The notes under the pieces: generated by a model
Database searches by the model: none
What the model saw: only the letters and a program-made list of their open reading frames with translations
Told to the model about the DNA's origin: nothing
Program-made: the position numbers and the translations under genes
DNA from: Promicromonospora sukumoe 327MFSha3.1
GTDB taxonomy: Bacteria > Actinomycetota > Actinomycetes > Actinomycetales > Cellulomonadaceae
Assembly (NCBI RefSeq): GCF_000385135.1
Contig: NZ_ARQM01000010.1
Span: forward strand, 248,001-312,000
Length of the DNA stretch: 64,000 bases
Reading direction: 5' to 3'
Shown here: positions 1 to 64,000 of the stretch, in pieces
How positions within the stretch are numbered: position 1 is the stretch's first letter
Layout: the number at the start of each line of letters is the position of its first letter

Positions 1-104
1 ACCCCGCGACGGGCGTGCTGCGGCACGTCGACGCCGGGTACGACGACGCCGCCGCTGCGGCGGAGCGCGGCGGGCTGCGCGTGCCGATGCGGGAGGGGGC
101 GTGA
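1..104 (+). CDS. hutU: Urocanate hydratase, C-terminal end (partial)
   Basis: Only the last 33 codons are inside the window, read from base 3 to a TGA at 102-104. The visible peptide contains [14 protein letters not shown], which is typical of the extreme C-terminus of urocanase, the NAD-dependent enzyme that converts urocanate to imidazolonepropionate in histidine catabolism. The stop codon overlaps the GTG start of the next gene (GTGA at 101-104), so the two are translationally coupled. The downstream hutF and hutI genes strongly support the call, because a short tail alone would be weak evidence. Confidence 0.85.
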
Positions 105-1723
105 CGGGCTCGTCCGGCGTCGGCGCCCTGCTCGACGCGATCGCCGACGTCGGACGGGCGGCGTCCGGCGGGTACGAGCGGTTCGCCTGGACCGCGCACG
201 ACCTGACCCTGCGCGAGTGGTTCGCCGCCGAGGCGGCCGCGCGCGGGCTCGACGTCGTGCTGGACCGCGCGGGGAACCAGTGGGCGTGGTGGGGCGACCC
301 GGACGCCGACGGGCCCGGCGTCGTCACGGGCAGTCACCTCGACTCGGTGCCGGGCGGCGGCGCCTTCGACGGCCCGCTGGGTGTGGCGGGCGCGTTCGCG
401 GCGCTGGACGCGCTGCGGGCGTCCGGCGTCGTGCCCGTGCGGCCGCTCGGGATCGTGAACTTCTCCGACGAGGAGGGGGCGCGGTTCGGGCTGGCGTGCC
501 TCGGGTCGCGGGCCGTGACCGGGACGGTTCCGGCCGACCGGCTGCTCGCGCTGCGGGACGGGGCCGGGGACAGGTTGGCGGAGGTGCTGGGGGCTGCGGT
601 CCGGGGCGTGCCGCTCGAGCACTATGGCCGGGACCCCGAGACGCTGGCGCGGATCGGCGTCTTCGTCGAGCTCCACGTGGAACAGGGCCGGTACCTCGCC
701 GACCTGCCCGAACATGAGGCCGCCCCCGTCGCGGTCGGCGCGGTGATCTGGCCGCACGGCCGCTGGCGGGTCGATCTCGCGGGCGAGGCCAACCACGCCG
801 GCACCACGCCGCTGGCCCACCGGCACGATCCGATGCTCGACCTCGCGCGCCTCATCACCGACGTCCGCGCCGCCGCCGAGCACGCCGGGGCGCTCGCGAC
901 CCTGGCGAAGGTGCAGGTCGAGCCCAACGGCGTCAACGCGATCCCGTCGCGCGTCCGGGCGTGGATCGACGCCCGCGCCGAAACGGAACACGCCGTCCGT
1001 TCCGTGATCGGCGCGCCGGCGAGCGAGGGTCGGTCGGGTGGCGCGGCGTCGAACGTAGGGGTTGTCGCTGCATCAGGGCTCAGAGACCGAGCAGGCCTAC
1101 GTTCGACGGCGCACGTTGCCGGCGGGCCGAGCGATGGTTCGGCGAACGTAGAGGTAGTCGGCGCATCAGGGCTCATGGACCGAGCAGGCCTACGTTCGAC
1201 GGCGGAGCTGGCCGGCGGCCTGAGCGGCAGTCTGGCCGGCGTGCCAGGCGTCGGGCTCGCCCGGTGGCAGCCCGTCGAGGAGTCGTGGACCCCCGCGACC
1301 GTCTTCGACCCGGCCCTCGCGGCCCGGCTCGCCGACGTCGTCGGGCGGCCCGGCTCCGGCCTGCCCGCGCCCGTGATCGGCACGGGCGCCGGGCACGACG
1401 CCGGCATCCTCGCCGCGGCCGGAATCCCCACGGCGATGCTGTTCGTGCGCAACCCGACCGGCGTCTCCCACTCGCCGGCCGAGCACGCCGAACCGGCCGA
1501 CTGCGACGCCGGAGTCCACGCCCTGACCGCCGTCCTCGCCGACCTGCTGACGGCCCCGGACCTGGAGCGGTCCCCGGCGGGCCCGGAGCCTGTCCCAACG
1601 GCAGCGACGCCGACCTCGGCAGCCCCGACCCCGCTCCCCCCGACCCCGACTCCGCTCCCGACAGCCCCGGCGTCGGCCCCGGCCGGTCCGTCCCGGGACT
1701 CGACCCGCCACGATCACCTTTGA
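101..1723 (+). CDS. M20-family allantoate amidohydrolase-like hydrolase of the hut operon
   Basis: 540 aa, GTG start overlapping the hutU stop. M20/M28 di-metal hydrolase signatures are present: [10 protein letters not shown] with H79, GAFDG with D90, SDEEGARFG with E124-E125, ELHVEQG, and GAGHDAG near the C-terminus. The family (allantoate amidohydrolase, N-carbamoyl amino-acid hydrolase) opens C-N bonds. Between hutU and hutF it probably takes the N-formylglutamate step in place of hutG; this role is inferred from context. The protein is about 120 residues longer than usual. An insert at roughly residues 316-378 in the lid or dimerisation domain consists of two 31-residue tandem repeats made of palindromic repeat DNA, and the last 45 residues form a Pro/Ala/Thr-rich tail. 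The stop codon lies inside a 33-bp-armed hairpin. Confidence 0.85.
1048..1233 (+). repeat. 93-bp in-frame tandem repeat carrying two family A palindrome copies
   Basis: Two adjacent 93-bp units (1048-1140 and 1141-1233) lie inside the M20 coding sequence. Each begins with a 60-bp element bounded by CGAACGTAGG-like and CCTACGTTCGAC arms, followed by a degenerate 33-bp spacer. Since 93 is divisible by three, the frame is kept and the repeats encode two versions of a 31-residue segment containing [12 protein letters not shown] and [12 protein letters not shown]. The same arms occur as free-standing palindromes at 4606-4661, 4809-4868 and 37593-37648. Confidence 0.9.
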
Positions 1724-1785
1724 GGCCTAAGTTTCTTCGCTTTGGGCCACGCCAAAGCGAAGAAACTTAGGCCTCAAAGGTGATC
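1712..1785. repeat. Family B palindrome, copy 1
   Basis: Perfect inverted repeat with 33-bp arms (1712-1744 and 1753-1785) and an 8-base loop. The arm core AGGCCTAAGTTTCTTCGC is shared with four other sites in the window. It overlaps the stop codon of the M20 gene (1721-1723) and lies upstream of hutF, inside what looks like one operon. It could be a terminator, attenuator or mRNA-stabilising hairpin; there is no T-run after the stem. Confidence 0.9.
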
Positions 1786-1817
1786 AGCGACGGGACACCG
1801 AGCACGAGAGGAGAAGC

Positions 1818-3263
1818 ATGAGCGACTACTGGTGCGAGCGAGCCTGGCTGCCCGGACCCGGCGAACCAGGCTCACCCGGCGAACCCCGCGGCCACATCGC
1901 CGAGTCCGTCCGGGTCGAGACCGAGGCCGGCCGGATCGTCGCCGTCGAGCACGGCGTCCCGGCCGCCGACGGCGACGTGCGCCTCCGCGGTGTCGTCCTC
2001 CCCGGCCTAGCCGACGCGCACTCGCACGCCTTCCACCGCGCGCTGCGCGGCCGCACCCACGCCGACGGTGGATCGTTCTGGACCTGGCGCCAGGGCATGT
2101 ACGCCCTGGCAGCGGCCCTGACGCCCGACCTCTACGAGCGGCTGGCCCGCGCCGTCTACGCGGAGCTCGCGCTCGGCGGGACCACCGCCGTCGGCGAGTT
2201 CCACTACGTGCACCACCGGCCTGACGGCACCCCGTACCCCGCGGCGCAGGGCGGCCCGAACGCCATGGCCGAGGCCCTCCGCTCCGCCGCCCGCGACGCC
2301 GGAGTGCACCTCACGCTGCTCGACACCTGCTACCTGCACGGCGGCCTCGGCCCCGACGGGCACCAGCCGCTCGCTCACGAGCAGGCCCGGTTCGGCGACG
2401 GCACGGCCGAGGCGTGGGCCCGGCGCGTCGACGCGCTCCGCACCGCCTGGGCCGACGACGACCGCGTGCTCGTCGGCGCCGCCGCCCACTCGGTGCGCGC
2501 CGTCGCGCCGGACGAGCTCGCCGCCGTCGCCCGCTGGGCCCAGGACGCGAGGGCGCCCCTGCACGTCCACCTGTCCGAGCAGCCCGGGGAGAACCAGGGG
2601 GCGCTCGCGGCCTTCGGCGTCACCCCGACGCGCCTGCTGCACGACGCCGGGGCGCTCGGCCCCGGCACGACCGCCGTGCACGCGGTACACCTGACCGACG
2701 ACGACGTCGCGCTGCTCGGCACCTCGGGTACGGGCGTCTGCCTCTGCCCGACGACGGAGCGCGACCTCGCCGACGGCATCGCCCCCGGGCTCCGGCTGGC
2801 GCGCGCGGGGAGCCCGCTGTCGGTCGGCACGGACCAGCACGTGACCGCCGACGTGCTCGCCGAGGCCCGCGGGGTCGAGGAGCACGAGCGGCTCGCCACC
2901 GGCGGGCGCGGTGCGTTCGACCCGGCGGCCCTGGTCGACGTCGCGACGTCGGCCGGGCACGCCGCGCTCGGCCGGCCTGGCGCCGGGCGCATCGCCGCGG
3001 GCGCGCCCGCGGACCTCGTCGCCGTGCGGACCGACACGGTGCGCACCGCCGGGAGCGACCCCGCACAGCTCGTGCTGGTCGCGGGCGCGGCGGACGCGTC
3101 CGACGTCGTCGCGGGCGGCGAGCTCGTGGTGCGCGACGGCGTGCACCGGGCCGGCGACGTCGCGCGGATGCTCGCCGAGGCGATCGACGAGATCTGGGCC
3201 GCCGCCGAGCGGGACACCGAGCGGGACCTGACGCACGACATCACCAGGGGGAGCGACGCATGA
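1818..3263 (+). CDS. hutF: Formimidoylglutamate deiminase
   Basis: 481 aa, ATG start preceded by GAGGAG. HutF is a cytosolic amidohydrolase-superfamily metalloenzyme that deiminates N-formimidoyl-L-glutamate to N-formyl-L-glutamate and ammonia, the branch of histidine breakdown that bypasses HutG-type formiminoglutamase. Metal and catalytic motifs are visible: [12 protein letters not shown] (HxH), a histidine in [21 protein letters not shown], and [11 protein letters not shown] with the late Asp. Length fits the family. The stop overlaps the hutI start in an ATGA at 3260-3263. Confidence 0.93.
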
Positions 3264-4579
3264 GCGTGCTGCTGACGAACATCGGCGAGCTGGTCACCAA
3301 CGACCCGGACCACGGCGGGACGGGGCCGGGCGGCGCCTCGGGCGGCGCCTCGGCCGGGATATCGTCCGGCGGCAGCGGGATCGCGCCCGACGGCCTCGGC
3401 CTCGTGCCGGACGCCGCCGTCGTCGTAGAGAACGGGCGCATCGCCTGGACGGGGCCGGCGACGTCGGCCCCCGCGGCGGACGACGTCGTCGACCTCGCGG
3501 GGCGCTGCGTGCTCCCGGGCTTCGTGGACTCGCACTCGCACACGGTGTTCGCGGGCGACCGTTCGGCCGAGTTCGCGGCGCGCATGACCGGCGAGCCGTA
3601 CACCGGCGGCGGCATCGCGACGACGGTCGCCGCGACCCGTGCCGCGAGCGAGGACGCCCTCCGGGCGCGCGGCACCGCGCTGGTGCGCGAGATGCTCGCG
3701 CAGGGCACCACGACCGTCGAGATCAAGAGCGGCTACGGCCAGGACGTCGCGACCGAGGCCCGCACGCTGCGGATCGCACGGGAGCTCACCCCGGAGACGA
3801 CGTACCTCGGCGCGCACACCGTCCCGGCCGAGTACGCCGACGACCGCGCCGGGTACGTCGGCCTCGTGACCGGGCCGATGCTCGCCGCCTGCGCCCCGCA
3901 CGCCCGCTGGATCGACGTGTTCTGCGAGCCCGCCGCGCCCACGGCCTTCGACGAGGACGAGGCCCGCGCCGTCCTGCGCGCCGGACTCCGCGCCGGGCTG
4001 GGCGCGCGCGTGCACGGCAACCAGCTCTCGGCGGGCCCGGGGGTGCGGCTCGCCGTCGAGGTCGGGGCGGCGAGCGTGGACCACTGCACCCACCTGACCG
4101 ACGCCGACGTCGACGCGCTGGCCGCCTCGTGGAGCGGGGCCGGGTCCGGCGACGTCATGCCCGGGGACGTCCGGTCCGCCGACGTCGGCTCTGGTGCGCG
4201 GCTCGGCACCGTCGCGACCCTGCTGCCCGCGGTCGAGTTCTCCACGCGGTCGCCGTACCCCGACGCGCGCCGCCTGCTGGCCGCGGGCGTGCCCGTCGCG
4301 CTCGCCACGGACTGCAACCCGGGCTCCGGCTACTCGTCGTCGATGCCGTTCGTGGTCGCGCTCGCGGTGCGCGAGATGCGGATGAGCCCGGCCCAGGCCC
4401 TCTGGTCGGCGACGGCGGGCGGCGCACTGGCGCTCCGCCGGGACGACGTCGGACACCTGGGCGTCGGCGCCCGCGCCGACCTGACCGTGCTCGACGCCCC
4501 GAGCCACACCTACCTGGCCTACCGCCCGGGCGTCCCGCTGGTCCACGAGGTCTGGCGAAACGGCACCCGCGCCGTCTGA
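3260..4579 (+). CDS. hutI: Imidazolonepropionase
   Basis: 439 aa, ATG start coupled to hutF through ATGA. HutI hydrolyses 4-imidazolone-5-propanoate to N-formimidoyl-L-glutamate, the reaction before HutF. Signatures are [15 protein letters not shown] (HxH metal site), [35 protein letters not shown] and [14 protein letters not shown]. The N-terminal segment between the first strand and the catalytic barrel has a Gly/Ser-rich insertion, and another hydrophilic insertion sits near residue 295; both look like tolerated loops. It is the last gene of the hut operon seen here. Confidence 0.94.
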
Positions 4580-4605
4580 CACGACCTCGCGAGAGCGCCG
4601 GCCGG

Positions 4606-4661
4606 CGAACGTAGGCTTGCTCGGCCCAAGAGCCCTCTTGGACCGACCAACCCTACGTTCG
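4606..4661. repeat. Family A palindrome, imperfect copy
   Basis: Arms CGAACGTAGG at 4606-4615 and CCTACGTTCG at 4652-4661 enclose further imperfect pairing. Outside the core the pairing continues, imperfectly, from about 4583 to 4687, making this the longest and most degenerate family A element. Confidence 0.8.
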
Positions 4662-4691
4662 GCGCCGAGCGCTCTGACCGCGCGAGAGTGG

Positions 4692-4761
4692 TCTCCTTTG
4701 AGGCCCAGGTTTCTTCGGTTTCGGGTGACCCAAAGCGAAGAAACCTAGGCCTCGAAGGAGA
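4692..4761. repeat. Family B palindrome, imperfect copy 2
   Basis: TCTCCTTTGAGGCCCAGG starts the left arm and the right arm ends in CTCGAAGGAGA, with CAAAGCGAAGAAACCTAGG in between. It matches the family B core with several mismatches, which suggests an older copy. Confidence 0.8.
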
Positions 4762-4808
4762 TGCCTCCCGCGGAGTCCACTTGTCGTCGGCCACGAACGA
4801 CCCACGCA

Positions 4809-4868
4809 GTCGAACGTAGGGTTGCTCGGCTCAAGACGGCTCTTGAGCCGAGCAACCCTACGTTCGAC
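4809..4868. repeat. Family A palindrome, perfect copy
   Basis: Perfect 28-bp arms (4809-4836 and 4841-4868) with a 4-base loop. Total length is 60 bp, the same as each copy inside the M20 gene. It ends 35 bp beyond the beta-galactosidase stop codon. Confidence 0.92.
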
Positions 4869-4903
4869 GGTGGCCGGTTCAGCGCCGAAGCCAGCCCTGA
4901 TGC

Positions 4904-6736
4904 CTACTGTTCCGTGATGCCCAGGTCCGGTCCTGCCACGAAGCTTGCCCGCCCCGCGGACGCCCCGTGGAGCTCCAGGAGCACCAGCTCGTTGCCCGTC
5001 TCGCGCACCAGCGGGCCCGGCACGTACAGCGTGTGCGTGGGCCCGAGGCTCCAGTAGCGCCCCAGCAGCTCGCCGTTGACCCAGGCCAGGCCCTTGGTCC
5101 AGCCGTCGAGCCGCAGGAAGTGGTCGGCCCCGCCCGCGGAGTCGAACGTGCCGCGGAACAGCCCGGCGCCGACCGGCCCCGGCACCGCGCCGTCCGGCAC
5201 CGGGGGCAGCGCGCGGCCCGGCGCGTCGAGCGCCGCGCGCAGCAGCTCCGGCGCGTCCTCGACGCGCAGTGCCGCAGCCTCCCAGTCGTCGATCGTGCGC
5301 ACCGCGGTGCGCGCCGGCCCGATCAGGCCCTTGGGCTCGCCGATCCGCTTGCCGTAGTTGACCCGGCCCTGGTCCTCCACCAGGAGCGTGAGGTCACCCG
5401 CGCGGGCCGGCAGCGCGACGGCGAAGGTGTGCGAGCCGCGGTCGAGCACGCCGACCTGCTCGTCGTCGACCAGCACGACGGCGCGGTCGCGCACCTCGCT
5501 CAGGGTCAGCACCAGGTCGTCGGGGCGGATCCGCGTGCGGTAGACGGCGAAGCCGGACCACAGCCGCAGGTCGTCGGTGGTCGGCGTCGACGTGAAGACC
5601 TGCAGATCCTCGCGCAGCAGGCTCGGCAGCGCGTGGGCCAGCGGCACCTGCGCGGTCAGGCCGACCTCCAGCACCGGCGCCCCAGAACCAGCCCCAGAAC
5701 CAGTCTCAGAACCAGAGGACCCCACGTCGAGCTCCGCCACCGGCAGGTGCCGCGCGATCACCTCACGCATCGCGTGGTACTTGGCGGTCGGCGTGCCGTC
5801 CTCGGCCAGCGGCGCGTCGTAGTCGTACGACGTCGCGATGGGCCGGTAGATGCCCTTGTCGTTGGCGCCGCTGGTCAGCCCGAAGTTGGTGCCGCCGTGG
5901 AACATGTACAGGTTCACGGACCCGCCGGCCGCGAGCAGGTCGTCCAGGTCGGCGGCGTTCGCCTCGGCGGGCGCGATGTGGTGCTCCAGGCCCCACGAGT
6001 CGAACCAGCCGTTCCAGAACTCCATGCACATGAGCGGTCCCGTGGCCTGGTGCCGCCGCAGGATCTCCAGCCGCTCCGTGCTGCGCGAGCCGAACGTCGC
6101 CGTCTTGTGCAGCTCGGGCAGGCCGCCGCGGGCCAGCATCTCGTCGTCGGCCTGGTCGCAGGTGAACAGGGGCACGTCGATGCCCTGCTCGCGGGTCAGG
6201 TCGACGAGCGCCCGCAGGTACTGCTGCCGCTCCGGCAGCGGGTCGTCGCCGTAGGCGCCGTACTCGTTCTCCACCTGGACCATGAGCACCGGCCCCCCGC
6301 GCGTCACCTGGCGCTCGGCCACGAGCGGCAGCAGGTTCGCGAAGTACGTGCCGATCGCCGCGAGGAACCGCGGCTCGTGCCGGCGCACGCCCACCTCGGG
6401 GTCGGCGAACAGCCAGCCGGGCAGCCCGCCACCGTCCCACTCGGCGCAGATGTACGGCCCCGGTCGCACGATCGCGTACAGGCCCTCGGCGGCCACCAGG
6501 TCGAGGAACCGCGCGAGGTCGCGCCGCCCGGTCAGGTCGAACACGTCCGGGTCCGGCGCGTGGAAGTTCCACGGCACGTACGTCTCGATGGTGTTCAGGC
6601 CCATGAGCCGGGCCTTGCGGATCCGGTCGGCCCACTGGTCGGGGTGCACGCGGAAGTAGTGCAGCGCGCCGCTGACGACCTGCATCGGGCGGCCGTCGAG
6701 CTCGAAGTCCTCGGGGCCGATGTCGAACGTGGGCAT
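4904..6736 (-). CDS. GH35 beta-galactosidase
   Basis: 610 aa, ATG start at 6736. It opens with a family-typical segment (FELDGRPMQVVSGALHYFRV) and contains VENEYGAYGDD with the expected acid/base E158 and CMEFWNGWFDSWG with the expected nucleophile E239, followed by beta-sandwich domains. GH35 enzymes remove non-reducing-end beta-galactose. No signal peptide is seen, so it should act in the cytosol on oligosaccharides brought in by the ABC importer encoded just upstream. It is the last gene of the importer operon and is separated from the binding-protein gene by a hairpin at 6787-6821. Exact substrate is unknown. Confidence 0.93.
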   Translation of the reverse strand: MPTFDIGPEDFELDGRPMQVVSGALHYFRVHPDQWADRIRKARLMGLNTIETYVPWNFHAPDPDVFDLTGRRDLARFLDLVAAEGLYAIVRPGPYICAEWDGGGLPGWLFADPEVGVRRHEPRFLAAIGTYFANLLPLVAERQVTRGGPVLMVQVENEYGAYGDDPLPERQQYLRALVDLTREQGIDVPLFTCDQADDEMLARGGLPELHKTATFGSRSTERLEILRRHQATGPLMCMEFWNGWFDSWGLEHHIAPAEANAADLDDLLAAGGSVNLYMFHGGTNFGLTSGANDKGIYRPIATSYDYDAPLAEDGTPTAKYHAMREVIARHLPVAELDVGSSGSETGSGAGSGAPVLEVGLTAQVPLAHALPSLLREDLQVFTSTPTTDDLRLWSGFAVYRTRIRPDDLVLTLSEVRDRAVVLVDDEQVGVLDRGSHTFAVALPARAGDLTLLVEDQGRVNYGKRIGEPKGLIGPARTAVRTIDDWEAAALRVEDAPELLRAALDAPGRALPPVPDGAVPGPVGAGLFRGTFDSAGGADHFLRLDGWTKGLAWVNGELLGRYWSLGPTHTLYVPGPLVRETGNELVLLELHGASAGRASFVAGPDLGITEQ

Positions 6737-6786
6737 GTGTGCGTCCTCAGGGGGTGCGGTCTGCGGGTACTGGGGGTGGGGCAAGA

Positions 6787-6821
6787 GGACGACGGCGGGG
6801 GAAGGCCCCCCGCCGTCGTCC
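6787..6821 (-). terminator. GC-rich hairpin between importer genes and beta-galactosidase
   Basis: Perfect 15-bp arms GGACGACGGCGGGGG (6787-6801) and its complement (6807-6821) with a 5-base loop. It lies between the substrate-binding protein gene and the beta-galactosidase gene on the minus strand. It could lower beta-galactosidase expression relative to the binding protein or protect the 3' end of the upstream mRNA. Confidence 0.7.
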
Positions 6822-6840
6822 CTGGTCGATCAGCCGCGGC

Positions 6841-8181
6841 TCACTCGCCGACGGTGAAGCCCTGCTCGTTGCCGTACTTCACGATCGAGTCCTGCCAGGC
6901 GGCGAGGCCGTCCGACAGCGAGGTCGAGCCCGTGTAGGCCTGGCCGACGGTGTCGGGGAACACGCTGTTGGCGTAGACCTGGTACGGCAGGTACTGCCAG
7001 CCGGGGACCACACCGGTGGCCGACGCCGAGAGCACCTCGTTGATCTTCTGGCCGCCGAAGTACTCCGACTCCTCGGCGAGGAACTTCTCGTCCTCGAGGT
7101 CGGCGAGCGTCGCCGGGAAGTTGCCGCCCTCGAGACGCGTGGCGACGCCGTCGCCGGCGTTCGCGTACTCCAGGAAGCCGTAGGCCAGGGCCTTCTTGGT
7201 GCTGGCCTCGGTCACCGACAGGGCGGAGCCGCCGTTCTCGGCGGTCTCGTTCGAGCCCTCGGTCCACTGCGGCATGGGGGCCACGCGCCAGTCGCCCGAC
7301 GCCGGGGCGGCGCCCGACTCGAGGTTCGCGGGCATCCAGGCGCCGGTCACCAGGGCGGCGATCTCACCGCTGCCCAGGCCCTGGAACCACTCGTCCGACC
7401 AGGCGGGGACGTCGGCGACGAGGTCGTCGTCCAGGAGCTGCTGCCACATGTCGGCGAACTTGGCCGAGCCCTCGTCGGCGAGGTTCACGGTCACGTCGGT
7501 GCCGCTCACCTCGAACGGGTGGCCGCCGGCCTGCCAGATCATCGACGTCGCGAACCCGGCGTCGCCGTTGTCCGCGGTGATGTACGTGTTCTTGTCGAAC
7601 GCGTGGATCTTCTCGGCGGCGGTGACGAACTCGTCCCAGGTGGCGGGCACCTCGACGCCGGCGTCCTCGAACGTCTTGGCGTTGTAGAACAGCGCCATCG
7701 GGCCGGAGTCCATGGGCAGGCCGTACACGGCGTCGCCGTCGGTCACGGCGCCCCACGGGCCGGGGGAGTAGGTGCCGTCGAGCTCGCTCGCGCCCAGCGG
7801 CGCGAGGTCGGCGAGCGACCCGCCGATGGAGAACTGCGGCAGGGCGTAGTACTCCATCTGCGCGACGTCGGGCACGCCCGAGCCGGCGCTGATGGCGTTC
7901 TGCAGCGCCACGTAGTGGTCGTTGCCGGTACCGACGTTCGCCAGCTCGACGTTCACGTTCGGGTACTCGGCCTCGAAGTCCTCGACGACCTTGTCCAGCG
8001 TGGGCTCCCAGGCCCAGACCAGCAGGTCGCCGCCCTCCTCGAGCGCGGCCGAGATGTCCTCGGGGGACACCGTCTCCGCGGCGTCGCCGCCGTCGGACCC
8101 GGACCCGCACGCGGTCAGGGCGAGCGCCAGGGCGCCGGCCGCGGCGAACGCGCCGACAGCGCGGTGGTGGCGGATGGTCAT
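6841..8181 (-). CDS. ABC sugar transporter substrate-binding lipoprotein
   Basis: 446 aa, start at the internal ATG 8181. The N-terminus is a lipoprotein signal peptide ending in the lipobox LTAC with C25. The mature part has the layout of family 1 extracellular solute-binding proteins (MalE type), with a Trp-rich C-terminal half. It should capture an oligosaccharide outside the membrane and deliver it to the two permeases encoded upstream. No ATPase gene is nearby, as is common in actinobacteria, where one MsiK-type ATPase serves many sugar importers. Co-location with the GH35 gene suggests a galactosyl oligosaccharide. Confidence 0.93.
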   Translation of the reverse strand: MTIRHHRAVGAFAAAGALALALTACGSGSDGGDAAETVSPEDISAALEEGGDLLVWAWEPTLDKVVEDFEAEYPNVNVELANVGTGNDHYVALQNAISAGSGVPDVAQMEYYALPQFSIGGSLADLAPLGASELDGTYSPGPWGAVTDGDAVYGLPMDSGPMALFYNAKTFEDAGVEVPATWDEFVTAAEKIHAFDKNTYITADNGDAGFATSMIWQAGGHPFEVSGTDVTVNLADEGSAKFADMWQQLLDDDLVADVPAWSDEWFQGLGSGEIAALVTGAWMPANLESGAAPASGDWRVAPMPQWTEGSNETAENGGSALSVTEASTKKALAYGFLEYANAGDGVATRLEGGNFPATLADLEDEKFLAEESEYFGGQKINEVLSASATGVVPGWQYLPYQVYANSVFPDTVGQAYTGSTSLSDGLAAWQDSIVKYGNEQGFTVGE

Positions 8182-8253
8182 GGTGGTTCCTCTCACTTCA
8201 TCGTCAAGCGGATCTGTCTGGGGGGAAGTCTTCGGGCGGCAGGCCCGGCCGCG

Positions 8254-9180
8254 TCACTCCTTGACGCTGCCGGCGGCCAGACCCGACTGCCAGTAGCGCT
8301 GGAGCAGCAGGAAGGCCACGATCAGCGGCAGGATCGTCAGGAGCGAGCCGGCGATCACGAGGTTGAAGATGGCCTCGCCGCCCGCGGTGGTGGCCTGGGC
8401 GTTCCACGCGTTCAGGCCCAGCGTCAGCGGGTACCAGGAGGGGTCGCGCAGCATGATCAGCGGCAGGAAGTAGTTGTTCCACGTGGCGACCACGGTGAAC
8501 AGCAGCACCGTCACGATGCCGGGCGCCATCATCGGCAGGCACACCTGGAAGAACGTGCGGGCCTCGCTCGCGCCGTCGAGGCGGGCGGCCTCCATGATCT
8601 CGTCCGGCACCGCGTCGGCCGCGAACGTCCACATGAGGTAGAGCCCGAACGGCGAGATGAGCGACGGGATGATGACCGACCAGGGCGTGTTCGTCAGGCC
8701 CATGTTCGCGAACATGAGGAACGTGGGCACGGCCAGCGCGGTACCCGGCACGGCCACGGCGCCGATGACGACGGCGAACACGGCGCGCTTGCCCGGGAAG
8801 TCGAACTTGGCCAGGCCGTAGCCGCCGAGCAGCGCCAGCAGGGTGGCCCCGCCCGCGCCGAGCACGACGTACATCAGCGTGTTGAGGAACCAGCGGCCGA
8901 AGACGCCGCCGTCGTAGGTCAGGACGCCGACGATGTTGTCCCACAGCGCGAAGTCGCCGCTGAACCACAGGCCGAACGAGCTGAACAGGTCGGGCTGCGT
9001 CTTGGTCGCGTTGATCAGCAGCCAGACGAGCGGGATCAGCGCGTAGATGCCGATCAGGGCCGTCAGGACCGTGAGCAGGATGCTGCGCGTGGGCCGGGCG
9101 TGCGAGCTGCGGCGGTTCCGCAGCCGGGGCGGGGCCTTCTTGGGGCGCACGGTGGGCGCGGTCATCAGGACGTTGCTCAT
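8254..9180 (-). CDS. ABC sugar transporter permease, MalG type
   Basis: 308 aa, six predicted membrane helices. The cytoplasmic EAA loop is visible as EIMEAARLDGASEARTF, the docking site for the ATPase. It starts three bases after the upstream permease gene ends, so the two are co-transcribed. It forms the channel with the MalF-type partner. The basic N-terminal stretch (PKKAPPRLRNRRSSHARPTR) precedes the first helix. Confidence 0.94.
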   Translation of the reverse strand: MSNVLMTAPTVRPKKAPPRLRNRRSSHARPTRSILLTVLTALIGIYALIPLVWLLINATKTQPDLFSSFGLWFSGDFALWDNIVGVLTYDGGVFGRWFLNTLMYVVLGAGGATLLALLGGYGLAKFDFPGKRAVFAVVIGAVAVPGTALAVPTFLMFANMGLTNTPWSVIIPSLISPFGLYLMWTFAADAVPDEIMEAARLDGASEARTFFQVCLPMMAPGIVTVLLFTVVATWNNYFLPLIMLRDPSWYPLTLGLNAWNAQATTAGGEAIFNLVIAGSLLTILPLIVAFLLLQRYWQSGLAAGSVKE

Positions 9181-9183
9181 GGC

Positions 9184-10101
9184 TCAGGCCTCCTTGCGCA
9201 TGCCGCGCAGCTGCACCACGTAGGCCACGATCATCGTGAGCACGCCCATGACGATCGCCACCGTGGCCGAGTAGTTGTACTGCTGGCCCGAGAAGGACAG
9301 CGAGTAGGCGTACAGGTTCGGCGTGTAGTGGGTCGAGATGTAGTTGGGGGACAGCGGCTGCAGGATGCTGGGCTCGTTGAAGAGCTGGAACGAGCCGATG
9401 ATCGAGAAGATGGTCGCCACGACGAGCGCGCCACGGATCGCGGGCAGCTTGATCGCCGTGATCACCCGCCACGGGCCGGCGCCGTCGATCTCCGCCGCCT
9501 CGTACAGCGAGGTGGGCACCACGCGCAGCGCGGAGTAGAAGATCAGCATGTTGTAGCCGACGAACTCCCAGGTCACGATGTTGCCGATCGCGGGGAGCAC
9601 CAGGGCCGACGACAGCGGGTCCGGGATGCTGGTGCCGAACAGGTCGTTGAAGTTGCCGACCAGGCCGAACCGTTCGCCGTACATGAAGCCCCACATCAGC
9701 GCGGCCACGACGCCGGGCACCGCGTAGGGCAGGAAGATCGCGAGGCGGAAGAAGTCGCGCCCGTACAGGCGGCCGCTGTCGATCGCGAGGGCGACCAGCA
9801 GCGAGATGCCGAGCATCACCGGCACCTGCACCAGCAGGAACAGGGCCACGCGGCCGGTGCCGTCCCAGAACTGCGGGTCCGCGAGCACGCGGGCGTAGTT
9901 GTCGAGGCCGACGAACGTCGTACCGCCCACGAGCTGCGTCTGGAAGAGGCTCAGCCAGAGGGAGTAGGCGATCGGCGCGAGGAACACGAGGGCGAAGACA
10001 GCCATGAACGGGCCGACGAAGCCCCATCCGGTCCAGCGGGTGCGGAGCCGCATCCGTCCCGCGGTCTTGGGCACGGCCGGAGGCGATGCGAGCGTGGTCA
10101 A
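9184..10101 (-). CDS. ABC sugar transporter permease, MalF type
   Basis: 305 aa from a TTG start at 10101. This start is chosen because GAAGGAG (10111-10117 on the complementary strand) sits 9 nt before it; in-frame ATG codons at 10134 and 10053 have no comparable ribosome-binding site. Six membrane helices and the EAA loop SLYEAAEIDGAGPWRV are present. It is the first gene of the importer operon, transcribed from the region that holds the LacI operator, towards permease 2, the binding protein and the beta-galactosidase. Confidence 0.9.
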   Translation of the reverse strand: MTTLASPPAVPKTAGRMRLRTRWTGWGFVGPFMAVFALVFLAPIAYSLWLSLFQTQLVGGTTFVGLDNYARVLADPQFWDGTGRVALFLLVQVPVMLGISLLVALAIDSGRLYGRDFFRLAIFLPYAVPGVVAALMWGFMYGERFGLVGNFNDLFGTSIPDPLSSALVLPAIGNIVTWEFVGYNMLIFYSALRVVPTSLYEAAEIDGAGPWRVITAIKLPAIRGALVVATIFSIIGSFQLFNEPSILQPLSPNYISTHYTPNLYAYSLSFSGQQYNYSATVAIVMGVLTMIVAYVVQLRGMRKEA

Positions 10102-10142
10102 GTGGGGTCGCTCCTTCACGAGTGGGGTCAGCATGGTCGTCG

Positions 10143-10156
10143 TGTTGACGTCAACA
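10143..10156. promoter_or_regulatory. LacI-family operator
   Basis: TGTTGACGTCAACA is a perfect 14-bp palindrome with the central CG expected of LacI-family operators. It lies between the divergent importer operon and the LacI-type gene, about 40 bp upstream of the permease start, so sugar binding to the regulator would release both transcription units. Confidence 0.8.
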
Positions 10157-10240
10157 TGGTGACGCGGACTAGGGTGCTCGTGAGTCACCGAGGTGTCAAG
10201 CGGACCCCGGGACGAGACGCATCACGAGGAGGTGGGTGTC

Positions 10241-11299
10241 GTGGAGGGCAGAGGTCCGTCCCTGGTCGACGTCGCCGTGCTGGCGGGGGTCTCCACGCAG
10301 ACCGTGTCCCGCGTGTCGATGGGCCTGGACAACGTGCGGCCGGCGACGCGGGACCGGGTCCTGGCTGCGATGGCGCAGCTCGGCTACGCGCCGAACACGG
10401 CGGCGCGTGCGCTGCGCTACGGGAGCTTCCGGACCATCGGCATGATCGCCCACGGGCTGGCGCGCACCGGTGAGTCGCGCACCATCGAGGCCGTCACCGA
10501 GGCCGCGCGTGACGAGGGTTACACCGTCACGCTGATCGACGTCGAGAACCCGTCGTCCGACGTCGTCTCGGCCGCGGCGACCCGGCTGTCCCACCAGGCC
10601 ATCGACGGGCTGGTGATCGTCCGGGCCGAGACCGTCACGCCCGACACGCTCGCGCTGCCCTCCCGGCTGCCCGTGGTGGTCTCCGACTCGCGGTTCGTGG
10701 GGCACCACCCCGCGGTCGGCGCCGACCAGGTCGACGGCGCCCGCCGCGCCACCCAGCACCTCCTGGACCTGGGGCACCGCACGGTGCACCACGTGCGGGG
10801 CCCGGCCGGGTCGGCGCCCGCGCAGCTCCGCGAGGAGTCGTGGCGCGCCACGCTCCAGGCGGCCGGCCGTCCCGTGCCCGACGTCGTGCCGGGCGACTGG
10901 ACGGCGGCCTCCGGATACGACGCCGGACGCCGGATGGCGCAGGACCCCGAGGTCACGGCCGTGTTCTGCGCCAACGACGAGATGGCCGCCGGCGTGCTCC
11001 GCGCCCTGCACGAGGCCGGCCGCGCGGTGCCCGGCGACGTGTCCGTGGTCGGGTTCGACGACATCCTGCTGGCCGAGTACCTCTGGCCGCCGCTGACCAC
11101 CGTGGTGCAGGACTTCGGCGAGATCGGCCGCCGCCTGGTGGCCCGCCTGCTCGCCGAGGTGCGGGCGGGTGGCTCCGGGGCCGACACCGGCAGCAGCGCC
11201 GCCACCCGCATCGGCCCGGACGTCGACGACGAGGCCCTGCACGAGGTGGTGCCGGTGGAGCTCAAGGTGCGCCAGAGCACGGCCCCGCCGCGCGGGTGA
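10241..11299 (+). CDS. LacI-family transcriptional regulator
   Basis: 352 aa from GTG 10241, chosen because GAGGAGGTG at 10226-10234 precedes it. The N-terminal helix-turn-helix and hinge (SLVDVAVLAGVSTQTVSRV, then NTAARALRYG) are followed by a periplasmic-binding-protein-like effector domain. It is divergent from the GH35/ABC operon and should repress it through the palindrome at 10143-10156. The inducer is probably a galactoside; this is inference. Confidence 0.93.
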   Translation: MEGRGPSLVDVAVLAGVSTQTVSRVSMGLDNVRPATRDRVLAAMAQLGYAPNTAARALRYGSFRTIGMIAHGLARTGESRTIEAVTEAARDEGYTVTLIDVENPSSDVVSAAATRLSHQAIDGLVIVRAETVTPDTLALPSRLPVVVSDSRFVGHHPAVGADQVDGARRATQHLLDLGHRTVHHVRGPAGSAPAQLREESWRATLQAAGRPVPDVVPGDWTAASGYDAGRRMAQDPEVTAVFCANDEMAAGVLRALHEAGRAVPGDVSVVGFDDILLAEYLWPPLTTVVQDFGEIGRRLVARLLAEVRAGGSGADTGSSAATRIGPDVDDEALHEVVPVELKVRQSTAPPRG

Positions 11300-11550
11300 A
11301 CTCGCCGGTGGGCCGGGTGAACTCTCCGGCGCGGCGGGTGAACGTGGACGTGACCCTGCGCACGTCCGGGTGGTGACCGCCGGGACCGGCTCGCGCGGGC
11401 CGCGCCGAGGGGCCGCAGGCGCCTGGCCTGGGCGACCGGTCCAGGTTGACGCGGTACGGTCGCTCCTGGGCCGGCGCGACCCTCCCGGGATCGTCACCGG
11501 CCGCGCCTGCTGGACACAATTGCGGTACCGAACATTCACCCCGAGACCCG

Positions 11551-11556
11551 TAGGAT
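11551..11556 (+). promoter_or_regulatory. -10 box for the PAP2 gene, leaderless type
   Basis: TAGGAT followed by 7 nt and then the ATG at 11564, with no Shine-Dalgarno sequence. The remaining 250 bp upstream, from the lacI-type stop, hold three GGGTGAAC direct repeats near 11294-11342 and nothing else recognised. Confidence 0.6.
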
Positions 11557-11563
11557 CGGCTCG

Positions 11564-12355
11564 ATGGCGCAATCAGAGGGCAGGGGTGTTACCCGAGTGG
11601 AGTCACAAACGACAGAGGCTCTGCTCGACCCGGCGACCCGTCCGACCTGGCGCAGCTCCGTGGTCGCGGCCGTCATCGCCCTGCTGGTCTTCGGCGTCTG
11701 CATCTGGCAGGTCGTGGTCCGCGGCCCCTTCATCGCCTGGGACTGGCAGTTCCACTACTACGTGGACTCCCACCACCCCGTGGGCTGGGAGAAGGCCTTC
11801 CTCGACATCGTCGCGAGCGTCACGGGCGAGCGCATGTTCACCATCCCGATGGTGGGCGGCACCGCCCTGTACGTGGCCCGCAAGCAGGGTGGCCCCGGCT
11901 CCCTCTGGAACCTGCTCACGCGCCGTCCGGTGCTCGCCGTGCTGGCGGGCCTCGCGACCATCGCGCTGATCGGCTACAGCACCAAGTTCGGCCTGGGCCG
12001 CACCGGCCCGCACCACAACATGGACGTGCTGCACGCCGGCGGCCAGGCCTTCCCGTCCGGTCATGCCGCCAACACGTTCTTCACCGGCTTCTTCATCCTG
12101 TGCCTGCTGTTCACCCAGAACGGGCTGTGGCCGAGCGTGTCCAGGCTGCGCAAGATGATCCCCGTGGTCGCGGTGATCGTGATGATCGCGGGCGCCCTCA
12201 TGTCCTGGCTGGACTACCACTGGCTCAGCGACATCCCCGGCGGCTGGCTGCTCGGGTTCATCGCCTGCATGGTGGCGCTCTCGGTGCTGCGCGCGCCGAT
12301 CCGCGAACGAGAACCCGCGCCCTCGCAGGCTCCCGCTTCCCCGCCCTCGGAGTAG
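11564..12355 (+). CDS. PAP2-family membrane phosphatase
   Basis: 263 aa, about five to six membrane helices. The three PAP2 motifs are present: KFGLGRTGPHH, PSGHAANTF, and the final SWLDYHWLSDIPGGW. Members dephosphorylate lipid phosphates such as phosphatidate or undecaprenyl diphosphate at the membrane. It ends 9 bp from the end of the convergent glpD gene. The glycerolipid genes next door make a phosphatidate-type substrate plausible, but the family is too broad to be sure. Confidence 0.88.
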   Translation: MAQSEGRGVTRVESQTTEALLDPATRPTWRSSVVAAVIALLVFGVCIWQVVVRGPFIAWDWQFHYYVDSHHPVGWEKAFLDIVASVTGERMFTIPMVGGTALYVARKQGGPGSLWNLLTRRPVLAVLAGLATIALIGYSTKFGLGRTGPHHNMDVLHAGGQAFPSGHAANTFFTGFFILCLLFTQNGLWPSVSRLRKMIPVVAVIVMIAGALMSWLDYHWLSDIPGGWLLGFIACMVALSVLRAPIREREPAPSQAPASPPSE

Positions 12356-12364
12356 GTGCGCGGC

Positions 12365-13948
12365 TCAGCCGCGCGCGAGGGCCGCGCCGACCAGCTCCGC
12401 CACGACGTCGTGGACGGCGGCCCGGTCCGCCGGTACCAAGCCGATGCGGGTGCGGCGGTCCAGCACGTCGTCCGCGTCGAGCGCGCCCTCGTGCGTCACG
12501 GCCCACTCGACCTCCGCGCGTGTGACGTCCAGGTGCTCCGTGCCCGCGATCCCGTGCCCGACGGCGGCGGTGGCGCCCGGCAGGGTCGCCGTGGCCAGCA
12601 CCCGGGTGGCCTCGGCGCCGTAGCGGGCGACGAGGGAGGGGGGCGGGGTCTCGACGAGCTCGACCTGCGGATGGGGCTCGACCTGCGGGTGCGCTCCGAC
12701 CAGCGGGAGGTCCGCCGTCCAGCACGGTCCAGCGGTGAGGCCGGCGTGCTTGACGGCCAGGTCGACGGCGTCCTCGGCCATGGCCCGGTAGGTCGTCAGC
12801 TTGCCGCCCAGCACGTTCACCGCGCCCGTGGCGGGCGATACCTCCACGAGGTGCCGGCGTGAGACGTCGGACGAGGTGCCCCCGCCGTCGCCGGGGCCGG
12901 CCAGGTCGATCAGGGGACGCAGCCCCGCGAAGGCGCCCACGACGTCGTCGGGCAGCAGGGGGCGGTCCAGCACGCGGGAGACCGTGGCGAGCAGGAAGTC
13001 GATCTCGGCGCGCGTGGGCTCGGGCACGTCGGGCACGGGGCCGGGCGCCTCCTCGTCGGTGAGGCCGATGATCACCCGGCCGAGCTGGGCGGGCAGCGCG
13101 AACACGAACCGTGAGGCGGACCCGGGCACCGGCACCATGAGGGCGCCCGCCGGGTCGCCCAGCCGGGCGGCGGGGACGACGACGTGGGTGCCCCGGCTCG
13201 GGCGCAGCCGCACCGACGGGTCCACCGTGCCGGCCCACACGCCGGTCGCGTTCACGACGACGCGGGCGCGGACGGTCAGGCCCGCGCCGGTCAGGGTGTC
13301 CTGGAGCGTGGTGCCGTCGGCGCGCAGGTCCGTGGCCCGGACGCGGGTCAGGATCCTCGCCCCGCGCCCCGCGGCGGTGCGGGCCAGGGCGACGACGAGC
13401 CGCGCGTCGTCGACGAGCTGGCCGTCGTGCGCCACCCACGCCCCGTGCAGGTGCTCGCGGGCGACCGCGGGCACGAGCCGCGCGGCCTCGCCGGGGCGGG
13501 CCAGGCGCGGCGCGGGCAGCACGTCGGACGACGTCCCGGCGTCGCGCCGCAGCAGGTCGCCCAGCCCGAACCCGATGCCCGCCGTGATGCCCTGCCGGGG
13601 CGCGACGCCGCTGGTGAGCGGCAGCACCTGGGGCAGGGCGCGGACCAGGTGCGGCGCGGTGCGGGTCATGAGCACGTGCCGTTCGCGCGCGCTCTCCCGG
13701 GCCACGCCGACGTCGCCCGTGGCCAGGTAGCGCAGGCCGCCGTGCGCCAGCTTGGAGCTCCACCGGGAGGTGCCCCACGCCAGGTCGTGGGCCTCCACGA
13801 GGGCCACGGACAGGCCGCGCGCCGCGGCGTCCAGCGCGACGCCCGCGCCGGTCACCCCGCCCCCGACCACGAGCAGGTCCACCGGCTCGGACGCGAGCTC
13901 GTCGAGCTCGCGCGCGCGGCGCCGGGCGGTGAGGGCGGTGCGGTGCAT
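12365..13948 (-). CDS. glpD: FAD-dependent glycerol-3-phosphate dehydrogenase
   Basis: 527 aa, ATG start with AGGA just upstream. The FAD-binding Rossmann motif is LLVVGGGVTGAGVALDAAA, followed by the family block WGTSRWSSKLAHGGLRYL. The enzyme oxidises sn-glycerol 3-phosphate to dihydroxyacetone phosphate and passes electrons to the quinone pool. Near the C-terminal domain, coding bases 12647-12665 are a copy of the 19-base family E repeat, giving a PQVELVETPPPS-like linker. It is followed upstream by a co-oriented TetR gene. Confidence 0.94.
   Translation of the reverse strand: MHRTALTARRRARELDELASEPVDLLVVGGGVTGAGVALDAAARGLSVALVEAHDLAWGTSRWSSKLAHGGLRYLATGDVGVARESARERHVLMTRTAPHLVRALPQVLPLTSGVAPRQGITAGIGFGLGDLLRRDAGTSSDVLPAPRLARPGEAARLVPAVAREHLHGAWVAHDGQLVDDARLVVALARTAAGRGARILTRVRATDLRADGTTLQDTLTGAGLTVRARVVVNATGVWAGTVDPSVRLRPSRGTHVVVPAARLGDPAGALMVPVPGSASRFVFALPAQLGRVIIGLTDEEAPGPVPDVPEPTRAEIDFLLATVSRVLDRPLLPDDVVGAFAGLRPLIDLAGPGDGGGTSSDVSRRHLVEVSPATGAVNVLGGKLTTYRAMAEDAVDLAVKHAGLTAGPCWTADLPLVGAHPQVEPHPQVELVETPPPSLVARYGAEATRVLATATLPGATAAVGHGIAGTEHLDVTRAEVEWAVTHEGALDADDVLDRRTRIGLVPADRAAVHDVVAELVGAALARG
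12647..12665. repeat. Family E 19-base repeat inside glpD
   Basis: GGTCTCGACGAGCTCGACC, one mismatch from the pntA copies. It is read as part of a loop in GlpD, with a partial second copy (GGGCTCGACCTGCGG) directly after it. Confidence 0.85.
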
Positions 13949-14024
13949 CGGTCCTGCTTCCGGGTCTGGGTCGGTTCGGGTCGGTGCGGGTCGGACGGCG
14001 GACAGCGGCCGGCCGGCCGCCGGG

Positions 14025-14657
14025 TCAGGGGCGGAGGTAGCCGTCGAGGGTGCGGGCGAGCTCGGCCCGCAGGGCGGCGTCGTCGATCACGGTGGTCACG
14101 GTGCGGTGGGACAGCACCACCGACTGGGACACCAGCAGCACCATGACCGCCATGTCCGTGGGGGACCCGGACCGGACCGTGCCGCCCGGCTGCGCCGCTG
14201 CGATCCCGGCGGCGAGCCACTCCAGGATCACGCGCTGCGAGCGGCCGATCCGCTCGAAGGCGTACCGGGTGAACACCTCGGGCTCCTCGGTCAGCAGGTG
14301 CCCGAAGACCGGGTCGGCCCGCAGCAGCTCGCCGAACCGGACCACCTTGTCGACGATCGTGGCCCGGTCGGCGGCCTGCGGCCCGACGGCGGTGATCGCG
14401 ACCTGGGCACGGTGCATCAGCAGGGCGCGCAGCACGTCGTCGGCGGACTCCCAGCGGCGGTAGACCGTGGGCCGCGAGACGCCGGCGGCCCGGGCCAGCT
14501 CCGTGACGGACAGGCCGCGCGTGCCGCGGGTCGCCACCAGCCGGGACGCGGCCTCCAGGAGGCGCGCCTCGGTGCGGTCGGGGGCGCCGTCGGGGGTGGC
14601 GCCGAGCGGGTCGGGGGCGGGCGAGACTGCATCCGGGCCTGCATTACGAATTGTCAT
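14025..14657 (-). CDS. TetR-family transcriptional regulator
   Basis: 210 aa, ATG at 14657. The N-terminal helix-turn-helix reads LSVTELARAAGVSRPTVYRRW, and the rest is a helical ligand domain. It lies between glpD (same strand, downstream) and the divergent flavoprotein gene, so it probably controls both. The same position is occupied by a TetR gene in the similar mycobacterial locus. Confidence 0.92.
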   Translation of the reverse strand: MTIRNAGPDAVSPAPDPLGATPDGAPDRTEARLLEAASRLVATRGTRGLSVTELARAAGVSRPTVYRRWESADDVLRALLMHRAQVAITAVGPQAADRATIVDKVVRFGELLRADPVFGHLLTEEPEVFTRYAFERIGRSQRVILEWLAAGIAAAQPGGTVRSGSPTDMAVMVLLVSQSVVLSHRTVTTVIDDAALRAELARTLDGYLRP

Positions 14658-14658
14658 C

Positions 14659-14676
14659 TTGTGTAACACTGTAACG
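14659..14676. promoter_or_regulatory. Candidate TetR operator
   Basis: TTGTGTAACACTGTAACG contains the near-palindrome GTGTAACAC and two direct TGTAAC motifs. It starts 2 bp from the TetR start codon in the divergent promoter region. The assignment is by position and symmetry only. Confidence 0.45.
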
Positions 14677-14748
14677 CGACGCCGCGTCGAGGCCAACGCC
14701 GGCCCCGGCCCGATCCGACCCGACCCGACGACCCGACCCGGAGGACGC

Positions 14749-16356
<1,608 letters not shown>

Positions 16357-16382
16357 CCGCGCACCCCACCCCGCCTCCCGAC

Positions 16383-16426
16383 GTGTCAGACGTACAGGTC
16401 ACCCGGGTGACCCCTACGTCTGACAC
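16383..16426. repeat. Family D palindrome, copy 1
   Basis: GTGTCAGACGTA and TACGTCTGACAC (12-bp arms) enclose a second palindrome, GGTCACCCGGGTGACC. It sits 26 bp after the flavoprotein stop and just before the promoter of the lipid kinase gene, so it probably separates the two transcripts. Confidence 0.88.
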
Positions 16427-16432
16427 CTCCGG

Positions 16433-16438
16433 TAGGTT
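16433..16438 (+). promoter_or_regulatory. -10 box for the lipid kinase gene, leaderless type
   Basis: TAGGTT, 6 nt, then the ATG at 16445. No ribosome-binding site lies between. It is only 6 bp downstream of the family D palindrome. Confidence 0.65.
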
Positions 16439-16444
16439 GCGCGC

Positions 16445-17353
16445 ATGACCGATCAGACCGGGCACATCGCGGTGCTCGTGAACCCCGCCTCGGGGCACGG
16501 CGTGGGCGTCGACAGCGCGCGCGTCGCGGTCGAGCGGCTGCGCGCCCGCGGCGCCGACGTCCGGGTCCACCAGGGCGCCGACGAGCGCGAGACCGTCGCG
16601 CTGGGCCGGCTGGCCGTCGCCGAGCGGCCCGACGTCGTCGTCGTGGTCGGCGGGGACGGCACGGTCTCCTCCGTGCTGGGGCCGCTGCTGGAGTCAGGCA
16701 TCCCGCTGGCCGTGGTCCCCGGCGGCACGGGCAACGACCTGGCCCGCGAGCACGGCATCCCCCTGGACGACGCCGCGGCCGCCGCCGACCTCGCGCTCGA
16801 CGGCGCCCGCCGCCGCGTCGACACGGGCACCGTCACCGCCGACGACGGCACGGTGCGGCACTTCGTCACCGTCCTGTGCGCGGGCCTGGACTCGCTGACC
16901 AACGAGCGCACCAACCGCATGACCTGGCCCAAGGGGCCTGCCCGGTACCTGGCCGCGATCTACCTGGAGTGGCTGCGGCTGCGGCGGTTCGCCTACCGGC
17001 TGGAGCCGGCGGCCGCGCCCGCGCTGGAGCAGGACGGATACATGCTCGCGGTCGGCCTGACGCGCACCTACGGCGGCGGCGTGCCGATCTGCCCCGGCGC
17101 CGACCCGGCCGACGGGCTGCTCGACGTCACGCTGGTGCAGGCGATGGGCCGGTTCCGGCTGCTCGCGTTCGACTCCCTGATCAAGTCCGGCCGGCACGTC
17201 GAGCGGCCGGAGGTCACGACGCTGCGCACCCCCGCCGTCCGCCTGACGGCGCCCGTGGGCCTGGTCACGTACGCGGACGGCGAGCCGACTGGCCCGGTCC
17301 CGGTCACGATCGAGGCCCACCACAGGTCGCTGACCCTCTGCGTCCCGGTGTGA
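16445..17353 (+). CDS. Diacylglycerol/lipid kinase, YegS/DgkB family
   Basis: 302 aa. Conserved nucleotide-binding motifs are NPASGHG near the N-terminus, VVGGDGTVSSVL, and VPGGTGNDLARE. The family phosphorylates diacylglycerol or related lipids, making phosphatidate for phospholipid synthesis. The order glpD-TetR-flavoprotein-lipid kinase matches Rv2249c-Rv2252 of Mycobacterium tuberculosis, whose last member is a diacylglycerol kinase; this comparison is from memory of that locus. Transcription probably starts at the start codon itself. Confidence 0.92.
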   Translation: MTDQTGHIAVLVNPASGHGVGVDSARVAVERLRARGADVRVHQGADERETVALGRLAVAERPDVVVVVGGDGTVSSVLGPLLESGIPLAVVPGGTGNDLAREHGIPLDDAAAAADLALDGARRRVDTGTVTADDGTVRHFVTVLCAGLDSLTNERTNRMTWPKGPARYLAAIYLEWLRLRRFAYRLEPAAAPALEQDGYMLAVGLTRTYGGGVPICPGADPADGLLDVTLVQAMGRFRLLAFDSLIKSGRHVERPEVTTLRTPAVRLTAPVGLVTYADGEPTGPVPVTIEAHHRSLTLCVPV

Positions 17354-17470
17354 GCTGGTCCGACCGACCGGCCGGGTCTGGGGTCTGGCCCGGCCTGGTC
17401 CGGTCTGGCTCGGCTTGGTCCGGTCTGGCCCGGCCGGTCTGCCCGGTCTGTCCCAGGTCGCGGCCGGGCG

Positions 17471-17540
17471 TCTCCTTTGAGGCCTAAGTTTCTTCGCTTT
17501 GCCACGACTCAAAGCGAAGAAACTTAGGCCTCGAGGGAGA
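17471..17540. repeat. Family B palindrome, copy 3
   Basis: 30-bp arms (17471-17500 and 17511-17540) with two mismatches and a 10-base loop. It lies 118 bp after the lipid kinase stop. Confidence 0.9.
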
Positions 17541-17664
17541 TGGCCTCGAAGGGGATGGTCGGCGGCGGGGGTGGTCGACGGCGGGTCGGCCGACGGCGGG
17601 GCTGGTCGACAGCGAGCGTGGCCGACGACGCCGGACCAGTCCGACCCGGGCTGCGGGCGAGGTT

Positions 17665-17734
17665 CCTCTTTCGAGGCCTAAGTTTCTTCGCTTTGCGGTG
17701 CCCCAAAGCGAAGAAACTTAGACCTCGAAGGGGG
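17665..17734. repeat. Family B palindrome, copy 4
   Basis: Arms of about 31 bp (17665-17695 and 17704-17734) with few mismatches. The sequence after this hairpin (TCGAAGGGGAT then TGTCGACGGCG) nearly repeats the sequence after copy 3, indicating that hairpin and tail were duplicated together. Confidence 0.88.
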
Positions 17735-17850
17735 ATGGCATCGAAGGGGATTGTCGACGGCGATTGGGCCGACGGCGGGGATGGCCGACGGCGGCCGGGT
17801 CGGCGGGGTGCTCGATCGACGGCGGTGTGACCGGGGTCACCGGCCGTTCG

Positions 17851-17877
17851 TGTCACGTCCGACGGGCCCGCGGTGTC
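17851..17877 (+). promoter_or_regulatory. ECF41-type promoter
   Basis: TGTCACG, exactly 16 nt, then TGTC. Published ECF41 sigma factors recognise TGTCACA-N16-CGTC, so this is a one-mismatch match in each half. It lies 38 bp upstream of the decarboxylase gene whose downstream neighbour is an ECF41-type sigma factor, which predicts autoregulation of the pair. Confidence 0.75.
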
Positions 17878-17915
17878 TGGATGGGATCACCCGTGTCGTG
17901 GAACGGAGCCCGATC

Positions 17916-18536
17916 ATGTCCAGCACCCCGAACTCCAGCACCCCGCCGCGCCCCGTCAGCACCCGGGTCAGCGCCGAGCTGCCGCGCACCCTGACCAACC
18001 GCGCCATGGCCGCGTTCTCCCGGTGGCGGTACGGCGCCGTCCTCGACCCGCTCGTCGCCGTGGGGCACCACGGGAAGGTGACCCGCACCTACGCGCTCAC
18101 CGAGCTCGGCGTCGGCGGCTGGAAGGCGCTCGACCCCGGCCTCAAGTCGCTGGCCGTCATGGCCGTGTCCGTCCAGATCGGCTGCACGTGGTGCGTGGAC
18201 TTCGGCTACTTCGAGGCGCAGCATGACCACGTGGACCCCGCCAAGCTGCACGACGTGCCCGCGTGGCGGTCGAGCGAGCGCTTCACCGGCCTGGAGCGCG
18301 ACGTGCTCGCCCTCGCGGAGGCCGCGACGGCGACCCCGCCGACCGTCGACGACGCCCTCGCCGCCCGCCTGACCGAGGCCCTGGGCGCCGAGGCGTTCAC
18401 CGAGCTCGTCGCGATCGTGGCCGTGGAGAACCTCCGCAGTCGGATCAACGCCGCGATGGGCCTGACCGCGCAGGGGTTCAGCGACCGGTGCGAGGTGCCG
18501 ATGTCCGGCCCGCTCGCCCAGGTGGGCGAGGCGTAG
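17916..18536 (+). CDS. Carboxymuconolactone decarboxylase / AhpD-like protein
   Basis: 206 aa, ATG start. The family signature is the redox-active CxxC in VQIGCTWCVDFGYFEA, as in AhpD-like peroxide-defence proteins. It is directly followed by a sigma factor gene that overlaps it by one base (TAGTG). Pairing of this protein family with ECF41 sigma factors is well known; the real substrate of these partners is not. A role in redox or electrophile stress is inferred. Confidence 0.9.
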   Translation: MSSTPNSSTPPRPVSTRVSAELPRTLTNRAMAAFSRWRYGAVLDPLVAVGHHGKVTRTYALTELGVGGWKALDPGLKSLAVMAVSVQIGCTWCVDFGYFEAQHDHVDPAKLHDVPAWRSSERFTGLERDVLALAEAATATPPTVDDALAARLTEALGAEAFTELVAIVAVENLRSRINAAMGLTAQGFSDRCEVPMSGPLAQVGEA

Positions 18537-19426
18537 TGCCCGACGCCGACCTCGCGCTCCCGTTCACCGAGAACCGCCGCCTGCTGTTCACCGTCGCGTA
18601 CGAGATGCTCGGCGCAGCGGCCGACGCCGAGGACGTGGTCCAGGAGGCGTGGCTGCGCTGGTCGGCCAAGGACCGCTCCGACGTCGACGACCCGCGGGCC
18701 TACCTGGTGCGCATCACGACCCGGCTCGCGCTGAACCGGCTCCGCACGCTCCGGAGGGCCCGCGAGACCTACGTCGGTCCGTGGCTGCCGGACCCGATCC
18801 TCACGACGCCCGACGCCGCCCTGCCCGTCGAGCGCGCCGAGGAGGTCTCGCTGGCCCTGCTCGTGGTGCTGGAGACGCTGTCGCCCGTGGAGCGCGCCGT
18901 GTTCGTGCTGCGCGAGGTGTTCGACCTGTCGTACCAGGAGATCGCCGACGTGCTCGACCGCGAGCCGGCCACCGTGCGACAGACCGCGCACCGCGCGCGG
19001 GAGCACGTGCGGGCGCGGCGTCCGCGGTACACGCCCGCCGGCCCGCAGCACGCGGAGGCCACGGAGCGGTTCCTGGCCGCGTGCTTCACCGGCGACGTCG
19101 CGGGCGTGCTCGCGGCGCTCGCCCCCGAGGTCGAGCTCGTGACCGACGGCGGCGGCGTCGTCCGCGCGGCCCGGCGGGTGATCCGGGGCGCCGACAAGGT
19201 CTCGCGCGCCCTGGTCGCCTTCGCCGGCGATGCGACCGTGGGCCGCATGGAGTGGGTGCCCGTGGAGATCAACGGGGCGCTCGGCATGCTCGCGCTGCTC
19301 GACGGCGAGCCCGCCATGGCGACCGTCGCCGAGTACGGCACGGGGGACCAGGGCGGCCTGCTGGCGCGCGTCATGGTGTTCCGCAACCCGGAGCGCCTGG
19401 CCGGGCTGCGTCGGCTGCGGGACTGA
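18536..19426 (+). CDS. ECF41-family RNA polymerase sigma factor (SigJ-like)
   Basis: 296 aa, GTG start overlapping the previous stop. Sigma region 2 (EDVVQEAWLRWS) and region 4 (LSYQEIADVLDREPATVRQTAHRARE) are followed by a SnoaL-like C-terminal domain that in ECF41 factors replaces an anti-sigma factor. In that domain the family motif DGGGK reads DGGGV here, and the NPDKL-type motif reads NPERL. Both motifs affect activity in studied members, so the change could alter regulation. A promoter match upstream of the operon supports self-control. Confidence 0.92.
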   Translation: MPDADLALPFTENRRLLFTVAYEMLGAAADAEDVVQEAWLRWSAKDRSDVDDPRAYLVRITTRLALNRLRTLRRARETYVGPWLPDPILTTPDAALPVERAEEVSLALLVVLETLSPVERAVFVLREVFDLSYQEIADVLDREPATVRQTAHRAREHVRARRPRYTPAGPQHAEATERFLAACFTGDVAGVLAALAPEVELVTDGGGVVRAARRVIRGADKVSRALVAFAGDATVGRMEWVPVEINGALGMLALLDGEPAMATVAEYGTGDQGGLLARVMVFRNPERLAGLRRLRD

Positions 19427-19463
19427 TCCGGCTGCCGGGCCGAGCCCGGCAGCCGAGGATCAG
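19423..19463. terminator. Bidirectional hairpin terminator
   Basis: CTGATCC plus GGCTGCCGGGC pair with GCCCGGCAGCC plus GGATCAG around a 3-base loop. The hairpin covers both stop codons of the convergent sigma factor and IclR genes. Confidence 0.75.
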
Positions 19464-20221
19464 ATCCCCGTGAGGTCTCCCGCGACCAGGCTCAGCTCGC
19501 GGCGCGCGTGCGGCGGCACGACCTCACCGGGGATGCTGAGCCCCACGGCCCACGCCGTGTCGTCGCCGGGGCGGCGGGGCACGAGGTGGGCGGCGCAGGC
19601 GATGTCGTTGCGGAACTCGCCGTGCTCCTCGACGACGGCGTCGGGGCGCAGGCGGGCGAGCTGGGCGTCCAGCGAGGTCATGTCGGCGGCGGTGCGCGGC
19701 GTGAACTTGCGCATCCCGGCGTCGACCACCAGCTCGTGGCGCTCGCGGCGGGACATGCCGAGCAGGAGTGCCTTGCCGAGCGCGGTGGCGTGCGCGGAGA
19801 CGTCGAGCCCGCGCTCCAGGTCCTCGATGTACGGGGAGCCCGGGGCCTCGGCGTAGTCGACGACGACCACGCGGCCCGCGCTGATACGTCCCAGGTAGGC
19901 GCTGTAGCCGCTGCTCTGCGCGAGGTGACGGAGCACCTCGCGGGTGTTGGGCCCCCGGCCGAGCGAGCCGAGCTGCTCGTAGAACCGGTGGCTGACCTGC
20001 TCGCCGACGTCGTAGGTGCCGTCCTTGAGCCGGGTGACGTACCCCTCGTAGGCCAGCGTGCGCACGAGGTGATACGTAGTGGAGAGGTTCAGCCCGCTGC
20101 GCCGCGCGATCGCCTTGACCGGCAGCCCGGGGAACCGGGTGACGACCTCGAGGACGCGGAAGGCGCGGGCAACGCTCTGTACCAGGTCGTCCGGGCGTTC
20201 CCGCTCGGAGTCCAGAGTCAC
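19460..20221 (-). CDS. IclR-family transcriptional regulator
   Basis: 253 aa from GTG 20221, chosen for the AAGGGGGG run just before it. An N-terminal winged helix (LPVKAIARRSGLNLSTTYHLV) is followed by the IclR effector-binding domain. It is divergent from the cytochrome P450 gene and may control it; a 7-bp-armed palindrome in the gap is a possible site. The effector is unknown. Confidence 0.9.
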   Translation of the reverse strand: MTLDSERERPDDLVQSVARAFRVLEVVTRFPGLPVKAIARRSGLNLSTTYHLVRTLAYEGYVTRLKDGTYDVGEQVSHRFYEQLGSLGRGPNTREVLRHLAQSSGYSAYLGRISAGRVVVVDYAEAPGSPYIEDLERGLDVSAHATALGKALLLGMSRRERHELVVDAGMRKFTPRTAADMTSLDAQLARLRPDAVVEEHGEFRNDIACAAHLVPRRPGDDTAWAVGLSIPGEVVPPHARRELSLVAGDLTGI

Positions 20222-20533
20222 GTGCCCCCCTTGCTCGTCGGTGGAGGCCGACGGTCCCTTTTTGCGACGAATATCGTAACCGGATGGGTATCGACAAGGT
20301 GGTGCGAGGGTGCGACAGTTGTCTGCCCTTGCAGACATGTTAGCCACGGGTGTGGCCGAGGTCACGGAACACGGTTGGGTTCACCCTGCGCGATCGAGGG
20401 CGACCGCACAGAGACGGTGGATCAATGAAAATACCTGAACCGGGTGATATCCGACAAGTGCCCCACGTGCGCGGGGCCGTGTCGGAGACCCGGTCGTGGC
20501 GACCCGCACCGTCCGCCGAGAGGGCCCGCCGTA
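20222..20533. other. Divergent promoter region between the IclR and P450 genes
   Basis: 312 bp without a gene. It contains an AT-richer stretch (TTTTTGCGACGAATATCG, about 20259-20276) that is a plausible promoter for the IclR gene, and the small palindrome at 20320-20337. No clear Shine-Dalgarno sequence is seen upstream of the P450 start. Confidence 0.6.
20320..20337. promoter_or_regulatory. Candidate IclR operator
   Basis: TGTCTGCCCTTGCAGACA has 7-bp arms around CCTT. Size and position fit an IclR-type site, but no experiment or second copy supports it. Confidence 0.4.
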
Positions 20534-21823
20534 GTGCTCGATGACATCCACAACACGCAGGACCGGGCCTGGCGCGGCACCCGTCCCCTGCGGCTCGGCG
20601 CGGTCTCGCGCCTGACACCGCTGGTAGAGGCCTCGGCCCTGCCCGACCCGCGTGCGCTCTACGACGAGCTCGAGAAGCAGTGGGGCGAGATCGCCCCGGT
20701 CGAGCTGGAACCCGGCGTGCCCGCCTGGCTCGTCATGGGGCAGCGGCGCGTCTTCGACATCATGCGCAACGAGCACGTGTTCGCCACCAACCCGCAGCTG
20801 TGGAACGGGCACGCGCGCGGCGGCCTGCCTCGGACCTCGGGCCTGCGCCCCGCCTTCACCTCGCAGCAGCGGTTCTCGGCCAACCACGCCGACGGCGCGC
20901 TGCGGCAGCGCCTGCGCGAGCCCCTCGACGACGCGTTCGAGCAGCTCTCCGAGCCGATCACCGCGGCCAAGGTGCGCTCCTTCTGCAACCTGCTCATCGA
21001 CCGCTTCGAGGACCGGGGCCGCGCCGACCTGATGCTCGAGTACGCGTCGGTGATCCCGTTCCTCGTCATCGCCGACATGATCGGGTTCGACCCGGAGGAC
21101 GGGCAGCACCTGTTCGACCTGACCCGGCGCGTCGCCGGGGGCGGCGCCGACGCCGCGCCCTCCGTGCACGAGGTGGACCGCATGCTCGGCGACCTCGTCG
21201 CGCTCCGCCGGGAGCACCCGCGCCGGGACCTCGCGAGCTCGCTGCTCGCCCACCCGGGCATGCGGGACGACGTCGAGGTCACCCACACCCTGCTCACCGT
21301 CGCCTACTCGGGCAACCTGACGCTGACCGCCTGGGTGGCCCAGACCCTGCTGCTCACCCTCACCGACGCCCGGTTCTCCGGGCGTCTGCACGGCGGCCGC
21401 ATCGACCTGGACAGCGCCATGGACGAGGTGCTGTCGCGCTCCACGCCCACCATCCACAGCCTGCCCCGGTTCGCCCGCCAGGACGTCGTGCTCGACGACA
21501 AGCTCGTCGTCGCCGGCGACCCCCTGATCCTCGCGATCCACGCGGCCAACACCGACCCGCGCATGGACACCGGCGACCCGTGGGACCACGTGGGCAGCCG
21601 GGCGCACGTGTCGTTCGGCACCGGCCCGCACGCCTGCCCGGCCCCGCGCACCGCGCGCGTGATCGCCCGGATCGCCGTCGAGACCATCCTGCGCCGGCTC
21701 GACGTCGTGCTGCGCATCCCCGCCGCCGACGTCCGCTGGGACCCCACCCTGTGGATCCGCCAGCCCGTGAGCATCCCCGTCACCTTCCCCGTGCCCGTCG
21801 AGAAGGCCGGGCCCGAGACATAA
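20534..21823 (+). CDS. Cytochrome P450 with a non-canonical K-helix
   Basis: 429 aa from GTG 20534; an in-frame extension upstream to 20444 is possible. The heme-binding loop is VSFGTGPHACPAPR with C368 as axial ligand, and the I-helix carries SGNLT in place of the usual AGxxT. The K-helix, where nearly all P450s have ExxR, reads DEVLSRST: E298 is followed by Ser at the Arg position, with the Arg shifted by one. Known exceptions to ExxR include the actinobacterial CYP157 family. No redox partner gene is adjacent and the substrate is unknown. Confidence 0.88.
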   Translation: MLDDIHNTQDRAWRGTRPLRLGAVSRLTPLVEASALPDPRALYDELEKQWGEIAPVELEPGVPAWLVMGQRRVFDIMRNEHVFATNPQLWNGHARGGLPRTSGLRPAFTSQQRFSANHADGALRQRLREPLDDAFEQLSEPITAAKVRSFCNLLIDRFEDRGRADLMLEYASVIPFLVIADMIGFDPEDGQHLFDLTRRVAGGGADAAPSVHEVDRMLGDLVALRREHPRRDLASSLLAHPGMRDDVEVTHTLLTVAYSGNLTLTAWVAQTLLLTLTDARFSGRLHGGRIDLDSAMDEVLSRSTPTIHSLPRFARQDVVLDDKLVVAGDPLILAIHAANTDPRMDTGDPWDHVGSRAHVSFGTGPHACPAPRTARVIARIAVETILRRLDVVLRIPAADVRWDPTLWIRQPVSIPVTFPVPVEKAGPET

Positions 21824-21872
21824 CACCGGGCCCCTGGGCAGGTGGTAGTGCCCGGCGGCGAGGTCCCGGCGG

Positions 21873-21878
21873 TAGGTT
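21873..21878 (+). promoter_or_regulatory. -10 box for pntA
   Basis: TAGGTT with 6 nt to a GTG at 21885. If transcription starts there, the mRNA has an 18-nt leader containing AAGGAGG before the ATG at 21903, so either a leaderless GTG start or a short-leader ATG start is possible. Confidence 0.55.
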
Positions 21879-21902
21879 GCGGGGGTGAGCAAGGAGGGTC
21901 AC

Positions 21903-23567
21903 ATGCGCATCGGCGTACCGGACGACGGCGGGCCGCTCGTGCCCGCCACCCCCGCGACCACCGGCCGGCTGGTCGGCCTCGGCTACGAGGTCGCCGTCAC
22001 GGCCGGCGCCGGGGCGAGGGCGGGCTTCCCCGACACGGCCTACGCGGCCGCGGGAGCCGCCGTCGTGCCCGACGCCGAGGCGTGGGCCGCCGACGTCGTG
22101 GTCGCCACGCGGGCGCCCGACGACCTGACCGCACCCGGACCGGCGGCCCTGCGCCCCGGGGCCGTGCTCGTCGCGCAGGTCGCGCCCGCCGCCCGGCCCG
22201 ACCTGGTGCGCGCGCTCGCGGACCGCGGTGTCACCGCCCTGGCCCTGGACGCCGTGCCGCGCATCTCCCGGGCGCAGTCGCTCGACGTGCTCAGCGCGCT
22301 GTCGAACGTCGCCGGCTACCGGGCCGTCGTCGAGGCCGCCGCCGAGTTCGGCGGCATGTTCGCCGGGCAGGTCACCGCCGCGGGCACCACCCCGCCCGCG
22401 AACGTGTTCGTGATCGGGGCGGGCGTGGCCGGGCTCGCGGCCATCGGCGCGGCGGGCAGCCTCGGCGCGCAGGTGCGCGCCTTCGACGTGCGCCCCGAGG
22501 TGGCGGAGCAGATCGAGTCCATGGGCGCCACGGTGGTCCGGGCCGACGACGCCGCGCAGCAGGTCAGCGCCGACGGGTACGCGTCAGCGCTGACCGCCGA
22601 CCAGGAGGCCGCGGCCCTGCGCGCGTACGCCGTCGAGACCGCCGGCGCGGACATCGTCGTCACCACTGCGCTCGTGCGCGGGACGGCGCCCACCACGATC
22701 ACCGCCGAGATGGTCGCCGGCATGCGGCCCGGCAGCGTGATCGTCGACCTCGCGGCCCCGAGCGGCGGCAACTGCGAGCTGACGGTGCCTGGCGAGCGTG
22801 TGGTCAGCGACAACGGTGTCGTCGTGCTCGGGTACACCGACCTGCCCGACCGCATGCCCCGGCACACCTCGGAGCTGCTCGGCACCGCCGTGGCCAACCT
22901 GGTCCAGCTCGGCACGCCCGGGCGCGACGGCGTCCTGGCGCTCGACCCGGACGACGTCGTCGTGCGCGGCATGACCGTGGCGGCCGGCGGCGAGGTGCTG
23001 TGGCCTCCGCCCCCGGTGTCGGTGTCGGCGCCGCAGTCGCTGGTCGAGCCCTCGCTGGTCGAGCCTGTCGAGACCTCACCAGGGTCTCGACAAGCTCGAC
23101 CGGCGGGGTCTGGGTCTCGACAAGCTCGACCGGCGGAGTCGGGGTCTCGACAAGCTCGACCAGCGAAGAGCGGGGTTCGACCGCCGAAAAGCGGGGCCCG
23201 GGCGCCGTTCGCCCGGACCGTGCTCCTCGGCCTCGCCGCCGTCCTGGCCGTGCTCGCCGTGGCCGCCTCACCGCCCGACCAGGCCGCGCACTTCACGGTG
23301 CTGGCCCTCGCCGTCGTCGTCGGGTTCTACGTGATCTCGCACGTCAGCCACGCCCTGCACACCCCGCTCATGTCCCAGACCAATGCGATCTCCGGGATCA
23401 TCCTGGTGGGCGGGATGCTGCAGATCGGCTCGGCGGACCCGGTGGTGACCACGCTCGCCGTGCTGGCCTCGGCGGTGGCGAGCATCAACATCTTCGGCGG
23501 GTTCCTGGTGACCCACCGCATGCTCGGCATGTTCCACCACAGCCCCGCCGACGGGGGTGACCGATGA
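21903..23567 (+). CDS. pntA: NAD(P) transhydrogenase subunit alpha
   Basis: 554 aa from ATG 21903, preceded by AAGGAGG at 5 nt; the same frame also has a GTG at 21885. The N-terminal domain I binds NAD(H) ([18 protein letters not shown] Rossmann motif, then [12 protein letters not shown]), and the C-terminal part has about three to four membrane helices. With PntB it couples proton entry to hydride transfer from NADH to NADP. Between the two parts, around residues 380-435, the linker has been expanded by family E repeat DNA and reads GSRQARPA three times with a 10-residue period. It overlaps pntB by ATGA. Confidence 0.93.
23057..23161. repeat. Family E repeat cluster inside pntA
   Basis: GGTCTCGACAAGCTCGACC occurs three times with a 30-bp period (23083-23101, 23113-23131, 23143-23161). 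An inverted copy, GGTCGAGCCTGTCGAGACC, at 23057-23075 lets the region fold into a 19-bp stem. All copies are translated. Confidence 0.95.
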
Positions 23568-24985
23568 GCGTCGAGTCGATCGTCCAGGCGGTGTACCTGG
23601 TCGCGGCGGTGCTGTTCGTGCTGTCGCTGGCCGGGCTGTCGCGGCAGGAGAGCGCGCGCCGCGGCGTCCTGCTGGGCATGACCGGCATGGGGCTCGCGCT
23701 GGTCGCGACGATCGCGCTGGCGCTGGACCGCTCCGAGCGGCCCGTGGGCGTCACGGCCGGGCTGATCCTGCTCGTGCTGCTGGTGGGCGCGGCCGTCGGC
23801 ACGTGGCGGGCGCGCACCGTCGAGATGACGCAGATGCCCGAGCTCATCGCGCTGCTCCACTCGTTCGTCGGCGCGGCCGCCGTGCTCGTGGGCTTCGGCT
23901 CCTACCTCTCCGAGCCCGCCACGAGCGGGGCGGACGCCGGCGCCGGCCAGACCGTCCACCTGGTCGAGGTGTTCCTCGGCGTGCTCATCGGCGCCGTGAC
24001 GTTCACCGGCTCGGTGGTCGCGTTCGGCAAGCTGTCGGCCCGGCTGCGCTCGTCGCCGCTGCTGCTGCTGGGCCGCAACTGGCTCAACCTCGCCGCGCTC
24101 GTCGCCTGCGCGGGCCTGCTCTGGTGGTTCCTGGTGGCCGGCCCGGCCGGCCTGGTGCCGCTGCTGCTGATGACCGTGGTCGCGCTGGCCCTGGGCTGGC
24201 ACCTGGTGGCGGCGATCGGCGGCGGCGACATGCCCGTCGTCGTCTCCATGCTGAACTCCTACTCGGGGTGGGCGGCCGCGGCCGCCGGGTTCATGCTGGG
24301 CAACGACCTGCTCATCATCACGGGCGCCCTGGTCGGCTCCTCGGGTGCGATCCTCAGCTACCTCATGTGCAGGGCGATGAACCGCTCGTTCGTCAGCGTG
24401 ATCCTGGGCGGGTTCGGCGCCGAGACCCCGGCGGCCGCCGCGGGCGGCCCGGCCGAGCCGGGCACCTACCGGGAGACGACGGCGCTCGAGGTCGCCGACC
24501 GGCTGACCGCCGCCCGGTCGGTGATCGTGGTGCCGGGCTACGGCATGGCCGTGGCGAAGGCCCAGTACCCGGTGGCCGACCTCGTGTCCCGGCTCACCGC
24601 GCGCGGCACCACCGTGCGGTTCGGCATCCACCCCGTGGCCGGGCGGCTGCCCGGGCACATGAACGTGCTGCTCGCCGAGGCGAAGGTGCCCTACGACCAG
24701 GTGCTCGGCATGGACGAGATCAACGACGACTTCCCCGAGACCGACGTCGTGCTGGTGATCGGGGCCAACGACACCGTGAACCCGGCCGCCCAGGACGACC
24801 CGGCGTCGCCCATCGCGGGCATGCCCGTGCTGGAGGTGTGGCAGGCTCGCGAGGTCGTCGTCTTCAAGCGGTCCATGGCCACCGGGTACGCGGGTGTGCA
24901 GAACCCGCTGTTCTTCCGCGAGAACACCGCCATGCTCTTCGGCGACGCGAAGGAACAGGTGGAACTGATCGTCCAGGCGCTGTGA
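23564..24985 (+). CDS. pntB: NAD(P) transhydrogenase subunit beta
   Basis: 473 aa, ATGA-coupled to pntA. About eight to nine membrane helices are followed by the NADP(H)-binding domain III, with [38 protein letters not shown] and [14 protein letters not shown], all hallmark segments of PntB. It completes the proton-translocating transhydrogenase that supplies NADPH. Length is typical. Confidence 0.96.
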
Positions 24986-25048
24986 TCCGCCGCGACCAGC
25001 ACCTTTTGCATTCCGGTGGCTGTCTGTGGGTGAATTGACGGTGACGCG

Positions 25049-25079
25049 CTGACACCGCGCGGTAACGAGTTGGTATAAA
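25049..25079 (+). promoter_or_regulatory. Sigma70-like promoter for the small membrane protein operon
   Basis: CTGACA, 19 nt, TATAAA at 25074-25079, about 48 bp before the GTG start at 25127. The -10 context GGTATAAAGG is the same as that upstream of the first plus-strand condensation-like gene (31174-31183). The spacer is long, so this is tentative. Confidence 0.4.
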
Positions 25080-25126
25080 GGGGCGCGCCAGGAAAGTCCG
25101 GCGTAGTCCCTCAGTGCGGAGGCCGA

Positions 25127-25555
25127 GTGTTGACACGCTCTCTCGTGACCGGAACGGCCGCGATCGTGGGGTTCCTGGTGCTTGTGGCGACCACGGAGCT
25201 CTTCTGGTTCGGGCCGCCCTCCGGCGCGCACAATGCCGGTGAGATCTTCGCCTCGATCGGCGGCGCCGCGCTGACCGTCCTCACCTGGGCGGTCGTCGGC
25301 TGGGGGGTCGCGCGGATCGCGCGGGCCCTGCGCCTGACACGGGTGTCCGTGCTGGTGGGCATGCTGGCGCCGGTCGGCGCGATCGTGGCCTTCACGCTCT
25401 CGGTCGAGCTCGACGCGTGGTCCACCGGGTTCGGCGTGCTGGCGTTCGCGTCGGCGTCGGCCGGTGTGCTGGTGACGATCCGCCGCCGCAGGTCGGCCGG
25501 GACCACCGCGCTGCCCGAGTCCAAGGGGCACCCTCCGGTGCGGATGGCCGCGTGA
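25127..25555 (+). CDS. Small membrane protein of unknown function
   Basis: 142 aa, GTG start, four predicted membrane helices and a basic C-terminal end (IRRRRSAGTT). No family is recognised. Its stop overlaps the start of the panE-like gene (GTGA at 25552-25555), so the two are translationally coupled. The function cannot be inferred beyond membrane location. Confidence 0.75.
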   Translation: MLTRSLVTGTAAIVGFLVLVATTELFWFGPPSGAHNAGEIFASIGGAALTVLTWAVVGWGVARIARALRLTRVSVLVGMLAPVGAIVAFTLSVELDAWSTGFGVLAFASASAGVLVTIRRRRSAGTTALPESKGHPPVRMAA

Positions 25556-26442
25556 GCGACGTGCCGGTCGCGGTGATCGGCCCCGGCGCGATCGGCGGGC
25601 TGATGGCCGCGCTCCTGCAGCGCGCTGGGCACGACGTCACCGTCGTCGCCCGGGAGGCCACCGCCGCGCACATCGCCGAGCACGGTCTCGACGTCGTCTC
25701 CGACATGTTCGGTTCGTGGCACGCACCCCTGGCGGCGTCCACCACGGTGCCGCGCGGCGCCCAGGTGTTGGTCGCGGTCAAGGCGGACGGCGTGGCCGCG
25801 GCCGCCGACCTGCTGCGCGACGCCGACCCGGCCGAGGTGATCGCCCTGCTCAACGGCGTCGAGCACATGGCGGCGCTGCGCGCTGCGGCGCCCGGGGCGC
25901 GCGTCTTCGGCGCGACGATCGCCGGCCAGACGCGCCGCACCCCCGTGGGCGGGCCGGACCCGGCGACGGTCACGCACTCGTTCGACCTGCTGACCATCGT
26001 GGTGCCCGACGACGCCGCGGACCTCGGCCTGACCGCCGCCCTGCGGGACACCGGCGCGGTGCTGCGGACCGGCGGCACCGAGGCCGAGGTGCTCTGGAAG
26101 AAGCTGCGGTTCCTGGCGGCCCTGTCGCTGCTGACCTCGACGTGGAAGACCGGGATCGCCGACGCACTGGACCGCGACCCGGCGCTCACCGCCGCCCTGC
26201 TCGACGAGATCGCCGCCGTCGCCACGGCCGAGGGCGTGCCGTCGACCGGCGCGGAGCTGCGCACGCTGCTCGGCGGGATGCCGCCCCTGACGGTCGGTTC
26301 CCTGGAGGCCGACCTGTCGGCCGGGCGGCCCGGCGAGCTGGACGCGATCGGCGGCGCGATCCTGCGCGCGGGCGGTCGGCACGGCATCGACCTGCCGGTG
26401 CTCACGGCGGCGGTGGACCGGCTGGCGGCGTCGGTCGCCTGA
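25552..26442 (+). CDS. 2-dehydropantoate 2-reductase family protein (panE-like)
   Basis: 296 aa, GTG start. The N-terminal NADP-binding motif is VIGPGAIGGLMAALLQRAGHDV, followed by the ketopantoate reductase helical domain with WKKLRFLAALSLLTS, which holds the family catalytic Lys. Members reduce ketopantoate to pantoate in coenzyme A synthesis, although many paralogues act on other keto acids. With no other pantothenate gene nearby the exact role is uncertain. Confidence 0.88.
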   Translation: MSDVPVAVIGPGAIGGLMAALLQRAGHDVTVVAREATAAHIAEHGLDVVSDMFGSWHAPLAASTTVPRGAQVLVAVKADGVAAAADLLRDADPAEVIALLNGVEHMAALRAAAPGARVFGATIAGQTRRTPVGGPDPATVTHSFDLLTIVVPDDAADLGLTAALRDTGAVLRTGGTEAEVLWKKLRFLAALSLLTSTWKTGIADALDRDPALTAALLDEIAAVATAEGVPSTGAELRTLLGGMPPLTVGSLEADLSAGRPGELDAIGGAILRAGGRHGIDLPVLTAAVDRLAASVA

Positions 26443-26540
26443 GGGGCTGCCGGGCTGCCGGGTCGACGGACTGCCGGGTCGACGGACTGCCGGTCCGACG
26501 GGCTGCCGGGCCGACGTCGGCCGGCCCTGTTTCCGCGGGA

Positions 26541-26614
26541 CCCCACTTTTTCGAGGCCTAAGTTTCTTCGCTTTGAGCTGGCTCAAAGCGAAGAAACTTA
26601 GGCCTCAAAGGGGA
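26541..26614. repeat. Family B palindrome, copy 5
   Basis: Arms of about 33-38 bp with a 2-base loop (26579-26580); the stem extends to GAGC/GCTC at the tip. It lies between the convergent panE-like and first condensation-like genes. Confidence 0.92.
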
Positions 26615-26655
26615 GGTCGACCAGCGGATGGGCGGCCGGGGTCAGCGGCCCGACC

Positions 26656-28110
26656 TCACCAGAAGCGGACCGGGAGCCGGTGTCGCGCGTACACGCTCTC
26701 GACCGCCGCCCTCACCTGGGCCGGGGTGCCGAGCCGGGCGTCGTCCAGCCCGAGCACTGCCAGCGTCGCGATGCCGTTGTGCTCGGACCACCAGGAGTCC
26801 AGCCCGCCGCGCATCTGCCGCAGCCGCCCGCGCGTGAGCCCCTGCGTCACGCCGCGCATGAGCACGCTGGAGGCCGGCGTCCCCATCGGGGCGGCGAACG
26901 CCGCGGGCAGCCGCCCGAGGTTGGAGGCCAGGCAGAGCGGCGCGGTGCCGTCGCGCGCCGCCATCTTGGCGACGGCGTCCGGCACCATCTGCATGAGCGG
27001 CTTGAGCGGGCCCAGGGTGTCCACCCGGGTGCCCGAGGTCAGGGCCGCGAACTCAGCCTTCGCGCGGGACCGGATCTGGGTCATGTCGGCGATCACGCCG
27101 GCCCGCTCGGGCGCGGGCGTCACCGTGGTGTCCACGGCGATGGACACGCCCGAGGTCGCGTTCGACCGCAGGTCGCCGGGCTCCCGCAGGCTCACGGGCA
27201 GCGAGACGCGCACCGGCATCCCGGCCGTCGCCGCGCCGGCGGCGAGCAGGATCTCCGTGCACACCGCGATGAGCAGGCTGTTCGCCGTCCCGCCCGCGGC
27301 GTGGGCCGCGCGGTGCCAGGTCGAGGCGTCGGTGTCGACGACGACGATCGGCGGGTGGGCGAGCTCGGCGTCGTCGGGGCGCGGGGCGGGCCGCGGCCGG
27401 TCCGCCGACTGCTGTGCCATGATCGGCGGCACCGAACCCTGCCGCGCCATCTTGCGCAGCCCGCCGACGGCGGCCCGCGCCTGGCTCGTCGCGTCGCGCA
27501 GGTCGGCCACGAGCCCGGTCCGGATCCGCTCGCCCTCCTTCGGCAGGCGACGGCCCGACGACGACGGCGCGCCCTCGGCGTACCCGCCCGCGAACGCCCC
27601 GCGCGCGGCGGCGCCGGCGACGGCGGCCTCGAAGGCGCCCACGTGCATCCCGCCGTCGGCCACGACGTGCGAGGTGACGAAGCTGAGCACGGTCCCGCCG
27701 CTGGTGGTCCGCGCCGCCGACAGCGCCCAGGTGGGGCCGGTCTCCGGGTCCAGGTTCACCTGCGCCTGCTGCTCGGCCCAGGCCAGCACCGCGGGCTCGG
27801 GCACGGGCGCGGAGCCGATGAGCAGGTCGGGCAGCCTGGTCGACGCCGACCAGCGGGCGCGGGCGCCCGGCAGGCGGCCCGGCCGCACCACGCGCTGCAG
27901 CGGGCCCTCGGCCAGGGCGCGGTGCAGGGCGCGCAGCGCGTCGACGTCGAGGGGCGCCGGGATGCGCCAGACGGTCTGGTTGACCACGGCCACCCCGAGC
28001 ACCCGGCGGGTGCGCAGGAACAGGTCGTCGTCGTAGGTCAGGCGGTTGCTCGTCACGGGGGAGCGGGTCGTCGGCGGACTGTTCGGCGGGCTGGTCACTG
28101 GGCTGGTCAA
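26656..28110 (-). CDS. Condensation/WS-DGAT-like acyltransferase A
   Basis: 484 aa from TTG 28110, selected because GGAGA lies 4 nt upstream of it. The protein opens with a wax-ester-synthase-like segment (TYDDDLFLRTRRVLGVAV) and has the HxxxDG active-site motif as TSHVVADGG with H148 and D152. The late ASNLG block resembles the SN-x-PG block of WS/DGAT enzymes. Such folds transfer acyl groups from CoA or carrier thioesters to alcohols or amines. It is a paralogue of protein B (29516-31072) and shares a 38-bp divergent gap with the glycosyltransferase gene. Substrates are unknown. Confidence 0.8.
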   Translation of the reverse strand: MTSPVTSPPNSPPTTRSPVTSNRLTYDDDLFLRTRRVLGVAVVNQTVWRIPAPLDVDALRALHRALAEGPLQRVVRPGRLPGARARWSASTRLPDLLIGSAPVPEPAVLAWAEQQAQVNLDPETGPTWALSAARTTSGGTVLSFVTSHVVADGGMHVGAFEAAVAGAAARGAFAGGYAEGAPSSSGRRLPKEGERIRTGLVADLRDATSQARAAVGGLRKMARQGSVPPIMAQQSADRPRPAPRPDDAELAHPPIVVVDTDASTWHRAAHAAGGTANSLLIAVCTEILLAAGAATAGMPVRVSLPVSLREPGDLRSNATSGVSIAVDTTVTPAPERAGVIADMTQIRSRAKAEFAALTSGTRVDTLGPLKPLMQMVPDAVAKMAARDGTAPLCLASNLGRLPAAFAAPMGTPASSVLMRGVTQGLTRGRLRQMRGGLDSWWSEHNGIATLAVLGLDDARLGTPAQVRAAVESVYARHRLPVRFW

Positions 28111-28136
28111 GGGATCTCCGGTGCCGGGCTGGTGGG

Positions 28137-28142
28137 TAGGGT
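28137..28142 (+). promoter_or_regulatory. -10 box for the glycosyltransferase gene, leaderless type
   Basis: TAGGGT, 6 nt, then GTG 28149. It lies within the 38-bp gap that also holds the ribosome-binding site of the divergent acyltransferase A gene, so the two promoters must overlap the neighbouring coding regions. Confidence 0.55.
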
Positions 28143-28148
28143 GCGCGC

Positions 28149-29504
28149 GTGCGTCATGTCTTTGCCCTGGTGGGCAGTCGAGGAGATGTCCAGCCGGCCC
28201 TCGCGGTCGCACTCGAGCTGCGGCGGCGCGGGCACGAGGTGGTGACCGGCGTGGCCCCCAACCTGGTGCCGCTGGCCGGCCGGCTCGGCCTGGACCCGGT
28301 GCCGCTGGGCATCGACTCCGCGGCCCTGCTGGGCTCGGACCTCGTGCGGCGCGACATGCGGTCGGCCCACCCGGTGCGGCGGGTGCGGGCGCTGCGCGCC
28401 GTGGCGTCGGCCGGCTGGGACGAGCTGCGCACCGGGCTGACGGCGCTGCTCGACGACGTGGGCGGCGCAGACACGGTGGTCACGGGCCTGCTGGGCCAGG
28501 AGGTGGCCGCGGCCGTCGCCGAGCGGCGCGGCCTGCGGATGGCCGCCCTGCACTACTGCCCGGTGCGGGCCAACGGCGTGGTCTCGCCCGTCAGCGGCGT
28601 GCGCGGCCCGCGCACCACCCGGGCGGTCTGGACGCTGGGGGAGCGGGTGCGCTGGGGCCTGACCCGCCGCGCCGAGAACGAGCAGCGCGCCGCGCTCGGG
28701 CTCGGCGGCACGCGCGTGCACCTGCCCACGCGGCTGCGCGACGCCGGGGCGGTCGAGGTCCAGGCCTACGACCCCGCGCTCGCGCCGGGGCTGGTCGACG
28801 AGTGGGGGCCGCGGCGTCCGCTCACGGGGTTCCTCGCGCTGGACGACGCCGCCCGGGCGCGGCTCGGAGAGGCCGGCTCGGCTTCCGGGGCCGACGGCGG
28901 CGGGGCGGGCGCCTCGGCGAGCCTCGACACCTGGCTCGACGACGGCGAGCCGCCCGTCTACGTGGGCTTCGGCTCCATGCCCGTGGCCGACCCGCGCGCC
29001 CTGCTCGCGGCCGTCGAGGCGGCCTGCGCCGAGCTCGGCGTGCGGGCCCTGGTCAGCGCGGGCTGGAACGACTTCTCCGGGTCGGACGGCGGGGCGGATC
29101 GCCCCGGTGCCGGGCCCGACGGCGCGGCGCGCGCCGCCGGGCCGGACCCCGAGCGGGTGCGCGTGGTCGGCGCCGTCGACCACGCGGCCGTGCTGCCCCG
29201 CTGCCGCGCCGCGGTGCACCACGGCGGAGCCGGCACGACGGCGGCCGCACTGCGCGCGGGCCTGCCCGCCGTCGTCGGCTGGTACTCCGCCGACCAGCCG
29301 ATGTGGGGCGACCTGCTGCGCGGCACGGGCGTGGGCGTGGCCCGCCGGGCGAGCACGCTCACGCAGCCCGGAGTGCTCGCCGGGGCGCTTGCCGAGGTGC
29401 TCGACGAGGCCACCGCGGCCCGCGCCGCCACGCTCGGGGCGCGCCTGGTGCCCCCGGACCGGGCGGTCGCGGCGGCGGCCGACGCGGTGGAGGACGGGGC
29501 CTGA
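28149..29504 (+). CDS. GT1-family (UGT-type) glycosyltransferase
   Basis: 451 aa, GTG start. The N-terminus HVFALVGSRGDVQPALAVAL matches macrolide, glycopeptide and sterol glycosyltransferases. The C-terminal nucleotide-sugar signature reads VDHAAVLPRCRAAVHHGGAG then GLPAVVGWYSADQPMWGDLL. It should move a sugar from an NDP-sugar to a small lipophilic acceptor. It lies between two WS/DGAT-like paralogues, and its stop is 11 bp from that of protein B. This suggests a product that is both glycosylated and acylated. Confidence 0.9.
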   Translation: MRHVFALVGSRGDVQPALAVALELRRRGHEVVTGVAPNLVPLAGRLGLDPVPLGIDSAALLGSDLVRRDMRSAHPVRRVRALRAVASAGWDELRTGLTALLDDVGGADTVVTGLLGQEVAAAVAERRGLRMAALHYCPVRANGVVSPVSGVRGPRTTRAVWTLGERVRWGLTRRAENEQRAALGLGGTRVHLPTRLRDAGAVEVQAYDPALAPGLVDEWGPRRPLTGFLALDDAARARLGEAGSASGADGGGAGASASLDTWLDDGEPPVYVGFGSMPVADPRALLAAVEAACAELGVRALVSAGWNDFSGSDGGADRPGAGPDGAARAAGPDPERVRVVGAVDHAAVLPRCRAAVHHGGAGTTAAALRAGLPAVVGWYSADQPMWGDLLRGTGVGVARRASTLTQPGVLAGALAEVLDEATAARAATLGARLVPPDRAVAAAADAVEDGA

Positions 29505-29515
29505 ACCCCGCCCTC

Positions 29516-31072
29516 TCACCACGGCGCCGCCGGGAGCTTCCAGGCCTCGGCCTCGGCCAGCACCAGGCGGCGCAGGGTCGCGGCGTCGGCCACGCGGTCG
29601 GGGTCGAGGGCGGCGACGCTGAGCGTCGTCGTGCGGCCCACCGTGGTGCAGAACGCGACCAGCCCACCGCCCGCCGCGCGCAGCTCGGCGGCCGTCGCGC
29701 CCTGGTAGTGCGACAGGGTCGCGACGGAGCGCACCGCGGTGCCCGCCGCGTGGGTGTACCCCTCGGGCGGGCGGCCCAGGTTGGACGCGAGGGCCGCCGC
29801 GACCGGCGGCTGCGGCAGCCGGCTCACCAGGGTGTCGGGCAGCATCTGCACCAGCTCGAGCGGCACCGGGGCCAGCCCGGCCTCCGCCTGCCCGACGGCG
29901 GTGTAGGCCTCCTTGGCGGCGGCCCGCACCCAGCCGAGGTCGCGGTGGGCCAGGACGTCGGCCGGGATGGTGACCCGAGCGATCTTGGTCGAGTTGGCGC
30001 GCGGGTCGTCGGCGTCGCGGGTCGAGACGGGCAGCGCCACGGGCACGGGCTCGCCCGGGAACCGGCCGGTCGCGTGCACCAGGCGGGCGAGGAACGCCAC
30101 GAACCAGGTGTTGGGCGTTCCGCCGTGCGCGGCCGCGGCCTGGGTCACCTGGTCCGAGGGCAGCTCGACGTGCAGTACGGGCGCGCGCCAGGCGGCGTCG
30201 TCGGCGGGCTGGGGTGCGGCCTGGGCGACGGCGGCGGGAACCGGTGCGCCCGGGCCGACCGGCTCCGCCGCGGTACCCGGAACGATCCCCGGCCCGTTCG
30301 GCGCACCCACCACCGCGGGCATGACCCGGGTGGCCGGCCCCGCCCCGGCGTGGCCGGCGACCCCGGCGGCCTCCCCGGCCTCCGGCGGGGGCGGCGGCAC
30401 CGGCTCGTGCACCGTGCCCGCGGGTGCCCGCGTGCCCCCGATCTCGCGCGCGGCGGACTGCGCCCTCGCCCGCGCCTTGGCCCCCGCCCAGCGGCCGACG
30501 GCGGCGGCCTGCGCCGCGGCGTCGGCGGCGTCGGCGAGCAGGGCGCGGGTGCCGCGCTCGGGCGCGGGCACCACGATGGGCTCGGCGTTCGTGGCGGCGC
30601 GCACCACGGCGTCGATCAGCGCGGCACCGTCGGCGACGGCGTGCGCGCAGGTGAGCGAGACGACGCCCCCGACGACGGTCCCGGCGGCGCCGGTGCCGGC
30701 CCGCGCCACGACGTCCGCGGCGGAGATGCGCCAGGAGAGCCCGCGGGCCGGGTCGAGTGGCACGTCGGCCTGGGTCTGCGCCCAGTCGCCGAGGCGGTCC
30801 TCGGCCACGGCCGTGGTCTGCAGGTCCACCACCGGGAGGGTGCCGGCCGGCGCCCAGCGGTGCCGCGCGCCCGGCACGCGGGAGCGCACCACGCGCCGGT
30901 GCAGCGACCCCGCGGCGAGGCGTGCGCCCAGGTCACGCAGCCGGTCGGCGTCGAACGGGCCGTCCAGGCGCCACAGCACCTGGTTCACGGCCGGGCTCGT
31001 GGCGCCCTCGTGGCGGCGCAGGAACATGTCGTCGGCGAACTGCAGGCGCAGTGCGGGTGGCGGGTCCGTCAC
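29516..31072 (-). CDS. Condensation/WS-DGAT-like acyltransferase B
   Basis: 518 aa, GTG start with GGGAG 7 nt upstream. A paralogue of protein A: start block LRLQFADDMFLRRHEGA, active site CAHAVADGA with H144 and D148, and the late ASNLGRPPEGY block. It carries an extra Pro/Ala/Gly-rich, probably disordered stretch at about residues 215-300 between the two lobes of the fold. Catalytic His and Asp are kept, so an active acyltransferase is expected. Confidence 0.8.
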   Translation of the reverse strand: MTDPPPALRLQFADDMFLRRHEGATSPAVNQVLWRLDGPFDADRLRDLGARLAAGSLHRRVVRSRVPGARHRWAPAGTLPVVDLQTTAVAEDRLGDWAQTQADVPLDPARGLSWRISAADVVARAGTGAAGTVVGGVVSLTCAHAVADGAALIDAVVRAATNAEPIVVPAPERGTRALLADAADAAAQAAAVGRWAGAKARARAQSAAREIGGTRAPAGTVHEPVPPPPPEAGEAAGVAGHAGAGPATRVMPAVVGAPNGPGIVPGTAAEPVGPGAPVPAAVAQAAPQPADDAAWRAPVLHVELPSDQVTQAAAAHGGTPNTWFVAFLARLVHATGRFPGEPVPVALPVSTRDADDPRANSTKIARVTIPADVLAHRDLGWVRAAAKEAYTAVGQAEAGLAPVPLELVQMLPDTLVSRLPQPPVAAALASNLGRPPEGYTHAAGTAVRSVATLSHYQGATAAELRAAGGGLVAFCTTVGRTTTLSVAALDPDRVADAATLRRLVLAEAEAWKLPAAPW

Positions 31073-31259
31073 GCTCGTCTCCCGGGTCGGATACCGGTCC
31101 CGAGGGGACCGTGGGCTTCAGCATGTGACCATACCGGGCATTACGGGGGGACTAACTTTCACCCGGCGAATCCGGTATAAAGGTCGCCGCAAGGGGACCG
31201 CGGAACTCGTCCGACGTCGTGCTGGCCGTGCCCACAGACCGATCGAGGGACGCGCACGC
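31073..31259. promoter_or_regulatory. Divergent promoter region of acyltransferases B and C
   Basis: 187 bp. TATAAA at 31176-31181 inside GGTATAAAGG is a likely -10 box for the plus-strand operon; TAACTT 17 nt upstream is a weak -35 candidate. GAGGGA before the ATG at 31260 is the ribosome-binding site. Confidence 0.5.
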
Positions 31260-32720
31260 ATGGAATACACCGAGCTGTCGGCCTACGACCTGCCCGCCGG
31301 AACCGTGACGTCCTGGACGCCACGCGCCGACGCCGGGCGGTGGCAGCAGGACCCCCGCGCGCTGTCCCCGGGGCACGAGGCGCACCTGCGCGACTCCGCC
31401 CCCGGGTCCTGGATCGGGTCGGTGCTGCGCGTGCCCGGACCGTACGAGCCCGAGCCGCTGCGCCGCGCGATCCACGCCTGGGTGAGCCGGCACGAGGTGC
31501 TGCGCACCACCGTCACCCGCGACGCCGGCGCCGGCTGGCGGCGCGTGACCGCCCCCGCCGAGGCCGTCGCCATCCGCGACCTCGTGGTGGGCGACCTGAG
31601 CGCCGACCAGGTCACGGCGCTGCTGCCCAGCCTGCTCGCCGACGTCTCGCCGACCGCCTGGCCGCACTGCGTGCTGGCCACCGTGGTCCCCGCCGCCCCC
31701 GGTGACGGCAGCGGCCCGGCCGGCGACGACGGCTTCGTGCTCGCCTTCGGCGCCGACCACTCGGTCATGGACGCCTACTCCCAGCTCCTGTGGTTCGAGG
31801 AGATCGTCTCGCTGTACGACGCCGCCCGCCGCGGCGTGCCCGACGCCGAGCTCCGCACCCTCGAGGTGGGCTCCCACGTCGACTTCTCCGCCGACGACCG
31901 CAAGCTCGCCATGACGCTCGCCGCCGACGGCGAGCCCGTGCACCGCTGGCTCGACTTCCTCGGCGCCGACGCGACCTTCCCGCGCTACGGCACGGTCACC
32001 CGCCCCGCCGCCGACGCCGCCGAGGCGGGCCGCCCGCAGGCGTCCCGCTCGGCGTGGCTCGCCACCGTGGACCAGACCGACGACCTCAGCGCCCGCAGCC
32101 GCGCCCGCGGCGCCTCCGCCCAGTCGGGCGTGCTGGCCGCGTTCGCGCACGCCGCGCGCAAGGTGCACGGCCTGGACCGGCTCCGGTTCGTGCTGCCGAT
32201 GCACACCCGCTACGCGCCGCAGCACGCCGCCGCCGTCGGCTGGTACGTGGGCCTGTGCCCCGTGGACCTCGACCTGACCGGCACCGACCCCCTGCTGCGG
32301 GAGGTCGACGGTCGCGGCGGCCCGGCCCGCATGGTCGACGGCGACGCCCTGACCACCGCCGTCGAGCGCGTGCACGCCGCGGTCGCGGCCGGCAAGCCCC
32401 TGGTGCGCTACTCGTTCGCGCGCATCGCCGAGCTGGGCGGCATCACCGACGGCCCCCACCTCGCCGTCTCGTACGTGGACACCCGCTTCGTGCCCGGCGC
32501 CGAGCGCTGGAGCGCCTGGGACGCCCGCACCCTCCGCAGCCCCGCGTACGGCACCGACGAGCTCTACCTCTGGTTCCTGCGCACGCACGACGGGCTGAAC
32601 GTCTCCACCCGCTACCCCGACACCCCGGAGGCGCACTCCGCCATGGACGCTCTGATCGAGGAGCTGCGCGCCGGCTTCCGGGCCTTCGGCACCGCCGGCA
32701 CGATCGGGGCGGTCGCATGA
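31260..32720 (+). CDS. Stand-alone condensation-domain-like protein C
   Basis: 486 aa, ATG start. It begins like NRPS condensation or PapA-type proteins (LSPGHEAHLRD, then WVSRHEVLRTTV) and its active-site motif is FGADHSVMDAYS with H167 and D171; the usual Gly after Asp is Ala. No carrier or adenylation domain is attached. The gene overlaps the next one by ATGA, giving a tightly coupled C-D-E series. PapA-like proteins esterify lipids or polyketides; a similar role here is inferred. Confidence 0.82.
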   Translation: MEYTELSAYDLPAGTVTSWTPRADAGRWQQDPRALSPGHEAHLRDSAPGSWIGSVLRVPGPYEPEPLRRAIHAWVSRHEVLRTTVTRDAGAGWRRVTAPAEAVAIRDLVVGDLSADQVTALLPSLLADVSPTAWPHCVLATVVPAAPGDGSGPAGDDGFVLAFGADHSVMDAYSQLLWFEEIVSLYDAARRGVPDAELRTLEVGSHVDFSADDRKLAMTLAADGEPVHRWLDFLGADATFPRYGTVTRPAADAAEAGRPQASRSAWLATVDQTDDLSARSRARGASAQSGVLAAFAHAARKVHGLDRLRFVLPMHTRYAPQHAAAVGWYVGLCPVDLDLTGTDPLLREVDGRGGPARMVDGDALTTAVERVHAAVAAGKPLVRYSFARIAELGGITDGPHLAVSYVDTRFVPGAERWSAWDARTLRSPAYGTDELYLWFLRTHDGLNVSTRYPDTPEAHSAMDALIEELRAGFRAFGTAGTIGAVA

Positions 32721-34252
32721 TCCTGGGCGCCATGGGTACCTGGACCGCCCTCCCCGGGCGGGTGGTCCACCTGCGGCCGACGCCGGAGGCGCTCGCCGCC
32801 GCGCAGGCCGCCCCGGTGGACCCCGGCCCGCCGTCGTTCCTGCAGGGCGACCACCTGCGCGCCTACGCGGCGCGCCGCGCGTCCGGCGGCACGCACCGCG
32901 CCTGGACCGGCACCGCGACCCACCTCGACGGGCCGTTCGACGGCGCCGCGCTCGCCCGCGCCCTGACCCAATTCGTGCGGCGGCACGAGGGCCTGCGCAC
33001 CTGGTTCGACGTCGACCCCTGCACCGACGGCGGCGCCCCGGTGCGGCACCTGGTGCCAGCGGACGTCGTCGGCTTCACGGCCGAGCCCGTGCCCGCCCTC
33101 TCGCCGGCCCCCGGCCTGTCCTGGGACGAGTGGGTCACCGGGCACCTCACCGCGACCTTCGACGCCGCGTGCCGCCCCGACTCCTGGGCGCCGTTCGCGC
33201 TCGGCGCCGTGGTGACCGACGACGGGTTCGGCCTGTTCTGGGGCTGCGACCACGCGTTCACCGACGGCGGGTCGCAGCTCATGGTGCTCAGCGAGATCGA
33301 GGAGCTGTACGCGGCGGAGCTCGCCGGCTCGGACGCGGACGCCGCCCGCGGGTCGAGCCTGTCGAGACCCGAACCGCCGCCCACCGTCGGCTCGTTCCTG
33401 GCGCACGCCAGCGCGGAGCACGAGCTCGCCGCGGCGACCCCGCCCGACGCGCCCCAGATCCAGGCCTGGTCCGCGGCCGTGACCGCGCACGCCGGCAAGC
33501 TGCCGCAGTTCGCGCTGGACCTGGGCCTGCCGCCCGGCGAGACCGCGCCCGTGAAGATCCGGTCGGCGACCCTGCTGGACGCCGCCGGCCTCGCCCGCAT
33601 GGACGAGCTCGCCGCCGCGCACGGCGCCCGGTTCACCGGTGCGGTGTTCGCGGGGATCGCGCTCACGGACACCCGGCTGACCGGCGCGGACACGTGGTTC
33701 GGCGTGACCGTCGTCGGCACGCGCGGGCCCGGCTTCGAGACCGCCCAGGGCTGGCTGTGCAACTTCGCGCCAGTCACCTTCCCCGTGCCCGACGGCGCCG
33801 GCCCAGCGCCGTTCGACGCCGTCCTGCCGGTCGCGGACGCCGCGTTCCGCCAGGCCCGGAAGGCCGCCGAGGTGCCGGTGCACGCAGCGCTCGGCGTCAT
33901 GCTCGCCGGCGGCGTGCTCGACCCGGCGTCGCTCGGCAGCCCGCAGCTCATCAGCTACCTCGACCTGCGGCGGTTCCCCGGCGTGGGCCGGCCCGCGTAC
34001 GACAACGGCCTGCACTTCACGGGGGAGGGCCGCACCGCGAACGCGTCGCTGTGGGTCAACCGTGACCACGAGCGGCTGTACGTCGTCACGCAGACGCCGG
34101 ACACCCCCGCGGCGCAGGCCGCCGTGGACCGCTACCTCGCCGAGCTGCGGGCCACGTTCGCGGCGGCGGTCGCCGCGCCGGGAGCGCCCGGCGCGGGCGA
34201 CGCCGTCCGGGACGAGCGCCTGGAGGCGACCGGTGCGGGTCCTGTCGGCTGA
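32717..34252 (+). CDS. Stand-alone condensation-domain-like protein D
   Basis: 511 aa, ATGA-coupled to protein C. Condensation-type features are FVRRHEGLRTWF and the active-site motif WGCDHAFTDGGSQL with H179, D183 and G184, the most complete HxxxDG of the three plus-strand proteins. Near residue 215 the coding sequence includes a perfect copy of the 19-base family E repeat (33351-33369), read as a GSSLSRPEP linker. The C-terminal end overlaps gene E by 20 bp. Confidence 0.82.
   Translation: MILGAMGTWTALPGRVVHLRPTPEALAAAQAAPVDPGPPSFLQGDHLRAYAARRASGGTHRAWTGTATHLDGPFDGAALARALTQFVRRHEGLRTWFDVDPCTDGGAPVRHLVPADVVGFTAEPVPALSPAPGLSWDEWVTGHLTATFDAACRPDSWAPFALGAVVTDDGFGLFWGCDHAFTDGGSQLMVLSEIEELYAAELAGSDADAARGSSLSRPEPPPTVGSFLAHASAEHELAAATPPDAPQIQAWSAAVTAHAGKLPQFALDLGLPPGETAPVKIRSATLLDAAGLARMDELAAAHGARFTGAVFAGIALTDTRLTGADTWFGVTVVGTRGPGFETAQGWLCNFAPVTFPVPDGAGPAPFDAVLPVADAAFRQARKAAEVPVHAALGVMLAGGVLDPASLGSPQLISYLDLRRFPGVGRPAYDNGLHFTGEGRTANASLWVNRDHERLYVVTQTPDTPAAQAAVDRYLAELRATFAAAVAAPGAPGAGDAVRDERLEATGAGPVG
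33351..33369. repeat. Family E 19-base repeat inside condensation-like gene D
   Basis: GGTCGAGCCTGTCGAGACC, identical to the inverted copy in pntA at 23057-23075. Confidence 0.92.
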
Positions 34253-35570
34253 CCTCTGGGCGCCGGCGCCGGGCCAGGTGATCACCTGGGACGTCACGCC
34301 GCGCCCGGGATTCGTGCCGACGTCGGCCACACCCACCTACAACCAGCGCAACCACCTGCTGGGCGCTCACGCCGGCGAGCCGAGCGTGTGGATCACCGCC
34401 GCGTTCGACGTCGACGGGCCCGTGGACCGCGACGCGCTGGAGGCCGCGTTCCGCGACCTCGTGGCCGCCCACCCGGGCCTCCGGGTCGAGGCGGTCCGCC
34501 GGCCGGCCCCGCAGGCCGTGGGTCTGGTGCGGCACGATGCCGCCGGGCTGGCCTGGCACCGCCACGACGGCCCCGTCACCAGGACGGCCGACGACACCCG
34601 CGAGCACCTCGCAGCCGAGCTCTCCCGCCGGTGCGCACCGTTCGGCTACCCGGCGTTCCTGCCCGCCGCGGTCAGCCGCCCGGACCGGTCGACGGTCGTG
34701 CTCGGCATGGACCATCTGCACACCGACGCCTGGTCGACCACCGTCGTCGTCGACGAGCTGGCGGCCCGGTACGCGGAGCACGCGGGGGAGGGCGGCCCTG
34801 TCGGGCGCGGCGGCCCCGCAGAACTGCCCACCGCCGCCGGCCCGCCCTTCGTCGGCGCCGACGACCCGCGCCTGGCGACCTGGCACGGGTTCCTGCGCGA
34901 CCGCGGCTGGGCGCTGCCCACGTTCCCGCTGCCCCTCGGCGTGCCCGACGGCAAGCGGGCGCCGCAGCGCACCGTCGTGCGCCCGCTGGCCGACGCCGCG
35001 ACCGCGGACGCCGTCGCCGGGCGCGCCCGCTCGGCCGGCGCGTCGACGTCGGCGGCCGTGCTGGTCACCCTCGCCCGCGCCGTCGCGGACCTGGGCGGGC
35101 CCGCCACGCTGGAGACCCTGCTGCCAGTGCACACCCGCGGCGACGACGCCGCCCGCCGCGCCGTCGGCTGGCACACCACCACGGTGCCGCTGCGGATCGA
35201 GACCGGCGACGACGCCGACGGCGCGCTGGCCGCCACCGGCAAGGCCCTGCGGGCCGCGCGCGAGCTGGCCGCCGTGCCGCTCGAGCAGGTCGTCGAGACG
35301 CTGCCCGGCCCGCTGCGGTTCCCGCGCGTCGACATCTTCCAGGTGTCCTACCTGGACTACCGGCGGCTGCCCGGGCACGCGGCGTCCGCCGGGCGGGCCG
35401 CACACCACGTCTCGGCCGCGACCCGGGCCGACGACCTCCAGGTCTGGGTGTCCCGCACCGACGAGGGCATCGCGGTGCGCGCCCGCATGCCCCGCACCCC
35501 GACGGCGGTCGCCACGGTCGACGCCGTCCTGGCCCGCTGGTCGGAGCTGCTGACCACGCTCGCGGGCTGA
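34233..35570 (+). CDS. Stand-alone condensation-domain-like protein E
   Basis: 445 aa from GTG 34233, overlapping gene D by 20 bp; upstream in-frame sequence is only the shadow of D. Motifs are FRDLVAAHPGLRVEAV and LGMDHLHTDAWSTTV with H161 and D165; Gly after Asp is replaced by Ala. Length equals a single condensation domain. It ends the acyltransferase series, 75 bp before a regulator gene. Confidence 0.82.
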   Translation: MRVLSADLWAPAPGQVITWDVTPRPGFVPTSATPTYNQRNHLLGAHAGEPSVWITAAFDVDGPVDRDALEAAFRDLVAAHPGLRVEAVRRPAPQAVGLVRHDAAGLAWHRHDGPVTRTADDTREHLAAELSRRCAPFGYPAFLPAAVSRPDRSTVVLGMDHLHTDAWSTTVVVDELAARYAEHAGEGGPVGRGGPAELPTAAGPPFVGADDPRLATWHGFLRDRGWALPTFPLPLGVPDGKRAPQRTVVRPLADAATADAVAGRARSAGASTSAAVLVTLARAVADLGGPATLETLLPVHTRGDDAARRAVGWHTTTVPLRIETGDDADGALAATGKALRAARELAAVPLEQVVETLPGPLRFPRVDIFQVSYLDYRRLPGHAASAGRAAHHVSAATRADDLQVWVSRTDEGIAVRARMPRTPTAVATVDAVLARWSELLTTLAG

Positions 35571-35633
35571 GCCCGCCTCCGGGGCGTCCCGGGGCAGGGG
35601 GCATCGGGGGCGACGCGGCAAGCGGCGCCGTCC

Positions 35634-35639
35634 TACCCT
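35634..35639 (+). promoter_or_regulatory. -10 box for the ArsR-type regulator gene, leaderless type
   Basis: TACCCT, 6 nt, then ATG 35646, with no Shine-Dalgarno sequence. It gives the regulator its own promoter behind the acyltransferase operon. Confidence 0.6.
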
Positions 35640-35645
35640 GCCTGC

Positions 35646-36236
35646 ATGGCTACCGACGACGTCCGCACGCTCACCGAGGCCCGGGCGGTCGCGGCCCTGA
35701 CCAACCCGGCCCGTTCCCGCCTGTTCGACTCGCTGACCGCCGACGGGCCGGCCACGGCGTCGACCCTGGCGGAGCGCACGGGGCTGGCCGTCGGGAGCAT
35801 CAGCCACCACATGCGGGTGCTGGCGTCCGCCGAGCTCGTCGAGGAGGCGCCGGAGCTGGCCCGGGACCGGCGCGAACGCTGGTGGCGGCGGGCTTCGCGG
35901 TCCATCACCTGGGGCCGGTCGACCCTGCCGCCGGACGCGGAGAGCCAGCGGCAGGCCGTGGCCGCCGAGGAGTTCATGCTGGCGCGCCAGGTCGAGCGCG
36001 CCCGCGCGTGGCTGGAGCGCTCCGAGCAGGACGACGAGTGGAGCCGGGCCGAGCTCTCGACCGACAGCTGGCTGCGCCTGACCCCCGGCGAGCTGGAGCA
36101 GCTGAGCGCCGAGATCAACGAGGTGGTGCTGCGCTGGAAGGAGCGGGGGCGCGCTGCGGCGTCGGACGAGAAGGCGGCCGAGGAGGGCGCCGAGCACGTC
36201 TTCTTGTTCGCGCGTGCTTTCCCGTCGCGCCCGTAG
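35646..36236 (+). CDS. ArsR-like winged-helix transcriptional regulator
   Basis: 196 aa. The N-terminal winged helix reads LTNPARSRLFDSL then TASTLAERTGLAVGSISHHMRVL, as in ArsR/SmtB-type and related HTH proteins. The rest is helical and charged, with an AA/EE-rich tail; the metal-binding Cys cluster of true ArsR sensors is absent, so it probably senses an organic ligand. It sits directly before an MFS exporter gene whose promoter carries two GTTGTACA repeats, its likely operator. Confidence 0.88.
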   Translation: MATDDVRTLTEARAVAALTNPARSRLFDSLTADGPATASTLAERTGLAVGSISHHMRVLASAELVEEAPELARDRRERWWRRASRSITWGRSTLPPDAESQRQAVAAEEFMLARQVERARAWLERSEQDDEWSRAELSTDSWLRLTPGELEQLSAEINEVVLRWKERGRAAASDEKAAEEGAEHVFLFARAFPSRP

Positions 36237-36265
36237 CCCCGCCCCGCCACGGTTCCACAATGACT

Positions 36266-36295
36266 GTTGTACAAGAGTGGTTGTACATATAGCCT
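36266..36295 (+). promoter_or_regulatory. Promoter and operator of the MFS exporter gene
   Basis: TTGTAC (-35), 17 nt, TAGCCT (-10, 36290-36295), then 6 nt to ATG 36302: a strong leaderless promoter. Two direct repeats of GTTGTACA (36266-36273 and 36280-36287) start 14 bp apart; the first covers the -35 box and the second lies in the spacer, so a bound regulator would block RNA polymerase. Confidence 0.72.
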
Positions 36296-36301
36296 GCTCG
36301 C

Positions 36302-37570
36302 ATGACGACGTCGACCACGCCCGCCGAGCCCGCCGTTCCCCTGACGCGCAACCGGGCCTTCGGCCTCCTCTGGCTGGGGGAGGGCGTGAGCGTGGTCGGC
36401 AACGCGACGACGTCGGCCCTGCTGCCGCTGCTCGCGGTGACGCAGCTCGACGCGGGTCCGGCCTGGATGGGCCTGATCACCGCGGCCGCGTGGCTGCCCT
36501 GGCTGCTCATCGGGCTGCCCGTGGGCGCGTGGGTCGACCGGCTCCCGGCCCGGCCGGTGATGATCGTCGCCAACCTGGCCGCCGGCGTCTCGCTCGCGAG
36601 CGTGCCCGTGGCGTTCGTGCTCGGGGCCCTCACCCTGGTGCAGCTCACGGTGGTCGCCCTGGTGGGCGGGGTGAGCACCGTCTTCTTCCGTACGGCCTAC
36701 CAGGTGTTCCTGCCCGAGGTGGTGCCGTCGGGCCAGCTCGAGGCGGCGAACGCGCGCCTGTTCGGCACCGAGTCCGCGGCGAACGTCGCCGGCCCCGGCC
36801 TGGGCGGCCTGCTGGCGCAGTGGCTGACGGCGGCGCTCGGGCTCGCGCTCGACGCCGCCACATTCCTGTGGTCGGCGGTGTGCCTGTGGCGCATCCGGGT
36901 CCCGAACCCGGCAGCCCGGCCCGCGGGCCCGGCCGAACCGCTCGCCGCACGCATCCGGGAGGGCGTCGACCTGGTCCGCCGGGACCGCTACCTCCCGTGG
37001 TTCGTGGGCATGGGCGGCGCGTCGAACTTCGGGCTCACCGGCTACGGGGCGCTCCTGGTGCTGTTCCTGGTGCGCGACCTCGGGCTCACGGAGGCCGGCG
37101 TCGGCGCGGTGCTCGCGCTGGCGGGCGCGGGCGGCGTCGTCGGCGCGGTCGCGGCCCCGTTCCTGAGCGCGCGGCTCGGCAGCGGGCGGGCCTCGACCGT
37201 GCTGCTCGTGGTCTCCGGGCCGACGGCGCTGCTCGTGGGCGCGGGCCTGCCGGGCTGGGGCGCGGCGATCAGCGGGGCCGGCGGGTTCCTGGTCGGCCTG
37301 TGCGTGGTCTCGGGCAACGTGGTCCGCAACGCGTGGCGCCTGCGCTACGTGCCCGCCGGGCTGCGCGGGCGTGTGATGACGGTGATGCAGGTGGTCAACT
37401 TCGGCACCATGCCGGTGGCCGGCGTCGTCGCGGGCTGGTTGGGCGGGGTGCTCGGGGTGCGCGAGACGATCCTGCTCATGGCGGCGGTGCACTGCCTCGC
37501 CACGTGGAGCGTGCTGGTCTCGCCGCTGGCGCGCCTCCGCGAGCTGCCCGAGGGCCCGCTGGGCGGCTGA
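36302..37570 (+). CDS. MFS exporter, enterobactin-exporter/tetracycline-like group
   Basis: 422 aa, twelve predicted membrane helices. The loop 2-3 segment PVGAWVDRLPARPVMI is the MFS motif A variant (GxxxDRxxRR). Proteins of this group export small hydrophobic metabolites or drugs. Being placed after the regulator and the acyltransferase genes, it may export their product or give self-protection; this is inference. A family A palindrome follows 22 bp after the stop. Confidence 0.9.
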   Translation: MTTSTTPAEPAVPLTRNRAFGLLWLGEGVSVVGNATTSALLPLLAVTQLDAGPAWMGLITAAAWLPWLLIGLPVGAWVDRLPARPVMIVANLAAGVSLASVPVAFVLGALTLVQLTVVALVGGVSTVFFRTAYQVFLPEVVPSGQLEAANARLFGTESAANVAGPGLGGLLAQWLTAALGLALDAATFLWSAVCLWRIRVPNPAARPAGPAEPLAARIREGVDLVRRDRYLPWFVGMGGASNFGLTGYGALLVLFLVRDLGLTEAGVGAVLALAGAGGVVGAVAAPFLSARLGSGRASTVLLVVSGPTALLVGAGLPGWGAAISGAGGFLVGLCVVSGNVVRNAWRLRYVPAGLRGRVMTVMQVVNFGTMPVAGVVAGWLGGVLGVRETILLMAAVHCLATWSVLVSPLARLRELPEGPLGG

Positions 37571-37592
37571 CCGGCTGCGCCGGTCAGGCAGA

Positions 37593-37648
37593 CGAACGTA
37601 GGGGTGGTCGCACTCTCAGGGCTGAGAGTGCGACCACCCCTACGTTCG
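37593..37648. repeat. Family A palindrome between MFS exporter and mqo
   Basis: Perfect 26-bp arms (37593-37618 and 37623-37648), 4-base loop. It lies between convergent genes and is a likely bidirectional transcription stop. Confidence 0.92.
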
Positions 37649-37676
37649 ACTGCTTCCGCGCGACGGGAGCCGGCGG

Positions 37677-39167
37677 TCAGGCGCCGGCGGCGACCTTCTC
37701 CGCCGGGGCGAGCTGGGCCGCGTCGTAGTCGACGCCGCCGAGGCTCGGCATCATCGAGTTGAGCTGCGGCTTCCACTTCGCGTAGTCGGCGGGGAAGCAG
37801 CGCTCCAGCAGGCCGGTCATCGCGGCGACGGCGGTCGACGCGCCCGGGGAGGCGCCCAGCAGGCCGGCGATGGTGCCGTCGGCGGAGGCCACGACCTCGG
37901 TGCCGAACTCCAGCACGCCGCCCTTGCCCTTGACCCACTTGATGACCTGGACGCGCTGGCCCGCGGTGATCTTCTCCCAGTCGGCCGGCTGCGCCGTCGG
38001 CATGAAGCGCTGCAGCTCGTGGAACTTGGTCTCCGGGGCGGCCGCGACCTGGCCGACGAGGTAGCCGGTGAGGTCGAGGTTCTTCACGCCGGCGCCGAGC
38101 ATCGAGAACACGTTGTGCAGGCGCAGCGACGTGATCAGGCCCAGGTACTTGCCCTTCTTGAGGTACTTGGGGCTGAACCCGGCGTACGGGCCGAACATCA
38201 GGTAGCTCTTGCCGTCCACGATGCGCGTGTCCAGGTGCGGCACGGACATCGGCGGTGCGCCGACGTCGGCCTTGCCGTAGACCTTGGCGTTGTGCTGGGC
38301 CACGATCTCCGGGTTCGCGGTGCGCAGGAACTCGCCCGAGATCGGGAAGCCGCCGTACCCGCGGGCCTCCTTGATGCCCGAGGCCTGCAGCAGCGGCAGC
38401 GCGCCACCGCCCGCGCCGACGAAGACGAACTTCGCGGTCACGGTGCGGCGCCGGGTGCCGGCGTTCCAGGAGCGGTCGTTCAGGGTGAGGCGCCAGCGGC
38501 CGTCCCGCAGCTTCTTGAGGCCGCGCACCTCGTGGTTCACGTGCAGCTCGGTGTTGCCCGAGGTGGCGAAGCCGATCAGCTTCTTGGTGAGCGCGCCGAA
38601 GTCGACGTCGGTGCCCGCCGCGGCGCGCGTGGCGGCGATGGGCTCGTCGGCGTCACGGTCCAGCGTCATCAGCGGGGCCCACGTGCCGATGACGGCGGGG
38701 TCGGAGCTGAACTCCATGTCGCGGAACAGCGGGTGGGCGCTCAGCGCGTCGAAGCGGCGGCGCAGGAAGTCCACGTTGTCGGCCCCGCGCACGAACGTCA
38801 TGTGCGGCGTGGGGTTGATGAAGTCGGTGCCCTCCATCAGACCGGCGGTGAGCAGGTGGTTCCAGAACTCGCGGGAGGTGTGGAACTGCTCGTTGATCTT
38901 CACCGCCTTGGAGATGTCGACGGAGCCGTCCTTGCGCTCCGGGGTGTAGTTCAGCTCGCAGAGGGCGGCGTGGCCGGTGCCCGCGTTGTTCCACGGGTTC
39001 GACGACTCGAGGGCCACCTCGTCGAGGCGCTCGTAGATCCCGACACGCCAGGTCGGCTCGAGGATCGTGAGCAGCGCGCCGAGGGTGGCGCTCATGATCC
39101 CTCCGCCGATCAGCGCGACGTCGACCTCTTCGGAGGGACGAGGGGCTGTCTGGAGGTAAGAAGTCAC
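37677..39167 (-). CDS. mqo: Malate:quinone oxidoreductase
   Basis: 496 aa, GTG start at 39167. Signatures include DVALIGGGIMSATLGALLTI (FAD Rossmann motif), ESSNPWNNAGTGHAALCELN and the C-terminal QRVQVIKWVKG. It is a membrane-associated FAD enzyme that oxidises malate to oxaloacetate and reduces quinone, standing in for or adding to malate dehydrogenase in the TCA cycle. A TATCTT box 7 nt before the start and the lack of a ribosome-binding site point to a leaderless mRNA. Confidence 0.96.
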   Translation of the reverse strand: MTSYLQTAPRPSEEVDVALIGGGIMSATLGALLTILEPTWRVGIYERLDEVALESSNPWNNAGTGHAALCELNYTPERKDGSVDISKAVKINEQFHTSREFWNHLLTAGLMEGTDFINPTPHMTFVRGADNVDFLRRRFDALSAHPLFRDMEFSSDPAVIGTWAPLMTLDRDADEPIAATRAAAGTDVDFGALTKKLIGFATSGNTELHVNHEVRGLKKLRDGRWRLTLNDRSWNAGTRRRTVTAKFVFVGAGGGALPLLQASGIKEARGYGGFPISGEFLRTANPEIVAQHNAKVYGKADVGAPPMSVPHLDTRIVDGKSYLMFGPYAGFSPKYLKKGKYLGLITSLRLHNVFSMLGAGVKNLDLTGYLVGQVAAAPETKFHELQRFMPTAQPADWEKITAGQRVQVIKWVKGKGGVLEFGTEVVASADGTIAGLLGASPGASTAVAAMTGLLERCFPADYAKWKPQLNSMMPSLGGVDYDAAQLAPAEKVAAGA

Positions 39168-39174
39168 GCTCAGA

Positions 39175-39180
39175 AAGATA
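39175..39180 (-). promoter_or_regulatory. -10 box for mqo, leaderless type
   Basis: TATCTT on the minus strand, 7 nt before GTG 39167. The rest of the gap to 39288 shows no further clear site. Confidence 0.55.
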
Positions 39181-39288
39181 GCGCGCTTGTGAAAAGAGGA
39201 ACGAGCGCTGTGGCATGAATCACGTGATGTGTCCCGTGACCTCGCTCACGGTATGGGCGCGGGTGGCGGCGTCGGCGCGCGGGCCGGC

Positions 39289-40128
39289 TCAGCGGACCGC
39301 CTGCGGGGCGAGCACGGACAGCAGCCGCAGCTTCTCGTGGCTCTCGCTGCCGGGCAGGGCCGTGTAGACGAGCAGCCGGTGCGACTGGTCCGGGTCGAGC
39401 AGGGACTGGCACGTCAGCTCCAGCGCGCCGACCTCGGGGTGCACGAAGTGCTTGACCTCGTTGGGGCGGACGCCGATCTCGTGGTCCTCCCACACCCGGC
39501 GGAACTCCTCGCTGCGGGCCAGGAGCAGCTCCGCGTAGTGCGCCGCGCGCGAGCCCGGCCCGCGGACGGTCGCGACCTGCCGCAGGCCCGACGCGAACAT
39601 GCGGGTCAGGAACTCGTGCTCCTCCAGCGCGTAGAGCTCGCGCGTGGCGGGGTCGGTGAACCAGCGGAAGCCGATGCTGCGCTCCGGCCCGGTGAAGCAG
39701 GTGGTCTCCCCGGTCAGCGCGACGCCCATCGGCGTCTGGCGCAGGGTCTCGCCCAGCTCGGTGACGATCTCCGCGGGCGTGTCGTCGAGGCGGTCCAGGA
39801 TGCGCAGCAGCCCGGGGCTGATGTGCTCGCTGGTGGTGCCGCGCACCGGCGGCTGGTGCCCGGCCAGGCGGAACAGGTGGTCGCGCTCGTCGAGCGACAG
39901 GTGCAGCCCCTGTGCGATCGAGGCGATCATCTGCTCCGACGGGTGCGGCCCGCGCTCCCGCTCGAGGCGCGAGTAGTAGTCGGTCGACATGTTGCACAGC
40001 ACCGCGACCTCCTCGCGGCGCAGCCCGCTCGTCCGGCGGCGTTGTCCGCGCGGCATCCCGACGTCCTCGGGCTGCAGCAGCTCGCGGCGTCGGCGGAGGA
40101 ACTCCGCCAGCCCCGTGCGATCGATCAC
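39289..40128 (-). CDS. XRE-family regulator with MmyB-like ligand domain
   Basis: 279 aa, GTG start at 40128 preceded by GAGGGGG. The Cro/C1-type helix-turn-helix (RREEVAVLCNMSTDYYSRLE) is followed by the MmyB-like ligand-binding domain with IGFRWFTDPATRELY and VKHFVHPEVGALELTCQSL. Such regulators are very common in actinobacteria and are usually divergent from a dehydrogenase they control, which is the arrangement here with the SDR gene. Confidence 0.93.
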   Translation of the reverse strand: MIDRTGLAEFLRRRRELLQPEDVGMPRGQRRRTSGLRREEVAVLCNMSTDYYSRLERERGPHPSEQMIASIAQGLHLSLDERDHLFRLAGHQPPVRGTTSEHISPGLLRILDRLDDTPAEIVTELGETLRQTPMGVALTGETTCFTGPERSIGFRWFTDPATRELYALEEHEFLTRMFASGLRQVATVRGPGSRAAHYAELLLARSEEFRRVWEDHEIGVRPNEVKHFVHPEVGALELTCQSLLDPDQSHRLLVYTALPGSESHEKLRLLSVLAPQAVR

Positions 40129-40355
40129 GATGCCCCCTCGTGTTGAGTCCCGCTCTTTCTGCCCCGTGTCTTTCTACCCCGTGTCCGACGGCGGAGCCAC
40201 GGCCCGCCGATCCCCCTCTACGGAGCCGACCCGTGACCCGGCGAGCCTGTGATCGGCAGGCCCTGGATAGGTCCCGGCGGGCCGCCGAGGATCGGGTTTG
40301 ACGTCGCCACCACGAAGTCACCGAGACGAAGTCACCGACACGAAGGAGCGGGACC

Positions 40356-41315
40356 ATGTCACGCACACCGATCGACATCACCGTGCCGAGCCTCGCCGGG
40401 AGGCGCGCACTGATCACCGGCGCGAGCGACGGCATGGGCCTGGTCATGGCCACCCGCCTGGCCGCCGCGGGCGCCGAGGTGCTCATGCCCGTGCGCAACC
40501 AGCGCAAGGGCGAGGCGGCGATGGCCACGATCCGGCGCACGGTCCCGGACGCGCGCCTGGTGCTCGGCAGCCTCGACCTGTCCTCGCTGGCCTCGGTCGC
40601 CGCGCTGGGGGACACCCTGCGCGCCGCAGGGCAGCCGATCCACCTCATGATCAACAACGCGGGCGTGATGCGGCCGCCGAGCCGGCAGACCACCGCCGAC
40701 GGGTTCGAGCTGCAGACGGGCACCAACCACCTGGGCCACTTCGCCCTGGTCGGCGCGGTGCTGCCGCTCCTGCGCGCCGGCCGCGCCCGCGTGACCTCGC
40801 AGGTCAGCGTCGCGGCCCGACGCGGCTCGATCAACTGGGACGACGTGAGCTGGGAGCGCGAGTACGACGGCATGCGCGCCTACAGCCAGTCCAAGATCGC
40901 CTTCGGGCTGTTCGGCCTGGAGCTGCAGCGGCGCAGCGCGGCGGCGGGCTGGGGCATCACGAGCAACCTCTCCCATCCCGGCGTGGCGCCGACCAGCCTG
41001 CTCGCCGCACGCCCGGAGCTCGGACGCAGCGAGGACACACCCCAGATCCGGGGGATCCGCTGGCTCTCCGAGCACGGCATCCTGCTCGGCACCGTGCGGA
41101 CGGCGGGGCTGCCGGCGCTGATGGCCGCGACCGACCCCACCGCCCGGCCCGGTGCGCTCTACGGCCCGAGCGGCCCCGGCAACCTCGGCGGCGCGCCCGC
41201 CGAGCAGCGGATGTACGCGCCGCTGCGCAGCCCGCAGGACGCCGCGCGAGTGTGGGAGCTCTCCGAGCGCCTGACCGGCGTCAGCTTCGCCGCCGCCGTG
41301 GGGGAGCGCCCGTGA
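40356..41315 (+). CDS. SDR-family NAD(P)-dependent oxidoreductase
   Basis: 319 aa, ATG with GAAGGAG upstream. Cofactor motif [14 protein letters not shown], catalytic YSQSK, and a Ser in [10 protein letters not shown] are all present. The protein resembles the retinol-dehydrogenase-like group; its substrate is unknown. It is divergent from the MmyB-type regulator gene. The leader contains a GACGAAGTCACC tandem repeat (about 40311-40344) that could be a binding site. Confidence 0.92.
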
Positions 41316-41324
41316 GCGTTCTCC

Positions 41325-41374
41325 GACGTGTCAGACGCACAGATCCCTCGGGTGATCAGAGCGTCTGACACGTC
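41325..41374. repeat. Family D palindrome, copy 2
   Basis: 14-bp arms GACGTGTCAGACGC and GCGTCTGACACGTC around a 22-base partly paired centre. Its right arm overlaps the stop codon of the convergent mycothiol enzyme gene. Confidence 0.88.
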
Positions 41375-42077
41375 AGCGGGACGGCACCGCCGACGGCCAC
41401 GGGCCCAGCTCGGGCAGGTCGCCCGGCAGCGGCGTCGCCGGCACCCGGCCGGCCAGCCAGACGGTGACGTCGCGGGGGTCGCCGGCGACGTCGTCCACCG
41501 TCACGCCGTCGGGCAGGCGGACCGCCAGGAAGTCGCGCAGGTGCGCGCACAGGGCGTCGTCCCACGTGTCGTAGCCGACCTCCCGGGCCGTGCCGTGCAG
41601 GGCGTCCACCGAGTGGATCCGCACCTCGCGCCACCAGGCGAGCACGCAGCCCGACAGCGGGCCGCCGCGGTACCCGCTCGGGGCGTCCCACAGGGGTGAG
41701 CCCGCCTGCGGCCAGGCACCGGCCAGGTCGTCGCGCACGGCGGTCAGCGCCGCGACGTGCTCGGCGACGGTGCGCCCGGCGCCCGCCTCGATCAGGGCGG
41801 TGCGGGCCTCCGGACTCGCGTAGACCGGCACCACCTCGCCGCGCTCGGCGGCCTGCGCCTGCCGGACCATCGCCCCACCCAGGCCCGCGACGTGCGACAG
41901 GACGTGCCCGCGCGTCCAGCCCTCCAGGGTCGAGGGGCCGGCGAGGTCGTCGGCGGTCAGCCGCCCGACGGCGAGGAGCAGGGCGTCGAGCCCCGCCGCA
42001 GAGTCGGTGCGGGCGTGGGCGATCAGGTCGGTGGCGGGTGCGGTGGTGCTGGGCGTGCTCGTGCTGGGGGTGGTCAC
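41373..42077 (-). CDS. Maleylpyruvate-isomerase-family mycothiol-dependent enzyme
   Basis: 234 aa from GTG 42077, chosen for AAGGG 8 nt upstream. The frame runs on to 42149, but that extension is only the translated family D palindrome. The DinB-like N-terminal domain contains GWTRGHVLSHVAG, and the conserved WWREVRIHSVDAL carries the metal-binding His. Family members use mycothiol, the actinobacterial thiol, as cofactor for isomerase or transferase reactions. The specific reaction is unknown. Confidence 0.88.
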   Translation of the reverse strand: MTTPSTSTPSTTAPATDLIAHARTDSAAGLDALLLAVGRLTADDLAGPSTLEGWTRGHVLSHVAGLGGAMVRQAQAAERGEVVPVYASPEARTALIEAGAGRTVAEHVAALTAVRDDLAGAWPQAGSPLWDAPSGYRGGPLSGCVLAWWREVRIHSVDALHGTAREVGYDTWDDALCAHLRDFLAVRLPDGVTVDDVAGDPRDVTVWLAGRVPATPLPGDLPELGPWPSAVPSR

Positions 42078-42104
42078 AGGGTTTTCCCTTCGTCGGGGCG
42101 GGCA

Positions 42105-42150
42105 CGTGTCAGACGTACAGGTCACCGGAGGGATCTGTACGTCTGACACG
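42105..42150. repeat. Family D palindrome, copy 3
   Basis: Perfect 16-bp arms CGTGTCAGACGTACAG and CTGTACGTCTGACACG (42105-42120, 42135-42150). It starts 10 bp beyond the pdxH stop on the minus strand and ends the TetR-pdxH transcript. Confidence 0.9.
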
Positions 42151-42159
42151 AGAGGGGGG

Positions 42160-42813
42160 TCAGGGCCAGAGCAGGCCCTTGGACCAGCCGTCGGCCTCCG
42201 CCGTGTAGAGCAGGCGGGTGTGCGGGCCGTCGTCCGGCGCCTGCCAGAACTCGACCGACGTCGGGGCCAGCACGTAGGCAGTCCAGTCCGGGGCGGCGAG
42301 CTCCGGGTCGGCGGTGACGGTGCGCAGCGCCTCGGCGAACGCGTCCGCGTACTCCTCCGGGGAGCCGAGCGGCTCGCTCTGCCGGTTCACCAGGCCCGAC
42401 GCACGCGACAGGTCCGACCGCGCCAGGAAGTCGGCCCGGCTCGCCTCCGGCCCTGCCGACGCCGCCGTGCCCGTCACCTTCACCTGCCGGCCCAGCTCGG
42501 GCCAGAAGAACGTCAGCGCCGCGTGCGGGTTGGCCGCCAGGTCGCGGCCCTTGGGCCCCGAGGACTGCGAGGCGAACCACCACCCGTCCGCCGTCACGTC
42601 CTTGAGCACCAGCGTGCGGGCGTGCACCCGCCCCGCGGCGTCGGCCGTCGACAGCGTCGCGGCCTGCGGGGCCAGGATCCCGGCGTCGATCGCCTGCTCC
42701 AGCCACGCCACGAACAGGTCGTGCGGGACGGCGGGAGCGGCCGCGGTGTCGAAGACCGGCAGGCCGGGGCGGCCGAAGGCGGGCAGCGCGCGCAGGCGCT
42801 CGCGGAAGGTCAC
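42160..42813 (-). CDS. pdxH: Pyridoxamine 5'-phosphate oxidase family protein
   Basis: 217 aa from GTG 42813. The family blocks are visible: RTLVLKDVTADGWWFASQSSGPKGRDLAANP split over the FMN and PNP sites, FFWPELGRQVKVTG, SRASGLVNRQSEPL and a C-terminal SVEFWQ. The enzyme oxidises pyridoxine or pyridoxamine phosphate to pyridoxal phosphate with FMN. The C-terminus ends in WSKGLLWP instead of the usual RxxxxxxW-RLxP, so a specialised PdxH-like role cannot be excluded. It is coupled to the upstream TetR gene by a 4-base overlap. Confidence 0.85.
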   Translation of the reverse strand: MTFRERLRALPAFGRPGLPVFDTAAAPAVPHDLFVAWLEQAIDAGILAPQAATLSTADAAGRVHARTLVLKDVTADGWWFASQSSGPKGRDLAANPHAALTFFWPELGRQVKVTGTAASAGPEASRADFLARSDLSRASGLVNRQSEPLGSPEEYADAFAEALRTVTADPELAAPDWTAYVLAPTSVEFWQAPDDGPHTRLLYTAEADGWSKGLLWP

Positions 42814-43433
42814 TGGTTCTCCTCCTGGGTCGGCAGGTTCGGGGTCGGCACCGTCGGGGCCGGCACGGTCGGGGCCGGCACGGTCTGGGTCAGCAGGCCG
42901 ACGAACCCGCGCACCGCGGCGGCGAGCGCGTCCGGGTCCCGCGTGGCGCGCGCCAGGACGTAGCCGCCCTGGACGATCGCGAGGGCGGCGTGCGCGCGGT
43001 CGCGGGCGGCGTCGTCGGGCAGCCCGGTCTCGCGCAGAACCTGGGTGAGCGTGCCGAGCAGCCGCACGAAGTAGGCGGTCACCACGTCGTGCAGGCCGTC
43101 GTCGTCCATCACCGCCTGGTCGGAGGTGAGGCGGCCGATCTTGCAGCCGGCCAGCGCGTCGCGCGGCCGTTCGAGGTAGGCGACCAGTCGTTCGACGGCG
43201 GGGGAGTCGCCGCCGAGCGTGCGCAGCGCGCGGGTGAGCGCTTCGTCCACGGTGGCGCCGACGGCGGCCACGGCCAGGTCGTGCTTGGTGGGGAAGTGGT
43301 GGTAGAGGCTGCCCTGCCCCACGCCCGACGCCGCCAGCACGGCGCGCGGGCTCGTCGGCCCGACGCCCTGGGCGGCGAAGAGGTCCTGGGCGGCGTCCAC
43401 GAGGCGGTCGCGCGCTGAGGTGGTGGTGCTCAT
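42810..43433 (-). CDS. TetR-family transcriptional regulator
   Basis: 207 aa from ATG 43433. The helix-turn-helix reads SPRAVLAASGVGQGSLYHHFPTK. An 8-residue GPTVPAPTV-like repeat lies at the C-terminal end. The promoter carries a perfect inverted repeat that also covers the -10 box, indicating autorepression. Because pdxH overlaps the stop, the regulator probably controls pdxH with itself. Confidence 0.92.
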   Translation of the reverse strand: MSTTTSARDRLVDAAQDLFAAQGVGPTSPRAVLAASGVGQGSLYHHFPTKHDLAVAAVGATVDEALTRALRTLGGDSPAVERLVAYLERPRDALAGCKIGRLTSDQAVMDDDGLHDVVTAYFVRLLGTLTQVLRETGLPDDAARDRAHAALAIVQGGYVLARATRDPDALAAAVRGFVGLLTQTVPAPTVPAPTVPTPNLPTQEENQ

Positions 43434-43440
43434 GCCCCGC

Positions 43441-43469
43441 ACCATACCTACCTCCAGGTATGGTGACAA
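43441..43469 (-). promoter_or_regulatory. Promoter and TetR operator
   Basis: ACCATACCT (43441-43449) and AGGTATGGT (43456-43464) form a perfect 9-bp inverted repeat with a 6-base centre. On the minus strand TTGTCA (43464-43469), 17 nt and TATGGT (43441-43446) form a near-consensus promoter, followed by 7 nt to the ATG. The operator fills the spacer and -10 box, the classic layout for autorepression, and the mRNA would be leaderless. Confidence 0.82.
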
Positions 43470-43505
43470 CCGAAAACTGCCGGCGACGTGCCGGGACGAG
43501 GTGCG

Positions 43506-43724
43506 TCAGACCAGGGTGAGCACGCCCAGGACGCCGACCGCCAGCCCGAGGACGAGCGAGACGCCGATGAGCACGGAGTGCACGGTGAGGAACTTCGTGG
43601 GGCGGCCGTCGGCGTCCCGCGACCGGGGGTCGGCGACGATGCGCTGCCAGAACCGCGGCCAGATGAGCAGGTTCCACAGGGCGGTGACGATGAGCACGAC
43701 GGACCAGGCGACAGGGATCTCCAC
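43506..43724 (-). CDS. SCO4848-family small membrane protein
   Basis: 72 aa, GTG start, two membrane helices (PVAWSVVLIVTALWNLLIW and HSVLIGVSLVLGLAVGVL) separated by a charged loop. Length and layout match the conserved actinobacterial SCO4848 family of unknown function. A GATAAT box lies 6 nt before the start. Confidence 0.82.
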   Translation of the reverse strand: MEIPVAWSVVLIVTALWNLLIWPRFWQRIVADPRSRDADGRPTKFLTVHSVLIGVSLVLGLAVGVLGVLTLV

Positions 43725-43730
43725 GTGCCG

Positions 43731-43736
43731 ATTATC
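43731..43736 (-). promoter_or_regulatory. -10 box for the SCO4848-family gene, leaderless type
   Basis: GATAAT on the minus strand, 6 nt before GTG 43724. Confidence 0.55.
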
Positions 43737-43758
43737 CGCCCGGTCCGGGCGGGTTCCG

Positions 43759-44964
43759 TCAGAAGTAGTCGCGGACGTGGAGCTGGCGGCCCGCGAAGAG
43801 GGCCGTCAGGACGGCGTCGTGGTCGGCCGGGCCGGTCAGGTGGCCCCCGAACCGCAGGTTCGCCGCCGACTGCGCGCCCGCGTACAGCAGCGCCAGCCCG
43901 TTGGGGTCGAGCACCGGCCGCTCGTGGTGCGCGTCCTCGACGGCGACCGCATCGCGCTCCAGGCGCGTGACGCCGTCGGACACCGTGAGCGTCCACGCGC
44001 CAGCCAGGTCCGCCGCACCGCGGACCGCGAACGGCACGCGCGCGCCCTCCAGCACCGACGGCAGGCCGCCGAGCGCACCCGCGACGTCCAGGACCCGCAG
44101 CATGTACGGGTGCGCGGCGTGCACGCTGGTGGTCAGGTCGGGCAGCACCAGCCAGGCGGGGTCCAGGCCCGACGTCGCCACGCGCGCCGTCCCGACCACC
44201 GTCGAGAAGGTGCCGAGCGTGCGCCACAGGGCCCGCGCCGCGTCCGGGGTCAGGGCGATCAGGTCGTCGATCTCCATGACCGTCGTGGTCGGCGTGTACC
44301 CCTCGCCGCGGTTCCAGCTCGCGAAGCCGACCGCCTCGCCCGCCGCGTCGACGGCCAGCGTCACGCCCGTGTAGTCGGCGAAGAACTTCTCCGGCGGCGT
44401 CCAGAACGGCTTCTCCGCCCGCGACACCGGCCCGTTCTGGGCGCTCGCCCACCGGTGGTGGACGGCGACGACGGCGTCGAAGTCGGCCGTCGTCGCCCGG
44501 CGCGTCGTCACCCCGGCGGGCGCGGCCACGCGGTTCAGGTTCTGCAGCGGCACGTCGACGTCGTCGAACGAGCCGATCACCTCGTAACCCAGGCGCCGGT
44601 AGATGCCCGGGGCCGACGGGAACAGCGCCGAGAGGACGTCGCCCTGCTCCCGGGCCTCGTCGAGCGCCGCGCCGAACAGACGCGCGAGGTGGCCGGAGCC
44701 GCGCCGCTCGGGCTCCACCGCCACGCCCGCGAAGCCCGCCGTCGGCACGCGCGCGCCGTGGAACCACGACGTGAACCCGTAGACCCGCAGGCGGGCCGCC
44801 AGCCCGTCGTCGTCGAACGCGCCCCACTCGCGGAAGCCCGACGCGGCCCACTCCTCGCTCGTCGGCACCGTGGGGCCCGCCGCGGGTACGCCGAACGCCT
44901 CGCCGCCCAGCCGGGTGTAGTCGGGCTGGTCGGTGTACTCGATCCGGCGCACGGTGAGGGTCAT
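43759..44964 (-). CDS. Eis-like GNAT N-acetyltransferase
   Basis: 401 aa from ATG 44964. Two GNAT folds (acetyl-CoA motif VEPERRGSGHLARLFG) are followed by a sterol-carrier-like C-terminal domain, the three-part layout of Mycobacterium Eis. The chain ends in DYF with a terminal aromatic carboxylate, as in Eis, where the C-terminus is the catalytic base. Eis enzymes acetylate several amines of aminoglycosides and other polyamines. The substrate here is unknown. Confidence 0.9.
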   Translation of the reverse strand: MTLTVRRIEYTDQPDYTRLGGEAFGVPAAGPTVPTSEEWAASGFREWGAFDDDGLAARLRVYGFTSWFHGARVPTAGFAGVAVEPERRGSGHLARLFGAALDEAREQGDVLSALFPSAPGIYRRLGYEVIGSFDDVDVPLQNLNRVAAPAGVTTRRATTADFDAVVAVHHRWASAQNGPVSRAEKPFWTPPEKFFADYTGVTLAVDAAGEAVGFASWNRGEGYTPTTTVMEIDDLIALTPDAARALWRTLGTFSTVVGTARVATSGLDPAWLVLPDLTTSVHAAHPYMLRVLDVAGALGGLPSVLEGARVPFAVRGAADLAGAWTLTVSDGVTRLERDAVAVEDAHHERPVLDPNGLALLYAGAQSAANLRFGGHLTGPADHDAVLTALFAGRQLHVRDYF

Positions 44965-44971
44965 GCAGGCG

Positions 44972-44977
44972 ACCCTA
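44972..44977 (-). promoter_or_regulatory. -10 box for the Eis-like gene, leaderless type
   Basis: TAGGGT on the minus strand, 7 nt before ATG 44964. The remaining gap to 45114 shows no feature. Confidence 0.6.
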
Positions 44978-45114
44978 GGCAACCGGCGCGGGACGGGGCG
45001 AGCGCAAAAACGGGATGCGAAGCTCAGACTCTGCTTGTTGGGCGACTGAGCCTGCGGCTCCGCTCCGGGCGGGTGCCTCGTGCCTCGGCCCCCACCCTGC
45101 GCTGCGTCCCCGGC

Positions 45115-45750
45115 TCAGTCGCCGAAGTACGCGACCTGGTCCTCCGCCGGGTGCGGCCGCAGCAGCGGGGTGCGCGTGACCTCCAGGGGCTCCGGCGTGA
45201 GCAGGCCCTGCAGCTCGGCGTCGGCGGTGCGGTTGCCCGGGGCGAGGCCGTCGTCGGCCACCAGGTCCCGCTGGAACAGCACGGCGTCGCGCCACGCGCC
45301 CAGCTTCCAGCCGATCTTCTCGAACGAGCCCGCGCGGTGGAACCCGACAGCCTCGTGGAGCGCGATCGCGGGGTCGTTCGGCAGCACGATGCTGGCCACG
45401 ACGCGGTGGTAGCCGCGGCGCGCGAGCCGCGTCAGGAGCGCCTCGTACAGCGCGCGCCCGCCGCCCACGCGCTGGTGGTCGCTCGCGACGTACACGTTGG
45501 TCTCGAGCGTCCAGCGGAACGTCGGGCGGTCCGCGAACGGCTTGGCGTAGGCGAACCCGACCACCTCGCCGTGCGACTCGAGCACGAGCCACGTCTCGCG
45601 GCCGAAGAACCGCTCGATGCGCCGCGTCATCTCGCGGGCGTCCGGCGGACGGGTCTCGAACGTCGCCGCCGAGTCGGCCACGAAGGGGGCGTAGATGGCG
45701 GCGCAGGCTGCGGCGTCGTCGGGAGTCGCGACGCGGACGATGCTGTCCAT
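45115..45750 (-). CDS. GNAT N-acetyltransferase, phosphinothricin-acetyltransferase-like (1)
   Basis: 211 aa. The order IYAPFVADSAATFET, FAYAKPF, ETNVYVASDHQRVGGGRALYEAL and FEKIGWKLGAWRDAV matches PAT/MnaT-type acetyltransferases, which act on phosphinothricin, methionine sulfone or similar amino acids. A 35-residue tail after the family core is extra. It is a paralogue of the next gene; both are in the same orientation. Confidence 0.88.
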   Translation of the reverse strand: MDSIVRVATPDDAAACAAIYAPFVADSAATFETRPPDAREMTRRIERFFGRETWLVLESHGEVVGFAYAKPFADRPTFRWTLETNVYVASDHQRVGGGRALYEALLTRLARRGYHRVVASIVLPNDPAIALHEAVGFHRAGSFEKIGWKLGAWRDAVLFQRDLVADDGLAPGNRTADAELQGLLTPEPLEVTRTPLLRPHPAEDQVAYFGD

Positions 45751-45826
45751 GCCCGAATCCTTTCGTGTTCCGGACGGGCGTGATGATCGCAGCGCGGAAT
45801 TGACGGCGACCGTCTGACCAGGTAGA

Positions 45827-46366
45827 TCAGCCCGGCTCGCCCGACGGCGGGGTCGCGCCCAGCGCGGGCGCGAGGTCCTTCTGCAGGCGCGCGACGTCGT
45901 GCCAGCGGCCGTGCTTCCAGCCGATCTGGTGGAACGTGCCGACCACCTCGAACCCGAGCGCGGTGTGCAGGCCGAGACTCGGCTCGTTCGGCAGGGCGAG
46001 GCCGGCCACCAGGCGCCGGTAGCCCCGCTCGGCGAGCCGCTCGAAGAGCGCCTCGTACAGGGCGCGGCCCGCGCCGGTCCGGCGTCGGCCGTGCTCCAGG
46101 TAGACGCTCGTCTCGGCCGCCCACCGGTAGGCCTCGCGCGGCGAGTAGGGCGCGGCGTAGGCGTAGCCGACGACGTCGCCCGTGCCGGCCTCGGCCGCGA
46201 CGAGCCACGCGTGGCGCTCCGAGCAGCTCGCGATGCGGCGCGCCATCTCGGCGGCGTCCGGCGGCTCGGCCTCGAAGCTGATGTGCGTGTCGCGCACGTA
46301 GTAGGCGTAGATCGCGGCGCAGGCGGCCGCGTCGTCGGCGGTCGCCGGGCGGATGGTCAGGTCCAT
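45827..46366 (-). CDS. GNAT N-acetyltransferase, phosphinothricin-acetyltransferase-like (2)
   Basis: 179 aa. Same block order as its neighbour: IYAYYVRDTHISFEAEPP, GYAYAAPYSPREAYRWAAET, YLEHGRRRTGAGRALYEALF and FHQIGWKHGRWHDV. This copy has the family's standard length. The pair looks like a tandem duplication with divergence, possibly giving two amino-acid-analogue acetyltransferases. Confidence 0.9.
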   Translation of the reverse strand: MDLTIRPATADDAAACAAIYAYYVRDTHISFEAEPPDAAEMARRIASCSERHAWLVAAEAGTGDVVGYAYAAPYSPREAYRWAAETSVYLEHGRRRTGAGRALYEALFERLAERGYRRLVAGLALPNEPSLGLHTALGFEVVGTFHQIGWKHGRWHDVARLQKDLAPALGATPPSGEPG

Positions 46367-46466
46367 GTGCAGATCGTGCCCGATGCGCGGGGCGGCGTAG
46401 GGAGCGGCGTACGAGAGGGCGGGCGAAATCCTCGCGACGCCCGGGGCGGATGTGGGTGGCCAGGCA

Positions 46467-46472
46467 TAGCGT
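46467..46472 (+). promoter_or_regulatory. -10 box for the DHA2 exporter gene, leaderless type
   Basis: TAGCGT, 7 nt, then GTG 46480. This decides the start of the gene in favour of GTG 46480 over the in-frame ATG 46474. Confidence 0.5.
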
Positions 46473-46479
46473 GATGCCC

Positions 46480-47868
46480 GTGACCACGCTCCAGAGACGA
46501 GTCCTCGTCGTCGCCGTCCTCGGTTCCTTCGTGTCGTTCCTCGACGGCACGGTGGTGAGCGTCGCCCTGCCCTCGATCGCGGAGGAGCTCGCGAGTCCCG
46601 GCATGGAGGCGCTGCCCCTGCAGCAGTGGGTCGTGGACGCGTACCTCATCACCCTCGGCGCGCTGATGCTGGTGGCCGGCTCGGTCTCCGACGTCTACGG
46701 CCGGAAGCGTGTGCTGGCGATCGGGCTCGTCGGGTTCGGGGCCGCCTCCGTGCTGTGCGCGCTCGCGCCGACCGGGCCGTTCCTCGTCCTCGCGCGCGCC
46801 CTGCAGGGGGTGGGCGGCGCCCTGCTGGTGCCGAGCTCCCTGGCGCTGATCATCGCGACCTTCAGCGGCGAGGCGCAGTCGCGTGCGATCGGCCGGTGGA
46901 CGTCGCTGACCACCGGCGCGATGATCGTCGGCCCGTTCGTGGGCGGCATGCTGGTCGACTTCGTGTCCTGGCGCTGGGTGTTCTGGATCAACGTGCCCGT
47001 CATCGTCGTGACCCTCTGGCTGCTGCGCGGGGTGCCCGCCGCGGAGGGCGAGCCCGGCCGGCGCATCGACGTCCCCGGCGCGGTCATGGCCGCGCTCGGC
47101 CTCGCGGGCGTCGTGTTCGGGCTGATCGAGGGTGCGCGGCTGGGGTGGACGTCGCCGCTGATCCTCACCTCGATCATCGGGGGAGCCGTGCTGCTGGTGG
47201 CGTTCGTGCTCTACCAGCGGCGCGCGGCCGACCCGATGCTGCCGCTGCGCCTGTTCGGCGCGCGCAACTTCGCCTGGGGCAACCTGGCGACGACGGCGAT
47301 CTACGGCGCGCTGTCCCTGGGCGGCTTCGTGCTCACGCTGTTCCTGCAGCAGGTCGCCGGGTACTCCGCCACGTGGTCCGGGGTGGCGCAGCTGCCCACG
47401 ACCATCGCGATGATCGCGCTGTCCGCGTGGTTCGGCACGCTCGCCGGCCGGTACGGGCCGCGGCTGTTCATGACGGTGGGGCCGATCATCGCCGGCACCG
47501 GCTTCCTCCTGATGCTCTCGATCGACGAGACCGCCGCCTACCTCACGCAGGTGCTGCCGGGTCAGCTCGTGTTCGGGCTGGGCCTCTCGATCACGGTCGC
47601 GCCGCTCACGGCAGCCATCCTCGGCGCCGTCCCCACGCACGACGCCGGCATCGGCTCCGCCGTGAACAACGCCGTCGCGCGGGTGGCGGGCCTGGTGACC
47701 GTGGCGTTCGCGGGCATCATCACCGGCGGCGTGCTCGACGTCGCCTCGCTGCACCGGGCGTTCCTGGTCACCGCGGGCCTGCTCGTGCTCGGCGGGCTGC
47801 TGTCCCTGGTGGGCATCCGCAACGTGCGTGGAGTAGATCCCGACGCAAACCTGGTCAAAACCAGTTAG
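46480..47868 (+). CDS. MFS drug exporter, DHA2 (EmrB/QacA) family
   Basis: 462 aa from GTG 46480 (ATG 46474 possible). Fourteen membrane helices are expected. Family motifs are LDGTVVSVALPSI in helix 1 and GSVSDVYGRKRVL as motif A. Such proteins use the proton gradient to expel cationic or lipophilic compounds. Its stop codon lies inside the iron box of the following siderophore-interacting protein gene, so it could also be a siderophore exporter; that is inference from position only. Confidence 0.92.
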   Translation: MTTLQRRVLVVAVLGSFVSFLDGTVVSVALPSIAEELASPGMEALPLQQWVVDAYLITLGALMLVAGSVSDVYGRKRVLAIGLVGFGAASVLCALAPTGPFLVLARALQGVGGALLVPSSLALIIATFSGEAQSRAIGRWTSLTTGAMIVGPFVGGMLVDFVSWRWVFWINVPVIVVTLWLLRGVPAAEGEPGRRIDVPGAVMAALGLAGVVFGLIEGARLGWTSPLILTSIIGGAVLLVAFVLYQRRAADPMLPLRLFGARNFAWGNLATTAIYGALSLGGFVLTLFLQQVAGYSATWSGVAQLPTTIAMIALSAWFGTLAGRYGPRLFMTVGPIIAGTGFLLMLSIDETAAYLTQVLPGQLVFGLGLSITVAPLTAAILGAVPTHDAGIGSAVNNAVARVAGLVTVAFAGIITGGVLDVASLHRAFLVTAGLLVLGGLLSLVGIRNVRGVDPDANLVKTS

Positions 47869-47881
47869 GTATGCCTAACCT
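47863..47881 (+). promoter_or_regulatory. Iron box (DtxR/IdeR type) and -10 box of the siderophore-interacting protein gene
   Basis: AGTTAGGTATGCCTAACCT is a 19-bp inverted repeat matching the DtxR/IdeR consensus TTAGGTTAGCCTAACC-type. Its right end, TAACCT (47876-47881), is a -10 box placed 6 nt before ATG 47888, so iron-loaded repressor would sit on the promoter. The box also contains the stop codon of the upstream exporter gene. Confidence 0.85.
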
Positions 47882-47887
47882 CAGTAC

Positions 47888-48799
47888 ATGGCATACAAGG
47901 GCCGCAGGGCCGTCGATCCGCACGTCGTGATGGCCGAGGTCATCGGCACCAAGCAGGTCTCGCCGAACATGATGCGCGTGACCCTGGGCGGCGACGAGCT
48001 CGACCGGTTCACGCCCGCCGGCTACGACCAGTGGTTCCGCCTCTTCCTGCCGCGCGCCGGGCAGGACATGCTCCGCCTGCCGACGCGCACCTCCGGGCTC
48101 TGGTACGCCGAGTACCTCACCACGCCCAGGGCCCGCCGGCCCTGGGTGCGCAACTACACGGTGCGAGCCGCGCGGCCCGACCTGAACGAGCTCGACGTCG
48201 ACTTCGTGCTGCACGCGGGGGAGGACGACGGCGAGGAAGCGGGTGGGCACGACGCCGGGCATGGTGCCGGGCATGCCGCCGGGCCGGGGGCCGGGTTTGC
48301 CCAGGCCGCCGAGCAGGGCCTGCGCGTCGGCCTGCTCGACCAGGGCGTCGCCTACAACCCGCGGCACGACCACGACTGGACGCTCCTGGTCGCCGACGAG
48401 TCCGGCCTGCCCGCCGTCGCGGGCATCTGCGAGTCCCTGCCCGACGACGCCCGCGGCGTCGCCGTCGTCGAGGTGCCCACGGCCGCGGACAAGCAGGAGT
48501 TCCGCGCCCCGGCGGGCGTCGAGGTGCGCTGGGTGGTGCGGTCCGAGGTTGCCGGGGACGACGCCGGGCAGGGCGGCACGCACGATGCCGCCGCGCATGC
48601 TGTTCCCGGCCGGGCGGCGCTCGCGGACCTGTGCGCCCTGGACCTCTCGGGCCACGGCGGCGACGTCTACGCCTTCACGATCGGTGAGTCGGCGCTGGCC
48701 ACGGGCGCGCGCCGGCACCTGGTGGGCGAGCGCGGGGTGCCCAAGGCGCACGTCGACTTCGTGGGCTACTGGCGCCACGGCAAGGCCGCCCCGAGCTGA
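47888..48799 (+). CDS. Siderophore-interacting flavoprotein (ferric-siderophore reductase)
   Basis: 303 aa. The FAD-binding ferredoxin-reductase-like domain shows MMRVTLGGDEL and RNYTVRAARPDLNELDVDFVLHAGE split across the flavin site; the SIP domain ends with AKAHVDFVGYWRHGKA. Family members (ViuB, SIP) reduce ferric siderophores in the cytosol to free iron. Two His/Gly/Ala-rich insertions are unusual: GHDAGHGAGHAAGPGAG near residue 120 and DDAGQGGTHDAAAHAVPG near residue 225. The iron box at its promoter predicts induction under iron limitation. Confidence 0.92.
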   Translation: MAYKGRRAVDPHVVMAEVIGTKQVSPNMMRVTLGGDELDRFTPAGYDQWFRLFLPRAGQDMLRLPTRTSGLWYAEYLTTPRARRPWVRNYTVRAARPDLNELDVDFVLHAGEDDGEEAGGHDAGHGAGHAAGPGAGFAQAAEQGLRVGLLDQGVAYNPRHDHDWTLLVADESGLPAVAGICESLPDDARGVAVVEVPTAADKQEFRAPAGVEVRWVVRSEVAGDDAGQGGTHDAAAHAVPGRAALADLCALDLSGHGGDVYAFTIGESALATGARRHLVGERGVPKAHVDFVGYWRHGKAAPS

Positions 48800-49158
48800 C
48801 AGCTCCGTTGGGCGGGCCGGGTGCTGGGGCCGGGTGCTGGCGGGGCGCTTCAGCGTGGTCGGCAGAATGTCAGATGGTCGGTATTCCGAGCTGCCGACCA
48901 TCTGACGTTCTGCCGACCATCTGACGTTCTGCCGACCGCCTCCCTGACGCCCTCCGCCGCCGTCCGGAGTCCCGGCGACCACTTGCTGATCGCTGAGGCC
49001 AGCGCAGGGCGCAGAGCAGATCGTTTCGTGGCGCAGTGAGACCCTCGCTGAGGGACCGAGCCGCAAGGAGCGCGACCACAGGTGCCGGTTTTCGGGGTTC
49101 GTGCACAGGCAGGGGAAAGCGCCCGCCGCGGCATGCGGATGTACGGCACCGTCGAGGC
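48800..49158. other. Intergenic region after the siderophore-interacting protein gene
   Basis: 359 bp. The first part holds the family C palindrome. The part from 48960 to 49158 has no recognised gene or site; an in-frame GTG at 49036 would extend the next protein by 41 unconserved residues and is not accepted. Confidence 0.6.
48857..48937. repeat. Family C palindrome, copy 1, with duplicated right arm
   Basis: GGTCGGCAGAATGTCAGATG begins the 25-bp left arm (48857-48881). The right arm (48894-48918) is followed by a second 19-bp copy of most of itself (48919-48937), so two alternative hairpins can form. Confidence 0.9.
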
Positions 49159-50163
49159 ATGAACCAGACGGGGATCGTCCTTGCTCGCCACCATGACCGA
49201 GAGGCGTTGCGGCGCGCGCTCAGGGCGAAACGGGCGGAGAAGATCCGCCGAGGTGCCTATCGCTCCCCGCAGCCGTCGACCGGCGACCGGTTCCGTGATG
49301 CCGACGACCGGGCCCTGGCACGCACGCTGGCGGTCGCCGCCCAGGTTCGCGATGCGTGGGTGAGCCACGAGTCGGCCGCGCTGCTGCACGGGCTGCGGCT
49401 GTGGCAGCCGCCCGACCGCGTCCATGTCGTGCAGAAGTACCGGGCGTCGTCGGCCTCGGCGGGCGACATCGCGCGCCACCGGCTGGGCCTCACCGAGGAC
49501 GAGAAGGTCGTGATCGACGGCGTGGCGACGACCAGCCTGGAGCGTACGGTCGTCGACTGCTGCGTCGCGCTGCACCCGCTGCTCGCGCTCGTCGTCGCGG
49601 ACGACGCGCTCGCAGGCGGGATGGACCGGGTCGCTGCCCTCGCCGTGCTGGACGCCCGGCGTGACCCACGCGGGCGGCGTCGGGCACGGCTGGTGCTCGA
49701 GCTGGCGGACCCGGGCGCGGAGTCCGCGTGGGAGACCTGGTTGCGGTACATCGTGCTGCGGGCCGGCCTGCCCCGGCCGACCGCACAGCTCCAGGTGCGC
49801 ACGCCGCACGGCGACTACCGTGCCGATCTGGGCTGGGCCGAGTTCCGGCTGCTGGCCGAGTTCGACGGGCGCGTCAAGTACACCCGGGGCGCTCTCGGCC
49901 CCGGTCACGACGCCGACCGCGCTCTGTTCGACGAGAAGCGCCGCGAGGACCACCTCCGCGAGGAGGACTGGGGCGTCGTCCGCGTGACGTCGTCGGACAC
50001 ACCCGCTGAGGCGGAAGAGCGCGTCCTCCGCCGCCTCCCGCCTGCCACCCGCAAAGCGTTGACGCCCCTGCACCTCCTCCCGCCGCCGCCTCACCACCCG
50101 GTCGTCCCGCCGGCGGCACCCGCCCGCGCTGCTCGCCCCGCCCGCGAGGCACGCGCAAAGTGA
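49159..50163 (+). CDS. AbiEi-antitoxin-like protein with C-terminal DUF559/Vsr-like domain
   Basis: 334 aa from ATG 49159. The N-terminal part (LRAKRAEKIRRGAYRSP, then HESAALLHGLRLW) resembles the winged-helix domain of AbiEi-type antitoxins. The C-terminal part (WAEFRLLAEFDGRVKYT, then FDEKRREDHLREEDWGVVRV) resembles DUF559 proteins with a very-short-patch-repair endonuclease fold. A nucleotidyltransferase toxin of the AbiEii type is not adjacent, so this is an orphan as is often seen in actinobacteria. The Pro/Ala-rich tail is disordered. Function unproven. Confidence 0.75.
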   Translation: MNQTGIVLARHHDREALRRALRAKRAEKIRRGAYRSPQPSTGDRFRDADDRALARTLAVAAQVRDAWVSHESAALLHGLRLWQPPDRVHVVQKYRASSASAGDIARHRLGLTEDEKVVIDGVATTSLERTVVDCCVALHPLLALVVADDALAGGMDRVAALAVLDARRDPRGRRRARLVLELADPGAESAWETWLRYIVLRAGLPRPTAQLQVRTPHGDYRADLGWAEFRLLAEFDGRVKYTRGALGPGHDADRALFDEKRREDHLREEDWGVVRVTSSDTPAEAEERVLRRLPPATRKALTPLHLLPPPPHHPVVPPAAPARAARPAREARAK

Positions 50164-50221
50164 TCGGCAGAATGTCAGGTGGTCGGCATTCCGAGGTGCC
50201 GACCACCTGACATTCTGCCGA
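50164..50221. repeat. Family C palindrome, copy 2
   Basis: Perfect 25-bp arms (50164-50188 and 50197-50221) and an 8-base loop. It begins on the base directly after the stop codon of the AbiEi-like gene. Confidence 0.93.
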
Positions 50222-50277
50222 CCGCCCGGTGCCTTAATGCGTTGGCGGGCGCGGGCCGCTGTGTCAGGGTCCCGGGC

Positions 50278-50826
50278 ATGACTTCTTTCGTCTCGCACGT
50301 GACCGTGGACTGCTCCGACGCGTACACGCTGTCCGAGTGGTGGAAACCGGTGCTCGGCTACCAGGACGTGCCCGGCGACCCCAACCTGCCCGGCCACGAG
50401 GAGTGCATGATCGTCGACCCGGACGGCAAGGGCGTCGACGTCCTGTTCATCGAGGTGCCGGAGGTCAAGACGGTCAAGAACCGGGTGCACCTCGACCTGC
50501 GTCCGCGCGCGGACCTGCGCGACGTCGAGATCGAGCGGGTCAAGGGGCTCGGCGCCACCGTCGTGAACGACCACCGCGGCATCTACGGGCCGGGTTCGGG
50601 CTGGGTGACGTTCGCCGACCCGGAGGGCAACGAGTTCTGCGTGCTGCGCTCGCGGGCGGAGCTCGCGACCGAGCCCGCGGGAGCCGAGGACGTTGCGGCA
50701 GACGGCTCGGGCTCGGCCGACGGTTCGAACGCCGCCGGTCCGGTCGACGGCGCAGTCGCAGCAGGCTCGGCCGACGACGCAGGTGCCGTCAGCGTCGCGG
50801 GCGCCGCGGACCAGGCCGACGCATGA
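50278..50826 (+). CDS. VOC/glyoxalase-like protein
   Basis: 182 aa from ATG 50278. The core of about 125 residues is a glyoxalase-like fold (FVSHVTVDCSDAYTLSEWW to SGWVTFADPEGNEFCVLRSR). The remaining 50 residues are an Ala/Gly/Asp/Ser-rich acidic tail without family counterpart. The stop overlaps the start of the acetyltransferase gene (ATGA at 50823). The reaction is unknown; members range from dioxygenases to antibiotic-binding proteins. Confidence 0.85.
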   Translation: MTSFVSHVTVDCSDAYTLSEWWKPVLGYQDVPGDPNLPGHEECMIVDPDGKGVDVLFIEVPEVKTVKNRVHLDLRPRADLRDVEIERVKGLGATVVNDHRGIYGPGSGWVTFADPEGNEFCVLRSRAELATEPAGAEDVAADGSGSADGSNAAGPVDGAVAAGSADDAGAVSVAGAADQADA

Positions 50827-51350
50827 CCGAGCTCGTGATCCGGCCTGAGCGGTCGGCGGACTTCGCCGCGATCCGGCAGGTACTGGTCGCGGCGTTCGGC
50901 GATGACGAGGTCGCCGACGGCGTCGACCGCATCCGCGAGTCCTGGATCTACCGCCCCGCGACGTCGCTGGTGGCGGTGTCCGACGGCGAGGTGGTCGGCC
51001 ACGTGATGATCACCGGATGCACCGTCACGGGCGAGGCCGGAGAACGCCCGGTTGCGATGCTCACCCCGCTCGGCGTGCTGCCGGAGCACCAGCGGCGCGG
51101 GATCGGAGCGGCCCTCGTACGGGCTGCGCTGGCCGGCGCCGAGGAAGCAGGCGAGCCGTACGTCGTGCTGGAGGGCAGCCCCAAGTACTACGGCGCACTC
51201 GGTTTCCGCACGGCCGGCGACTACGGCATCGAGATGGAGCTGCCGGACTGGGCCCCGCCCGAGGCGGCCCAGGTCTACCTGCTGCCGACCTATGACCCGG
51301 CCGACCCCACTCTGCGCGGCAAGATCAGCTACCCGCCGGTCTACGGCTGA
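50823..51350 (+). CDS. GNAT N-acetyltransferase (YhbS-like)
   Basis: 175 aa, ATGA-coupled to the VOC gene. The acetyl-CoA motif is LTPLGVLPEHQRRGIGAALV, followed by LEGSPKYYGALGFRTAGDYGI, typical of YhbS-like acetyltransferases. Substrate unknown. A perfect palindrome follows 37 bp after the stop. Confidence 0.9.
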   Translation: MTELVIRPERSADFAAIRQVLVAAFGDDEVADGVDRIRESWIYRPATSLVAVSDGEVVGHVMITGCTVTGEAGERPVAMLTPLGVLPEHQRRGIGAALVRAALAGAEEAGEPYVVLEGSPKYYGALGFRTAGDYGIEMELPDWAPPEAAQVYLLPTYDPADPTLRGKISYPPVYG

Positions 51351-51387
51351 GTATTGCGGCGGTAGGCGGCTGGGTCTGGCCTGATCT

Positions 51388-51457
51388 GGGTGGTCGGCAG
51401 AATGTCAGGTGGTCGGCAACCCGGGTTGCCGACCACCTGACATTCTGCCGACCACCC
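51388..51457. repeat. Family C palindrome, copy 3, perfect 70-bp
   Basis: Two perfect 35-bp arms meet without a loop at CCC|GGG (51422/51423). It lies between the convergent acetyltransferase and quinone-reductase-like genes and would stop transcription from both sides. Confidence 0.95.
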
Positions 51458-51499
51458 GGATCGGCGCGCCGTAGCCCGCAGCCCGCCCGGCCTTCGGGC

Positions 51500-52423
51500 T
51501 CAGACGCGGACGACGACCTTGCCGCGCGTGTGGCCCGACTCGTTGGCGCGGTGCGCGTCGGCGGCGTCGGCCAGGTCGAAGACCTGCGCGACCTCGACGG
51601 ACAGCTTGCCGGCGTCGAACAGGGCGGTGAGCGCGTCCAGGTCGGCGGTCGAGGGGCGCACCCACACGTAGTGCCCGCCGTGCTCGCTGCGGGCGGTCGG
51701 GTCGGCGATCGAGGCGACCGTGCCGCCGTCGGCCAGGTTCTCGACGCTGGCCGCGACGGCCCCGTCGCCCACGAAGTCCAGGACGACGTCCACGCCGTCG
51801 GGCGCGAGGGCGCGCACGCGGTCGGCCAGGCCGTCGCCGTAGGTGACGGGCTCGGCGCCCAGCCCGCGCAGGAACTCGTGGTTCCGCTCGCTCGCGGTGC
51901 CGACGACGCGGGCGCCCAGCGCCCTGGCGATCTGCACGGCGAACGCGCCGACGCCGCCGGCCGCGGCGTGCACCAGCACGGTCTGGCCTTCCTTGACGCC
52001 GGCCCGCTGGATCGCCTGGTACGCGGTGAGGCCCGCGAGCGGCACCGCCGCGGCCTCCTCGAAGCTCAGCGACGCCGGCATGCGGGCCAGCGTGCGCACG
52101 GGCGCGGCCACCAGCTCGGCGAACGTGCCGCCGCGCACGGTGTCCTTGCGCACGTAGCCGTATACCTCGTCGCCCACCTGGTACTCGGGGGTGTCGAGGC
52201 CGACCTGCTCGACGACGCCCGCGACGTCCCAGCCCGGGATCGCCGGGAGCTCCGTGTCGATGAGACCCTGCAGGTACCCCTGGCGGATCTTCCAGTCGAC
52301 CGGGTTGACCGACGCCGCCTTCACCCGGACGACGACGGTGTCGGGGCCGATGTGGGGGTCCGGCTGCTCGGTGAGCTCCAGGACGTCCGCGCTGCCGAAC
52401 TCTGCATACGTGATCGCTCGCAT
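51500..52423 (-). CDS. NADP-dependent quinone-oxidoreductase-like MDR protein
   Basis: 307 aa from ATG 52423; upstream in-frame sequence is not conserved. The zinc-free medium-chain dehydrogenase fold shows VKAASVNPVDWKIRQGYLQG, GWDVAGVVEQVG and the cofactor segment VLVHAAAGGVGAFAVQIARA. Members reduce quinones or activated alkenes with NADPH. No partner gene suggests the substrate. Confidence 0.92.
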   Translation of the reverse strand: MRAITYAEFGSADVLELTEQPDPHIGPDTVVVRVKAASVNPVDWKIRQGYLQGLIDTELPAIPGWDVAGVVEQVGLDTPEYQVGDEVYGYVRKDTVRGGTFAELVAAPVRTLARMPASLSFEEAAAVPLAGLTAYQAIQRAGVKEGQTVLVHAAAGGVGAFAVQIARALGARVVGTASERNHEFLRGLGAEPVTYGDGLADRVRALAPDGVDVVLDFVGDGAVAASVENLADGGTVASIADPTARSEHGGHYVWVRPSTADLDALTALFDAGKLSVEVAQVFDLADAADAHRANESGHTRGKVVVRV

Positions 52424-52537
52424 GCAGGCGACAACCAGCGTTGCGGACGCGGGTATTCCGCGCCCGCCGGGTGGCCCGCGGCACACCGCGTCCTGCCGTC
52501 CCAGTAATAGTGTGCCAAGCGCCGCGCGCAACCCAAG

Positions 52538-52608
52538 GTGCGCTTCTACCCAGCCATTCGGCCCGGAACCGGCGTGATTTCGGGCCTAATGACTGGGTAG
52601 AAGCGCAC
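52538..52608. repeat. Palindrome F between ligD and the quinone-reductase-like gene
   Basis: 16-bp perfect arms GTGCGCTTCTACCCAG and CTGGGTAGAAGCGCAC with a further inner pairing GGCCCG/CGGGCC. It follows the ligD stop on the minus strand by 22 bp. Only this one copy is in the window. Confidence 0.88.
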
Positions 52609-52630
52609 ATCCGCGGCGTCGGGGCATTGC

Positions 52631-55162
52631 TCATCCCGGCGGCGGCACCTCCGCGACCACGTCCGACGCCGCCTTCTCCGGGCGCCAGCCCCGCCACACC
52701 GAGTGCCGCATGCGCCGCTCGCCCGAGGCGCCGTCCGAGCCCTCGACCCAGTCGGCGTACGTCACCTCGCCCACCAGGCTCGGCGTGACCCAGCGAGCGT
52801 CGGACGCGTCCTCCGGCGGCACCCCGGAGACCCCCGGCGTCTTGCGCTCCATGCCCCGCAGCCGCGCGGTGATCTCGCGGCGCTCGCGCTCGCTGAAGCC
52901 TGTGCCGACCCGGCCGACGTAGCGCAGGCCGCCGTCCTCGCCGTCGGGCACCGCCATGAGCAGCGAGCCCATCACCGACGCGTCGGCGCGGCCCGGGCGC
53001 CAGCCCACCACGACCACCTCCTGCATGGCCTGGTGCTTGATCTTGAGCCACTCCCGCGAGCGGCGTCCGGCATAGGTGGAGCTTCGCCGCTTGGCGACCA
53101 CGCCCTCCAGGCGCAGGGTGCGCGAGGTGCGGACGGCGGCGTCGAGGTCCCCGTCGAAGGCGGGCGGCAGGTGCACGGGCGGGCTCGGCGTGACCAGGGA
53201 CTCCAGCAGCTCGCGCCGCTCGGTGTAGGTGCGGCCGGTCACGTCCTCGCCGTCGGCCACCAGGACGTCGAACAGCATGAGGTCCACCTGGACCTGCGCG
53301 CGGGCACGCGCGACGTCGTGCTCCTTGCGCAGGTTGGCGCGGTGCTGCAGGCGGCGGAAGTCGGGCCGGCCGGCGCGGTCGAGGGCGACGATCTCGCCGT
53401 CGAGCACCACGGGCAGGCGGGCGGCGTCGACCTGGCCCGCGAGCGCCGCGAGCTCGGGGAAGGTGACGGTGAGGTCCTGGCCGGAGCGGCTGATCAGGCG
53501 GAGGGTGCCGGGGTCCTGGACGTGGGCGAGGGTGCGGAACCCGTCCCACTTCATCTCGAAGGCCCAGTCGTCGGGCCGGGTGAGGTCGCCGGGGGTGGCG
53601 GCGGTGGCGAGCATCGCGCGCCATCGGCCGCCCGGCGGAGTCTCGCGTCGGGTGCCGGTCTCGCGGGCCGCGGACGGCGCCGCGGGTTCGGCGGCGGACG
53701 GCGCTGGGGTGCCGGGCTGGGCCTTGGTGAGGTGGATGAGCCAGTTGTTCTCGGCGTCGCCGTCGCGTCCGCCGGTGCGGATGAGGGCGAGGCGGCGGGC
53801 GCCGCGCTCGGCGGAGTGCAGGGTGACGATGACCTCGTCGTCGCGCCATTTCTCGAGGTCGTAGGTGCCGGAGTCCCAGATGGTGACGTCGCCGGCCCCG
53901 TACTCGCCGCCGGGGATGCTGCCCTCGAACGACCCGTACTCCAGCGGGTGGTCCTCGGTCTGCACGGCCAGGTGGTTCTTGGTGGGGTCGGTGGGTTCGC
54001 CGCGGGGGAGTGCCCAGCTGACGAGCACGCCCTCGTGCTCCAGGCGGAAGTCCCAGTGCAGGCGGCGGGCGTGGTGCTCCTGGATGACGAAGGTGGGGTC
54101 GGGCTCGACCTGCGGGGCGGCAGTCTCGACAGGCTCGACCTGCGAGACCTGCGAGACCCGCGCGTCGCCGTCCGGCCCGAACGGCTCCGGTGTCTTCGCC
54201 GGGTCCCGCTTCGCGCGGTAGGTCTCCAGCTTCTGGAAGGTGGCCAGCCGCTCCGTCGTGGGCTCGAGGGCGGCGAGGTGTCCCTCCAGCAGGGGCGCGA
54301 GGAGGTCGCCGTCGGCGGCGATGCGGGCCAGCACGTCGTCGGGCGTGAGCTGGGCGAGCTCCGGGTCCTCCAGCTCCGCCCAGGTGCGGGGCGCGGCGAC
54401 CCAGGGCCGGTCGAGGCCGCGCAGGGAGTAGGGCGCGATGGTGGTCTTGCTGCCGTTGTTCTGCGACCAGTCGACGAGCACCTTGCCGGACCGCAGGGCC
54501 TTGCTCATGTCGCTGACCACCAGGTCGGGGTGCTCGGCCTCCAGGTAGCGGGCGAGCTCGTGCGCGACGGCGGAGACGGCGTCGGAGTCGAGACGGGTGT
54601 CGGCGGCCTTGCCCAGGGCGGCGTACAGGTGGATGCCCTTGGACCCGGAGGTGACGGGGTAGGGCTCCAGGTCCATGCCGCGCAGGATGTCGCGGGCCCA
54701 GCGGGCGACCTGTGCGCACTCGGCGAGGCCGGCGCCCGGCCCGGGGTCGAGGTCGAGCACGAGGCGGTCAGGGTCGAGCCGGGCCCCGGTGCGGCCGAAC
54801 TGCCACTGCGGCGTGTGCAGCTCCAGGGTGGCGGTCTGGCCCAGCCAGGTCAGGGTCGCGAGGTCGTTGACCAGCACGTAGTCGTTGGCGGACTTCTTGT
54901 GCTGGATCGACCTCCGCTTGACCCAGTCGGGGGTGGAGGCGTCGAGGTTCTTCTGGAAGAACATCTGCCCGCCGGTGCCGTCCGGCCACCGTTTGCGGGT
55001 GGCGGGGCGGTTGGCGGCGTGCGGCAGCAGCACCGGCGCCACCTCGGCCAGGTAGTGCAGCACCTCGCCCTTGGTGGTGCCGGACGCCGGGTAGAGCACC
55101 TTGTCGAGGTTGCTCAGGCGCAGGCGGTGCCCGTCGACCGTGACCGTCTGCGTCGTCGCCAT
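52631..55162 (-). CDS. ligD: NHEJ ATP-dependent DNA ligase LigD (polymerase-phosphoesterase-ligase)
   Basis: 843 aa, ATG start. Domains in order: primase-like polymerase (about 1-300, with VLDLDPGPG metal site), 3'-phosphoesterase (EEHH-type FVIQEHHARRLHWDFRLEHE), and ligase (about 510-840) with the nucleotidyl-acceptor motif FEMKWDGFRTL. This is the mycobacterial domain order. With Ku it repairs double-strand breaks by end joining. The linker between polymerase and phosphoesterase (about residues 318-350) has been enlarged by family E repeat DNA and reads SQVSQVEPVETAAPQVEP. It is divergent from the glutaredoxin-ku pair. Confidence 0.96.
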   Translation of the reverse strand: MATTQTVTVDGHRLRLSNLDKVLYPASGTTKGEVLHYLAEVAPVLLPHAANRPATRKRWPDGTGGQMFFQKNLDASTPDWVKRRSIQHKKSANDYVLVNDLATLTWLGQTATLELHTPQWQFGRTGARLDPDRLVLDLDPGPGAGLAECAQVARWARDILRGMDLEPYPVTSGSKGIHLYAALGKAADTRLDSDAVSAVAHELARYLEAEHPDLVVSDMSKALRSGKVLVDWSQNNGSKTTIAPYSLRGLDRPWVAAPRTWAELEDPELAQLTPDDVLARIAADGDLLAPLLEGHLAALEPTTERLATFQKLETYRAKRDPAKTPEPFGPDGDARVSQVSQVEPVETAAPQVEPDPTFVIQEHHARRLHWDFRLEHEGVLVSWALPRGEPTDPTKNHLAVQTEDHPLEYGSFEGSIPGGEYGAGDVTIWDSGTYDLEKWRDDEVIVTLHSAERGARRLALIRTGGRDGDAENNWLIHLTKAQPGTPAPSAAEPAAPSAARETGTRRETPPGGRWRAMLATAATPGDLTRPDDWAFEMKWDGFRTLAHVQDPGTLRLISRSGQDLTVTFPELAALAGQVDAARLPVVLDGEIVALDRAGRPDFRRLQHRANLRKEHDVARARAQVQVDLMLFDVLVADGEDVTGRTYTERRELLESLVTPSPPVHLPPAFDGDLDAAVRTSRTLRLEGVVAKRRSSTYAGRRSREWLKIKHQAMQEVVVVGWRPGRADASVMGSLLMAVPDGEDGGLRYVGRVGTGFSERERREITARLRGMERKTPGVSGVPPEDASDARWVTPSLVGEVTYADWVEGSDGASGERRMRHSVWRGWRPEKAASDVVAEVPPPG
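54122..54140. repeat. Family E 19-base repeat inside ligD
   Basis: AGTCTCGACAGGCTCGACC, followed by short TGCGAGACC echoes to about 54160. It encodes part of the LigD interdomain linker. Confidence 0.88.
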
Positions 55163-55248
55163 CCCACCATCGTGCCGCCGCCCGGGCGCGCGCGCTCGGA
55201 GTCGCCGAGATCACTCGGACGGGGTCGTGACGGGGTGAAGAACTCCGC

Positions 55249-55254
55249 TAGGCT
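55249..55254 (+). promoter_or_regulatory. -10 box for the glutaredoxin gene, leaderless type
   Basis: TAGGCT, 7 nt, then GTG 55262; GTGACG 16 nt upstream is a possible -35. Confidence 0.6.
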
Positions 55255-55261
55255 CCGGCGC

Positions 55262-55579
55262 GTGATTTCTGACATCTCGACCGACGCGTTCGCCTCGCCC
55301 CTGACGGCGGCCGGCGACGCGCCGTCGACCCGGCCCGAGCGCCTCACCGTCTACGGCGCCGAGTGGTGCCGGGACTGCCGCCGCAGCAAGGCCGTGCTGG
55401 ACGTGCGCCGCGTGGACTACGTCTACGTGGACCTCGTCGCGGAGCCGGCGCGGGCCGACGAGGCCGAGGCGTTGACCGGGCGCAAGCAGATCCCCGTGCT
55501 GGTCTTCCCGGACGGCGAGCACCTGGTGGAGCCCACCAACGCGGAGCTCTGCGAGAAGCTGGACCGCGCGGGCCTCTGA
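55262..55579 (+). CDS. Glutaredoxin-like protein (mycoredoxin type)
   Basis: 105 aa from GTG 55262. The thioredoxin-fold core has the active site WCRDCRRSK (CxxC), the cis-Pro loop KQIPVLVFPDG and a C-terminal helix. In mycothiol-using bacteria such proteins reduce mycothiol-protein mixed disulfides. It lies between ligD and ku, 56 bp before ku, and may share its transcript. Confidence 0.88.
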   Translation: MISDISTDAFASPLTAAGDAPSTRPERLTVYGAEWCRDCRRSKAVLDVRRVDYVYVDLVAEPARADEAEALTGRKQIPVLVFPDGEHLVEPTNAELCEKLDRAGL

Positions 55580-55635
55580 CGTCGGTCAGGGCTTAAACCT
55601 GGGCATGTAGTGCGCTTGGGGCGCACCATAGAAGG

Positions 55636-56442
55636 ATGAGGGCCATCTGGAAGGGTGCCGTGACCTTCGGTCTCGTCAACGTCCCGGTCAAGGTCTACAG
55701 CGCGACCGAGGACCACGACGTGCCGTTGCACCAGGTGCATGACGCCGACGGCGGACGCATCCGGTACAAGCGCGTGTGCGAGATCGACGGCGAGGTGGTG
55801 CCGTACGAGCACATCGACAAGGCGTACGACGACGGCGAGCGCACCGTGGTGCTCACCAAGCAGGACCTCGCCGACCTGCCCGCCGAGCGGGACCGGGAGA
55901 TCTCGGTGGTCGAGTTCGTGCCGAGCGACCAGATCGACCCGATCATGTTCGACCGGACCTACTACCTGGAGCCCGACTCCAAGTCCACGAAGGCGTACGT
56001 GCTGCTGCGCCGCACGCTGGAGGAGACCGACCGCACCGCGGTCGTGAAGTTCGCGCTCCGGCAGCGCACCCGGCTCGCGGCGCTGCGTGTGCGGGACGAG
56101 GTGCTGGTGCTGCAGACCCTCCTGTGGGCCGACGAGATCCGCGAGGCCACGTTCCCGTCCCTGGACGAGCCCGCGAAGGTCAGCGCCAAGGAGATGACGA
56201 TGTCGGCGCAGCTCGTGAGCAGCTTCGAGGCGGACTTCACGCCCGAGGACTACGAGGACGAGTACCAGGTGCAGCTGCGCAAGCTCGTGGACGCGAAGCT
56301 GGAGGCCGGCGAGAGCGTCGACACGGCCGCCACCTTCGGTGAGCAGGCCGAGGAGGAGGGCGGGGGCGCCGAGGTCGTGGACCTCATGGAGGCCCTCAAG
56401 CGTTCCGTCGCGGACGCGAAGAAGTCCCGCAAGACCGGCTGA
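55636..56442 (+). CDS. ku: Ku DNA end-binding protein
   Basis: 268 aa, ATG with GAAGG upstream. The start MRAIWKGAVTFGLVNVPVK and the block YYLEPDSKSTKAYVLLRRTL are diagnostic of bacterial Ku. It forms a homodimeric ring on DNA ends and recruits LigD, encoded divergently 470 bp away. The Lys-rich C-terminal tail (ADAKKSRKTG) is the short form without an extended basic tail. Confidence 0.97.
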   Translation: MRAIWKGAVTFGLVNVPVKVYSATEDHDVPLHQVHDADGGRIRYKRVCEIDGEVVPYEHIDKAYDDGERTVVLTKQDLADLPAERDREISVVEFVPSDQIDPIMFDRTYYLEPDSKSTKAYVLLRRTLEETDRTAVVKFALRQRTRLAALRVRDEVLVLQTLLWADEIREATFPSLDEPAKVSAKEMTMSAQLVSSFEADFTPEDYEDEYQVQLRKLVDAKLEAGESVDTAATFGEQAEEEGGGAEVVDLMEALKRSVADAKKSRKTG

Positions 56443-56466
56443 GCCGCCCGGCCGGACCGCCCCGGC

Positions 56467-56964
56467 TCACGCGGACAGGTGGTCCGCCAGGCCGCGTTCC
56501 CCCGCGCGCATCACCCGCGAGTGCGCCCAGGCCAGCGGGCCGGGGGCCACGCGCGCCGCCCCGCGGAACCAGGCCGGCACCGGCGCCACCTGCCAGACCA
56601 GGCGCACGTCCGTGCGCGGCCGGCCGGGCGCCGAGGCGTCCGAGACCGCCACGTCGGCGAGCCCCGTCAGGTCCCCGGAGACGTCCAGCCGCGCACGCCC
56701 GGGCACGCCGTCGGACGGCGCCGTCGTCTCCACGAGGTCCAGCCGGAACGCCAGCGCGTACCCCAGCGGGCTGCGGACCCGCAGCCGGGCCCACGTCCCG
56801 GGCGCCGCCAGCCCGTCGGAGCCGACGGCGCTCCCCGTCTCGTCGGCGGTGAGGCCCGGCCACCAGTCGGGCCAGGTGAACCGCGGGTCGGCGAGCACCG
56901 ACCAGACCCGCGCCGGGGCCTCGGCCGGCTGCCAGAGCGACTTGAGCACGAACATGGCGCTCAT
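56467..56964 (-). CDS. SRPBCC/polyketide-cyclase-like lipid-binding-fold protein
   Basis: 165 aa from ATG 56964. The pattern AEAPARVWSVLADPRFTWPDW, YALAFRLDLVE and a long C-terminal helix (WAHSRVMRAGERGLADHL) fits START/SRPBCC small-molecule-binding proteins. It ends 24 bp from the convergent ku gene and is divergent from the metallophosphoesterase gene. No specific role can be given. Confidence 0.8.
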   Translation of the reverse strand: MSAMFVLKSLWQPAEAPARVWSVLADPRFTWPDWWPGLTADETGSAVGSDGLAAPGTWARLRVRSPLGYALAFRLDLVETTAPSDGVPGRARLDVSGDLTGLADVAVSDASAPGRPRTDVRLVWQVAPVPAWFRGAARVAPGPLAWAHSRVMRAGERGLADHLSA

Positions 56965-57012
56965 CGTGCCAGCGACGGGTGACCGGTGCGCGTGCATGAA
57001 AAGGTAGAGACG

Positions 57013-58680
57013 ATGAGTCGTTCGAAACCGCCCCGCTGGCTGCGCTGGACCCTCGCGGGAGCGGCAGCCGCCCTGCTGTGCCTCATGTTCGGGATCACCA
57101 CCGCCAAGGCAGACCTCAGCCTCGGCCCGCACGAGGCGACCTACGCGATCACCGCGGACGACGAGCTCGTCGCCGACCTCGGCCCGCTCGGCACGGTCGT
57201 GACGGACTCGCCGCTGCCCCTGACGCTCGGCGTGCGCATCACGGTGCACGAGATCCCCGCGGACCTCGCCGCCGTCGACGCCGCCAGCTTCGACGCGCTC
57301 GCGGGCGACCTCGATGGGTACCTCCAGTTCTTCGACACCCCGCAGCAGACGGTGCGCACCGTCGCGACGGCACTGGTCTGGGACGCCCTGCGCGGCGCGG
57401 CCCTCGCGGCGGTCGTGCTGGTCGGCGGCGCCTACGGCATCCGGCTCCTGCTCGGTGCCGCCCGACGGCGTGAGCTCGGCCGGGCCATGGCGGCCCGTAC
57501 CTGGGAGATCACCGCCTCCGCCGTCGTCGTCGTGCTGGTGGCCGCGACCGCGACGGCGAGCGCCGGACCCGAGGAGCGTGCGGCGCTGCCCGCGTCGCCG
57601 GTGTTCGCGGGGACGGCGCTGGAGGGCGCGCGGATCACGGGCCGTCTGGCGGGCGTGATCGACACGTACAGCGGTCAGCTCGTGGACACGTACCAGGCGA
57701 ACGAGGTGTTCTACGCGGGCGCCCGGGAGAAGCTGATGGCGGCGTGGGACGCGCGGGTCGCGGAGCAGGACGCGGCGCGGGCCGAGGACGGCGCCACGGC
57801 GTCGGCGGACCCGGACGCGCCCGACTACGTGACGTTCCTCGTGGTCTCGGACCTGCACTGCAACACGGGGATGACGCCGCTGATCCGGGACCTCGCGGAG
57901 AGCCTGGCGCCCGACGTCATGCTGAACGCGGGGGACACCACGATCAACGGCACCAGCGTGGAGTCGGTGTGCGTGGACTCGTTCGCTTCCGCGGTGCCCG
58001 ACGGCGTCCCGTTCGTCGTCGCCGACGGCAACCACGACTCGCGCCTGACGACGGCCACGGAGCTGGCCAACCGGCAGGTCGTGCTCGACGGCGAGGTGGT
58101 CGAGGTGGAGGGCGTGCGGATCCTGGGTGACCGGGACCCGCTGGAGACGCGGATCGGCGGCGGCACGGTGATCGCGCGCGAGGAGACGCCCGCGCAGGCC
58201 GGGGAGCGGCTGCGGGACACTGCGTGCGAGGCGGCCGGCGAGCCGGGGCTCGGCGGGTACACGGGCGAGGACCGGGTGGACCTGCTGATGATCCACCAGC
58301 CCGCGGTGGGTGACGCGGCCCTGGAGTCGGGCTGCGTGCCGTTCCAGCTCTCGGGGCACATGCACAAGCGGATCGGGCCGGAGGTCGTCGGCTACGGGGT
58401 GCGGTACGTCAACGCGAGCACGGGCGGGGCCTCGAAGGGCAACACGTCGGTGGGGCCGCTGCGCGACACCTCGCAGATGACGGTGCTGCGGTTCGACCCG
58501 GAGCGGCGCAGGTTCGTGGACTGGCAGCTCGTGGAGGTCACTCCCGAAGGGGAGGCTGCCGTGAGCGAGCGGCAGGCGATCCCGCCGACCGTCCCGCTGC
58601 CCGCCGAGGTGCCGGACGAGGCACCCGGTGACGTCCCGGGTGCCGGAAGCACGCCGTCGTCCTCGCCGTCGGGCAACTAG
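57013..58680 (+). CDS. Membrane-bound metallophosphoesterase
   Basis: 555 aa from ATG 57013. Three membrane helices lie in the N-terminal third (LAGAAAALLCLMFGITTA, a helix near residue 140 and one near residue 175), with an extracytoplasmic beta-rich segment between the first two. The C-terminal calcineurin-like domain shows all metal motifs: VVSDLHCN, NAGDTTING, DGNHDS and SGHMHKR. This topology predicts an outward-facing phosphoesterase. The Pro/Ser-rich tail is disordered. Substrate unknown. Confidence 0.88.
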   Translation: MSRSKPPRWLRWTLAGAAAALLCLMFGITTAKADLSLGPHEATYAITADDELVADLGPLGTVVTDSPLPLTLGVRITVHEIPADLAAVDAASFDALAGDLDGYLQFFDTPQQTVRTVATALVWDALRGAALAAVVLVGGAYGIRLLLGAARRRELGRAMAARTWEITASAVVVVLVAATATASAGPEERAALPASPVFAGTALEGARITGRLAGVIDTYSGQLVDTYQANEVFYAGAREKLMAAWDARVAEQDAARAEDGATASADPDAPDYVTFLVVSDLHCNTGMTPLIRDLAESLAPDVMLNAGDTTINGTSVESVCVDSFASAVPDGVPFVVADGNHDSRLTTATELANRQVVLDGEVVEVEGVRILGDRDPLETRIGGGTVIAREETPAQAGERLRDTACEAAGEPGLGGYTGEDRVDLLMIHQPAVGDAALESGCVPFQLSGHMHKRIGPEVVGYGVRYVNASTGGASKGNTSVGPLRDTSQMTVLRFDPERRRFVDWQLVEVTPEGEAAVSERQAIPPTVPLPAEVPDEAPGDVPGAGSTPSSSPSGN

Positions 58681-58683
58681 GCT
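58678..58683 (+). promoter_or_regulatory. -10 box for the DtxR-family gene, leaderless type
   Basis: TAGGCT, 6 nt, then GTG 58690. The first three bases are also the stop codon of the metallophosphoesterase gene. Confidence 0.55.
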
Positions 58684-58689
58684 CGGGGC

Positions 58690-59424
58690 GTGGAGATCAC
58701 TACCGACCCGGCCGAGCTGACGCCCGTCGCCCAGGACTACCTGAAGGCCGTGTGGTCGGCGCAGGAGTGGTCGGACGAGAAGGTGACCACCAAGCACCTG
58801 GCCGACCGCCTCGGGGTGGGCGCGTCCACGGTGTCCGAGACGGTGCGCCGGCTGAGCGGGCAGGGCCTCCTGGAGCACGAGCGGTACGGCGCGATCCGGC
58901 TGACCGACGACGGCCGCCGGCTCGCGCTGGTGATGGTGCGCCGGCACCGGCTGCTGGAGACGTTCCTCGTGGAACAGCTCGGGTACGGCTGGGACGAGGT
59001 GCACGACGAGGCCGAGGTGCTGGAGCACGCGGTCTCGGACGTGTTCGTGGAGCGCATGGCGGAGCGGCTGGGCAACCCGTCGCGCGACCCGCACGGCGAC
59101 CCGATCCCGGCGGCGGACGGCACCGTGGTGCGGCCTGACGCCGTGCCGCTGTCGTCCATGCACGCGGGCGACGCGGGCACCGTGGTGCGCATCTCCGACG
59201 CCGACCCGGAGGCCCTGCGCTACCTCGCCGAGCTGGGCCTGGACCTGGACATCCGGGTGGAGGTCACCACGCGGCGCGAGTTCGCCGGAACGGTCGCCGT
59301 CGCCTGGACCTGTCCGCCCGTCCCGGGAGCTGACGGCGCGGCGGACGACGGAGCGGACGGCGACGAGCGCGTGGCCGATCTCGGGCTGCTGGCGGCCTCC
59401 CGCGTGTGGGTGGCCCAGGAGTAG
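58690..59424 (+). CDS. DtxR/MntR-family metal-dependent regulator
   Basis: 244 aa. An N-terminal winged helix (TTKHLADRLGVGASTVSETVRRL), a dimerisation domain with the metal-ligand segments DEVHDEAEVLEHAVSD and RDPHGDPIP, and a C-terminal SH3-like/FeoA domain give the full DtxR layout. Such proteins repress iron or manganese genes when metal is bound. Whether this one or another regulator reads the iron box at 47863 cannot be decided from sequence; the SIRxMntR-like dimer domain favours manganese slightly. Confidence 0.92.
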   Translation: MEITTDPAELTPVAQDYLKAVWSAQEWSDEKVTTKHLADRLGVGASTVSETVRRLSGQGLLEHERYGAIRLTDDGRRLALVMVRRHRLLETFLVEQLGYGWDEVHDEAEVLEHAVSDVFVERMAERLGNPSRDPHGDPIPAADGTVVRPDAVPLSSMHAGDAGTVVRISDADPEALRYLAELGLDLDIRVEVTTRREFAGTVAVAWTCPPVPGADGAADDGADGDERVADLGLLAASRVWVAQE

Positions 59425-59501
59425 TCTTCTTCCCGTTCCTCACTGCTCGTCGCCGGTGTCGCCGACGCATCCCCCGAATCGATACGACTCCCGGAGAGAC
59501 C

Positions 59502-60743
59502 ATGGCGACCAGCGCCCCTCAGAACGCCCCGGACCAGGCGCCGGACCAGGCGACGAGCCCCGGCTCGATGCGCCGGGCCGCGCCCGCGCTCGTCGCGCTC
59601 GCCGTGGGCGGGTTCACCATCGGCACCACCGAGTTCGCCGCCATGGGCCTGCTGCCCGACGTCGGTGCCGACCTCGGCGCGACCGACCCCCAGGTGGGGC
59701 ACACCATCACGGCGTACGCGCTCGGCGTCGTCGTCGGGGCGCCGCTGCTGACCGTGGCCGCGGCGCGCATGTCGCGCAAGCGCCTGCTGCTCGCGCTGAT
59801 GGGCTTCTACACGGTCGCGAACGTGCTGTCCGCGGCCGCGCCCGACATCGGCTGGCTCGTGGCCGGCCGGTTCCTCGCGGGCCTGCCGCACGGCGCGTTC
59901 TTCGGCGTCGGCGCCGCGGTCGGTGCCGCCGTGGCCGGACCGGCCCAGCGCGGCCGGGCGGTCGCGACGATGATGACCGGCCTGACCATCGCGAACGTCG
60001 TCGGCGTGCCGCTGTCGACGTGGGTGGGGCAGGCCTTCGGCTGGCGCACCTCCTACGTGCTGATCGGCGCGCTCGGGATCGCGACGCTCCTGGGGCTGTG
60101 GCGCCTGATCCCGGCCGGCGCGGGCGGCGAGGGCCGCTCGGTGCGCACCGAGCTGGCCACCCTGCGCAACGCCCCGCTGTGGTTCGCGTTCGTGGCCGGG
60201 GCCATCGGGTTCGGCGGCATGTTCGCCGTCTACACCTACGTGGCCCCCACCATGACGGGCGTCACCGGCCTGCCGGGCGGGGCCGTGCCGTGGGTGCTGG
60301 CCTTGTTCGGCGTCGGCATGACCGTGGGCACGCAGATCGGCGGGCGGCTCGCCGACCGCGGCGTGCTGCGCGCCGTCCTGATCGGCTTCGTGGCCACGGC
60401 GGCGTCGCTCGTCCTGTTCGCGCTGACCGGCGCGTCCGTGGTGCCCGCGCTGGTCTCCCTGTTCCTGCTGGGCGTCACCTCGCAGATGCTCGGCCTCGCG
60501 TTCCAGACCCGGCTCATGGACCTGTCGCCCGGCGCGCCGTCGCTCGGCGCGGCGCTGTGCCACGCCGGCCTCAACGTCGCCAACGGCGCCGGCGCGTTCC
60601 TGGGCGGCGTCGTCATCGACGCCGGCTGGGGCTACCTGGCACCCGCCTGGGCCGGCGCCGTCGTCACCGTGCTGGGCCTCGGCATGATCCTGGCCTTCGG
60701 GCGGCAGCGAGTCGTGCACCAGCACACGGAGACCCCACTGTGA
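59502..60743 (+). CDS. MFS transporter, AraJ/DHA1-like
   Basis: 413 aa from ATG 59502, preceded by GGAGAGA. Twelve helices; the first contains ALAVGGFTIGTTEFAAMGLL, a hallmark of the AraJ/YdhP-type efflux group, and helix 5 contains GLTIANVVGVPLSTWVGQ. Probable proton-driven exporter of a small metabolite or drug. Confidence 0.93.
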   Translation: MATSAPQNAPDQAPDQATSPGSMRRAAPALVALAVGGFTIGTTEFAAMGLLPDVGADLGATDPQVGHTITAYALGVVVGAPLLTVAAARMSRKRLLLALMGFYTVANVLSAAAPDIGWLVAGRFLAGLPHGAFFGVGAAVGAAVAGPAQRGRAVATMMTGLTIANVVGVPLSTWVGQAFGWRTSYVLIGALGIATLLGLWRLIPAGAGGEGRSVRTELATLRNAPLWFAFVAGAIGFGGMFAVYTYVAPTMTGVTGLPGGAVPWVLALFGVGMTVGTQIGGRLADRGVLRAVLIGFVATAASLVLFALTGASVVPALVSLFLLGVTSQMLGLAFQTRLMDLSPGAPSLGAALCHAGLNVANGAGAFLGGVVIDAGWGYLAPAWAGAVVTVLGLGMILAFGRQRVVHQHTETPL

Positions 60744-60776
60744 CCCAGGATTCAGCAATGTCCCAGCCTGCGCCGG

Positions 60777-60782
60777 TAGCGT
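60777..60782 (+). promoter_or_regulatory. -10 box for the VKOR gene, leaderless type
   Basis: TAGCGT, 7 nt, then GTG 60790. Confidence 0.55.
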
Positions 60783-60789
60783 AGGGCGG

Positions 60790-61449
60790 GTGACCGATAC
60801 CGGGGCGACCACGACGTCGTCGGAGAGCTCGTTGGACAGCACGCACGACGCCGCGGCGCCCGGGGGCGCTCCGCTGGGCGCGCGGACCATGGGACTGCTG
60901 CTGGTGGTGCTCGGAGGTGTCGGCTTCGCCGCCTCGTTCGCCCTGGCCTGGGAGAAGTACCTCAAGCTGCTCGACCCGGACCGGACGGCGTCCTGCAGCA
61001 TCAACCTGTTCGTCGACTGCGGCGCCGCGATGTCCTCGTGGCAGGGCGCCCTGCTCGGCTTCCCGAACCCGTACCTGGGCGTCGCGGCCTTCCCCGTGGT
61101 GATCACCACGGGCGTGATGCTGCTGCTCGGCACGCGCCTGCCGCGCTGGTACTGGACGTCGCTGCTGATCGGGACGGTGCTGGGCCAGGCGCTCGTGTTC
61201 TTCCTGATGTGGACCAGCTTCTACGCGATCGTCGCGCTGTGCCCCTACTGCATGGTCGTGTGGACCATCATGTGGCCGCTGCTCTGGTACCAGCTCGTGC
61301 GCGGCGTGCAGTCGGGCGACCTGCCCGCGAGCGCCGGCCTGCGGAACATCATGGTCGGCAACCGGCACATCATCCTGGTCATCGGGTACGTCGCCGCGGT
61401 GGCGTGGCTGATGCTCGCGGTGGGCGGGGACCTGGTCGCGTCGTTCTGA
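60790..61449 (+). CDS. Vitamin K epoxide reductase (VKOR) family protein
   Basis: 219 aa from GTG 60790, four to five membrane helices. The active-site CPYC lies in the fourth helix (VALCPYCMVVW), with the loop cysteines in ASCSINLFVDCG. Bacterial VKOR reoxidises DsbA-like proteins with quinone and so drives extracytoplasmic disulfide formation. No DsbA gene is fused or adjacent here. Confidence 0.93.
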   Translation: MTDTGATTTSSESSLDSTHDAAAPGGAPLGARTMGLLLVVLGGVGFAASFALAWEKYLKLLDPDRTASCSINLFVDCGAAMSSWQGALLGFPNPYLGVAAFPVVITTGVMLLLGTRLPRWYWTSLLIGTVLGQALVFFLMWTSFYAIVALCPYCMVVWTIMWPLLWYQLVRGVQSGDLPASAGLRNIMVGNRHIILVIGYVAAVAWLMLAVGGDLVASF

Positions 61450-61507
61450 CGGTCTGCCCTCGTGGCCGCTGACGGCGCGGCGTGCCTGGCGGAGAGACCA
61501 CGTCCTG

Positions 61508-61556
61508 GAGGTGTGTTGCGCTGCGTAGACACTGTCTACGCAGCGCAACACACCTC
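61508..61556. terminator. Bidirectional terminator (palindrome G)
   Basis: Perfect 23-bp arms (61508-61530 and 61534-61556) with a 3-base loop ACT, followed by TTTC on the plus strand. It lies between the convergent VKOR and phosphodiesterase genes. Confidence 0.85.
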
Positions 61557-61574
61557 TTTCTCGTCCTCCCGTGG

Positions 61575-62942
61575 TCAGCGGCTCAGCGCCTCGCGCAGCA
61601 CCCGGCCCTCGCTGCCCGACGGCGGCGCGTAGCCCAGTAGCGCCGAGATCGTCGGCGCGACGTCGACGTGCCGCGGGCCGCGCGGGTGCGCACCCGGCCG
61701 CACCCCGGCACCGGCGAGGACCAGCGGCACGCGCAACTCGGTCGTCGCCCCGTGCCGCCCGGCCGGCGTGGCGGGCGTGGGCCCGAACGACCAGCCCGGC
61801 TCGGGCTCGACGACCAGGTCACCGTAGTTCGGGCTCATCCGCAGGCGACGCTGGTCGGCCTTGTCGAACACGTTCCGCACCTGCGGCAGCGCAGTCAGCG
61901 CCCGCTCCAGGCGGCGGACGGCGGCGCGGTCGCCCGCCCGCTCGCCGATGATCCGCACGTCCGCGACCCCGCCGACGACCGCGACGTCGGTGCCGGCCGC
62001 CGGCGTCTGCCCGCTGGTCAGGACCTGCGGCGTGAAGCCAGCGGCCTCGATCGCGGCGAGCCCCTCGGCGGCGAAGCCCTTGTCGAACGTGGTCATGCCG
62101 TGGTCGCCGGTGACGACGAACGCGGTGTCTTCGTGGACGCCCGCCTCCTTCGTGGCGGCGACGATGCGGCCGATCTGCCGGTCGATGTCCTCCAGGGCGC
62201 CCGGGATGCGCGGGTCGGCGTCGCCGCCGGCGTGCCCGATCGCGTCGAGGGTGTCGCAGTAGACCGTGATCAGGTCGGGGATCCCGGTGGTGCGGACCAG
62301 CTCGCCGTTCGAGCTGACGGGCTCGCCGCGCAGCACCGAGACGACGTCGTCGGTGCGGCGCGCGCAGTCGCCGCCGGGCTGCGTGTAGAGGCCGTCCGGG
62401 TCGCCGAACGTGACGCCGTAGTTCTGCAGGATGAACCACTGCGCGGAGAACACGGTGCCGCCCTGCTCCCGGACCGACTGCGCGATCGTGGGCACGGCGA
62501 GGTCGCGCTGCTGGCCGCGCGCGGTGTTGCTCGCGGCGTCGAACCAGTAGGCGGTGTTGCGGTGCGTCTCGGGCCAGGCGCCGGTGGCGACCGAGGACCA
62601 CGACGGGTTGGTGATCGACGTCATCACGCCGGACGAGGTGGTGACGCTGCCCTCGCGCAGCAGTGCGCGCAGGTTCGGCATCTCGGCCGCGCCGGGGGAG
62701 CCGTCGCCGTCGCGCACCAGGTCGAGGTACTCGACGTCGAACCCGTCCAGGGCCAGGAGGACGACGTGGTCGGCGCGGCGGGTGGACGGGGCGGCGGGCA
62801 CGGTGGCGGTCCTGGCGCTCTCCGAGGCGGTCACGGTGGTGGGTGGGGTGCCGGGCAGCGGAGCGGCGGCGGCGGTCGAGGCCGTCCACACGGTGGCGGC
62901 GGCGATGCTGACGGCGAGGATCTTTCGCGACAAGGGCATCAT
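61575..62942 (-). CDS. Secreted alkaline-phosphatase-superfamily phosphodiesterase / nucleotide pyrophosphatase
   Basis: 455 aa from ATG 62942 (62939 equally possible). A Sec signal peptide (ILAVSIAAATVWTASTAAAA) is followed by the type I phosphodiesterase fold: ALDGFDVEYL for the first metal, TSITNPSWSSVATG with the Thr nucleophile, VTGDHGMTTFDKG for the second metal site and a C-terminal HVDVAPTISALLGY. Such exported enzymes split nucleotide or lipid phosphodiesters. It is monocistronic and convergent to the VKOR gene. Confidence 0.9.
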   Translation of the reverse strand: MMPLSRKILAVSIAAATVWTASTAAAAPLPGTPPTTVTASESARTATVPAAPSTRRADHVVLLALDGFDVEYLDLVRDGDGSPGAAEMPNLRALLREGSVTTSSGVMTSITNPSWSSVATGAWPETHRNTAYWFDAASNTARGQQRDLAVPTIAQSVREQGGTVFSAQWFILQNYGVTFGDPDGLYTQPGGDCARRTDDVVSVLRGEPVSSNGELVRTTGIPDLITVYCDTLDAIGHAGGDADPRIPGALEDIDRQIGRIVAATKEAGVHEDTAFVVTGDHGMTTFDKGFAAEGLAAIEAAGFTPQVLTSGQTPAAGTDVAVVGGVADVRIIGERAGDRAAVRRLERALTALPQVRNVFDKADQRRLRMSPNYGDLVVEPEPGWSFGPTPATPAGRHGATTELRVPLVLAGAGVRPGAHPRGPRHVDVAPTISALLGYAPPSGSEGRVLREALSR

Positions 62943-63050
62943 GCGGGCAATTCGAGCACCCGGGGTGAGAACTTCGGGGGAGGCGGGGGCGAATGTCGGA
63001 TGAACCCTGGAGCCTGTGGACGACCGAGGGCCCGGGCCCGGCGCACTCGG

Positions 63051-63056
63051 TAGACT
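63051..63056 (+). promoter_or_regulatory. -10 box for leuS, leaderless type
   Basis: TAGACT, 7 nt, then GTG 63064. Confidence 0.6.
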
Positions 63057-63063
63057 CGGCCGG

Positions 63064-64000
63064 GTGACCATGCCCGACGCACCCGAGCGCACCACGTCTC
63101 CCGACGAGCCCCGTTTCCGCTACACCCCCGCCCTCGCGCAGCAGATCGAGCTGCGCTGGCAGGACATCTGGGAGGAGCGGGGCACGTTCCACGCGGCGAA
63201 CCCGCAGGGGCGACTTACGGGGCCGGGCGGGAGCCCGGCGCAGGGTGACCCGTACTTCATCATGGACATGTTCCCGTACCCCTCGGGTGCGGGCCTGCAC
63301 GTGGGTCACCCGCTGGGCTACATCGCCACCGACGTCACGGGGCGCTTCCGCCGCATGCGCGGCGACAACGTGCTGCACGCGCTGGGCTACGACGCCTTCG
63401 GCCTGCCCGCCGAGCAGTACGCCGTCCAGACGGGGCAGCACCCGCGGACCACGACCGAGGCCAACATCGGCAACATGCGGCGCCAGCTGCGCCGCCTCGG
63501 CCTGGGCCACGACCCGCGCCGCACCTTCGCGACGATCGACCCCGAGTACGTCCGCTGGACGCAGTGGATCTTCCTGCAGATCTTCGAGTCCTGGTACGAC
63601 GCCGACGCCGAGCGTCCCGGACCCGTCACCGGCTCCGGTGACGGCAAGGGCCGCGCGCGCCCGATCGCGGAGCTGCGCGCCGAGCTCGCCGCGGGCACGC
63701 GGCCCGTCCCCGGGCACGACGGCGACAACACCGGCGGTGCCGTCTGGGCCGGGCTGAGCGAGCTCGAGCGGCGCGACGTCGTCGACGGCCAGCGGCTCGC
63801 CTACATCGACTCCTCGCCGGTCAATTGGTGCCCGGGCCTGGGCACCGTGCTCGCGAACGAAGAGGTCACCGCGGACGGCCGCTCCGAGCGCGGCAACTTC
63901 CCGGTGTTCCAGCGCAACCTGCGCCAGTGGAAGATGCGCATCACCGCCTACGCGGACCGCCTCACCGACGACCTGGAGCTCATCGACTGGCCGGACAAGG
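63064..64000 (+). CDS. leuS: Leucyl-tRNA synthetase (5' part, runs off the window)
   Basis: About 312 codons are visible. The class I HIGH signature appears as [19 protein letters not shown], followed by [20 protein letters not shown] and [16 protein letters not shown], all diagnostic of LeuRS. A variable insertion of about 70 residues ([16 protein letters not shown] to [11 protein letters not shown]) precedes the SSPVNWCP block, as in related actinobacterial enzymes. GTG 63064 and ATG 63070 are both in frame; the leaderless promoter supports the GTG. Confidence 0.97.

Follow-up and report, generated by a model that had tools for sequence, protein, structure and literature searches.

A carrier-less five-acyltransferase locus of Promicromonospora as a candidate cassette for polyacylated sugar amphiphiles

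Described systems and layout of the locus

Mycobacterial PapA enzymes acylate trehalose, and tandem enzymes put successive acyl groups on the disaccharide (PMC4183827). Rhodococcus sp. I2R makes succinic glycolipids and carries on contig 9 three papA3 genes and one papA1 with start offsets of 0/1478/2912/5823; that paper, which also mentions tlsA, names the papA genes as candidates only (PMC8396431). The carrier-less fungal mannosylerythritol lipid (MEL) cluster combines a glycosyltransferase, acyltransferases, an acetyltransferase and an MFS exporter (PMC12421966), and Mac2 is described as having a condensation/PapA5/BAHD-like fold (PMC10619693). One papA3 near a glycosyltransferase within an NRPS cluster (PMC13206832) differs from the arrangement analyzed here.

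We analyzed a 64,000-nucleotide stretch of the Promicromonospora sukumoe 327MFSha3.1 genome (the window), which contains a locus of eight genes in the order A1 (-), GT (+), A2 (-), A3-A4-A5 (+), HTH (+) and MFS (+):

25417..26442 (+): ketopantoate-reductase-like gene adjoining A1 (ApbA 1.4e-21); 5/9 readable Promicromonospora loci
26656..28098 (-): A1, acyltransferase, ~480 aa, start uncertain, motif SHVVADGG; 9/9 readable Promicromonospora loci
28149..29504 (+): GT, UGT-type (GT-B) glycosyltransferase, 451 aa (EryCIII-like_C 2.8e-15, Glyco_transf_28 1.1e-6)
29516..31072 (-): A2, acyltransferase, A1 paralogue, 518 aa, motif HAVADGA; member of a 12-row clade
31151..31237 (+): conserved block 5' of A3 with TATAAA, probable promoter or leader (alignment of 7 Promicromonospora loci)
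31260..32720 (+): A3, PapA-type acyltransferase, 486 aa, motif DHSVMDAYS
32717..34252 (+): A4, PapA-type acyltransferase, 511 aa, motif DHAFTDGGS (PapA2 1e-37)
34233..35570 (+): A5, PapA-type acyltransferase, 445 aa, motif DHLHTDAWS (PapA2 9.7e-16)
35646..36236 (+): HTH, ArsR-type winged-helix regulator, 196 aa, optional (HTH_20 1.2e-11, HTH_5 2.3e-6); 5/9 readable Promicromonospora loci
36302..37570 (+): MFS transporter, 422 aa, optional (MFS_1 4.8e-28); 5/9 readable Promicromonospora loci

A3 overlaps A4 by 4 bases and A4 overlaps A5 by 20. The eight genes look real because GC3 is 0.956-0.982 in every coding frame, and dN/dS was 0.17-0.34 across six genes compared with two or three relatives (0.17-0.20 for GT). 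The arrangement goes beyond chance, since it recurs in other genera. The five acyltransferases are distinct and maintained by selection, and the carrier-less locus that the initial annotation had picked out, with its GT, regulator and MFS protein, is real. Its interpretation as a coherent carrier-less acyltransferase unit held up, whereas the regulator and exporter did not prove to be core and the assertion that no described pathway has this gene set went too far. The ketopantoate-reductase-like gene is probably a variable neighbor outside the unit; its frame is given as listed, and the true start may be further downstream.

A3-A5 resemble PapA1/PapA2/PapA3 in standing alone, in carrying HxxxD and in having PapA2 as the best match among solved structures for each. 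Unlike those systems, the unit combines three PapA-type with two A1-family enzymes and adds a GT, and it differs from mycobacterial acyltrehalose loci in that no PKS, FadD or MmpL was found among the window proteins scanned. In four Rhodococcus loci, A3, A4, A5 and a fourth PapA have start offsets of 0/1455-1486/2893-2929/5840-5885, which the I2R papA array fits in spacing; the available text of PMC8396431 makes no mention of A1, A2 or a linked GT for that array. The Promicromonospora unit differs from the Rhodococcus loci in having no fourth PapA. The MEL cluster would be comparable in function and gene content; the cassette differs from it in having five acyltransferases and an optional MFS gene. 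A MEL-type set (GT, acyltransferases and MFS, no carrier) is found in the window and 4/8 other readable Promicromonospora loci, except G002, which has no GT, and is incomplete in loci without MFS. Given the MEL cluster (PMC12421966) and the I2R array (PMC8396431), "no described pathway" was too strong.

Acyltransferase family membership

All five stand-alone acyltransferases contain the HxxxD His and Asp, as had been noted for five separate single-domain proteins: A1 H146/D150 (in a 482-aa version, the numbers shifting with the start chosen), A2 H144/D148, A3 H167/D171, A4 H179/D183 and A5 H159/D163 (in a 443-aa version, equal to H161/D165 from a start two codons upstream). Both residues are retained in intact orthologues. 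A3 (38.7 bits) and A5 (48.9 bits) exceeded the Pfam Condensation cut-off, with A4 just below it (29.0 vs 30.6). On its own, A3 was nearer PapA2 (1.4e-7) than an NRPS C domain (3.2e-6) by a narrow margin, while A4 and A5 taken singly were clearly nearer PapA2. A 23-row profile of the PapA-type proteins matched PapA2 at 7.6e-80, the best NRPS protein at 2.6e-35 and PapA5 (8s6l) at 3.2e-12, the last being more distant than NRPS C domains. By these comparisons A3, A4 and A5 are PapA-type, nearer PapA1-3 than NRPS C domains.

Neither A1 nor A2 reached the cut-off of any Pfam or NCBIfam model; Pfam returned only a sub-cut-off DUF6468 match for A1 and none for A2, and the best relevant match of 21 family members to curated models was PapA_C at 0.064. 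The two proteins are 35% identical, and A2 has a Pro/Ala-rich middle stretch of varying length. The A1/A2 profile aligned with the PapA-type profile at 95.7% (E 9e-9), HxxxD on HxxxD, vs 0.1% for the GT profile as a control, and matched a PapA5-type structure at 3.7e-5. A1 and A2 are thus, by profile comparison, one family within the PapA/condensation superfamily that has no Pfam or NCBIfam model. We rejected WS/DGAT membership, as WES_acyltransf and WS_DGAT_C, which we take to be the domains of that family, had no match in A1-A5 at E up to 5 or among the 21 A1/A2 family members at E up to 10. The glycopeptidolipid acetyltransferases Atf1/Atf2 were dropped as relatives of A1/A2 on the basis of published descriptions, which class Atf among integral membrane proteins (PMC1885439; PMC10400925). 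Plasmid relatives of A4 numbered eight records with 24-27% identity.

In the trees, A3, A4 and A5 each formed their own orthologue clade and the A2 clade had support of 98/99, while A1 was not resolved as a clade in the A1/A2 family tree. Both trees were restricted to proteins of 400-560 aa, hence the missing L087 A1 and L137 A4, respectively. The A1/A2 tree omits L079, L081, L090, L092, L093, L127, L131, L140, L141 and L142, and its L089 A1 and L125 A2 come from multi-frame genes with long branches and were given no weight. The PapA-type tree omits L079, L081, L090, L092, L093, L142 and most L141 rows; owing to the length limit it also lacks the cut fourth PapA of L083, L084, L085 and L087, the fourth PapA being represented by L138 and L141.

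Conservation across genera

The survey of other loci covered stretches reaching at most 10 kb to each side (HMM E 1e-8). In Promicromonospora the unit occupies a single slot (pntB...mqo) that is empty in 2/13 genomes (G004 and G012); G008 and G010 are fragmentary and stand outside the gene counts. Elsewhere the unit was carried by Rhodococcus, Nocardioides, Saccharomonospora and Saccharopolyspora, with the order A5-A4-A3 / A2 / A1 the same in 8/9 named loci. The genes are therefore conserved together across genera and not scattered among relatives. HTH and MFS were absent from 4/9 readable Promicromonospora loci and had no match in the eight named unit-bearing loci of other genera, so their proposed place in the core was not borne out; they are optional passengers.

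GT is frequent in the unit and not constant. It lies between A1 and A2 in 6/8 named unit-bearing loci outside Promicromonospora and is missing from G002, both Saccharopolyspora loci and the stretches examined of G269 and G757; the G001 copy is split over two reading frames. Other departures included three tandem PapA genes in G641 with no A1, A2 or GT match within the 20 kb examined, a single A1-family gene and a different gene order in the stretch examined of G352, and a rearranged locus with two GTs in G332. The A1 and A5 genes of Saccharomonospora L089 were recovered as fragments, which points to frameshifts or decay. Arrays of family f22, whose genomes are probably mycobacteria, resemble the unit in that one to five A1-family genes adjoin a PapA that groups on the A4 side of the PapA-type tree. 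They differ in having no A3/A5 orthologue in the stretches examined and in A1-like copies that form their own 18-row group; MmpL was found by Pfam in L129 and L133, and a PKS lies near the L134 array.

Proposed function and alternatives

Our preferred reading, with a probability of roughly 0.6, is that these genes form a cassette that synthesizes a polyacylated sugar amphiphile (glycolipid). We infer the product, its sugar and the acyl donor from gene content and homology. In the proposed mechanism, the three PapA-type enzymes A3, A4 and A5, whose genes overlap, and the more divergent pair A1 and A2 would each use the His of HxxxD to transfer an acyl group from acyl-CoA to a specific hydroxyl on a small sugar, so that as many as five esters could form. 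No dedicated acyl-activating gene was found within the unit. GT, where present, would make or extend the acceptor sugar, and carriers without it might work on a sugar that is already available, such as trehalose, or rely on a GT encoded elsewhere. Because GT is absent there (and read in two frames in G001), the term glycolipid rests in those carriers on the PapA resemblance. Export would fall to whatever transporter is available: the MFS protein here, one of ABC-2 type in Nocardioides and Saccharomonospora. A more far-reaching version, which we hold tentatively and at somewhat less than even odds, is that the product belongs to a previously undescribed class of bacterial glycolipids: a small sugar bearing up to five acyl groups, built from ordinary acyl-CoAs without PKS or NRPS by five regiospecific enzymes. 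Promicromonospora, Rhodococcus, Nocardioides and Pseudonocardiaceae would have this cassette in common, and A1/A2 would represent an unrecognized acyltransferase family.

Alternatively, GT could first glycosylate a hydrophobic alcohol resembling a sterol, a carotenoid or a hydroxy acid, with the acyltransferases decorating the sugar or aglycone to give an acylated glycoside. The GT family profile was nearest to the natural-product enzyme GtfB (1.3e-49) and then to sterol 3-beta-glucosyltransferase (2.3e-43) among solved structures, and the position of GT between A1 and A2 and its dN/dS fit this reading; we nonetheless consider it unlikely, as the five GT-less loci keep their acyltransferases and no aglycone gene was recognized in the unit. 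An island for handling xenobiotics or antibiotics, in which GT and the acyltransferases inactivate a foreign compound that the ArsR/MFS pair senses and exports, appears improbable. The best NCBIfam match of GT is the rifamycin-inactivating Rgt (E 9e-21) and MFS resembles NCBIfam drug-efflux models, but the Rgt score of 74 bits is far under the 800-bit model cut-off, the ArsR/MFS pair is optional as described above, and five acyltransferases in separate orthologue clades fit biosynthesis better.

A role of A1-A5 as condensation enzymes in an NRPS-type or amide-forming pathway, or an origin as remnants of one, is very improbable, despite the Condensation scores of A3 and A5 and the near-equal distance of A3 from a C domain and PapA2. 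The joint profile favors PapA2 by many orders. A remnant is disfavored because A3, A4 and A5 hold the only PF00668 matches in the whole genome, and we rejected it on this ground together with the intact genes, their dN/dS and the PP-binding matches, which number two genome-wide, lie in frames of 85 aa and 610 aa and fall outside the window. As the initial annotation had stated for the locus, there was no adenylation, carrier, ketosynthase or thioesterase domain among the window proteins submitted to Pfam (15397 to 47865).

If the glycolipid reading is true, one compact unit without a megasynthase would yield a family of biosurfactant-like glycolipids, and its five ester-forming enzymes with distinct signatures would be open to position-by-position dissection. 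To our knowledge, no responsible genes are known for such glycolipids in the unit-bearing genera. In that case the A1/A2 family, whose members also adjoin PapA and MmpL genes in other actinobacteria, would acquire a function, and the unidentified glycolipids that Promicromonospora polar-lipid profiles include (PMC13274763) would become accessible to genetics.

Known RNAs were rejected at the cassette, where matches (microRNA models and one insect element) lay far below gathering scores and fell on two long hairpins. RNAalifold gave an unfavorable covariation term of +3.43 for the A2/A3 leader, so we claim no RNA structure there. The alignment predicts that the conserved block upstream of A3 is probably a promoter or leader.

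Layout and family assignment of the acyltransferase cassette

Between pntB and mqo, the 6.25 Mb source genome carried five stand-alone acyltransferase genes (A1-A5) with genes for a UGT-type glycosyltransferase (GT), an ArsR-type regulator and an MFS protein. In window coordinates, the region reads:

21885-24985, pntA-pntB, one flank of the cassette
25111-25554, small conserved frame
26541-26618, hairpin
26656-28098 (-), A1
28149-29504 (+), GT
29516-31072 (-), A2
31151-31237, near-invariant block
31260-32720 (+), A3
32717-34252 (+), A4
34233-35570 (+), A5
35646-36236 (+), ArsR-type regulator
36302-37570 (+), MFS protein
37588-37652, hairpin
37677-39167, mqo, the other flank (Pfam Mqo, 5.6e-213)

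A3/A4 overlapped by 4 bases and A4/A5 by 20, while A2/A3 were divergent with 187 bases between them and GT/A2 convergent with 11. GC3 in the cassette frames was 0.956-0.982. The coordinates, sizes and active-site pairs of the initial annotation were accurate, though residue numbering in A1 and A5 varies with the start codon chosen.

A3 and A5 exceeded the Pfam Condensation cut-off and A4 fell just under it (29.0 vs 30.6 bits). Against solved structures, PapA2 was the best match to A4 (1e-37), A5 (9.7e-16) and A3 (1.4e-7); for A3, the runner-up was an NRPS C domain at a similar 3.2e-6. A joint 23-row profile of the PapA-type proteins matched PapA2 at 7.6e-80 vs 2.6e-35 for the best NRPS protein. 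A1 and A2, 35% identical to each other, had no Pfam or NCBIfam model over cut-off. A 28-row profile of their family reached a PapA5-type structure at 3.7e-5 and aligned with the PapA-type profile over 370 columns (95.7% probability, E 9e-9, HxxxD on HxxxD), vs 0.1% for the control comparison with the GT profile. At the level of sequence profiles, A1 and A2 are thus distant members of the PapA/condensation superfamily: A3-A5 are PapA-type enzymes and A1/A2 belong to the wider superfamily only. Catalytic pairs were intact in all five, within the signatures HVVxDGG (A1), HxxADG (A2), DHSVMDAYS (A3), DHAFTDGxS (A4) and DHxHxDAxS (A5), slightly altered in the most distant rows.

The alternative that these genes are decaying pieces of an NRPS cluster fails. 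PF00668 had four matches genome-wide, all within A3, A4 and A5, the two PP-binding matches genome-wide were in 85-aa and 610-aa open frames outside the window, and dN/dS was 0.17-0.34 for six genes compared with two or three relatives. Pfam found no adenylation, carrier, ketosynthase or thioesterase domains in the window proteins given (15397-47865).

Several further features accompanied the cassette. About 87 bases in the A2/A3 gap (31151-31237), including TATAAA, were near-invariant in seven aligned Promicromonospora loci and not seen by a simple string look in A2/A3 gaps of other genera; the block is probably the promoter and leader of A3-A5. Two long near-perfect hairpins between convergent genes at both cassette ends (26541-26618 and 37588-37652) are probably two-way terminators, and microRNA-model matches there were spurious, drawn by the hairpins. 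The frame of ~147 codons in the pntB/cassette gap (25111-25554) is conserved, including in empty-site genomes; it had no Pfam match and its coding strand is uncertain.

Conservation within and beyond Promicromonospora

The A1/A2 family was present in 11 of 13 Promicromonospora genomes, our own included. Nine loci were readable through, eight on a single contig and one (genome G007) over two, with mid-A2 lost at the contig ends. All nine had A1-A5. Genomes G004 and G012 had an empty site, with pntB followed by the small conserved frame and mqo. The cassette is a discrete unit occupying one slot. The regulator and exporter, first proposed as core components, are passengers: they occurred together in only 5/9 loci, and the genomes missing them (G005, G007, G009, G011) had a best MFS relative elsewhere 39% identical, or none at E 1e-30.

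Two short peptide patterns for A1/A2, run against a collection of 84,980 species in a search incomplete by design, recovered 18 loci: nine from Promicromonospora (two from one strain) and nine from other genera (four Rhodococcus/Rhodococcoides, two Saccharopolyspora, and single loci from Saccharomonospora, Nocardioides and Williamsia). Rather than being scattered, A5-A4-A3/A2/A1 kept its order and orientation in 8/9 loci outside the genus; the Williamsia locus had a lone A1-like gene. This conservation strengthens the original proposal of a coherent, carrier-less acyltransferase locus. GT membership held as frequent (8/9 loci within the genus, and between A2 and A1 in 6/8 unit-bearing loci outside it) but not as constant: G002 lacked it, with a best match elsewhere 36-37% identical, and none was found in the examined stretch of either Saccharopolyspora locus. 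The G001 GT was read as two overlapping frames, a possible frameshift.

A1/A2-family matches occurred in 16/396 phylum genomes and A3-A5-type matches (E 1e-30 or better) in 68/394 class genomes, with three tandem A3-A5-type genes in 7/68 (our own G000, G269, G332, G352, G641, G673 and G757). PapA-type genes are common and the five-gene unit is rare. G269 and G757, of one genus, had the five genes with no GT match, G332 was rearranged with two GTs, G352 showed a single A1-family gene in the examined stretch, and in G641 three PapA genes stood in tandem, where 20 kb of sequence gave no match to A1, A2 or GT. A1 and A5 of the Saccharomonospora locus (L089) were read in pieces. An ABC-2 membrane gene adjoined A1 in loci L089 and L091 and in G269, G757 and G352. 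The G269 A2 lay in two frames (locus L125, ~13160-14480), from a frameshift or an assembly error; that of its relative G757 (L137) was one aligned stretch.

In a 63-row tree, A3 (16 rows, 100/99), A4 (15 rows, 100/100) and A5 (16 rows, 97/97) formed separate cross-genus clades. A2 formed a 12-row clade (98/99) in the A1/A2 tree, where A1 formed no resolved clade. The 4-base A3/A4 overlap occurred in 12/17 loci and was missing from four Rhodococcus loci and G641. That five long-separated enzymes stay together argues for non-redundant steps.

Six loci from genomes of family f22 (L129, L130, L132, L133, L135, L136) each combined two to five A1-like genes with a PapA gene or a pair of them, and Pfam identified MmpL in L129 and L133; these A1-like genes may encode an enzyme family, so far undescribed, that belongs to lipid-export loci.

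Proposed function and precedents

We propose that each acyltransferase would esterify one hydroxyl of a small sugar; given the PapA precedent, the donor would most simply be acyl-CoA. GT, whose family profile was nearest to GtfB (1.3e-49) and sterol 3-beta-glucosyltransferase (2.3e-43) among solved structures, would make or extend the acceptor, and the export route may vary among carriers. Since GT-less carriers retain A1-A5, an attractive candidate is an acceptor that the cell already makes, such as trehalose; all 7/7 genomes tested, carriers or not, had the trehalose-phosphate synthase family, which indicates availability only.

The gene logic, initially thought unprecedented, is less singular than that. 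The fungal MEL cluster works like the cassette: Emt1 makes the disaccharide, Mac1/Mac2 acylate it, Mat1 is the acetylating enzyme and export is by Mmf1, an MFS protein (PMC12421966), and Mac2 is described as resembling condensation, PapA5 and BAHD folds (PMC10619693). Part of the unit appears to be already published: three papA3 genes and a single papA1 lie on contig 9 of Rhodococcus sp. I2R, named as candidates for that strain's succinic glycolipids, with start offsets of 0, 1478, 2912 and 5823 (PMC8396431). In spacing, these offsets match our four Rhodococcus loci. We recognised no description of the whole unit in the available parts of the literature searched, a coverage mostly outside subscription papers. 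The cassette appears to be a variant of PapA-type glycolipid biosynthesis.

In the Rhodococcus loci (L083, L084, L085, L087; ~1-2300), SufE-like and rhodanese-like genes, assigned from Pfam in L084, lay between A5 and a fourth PapA with the motif DHSIIDGLS.
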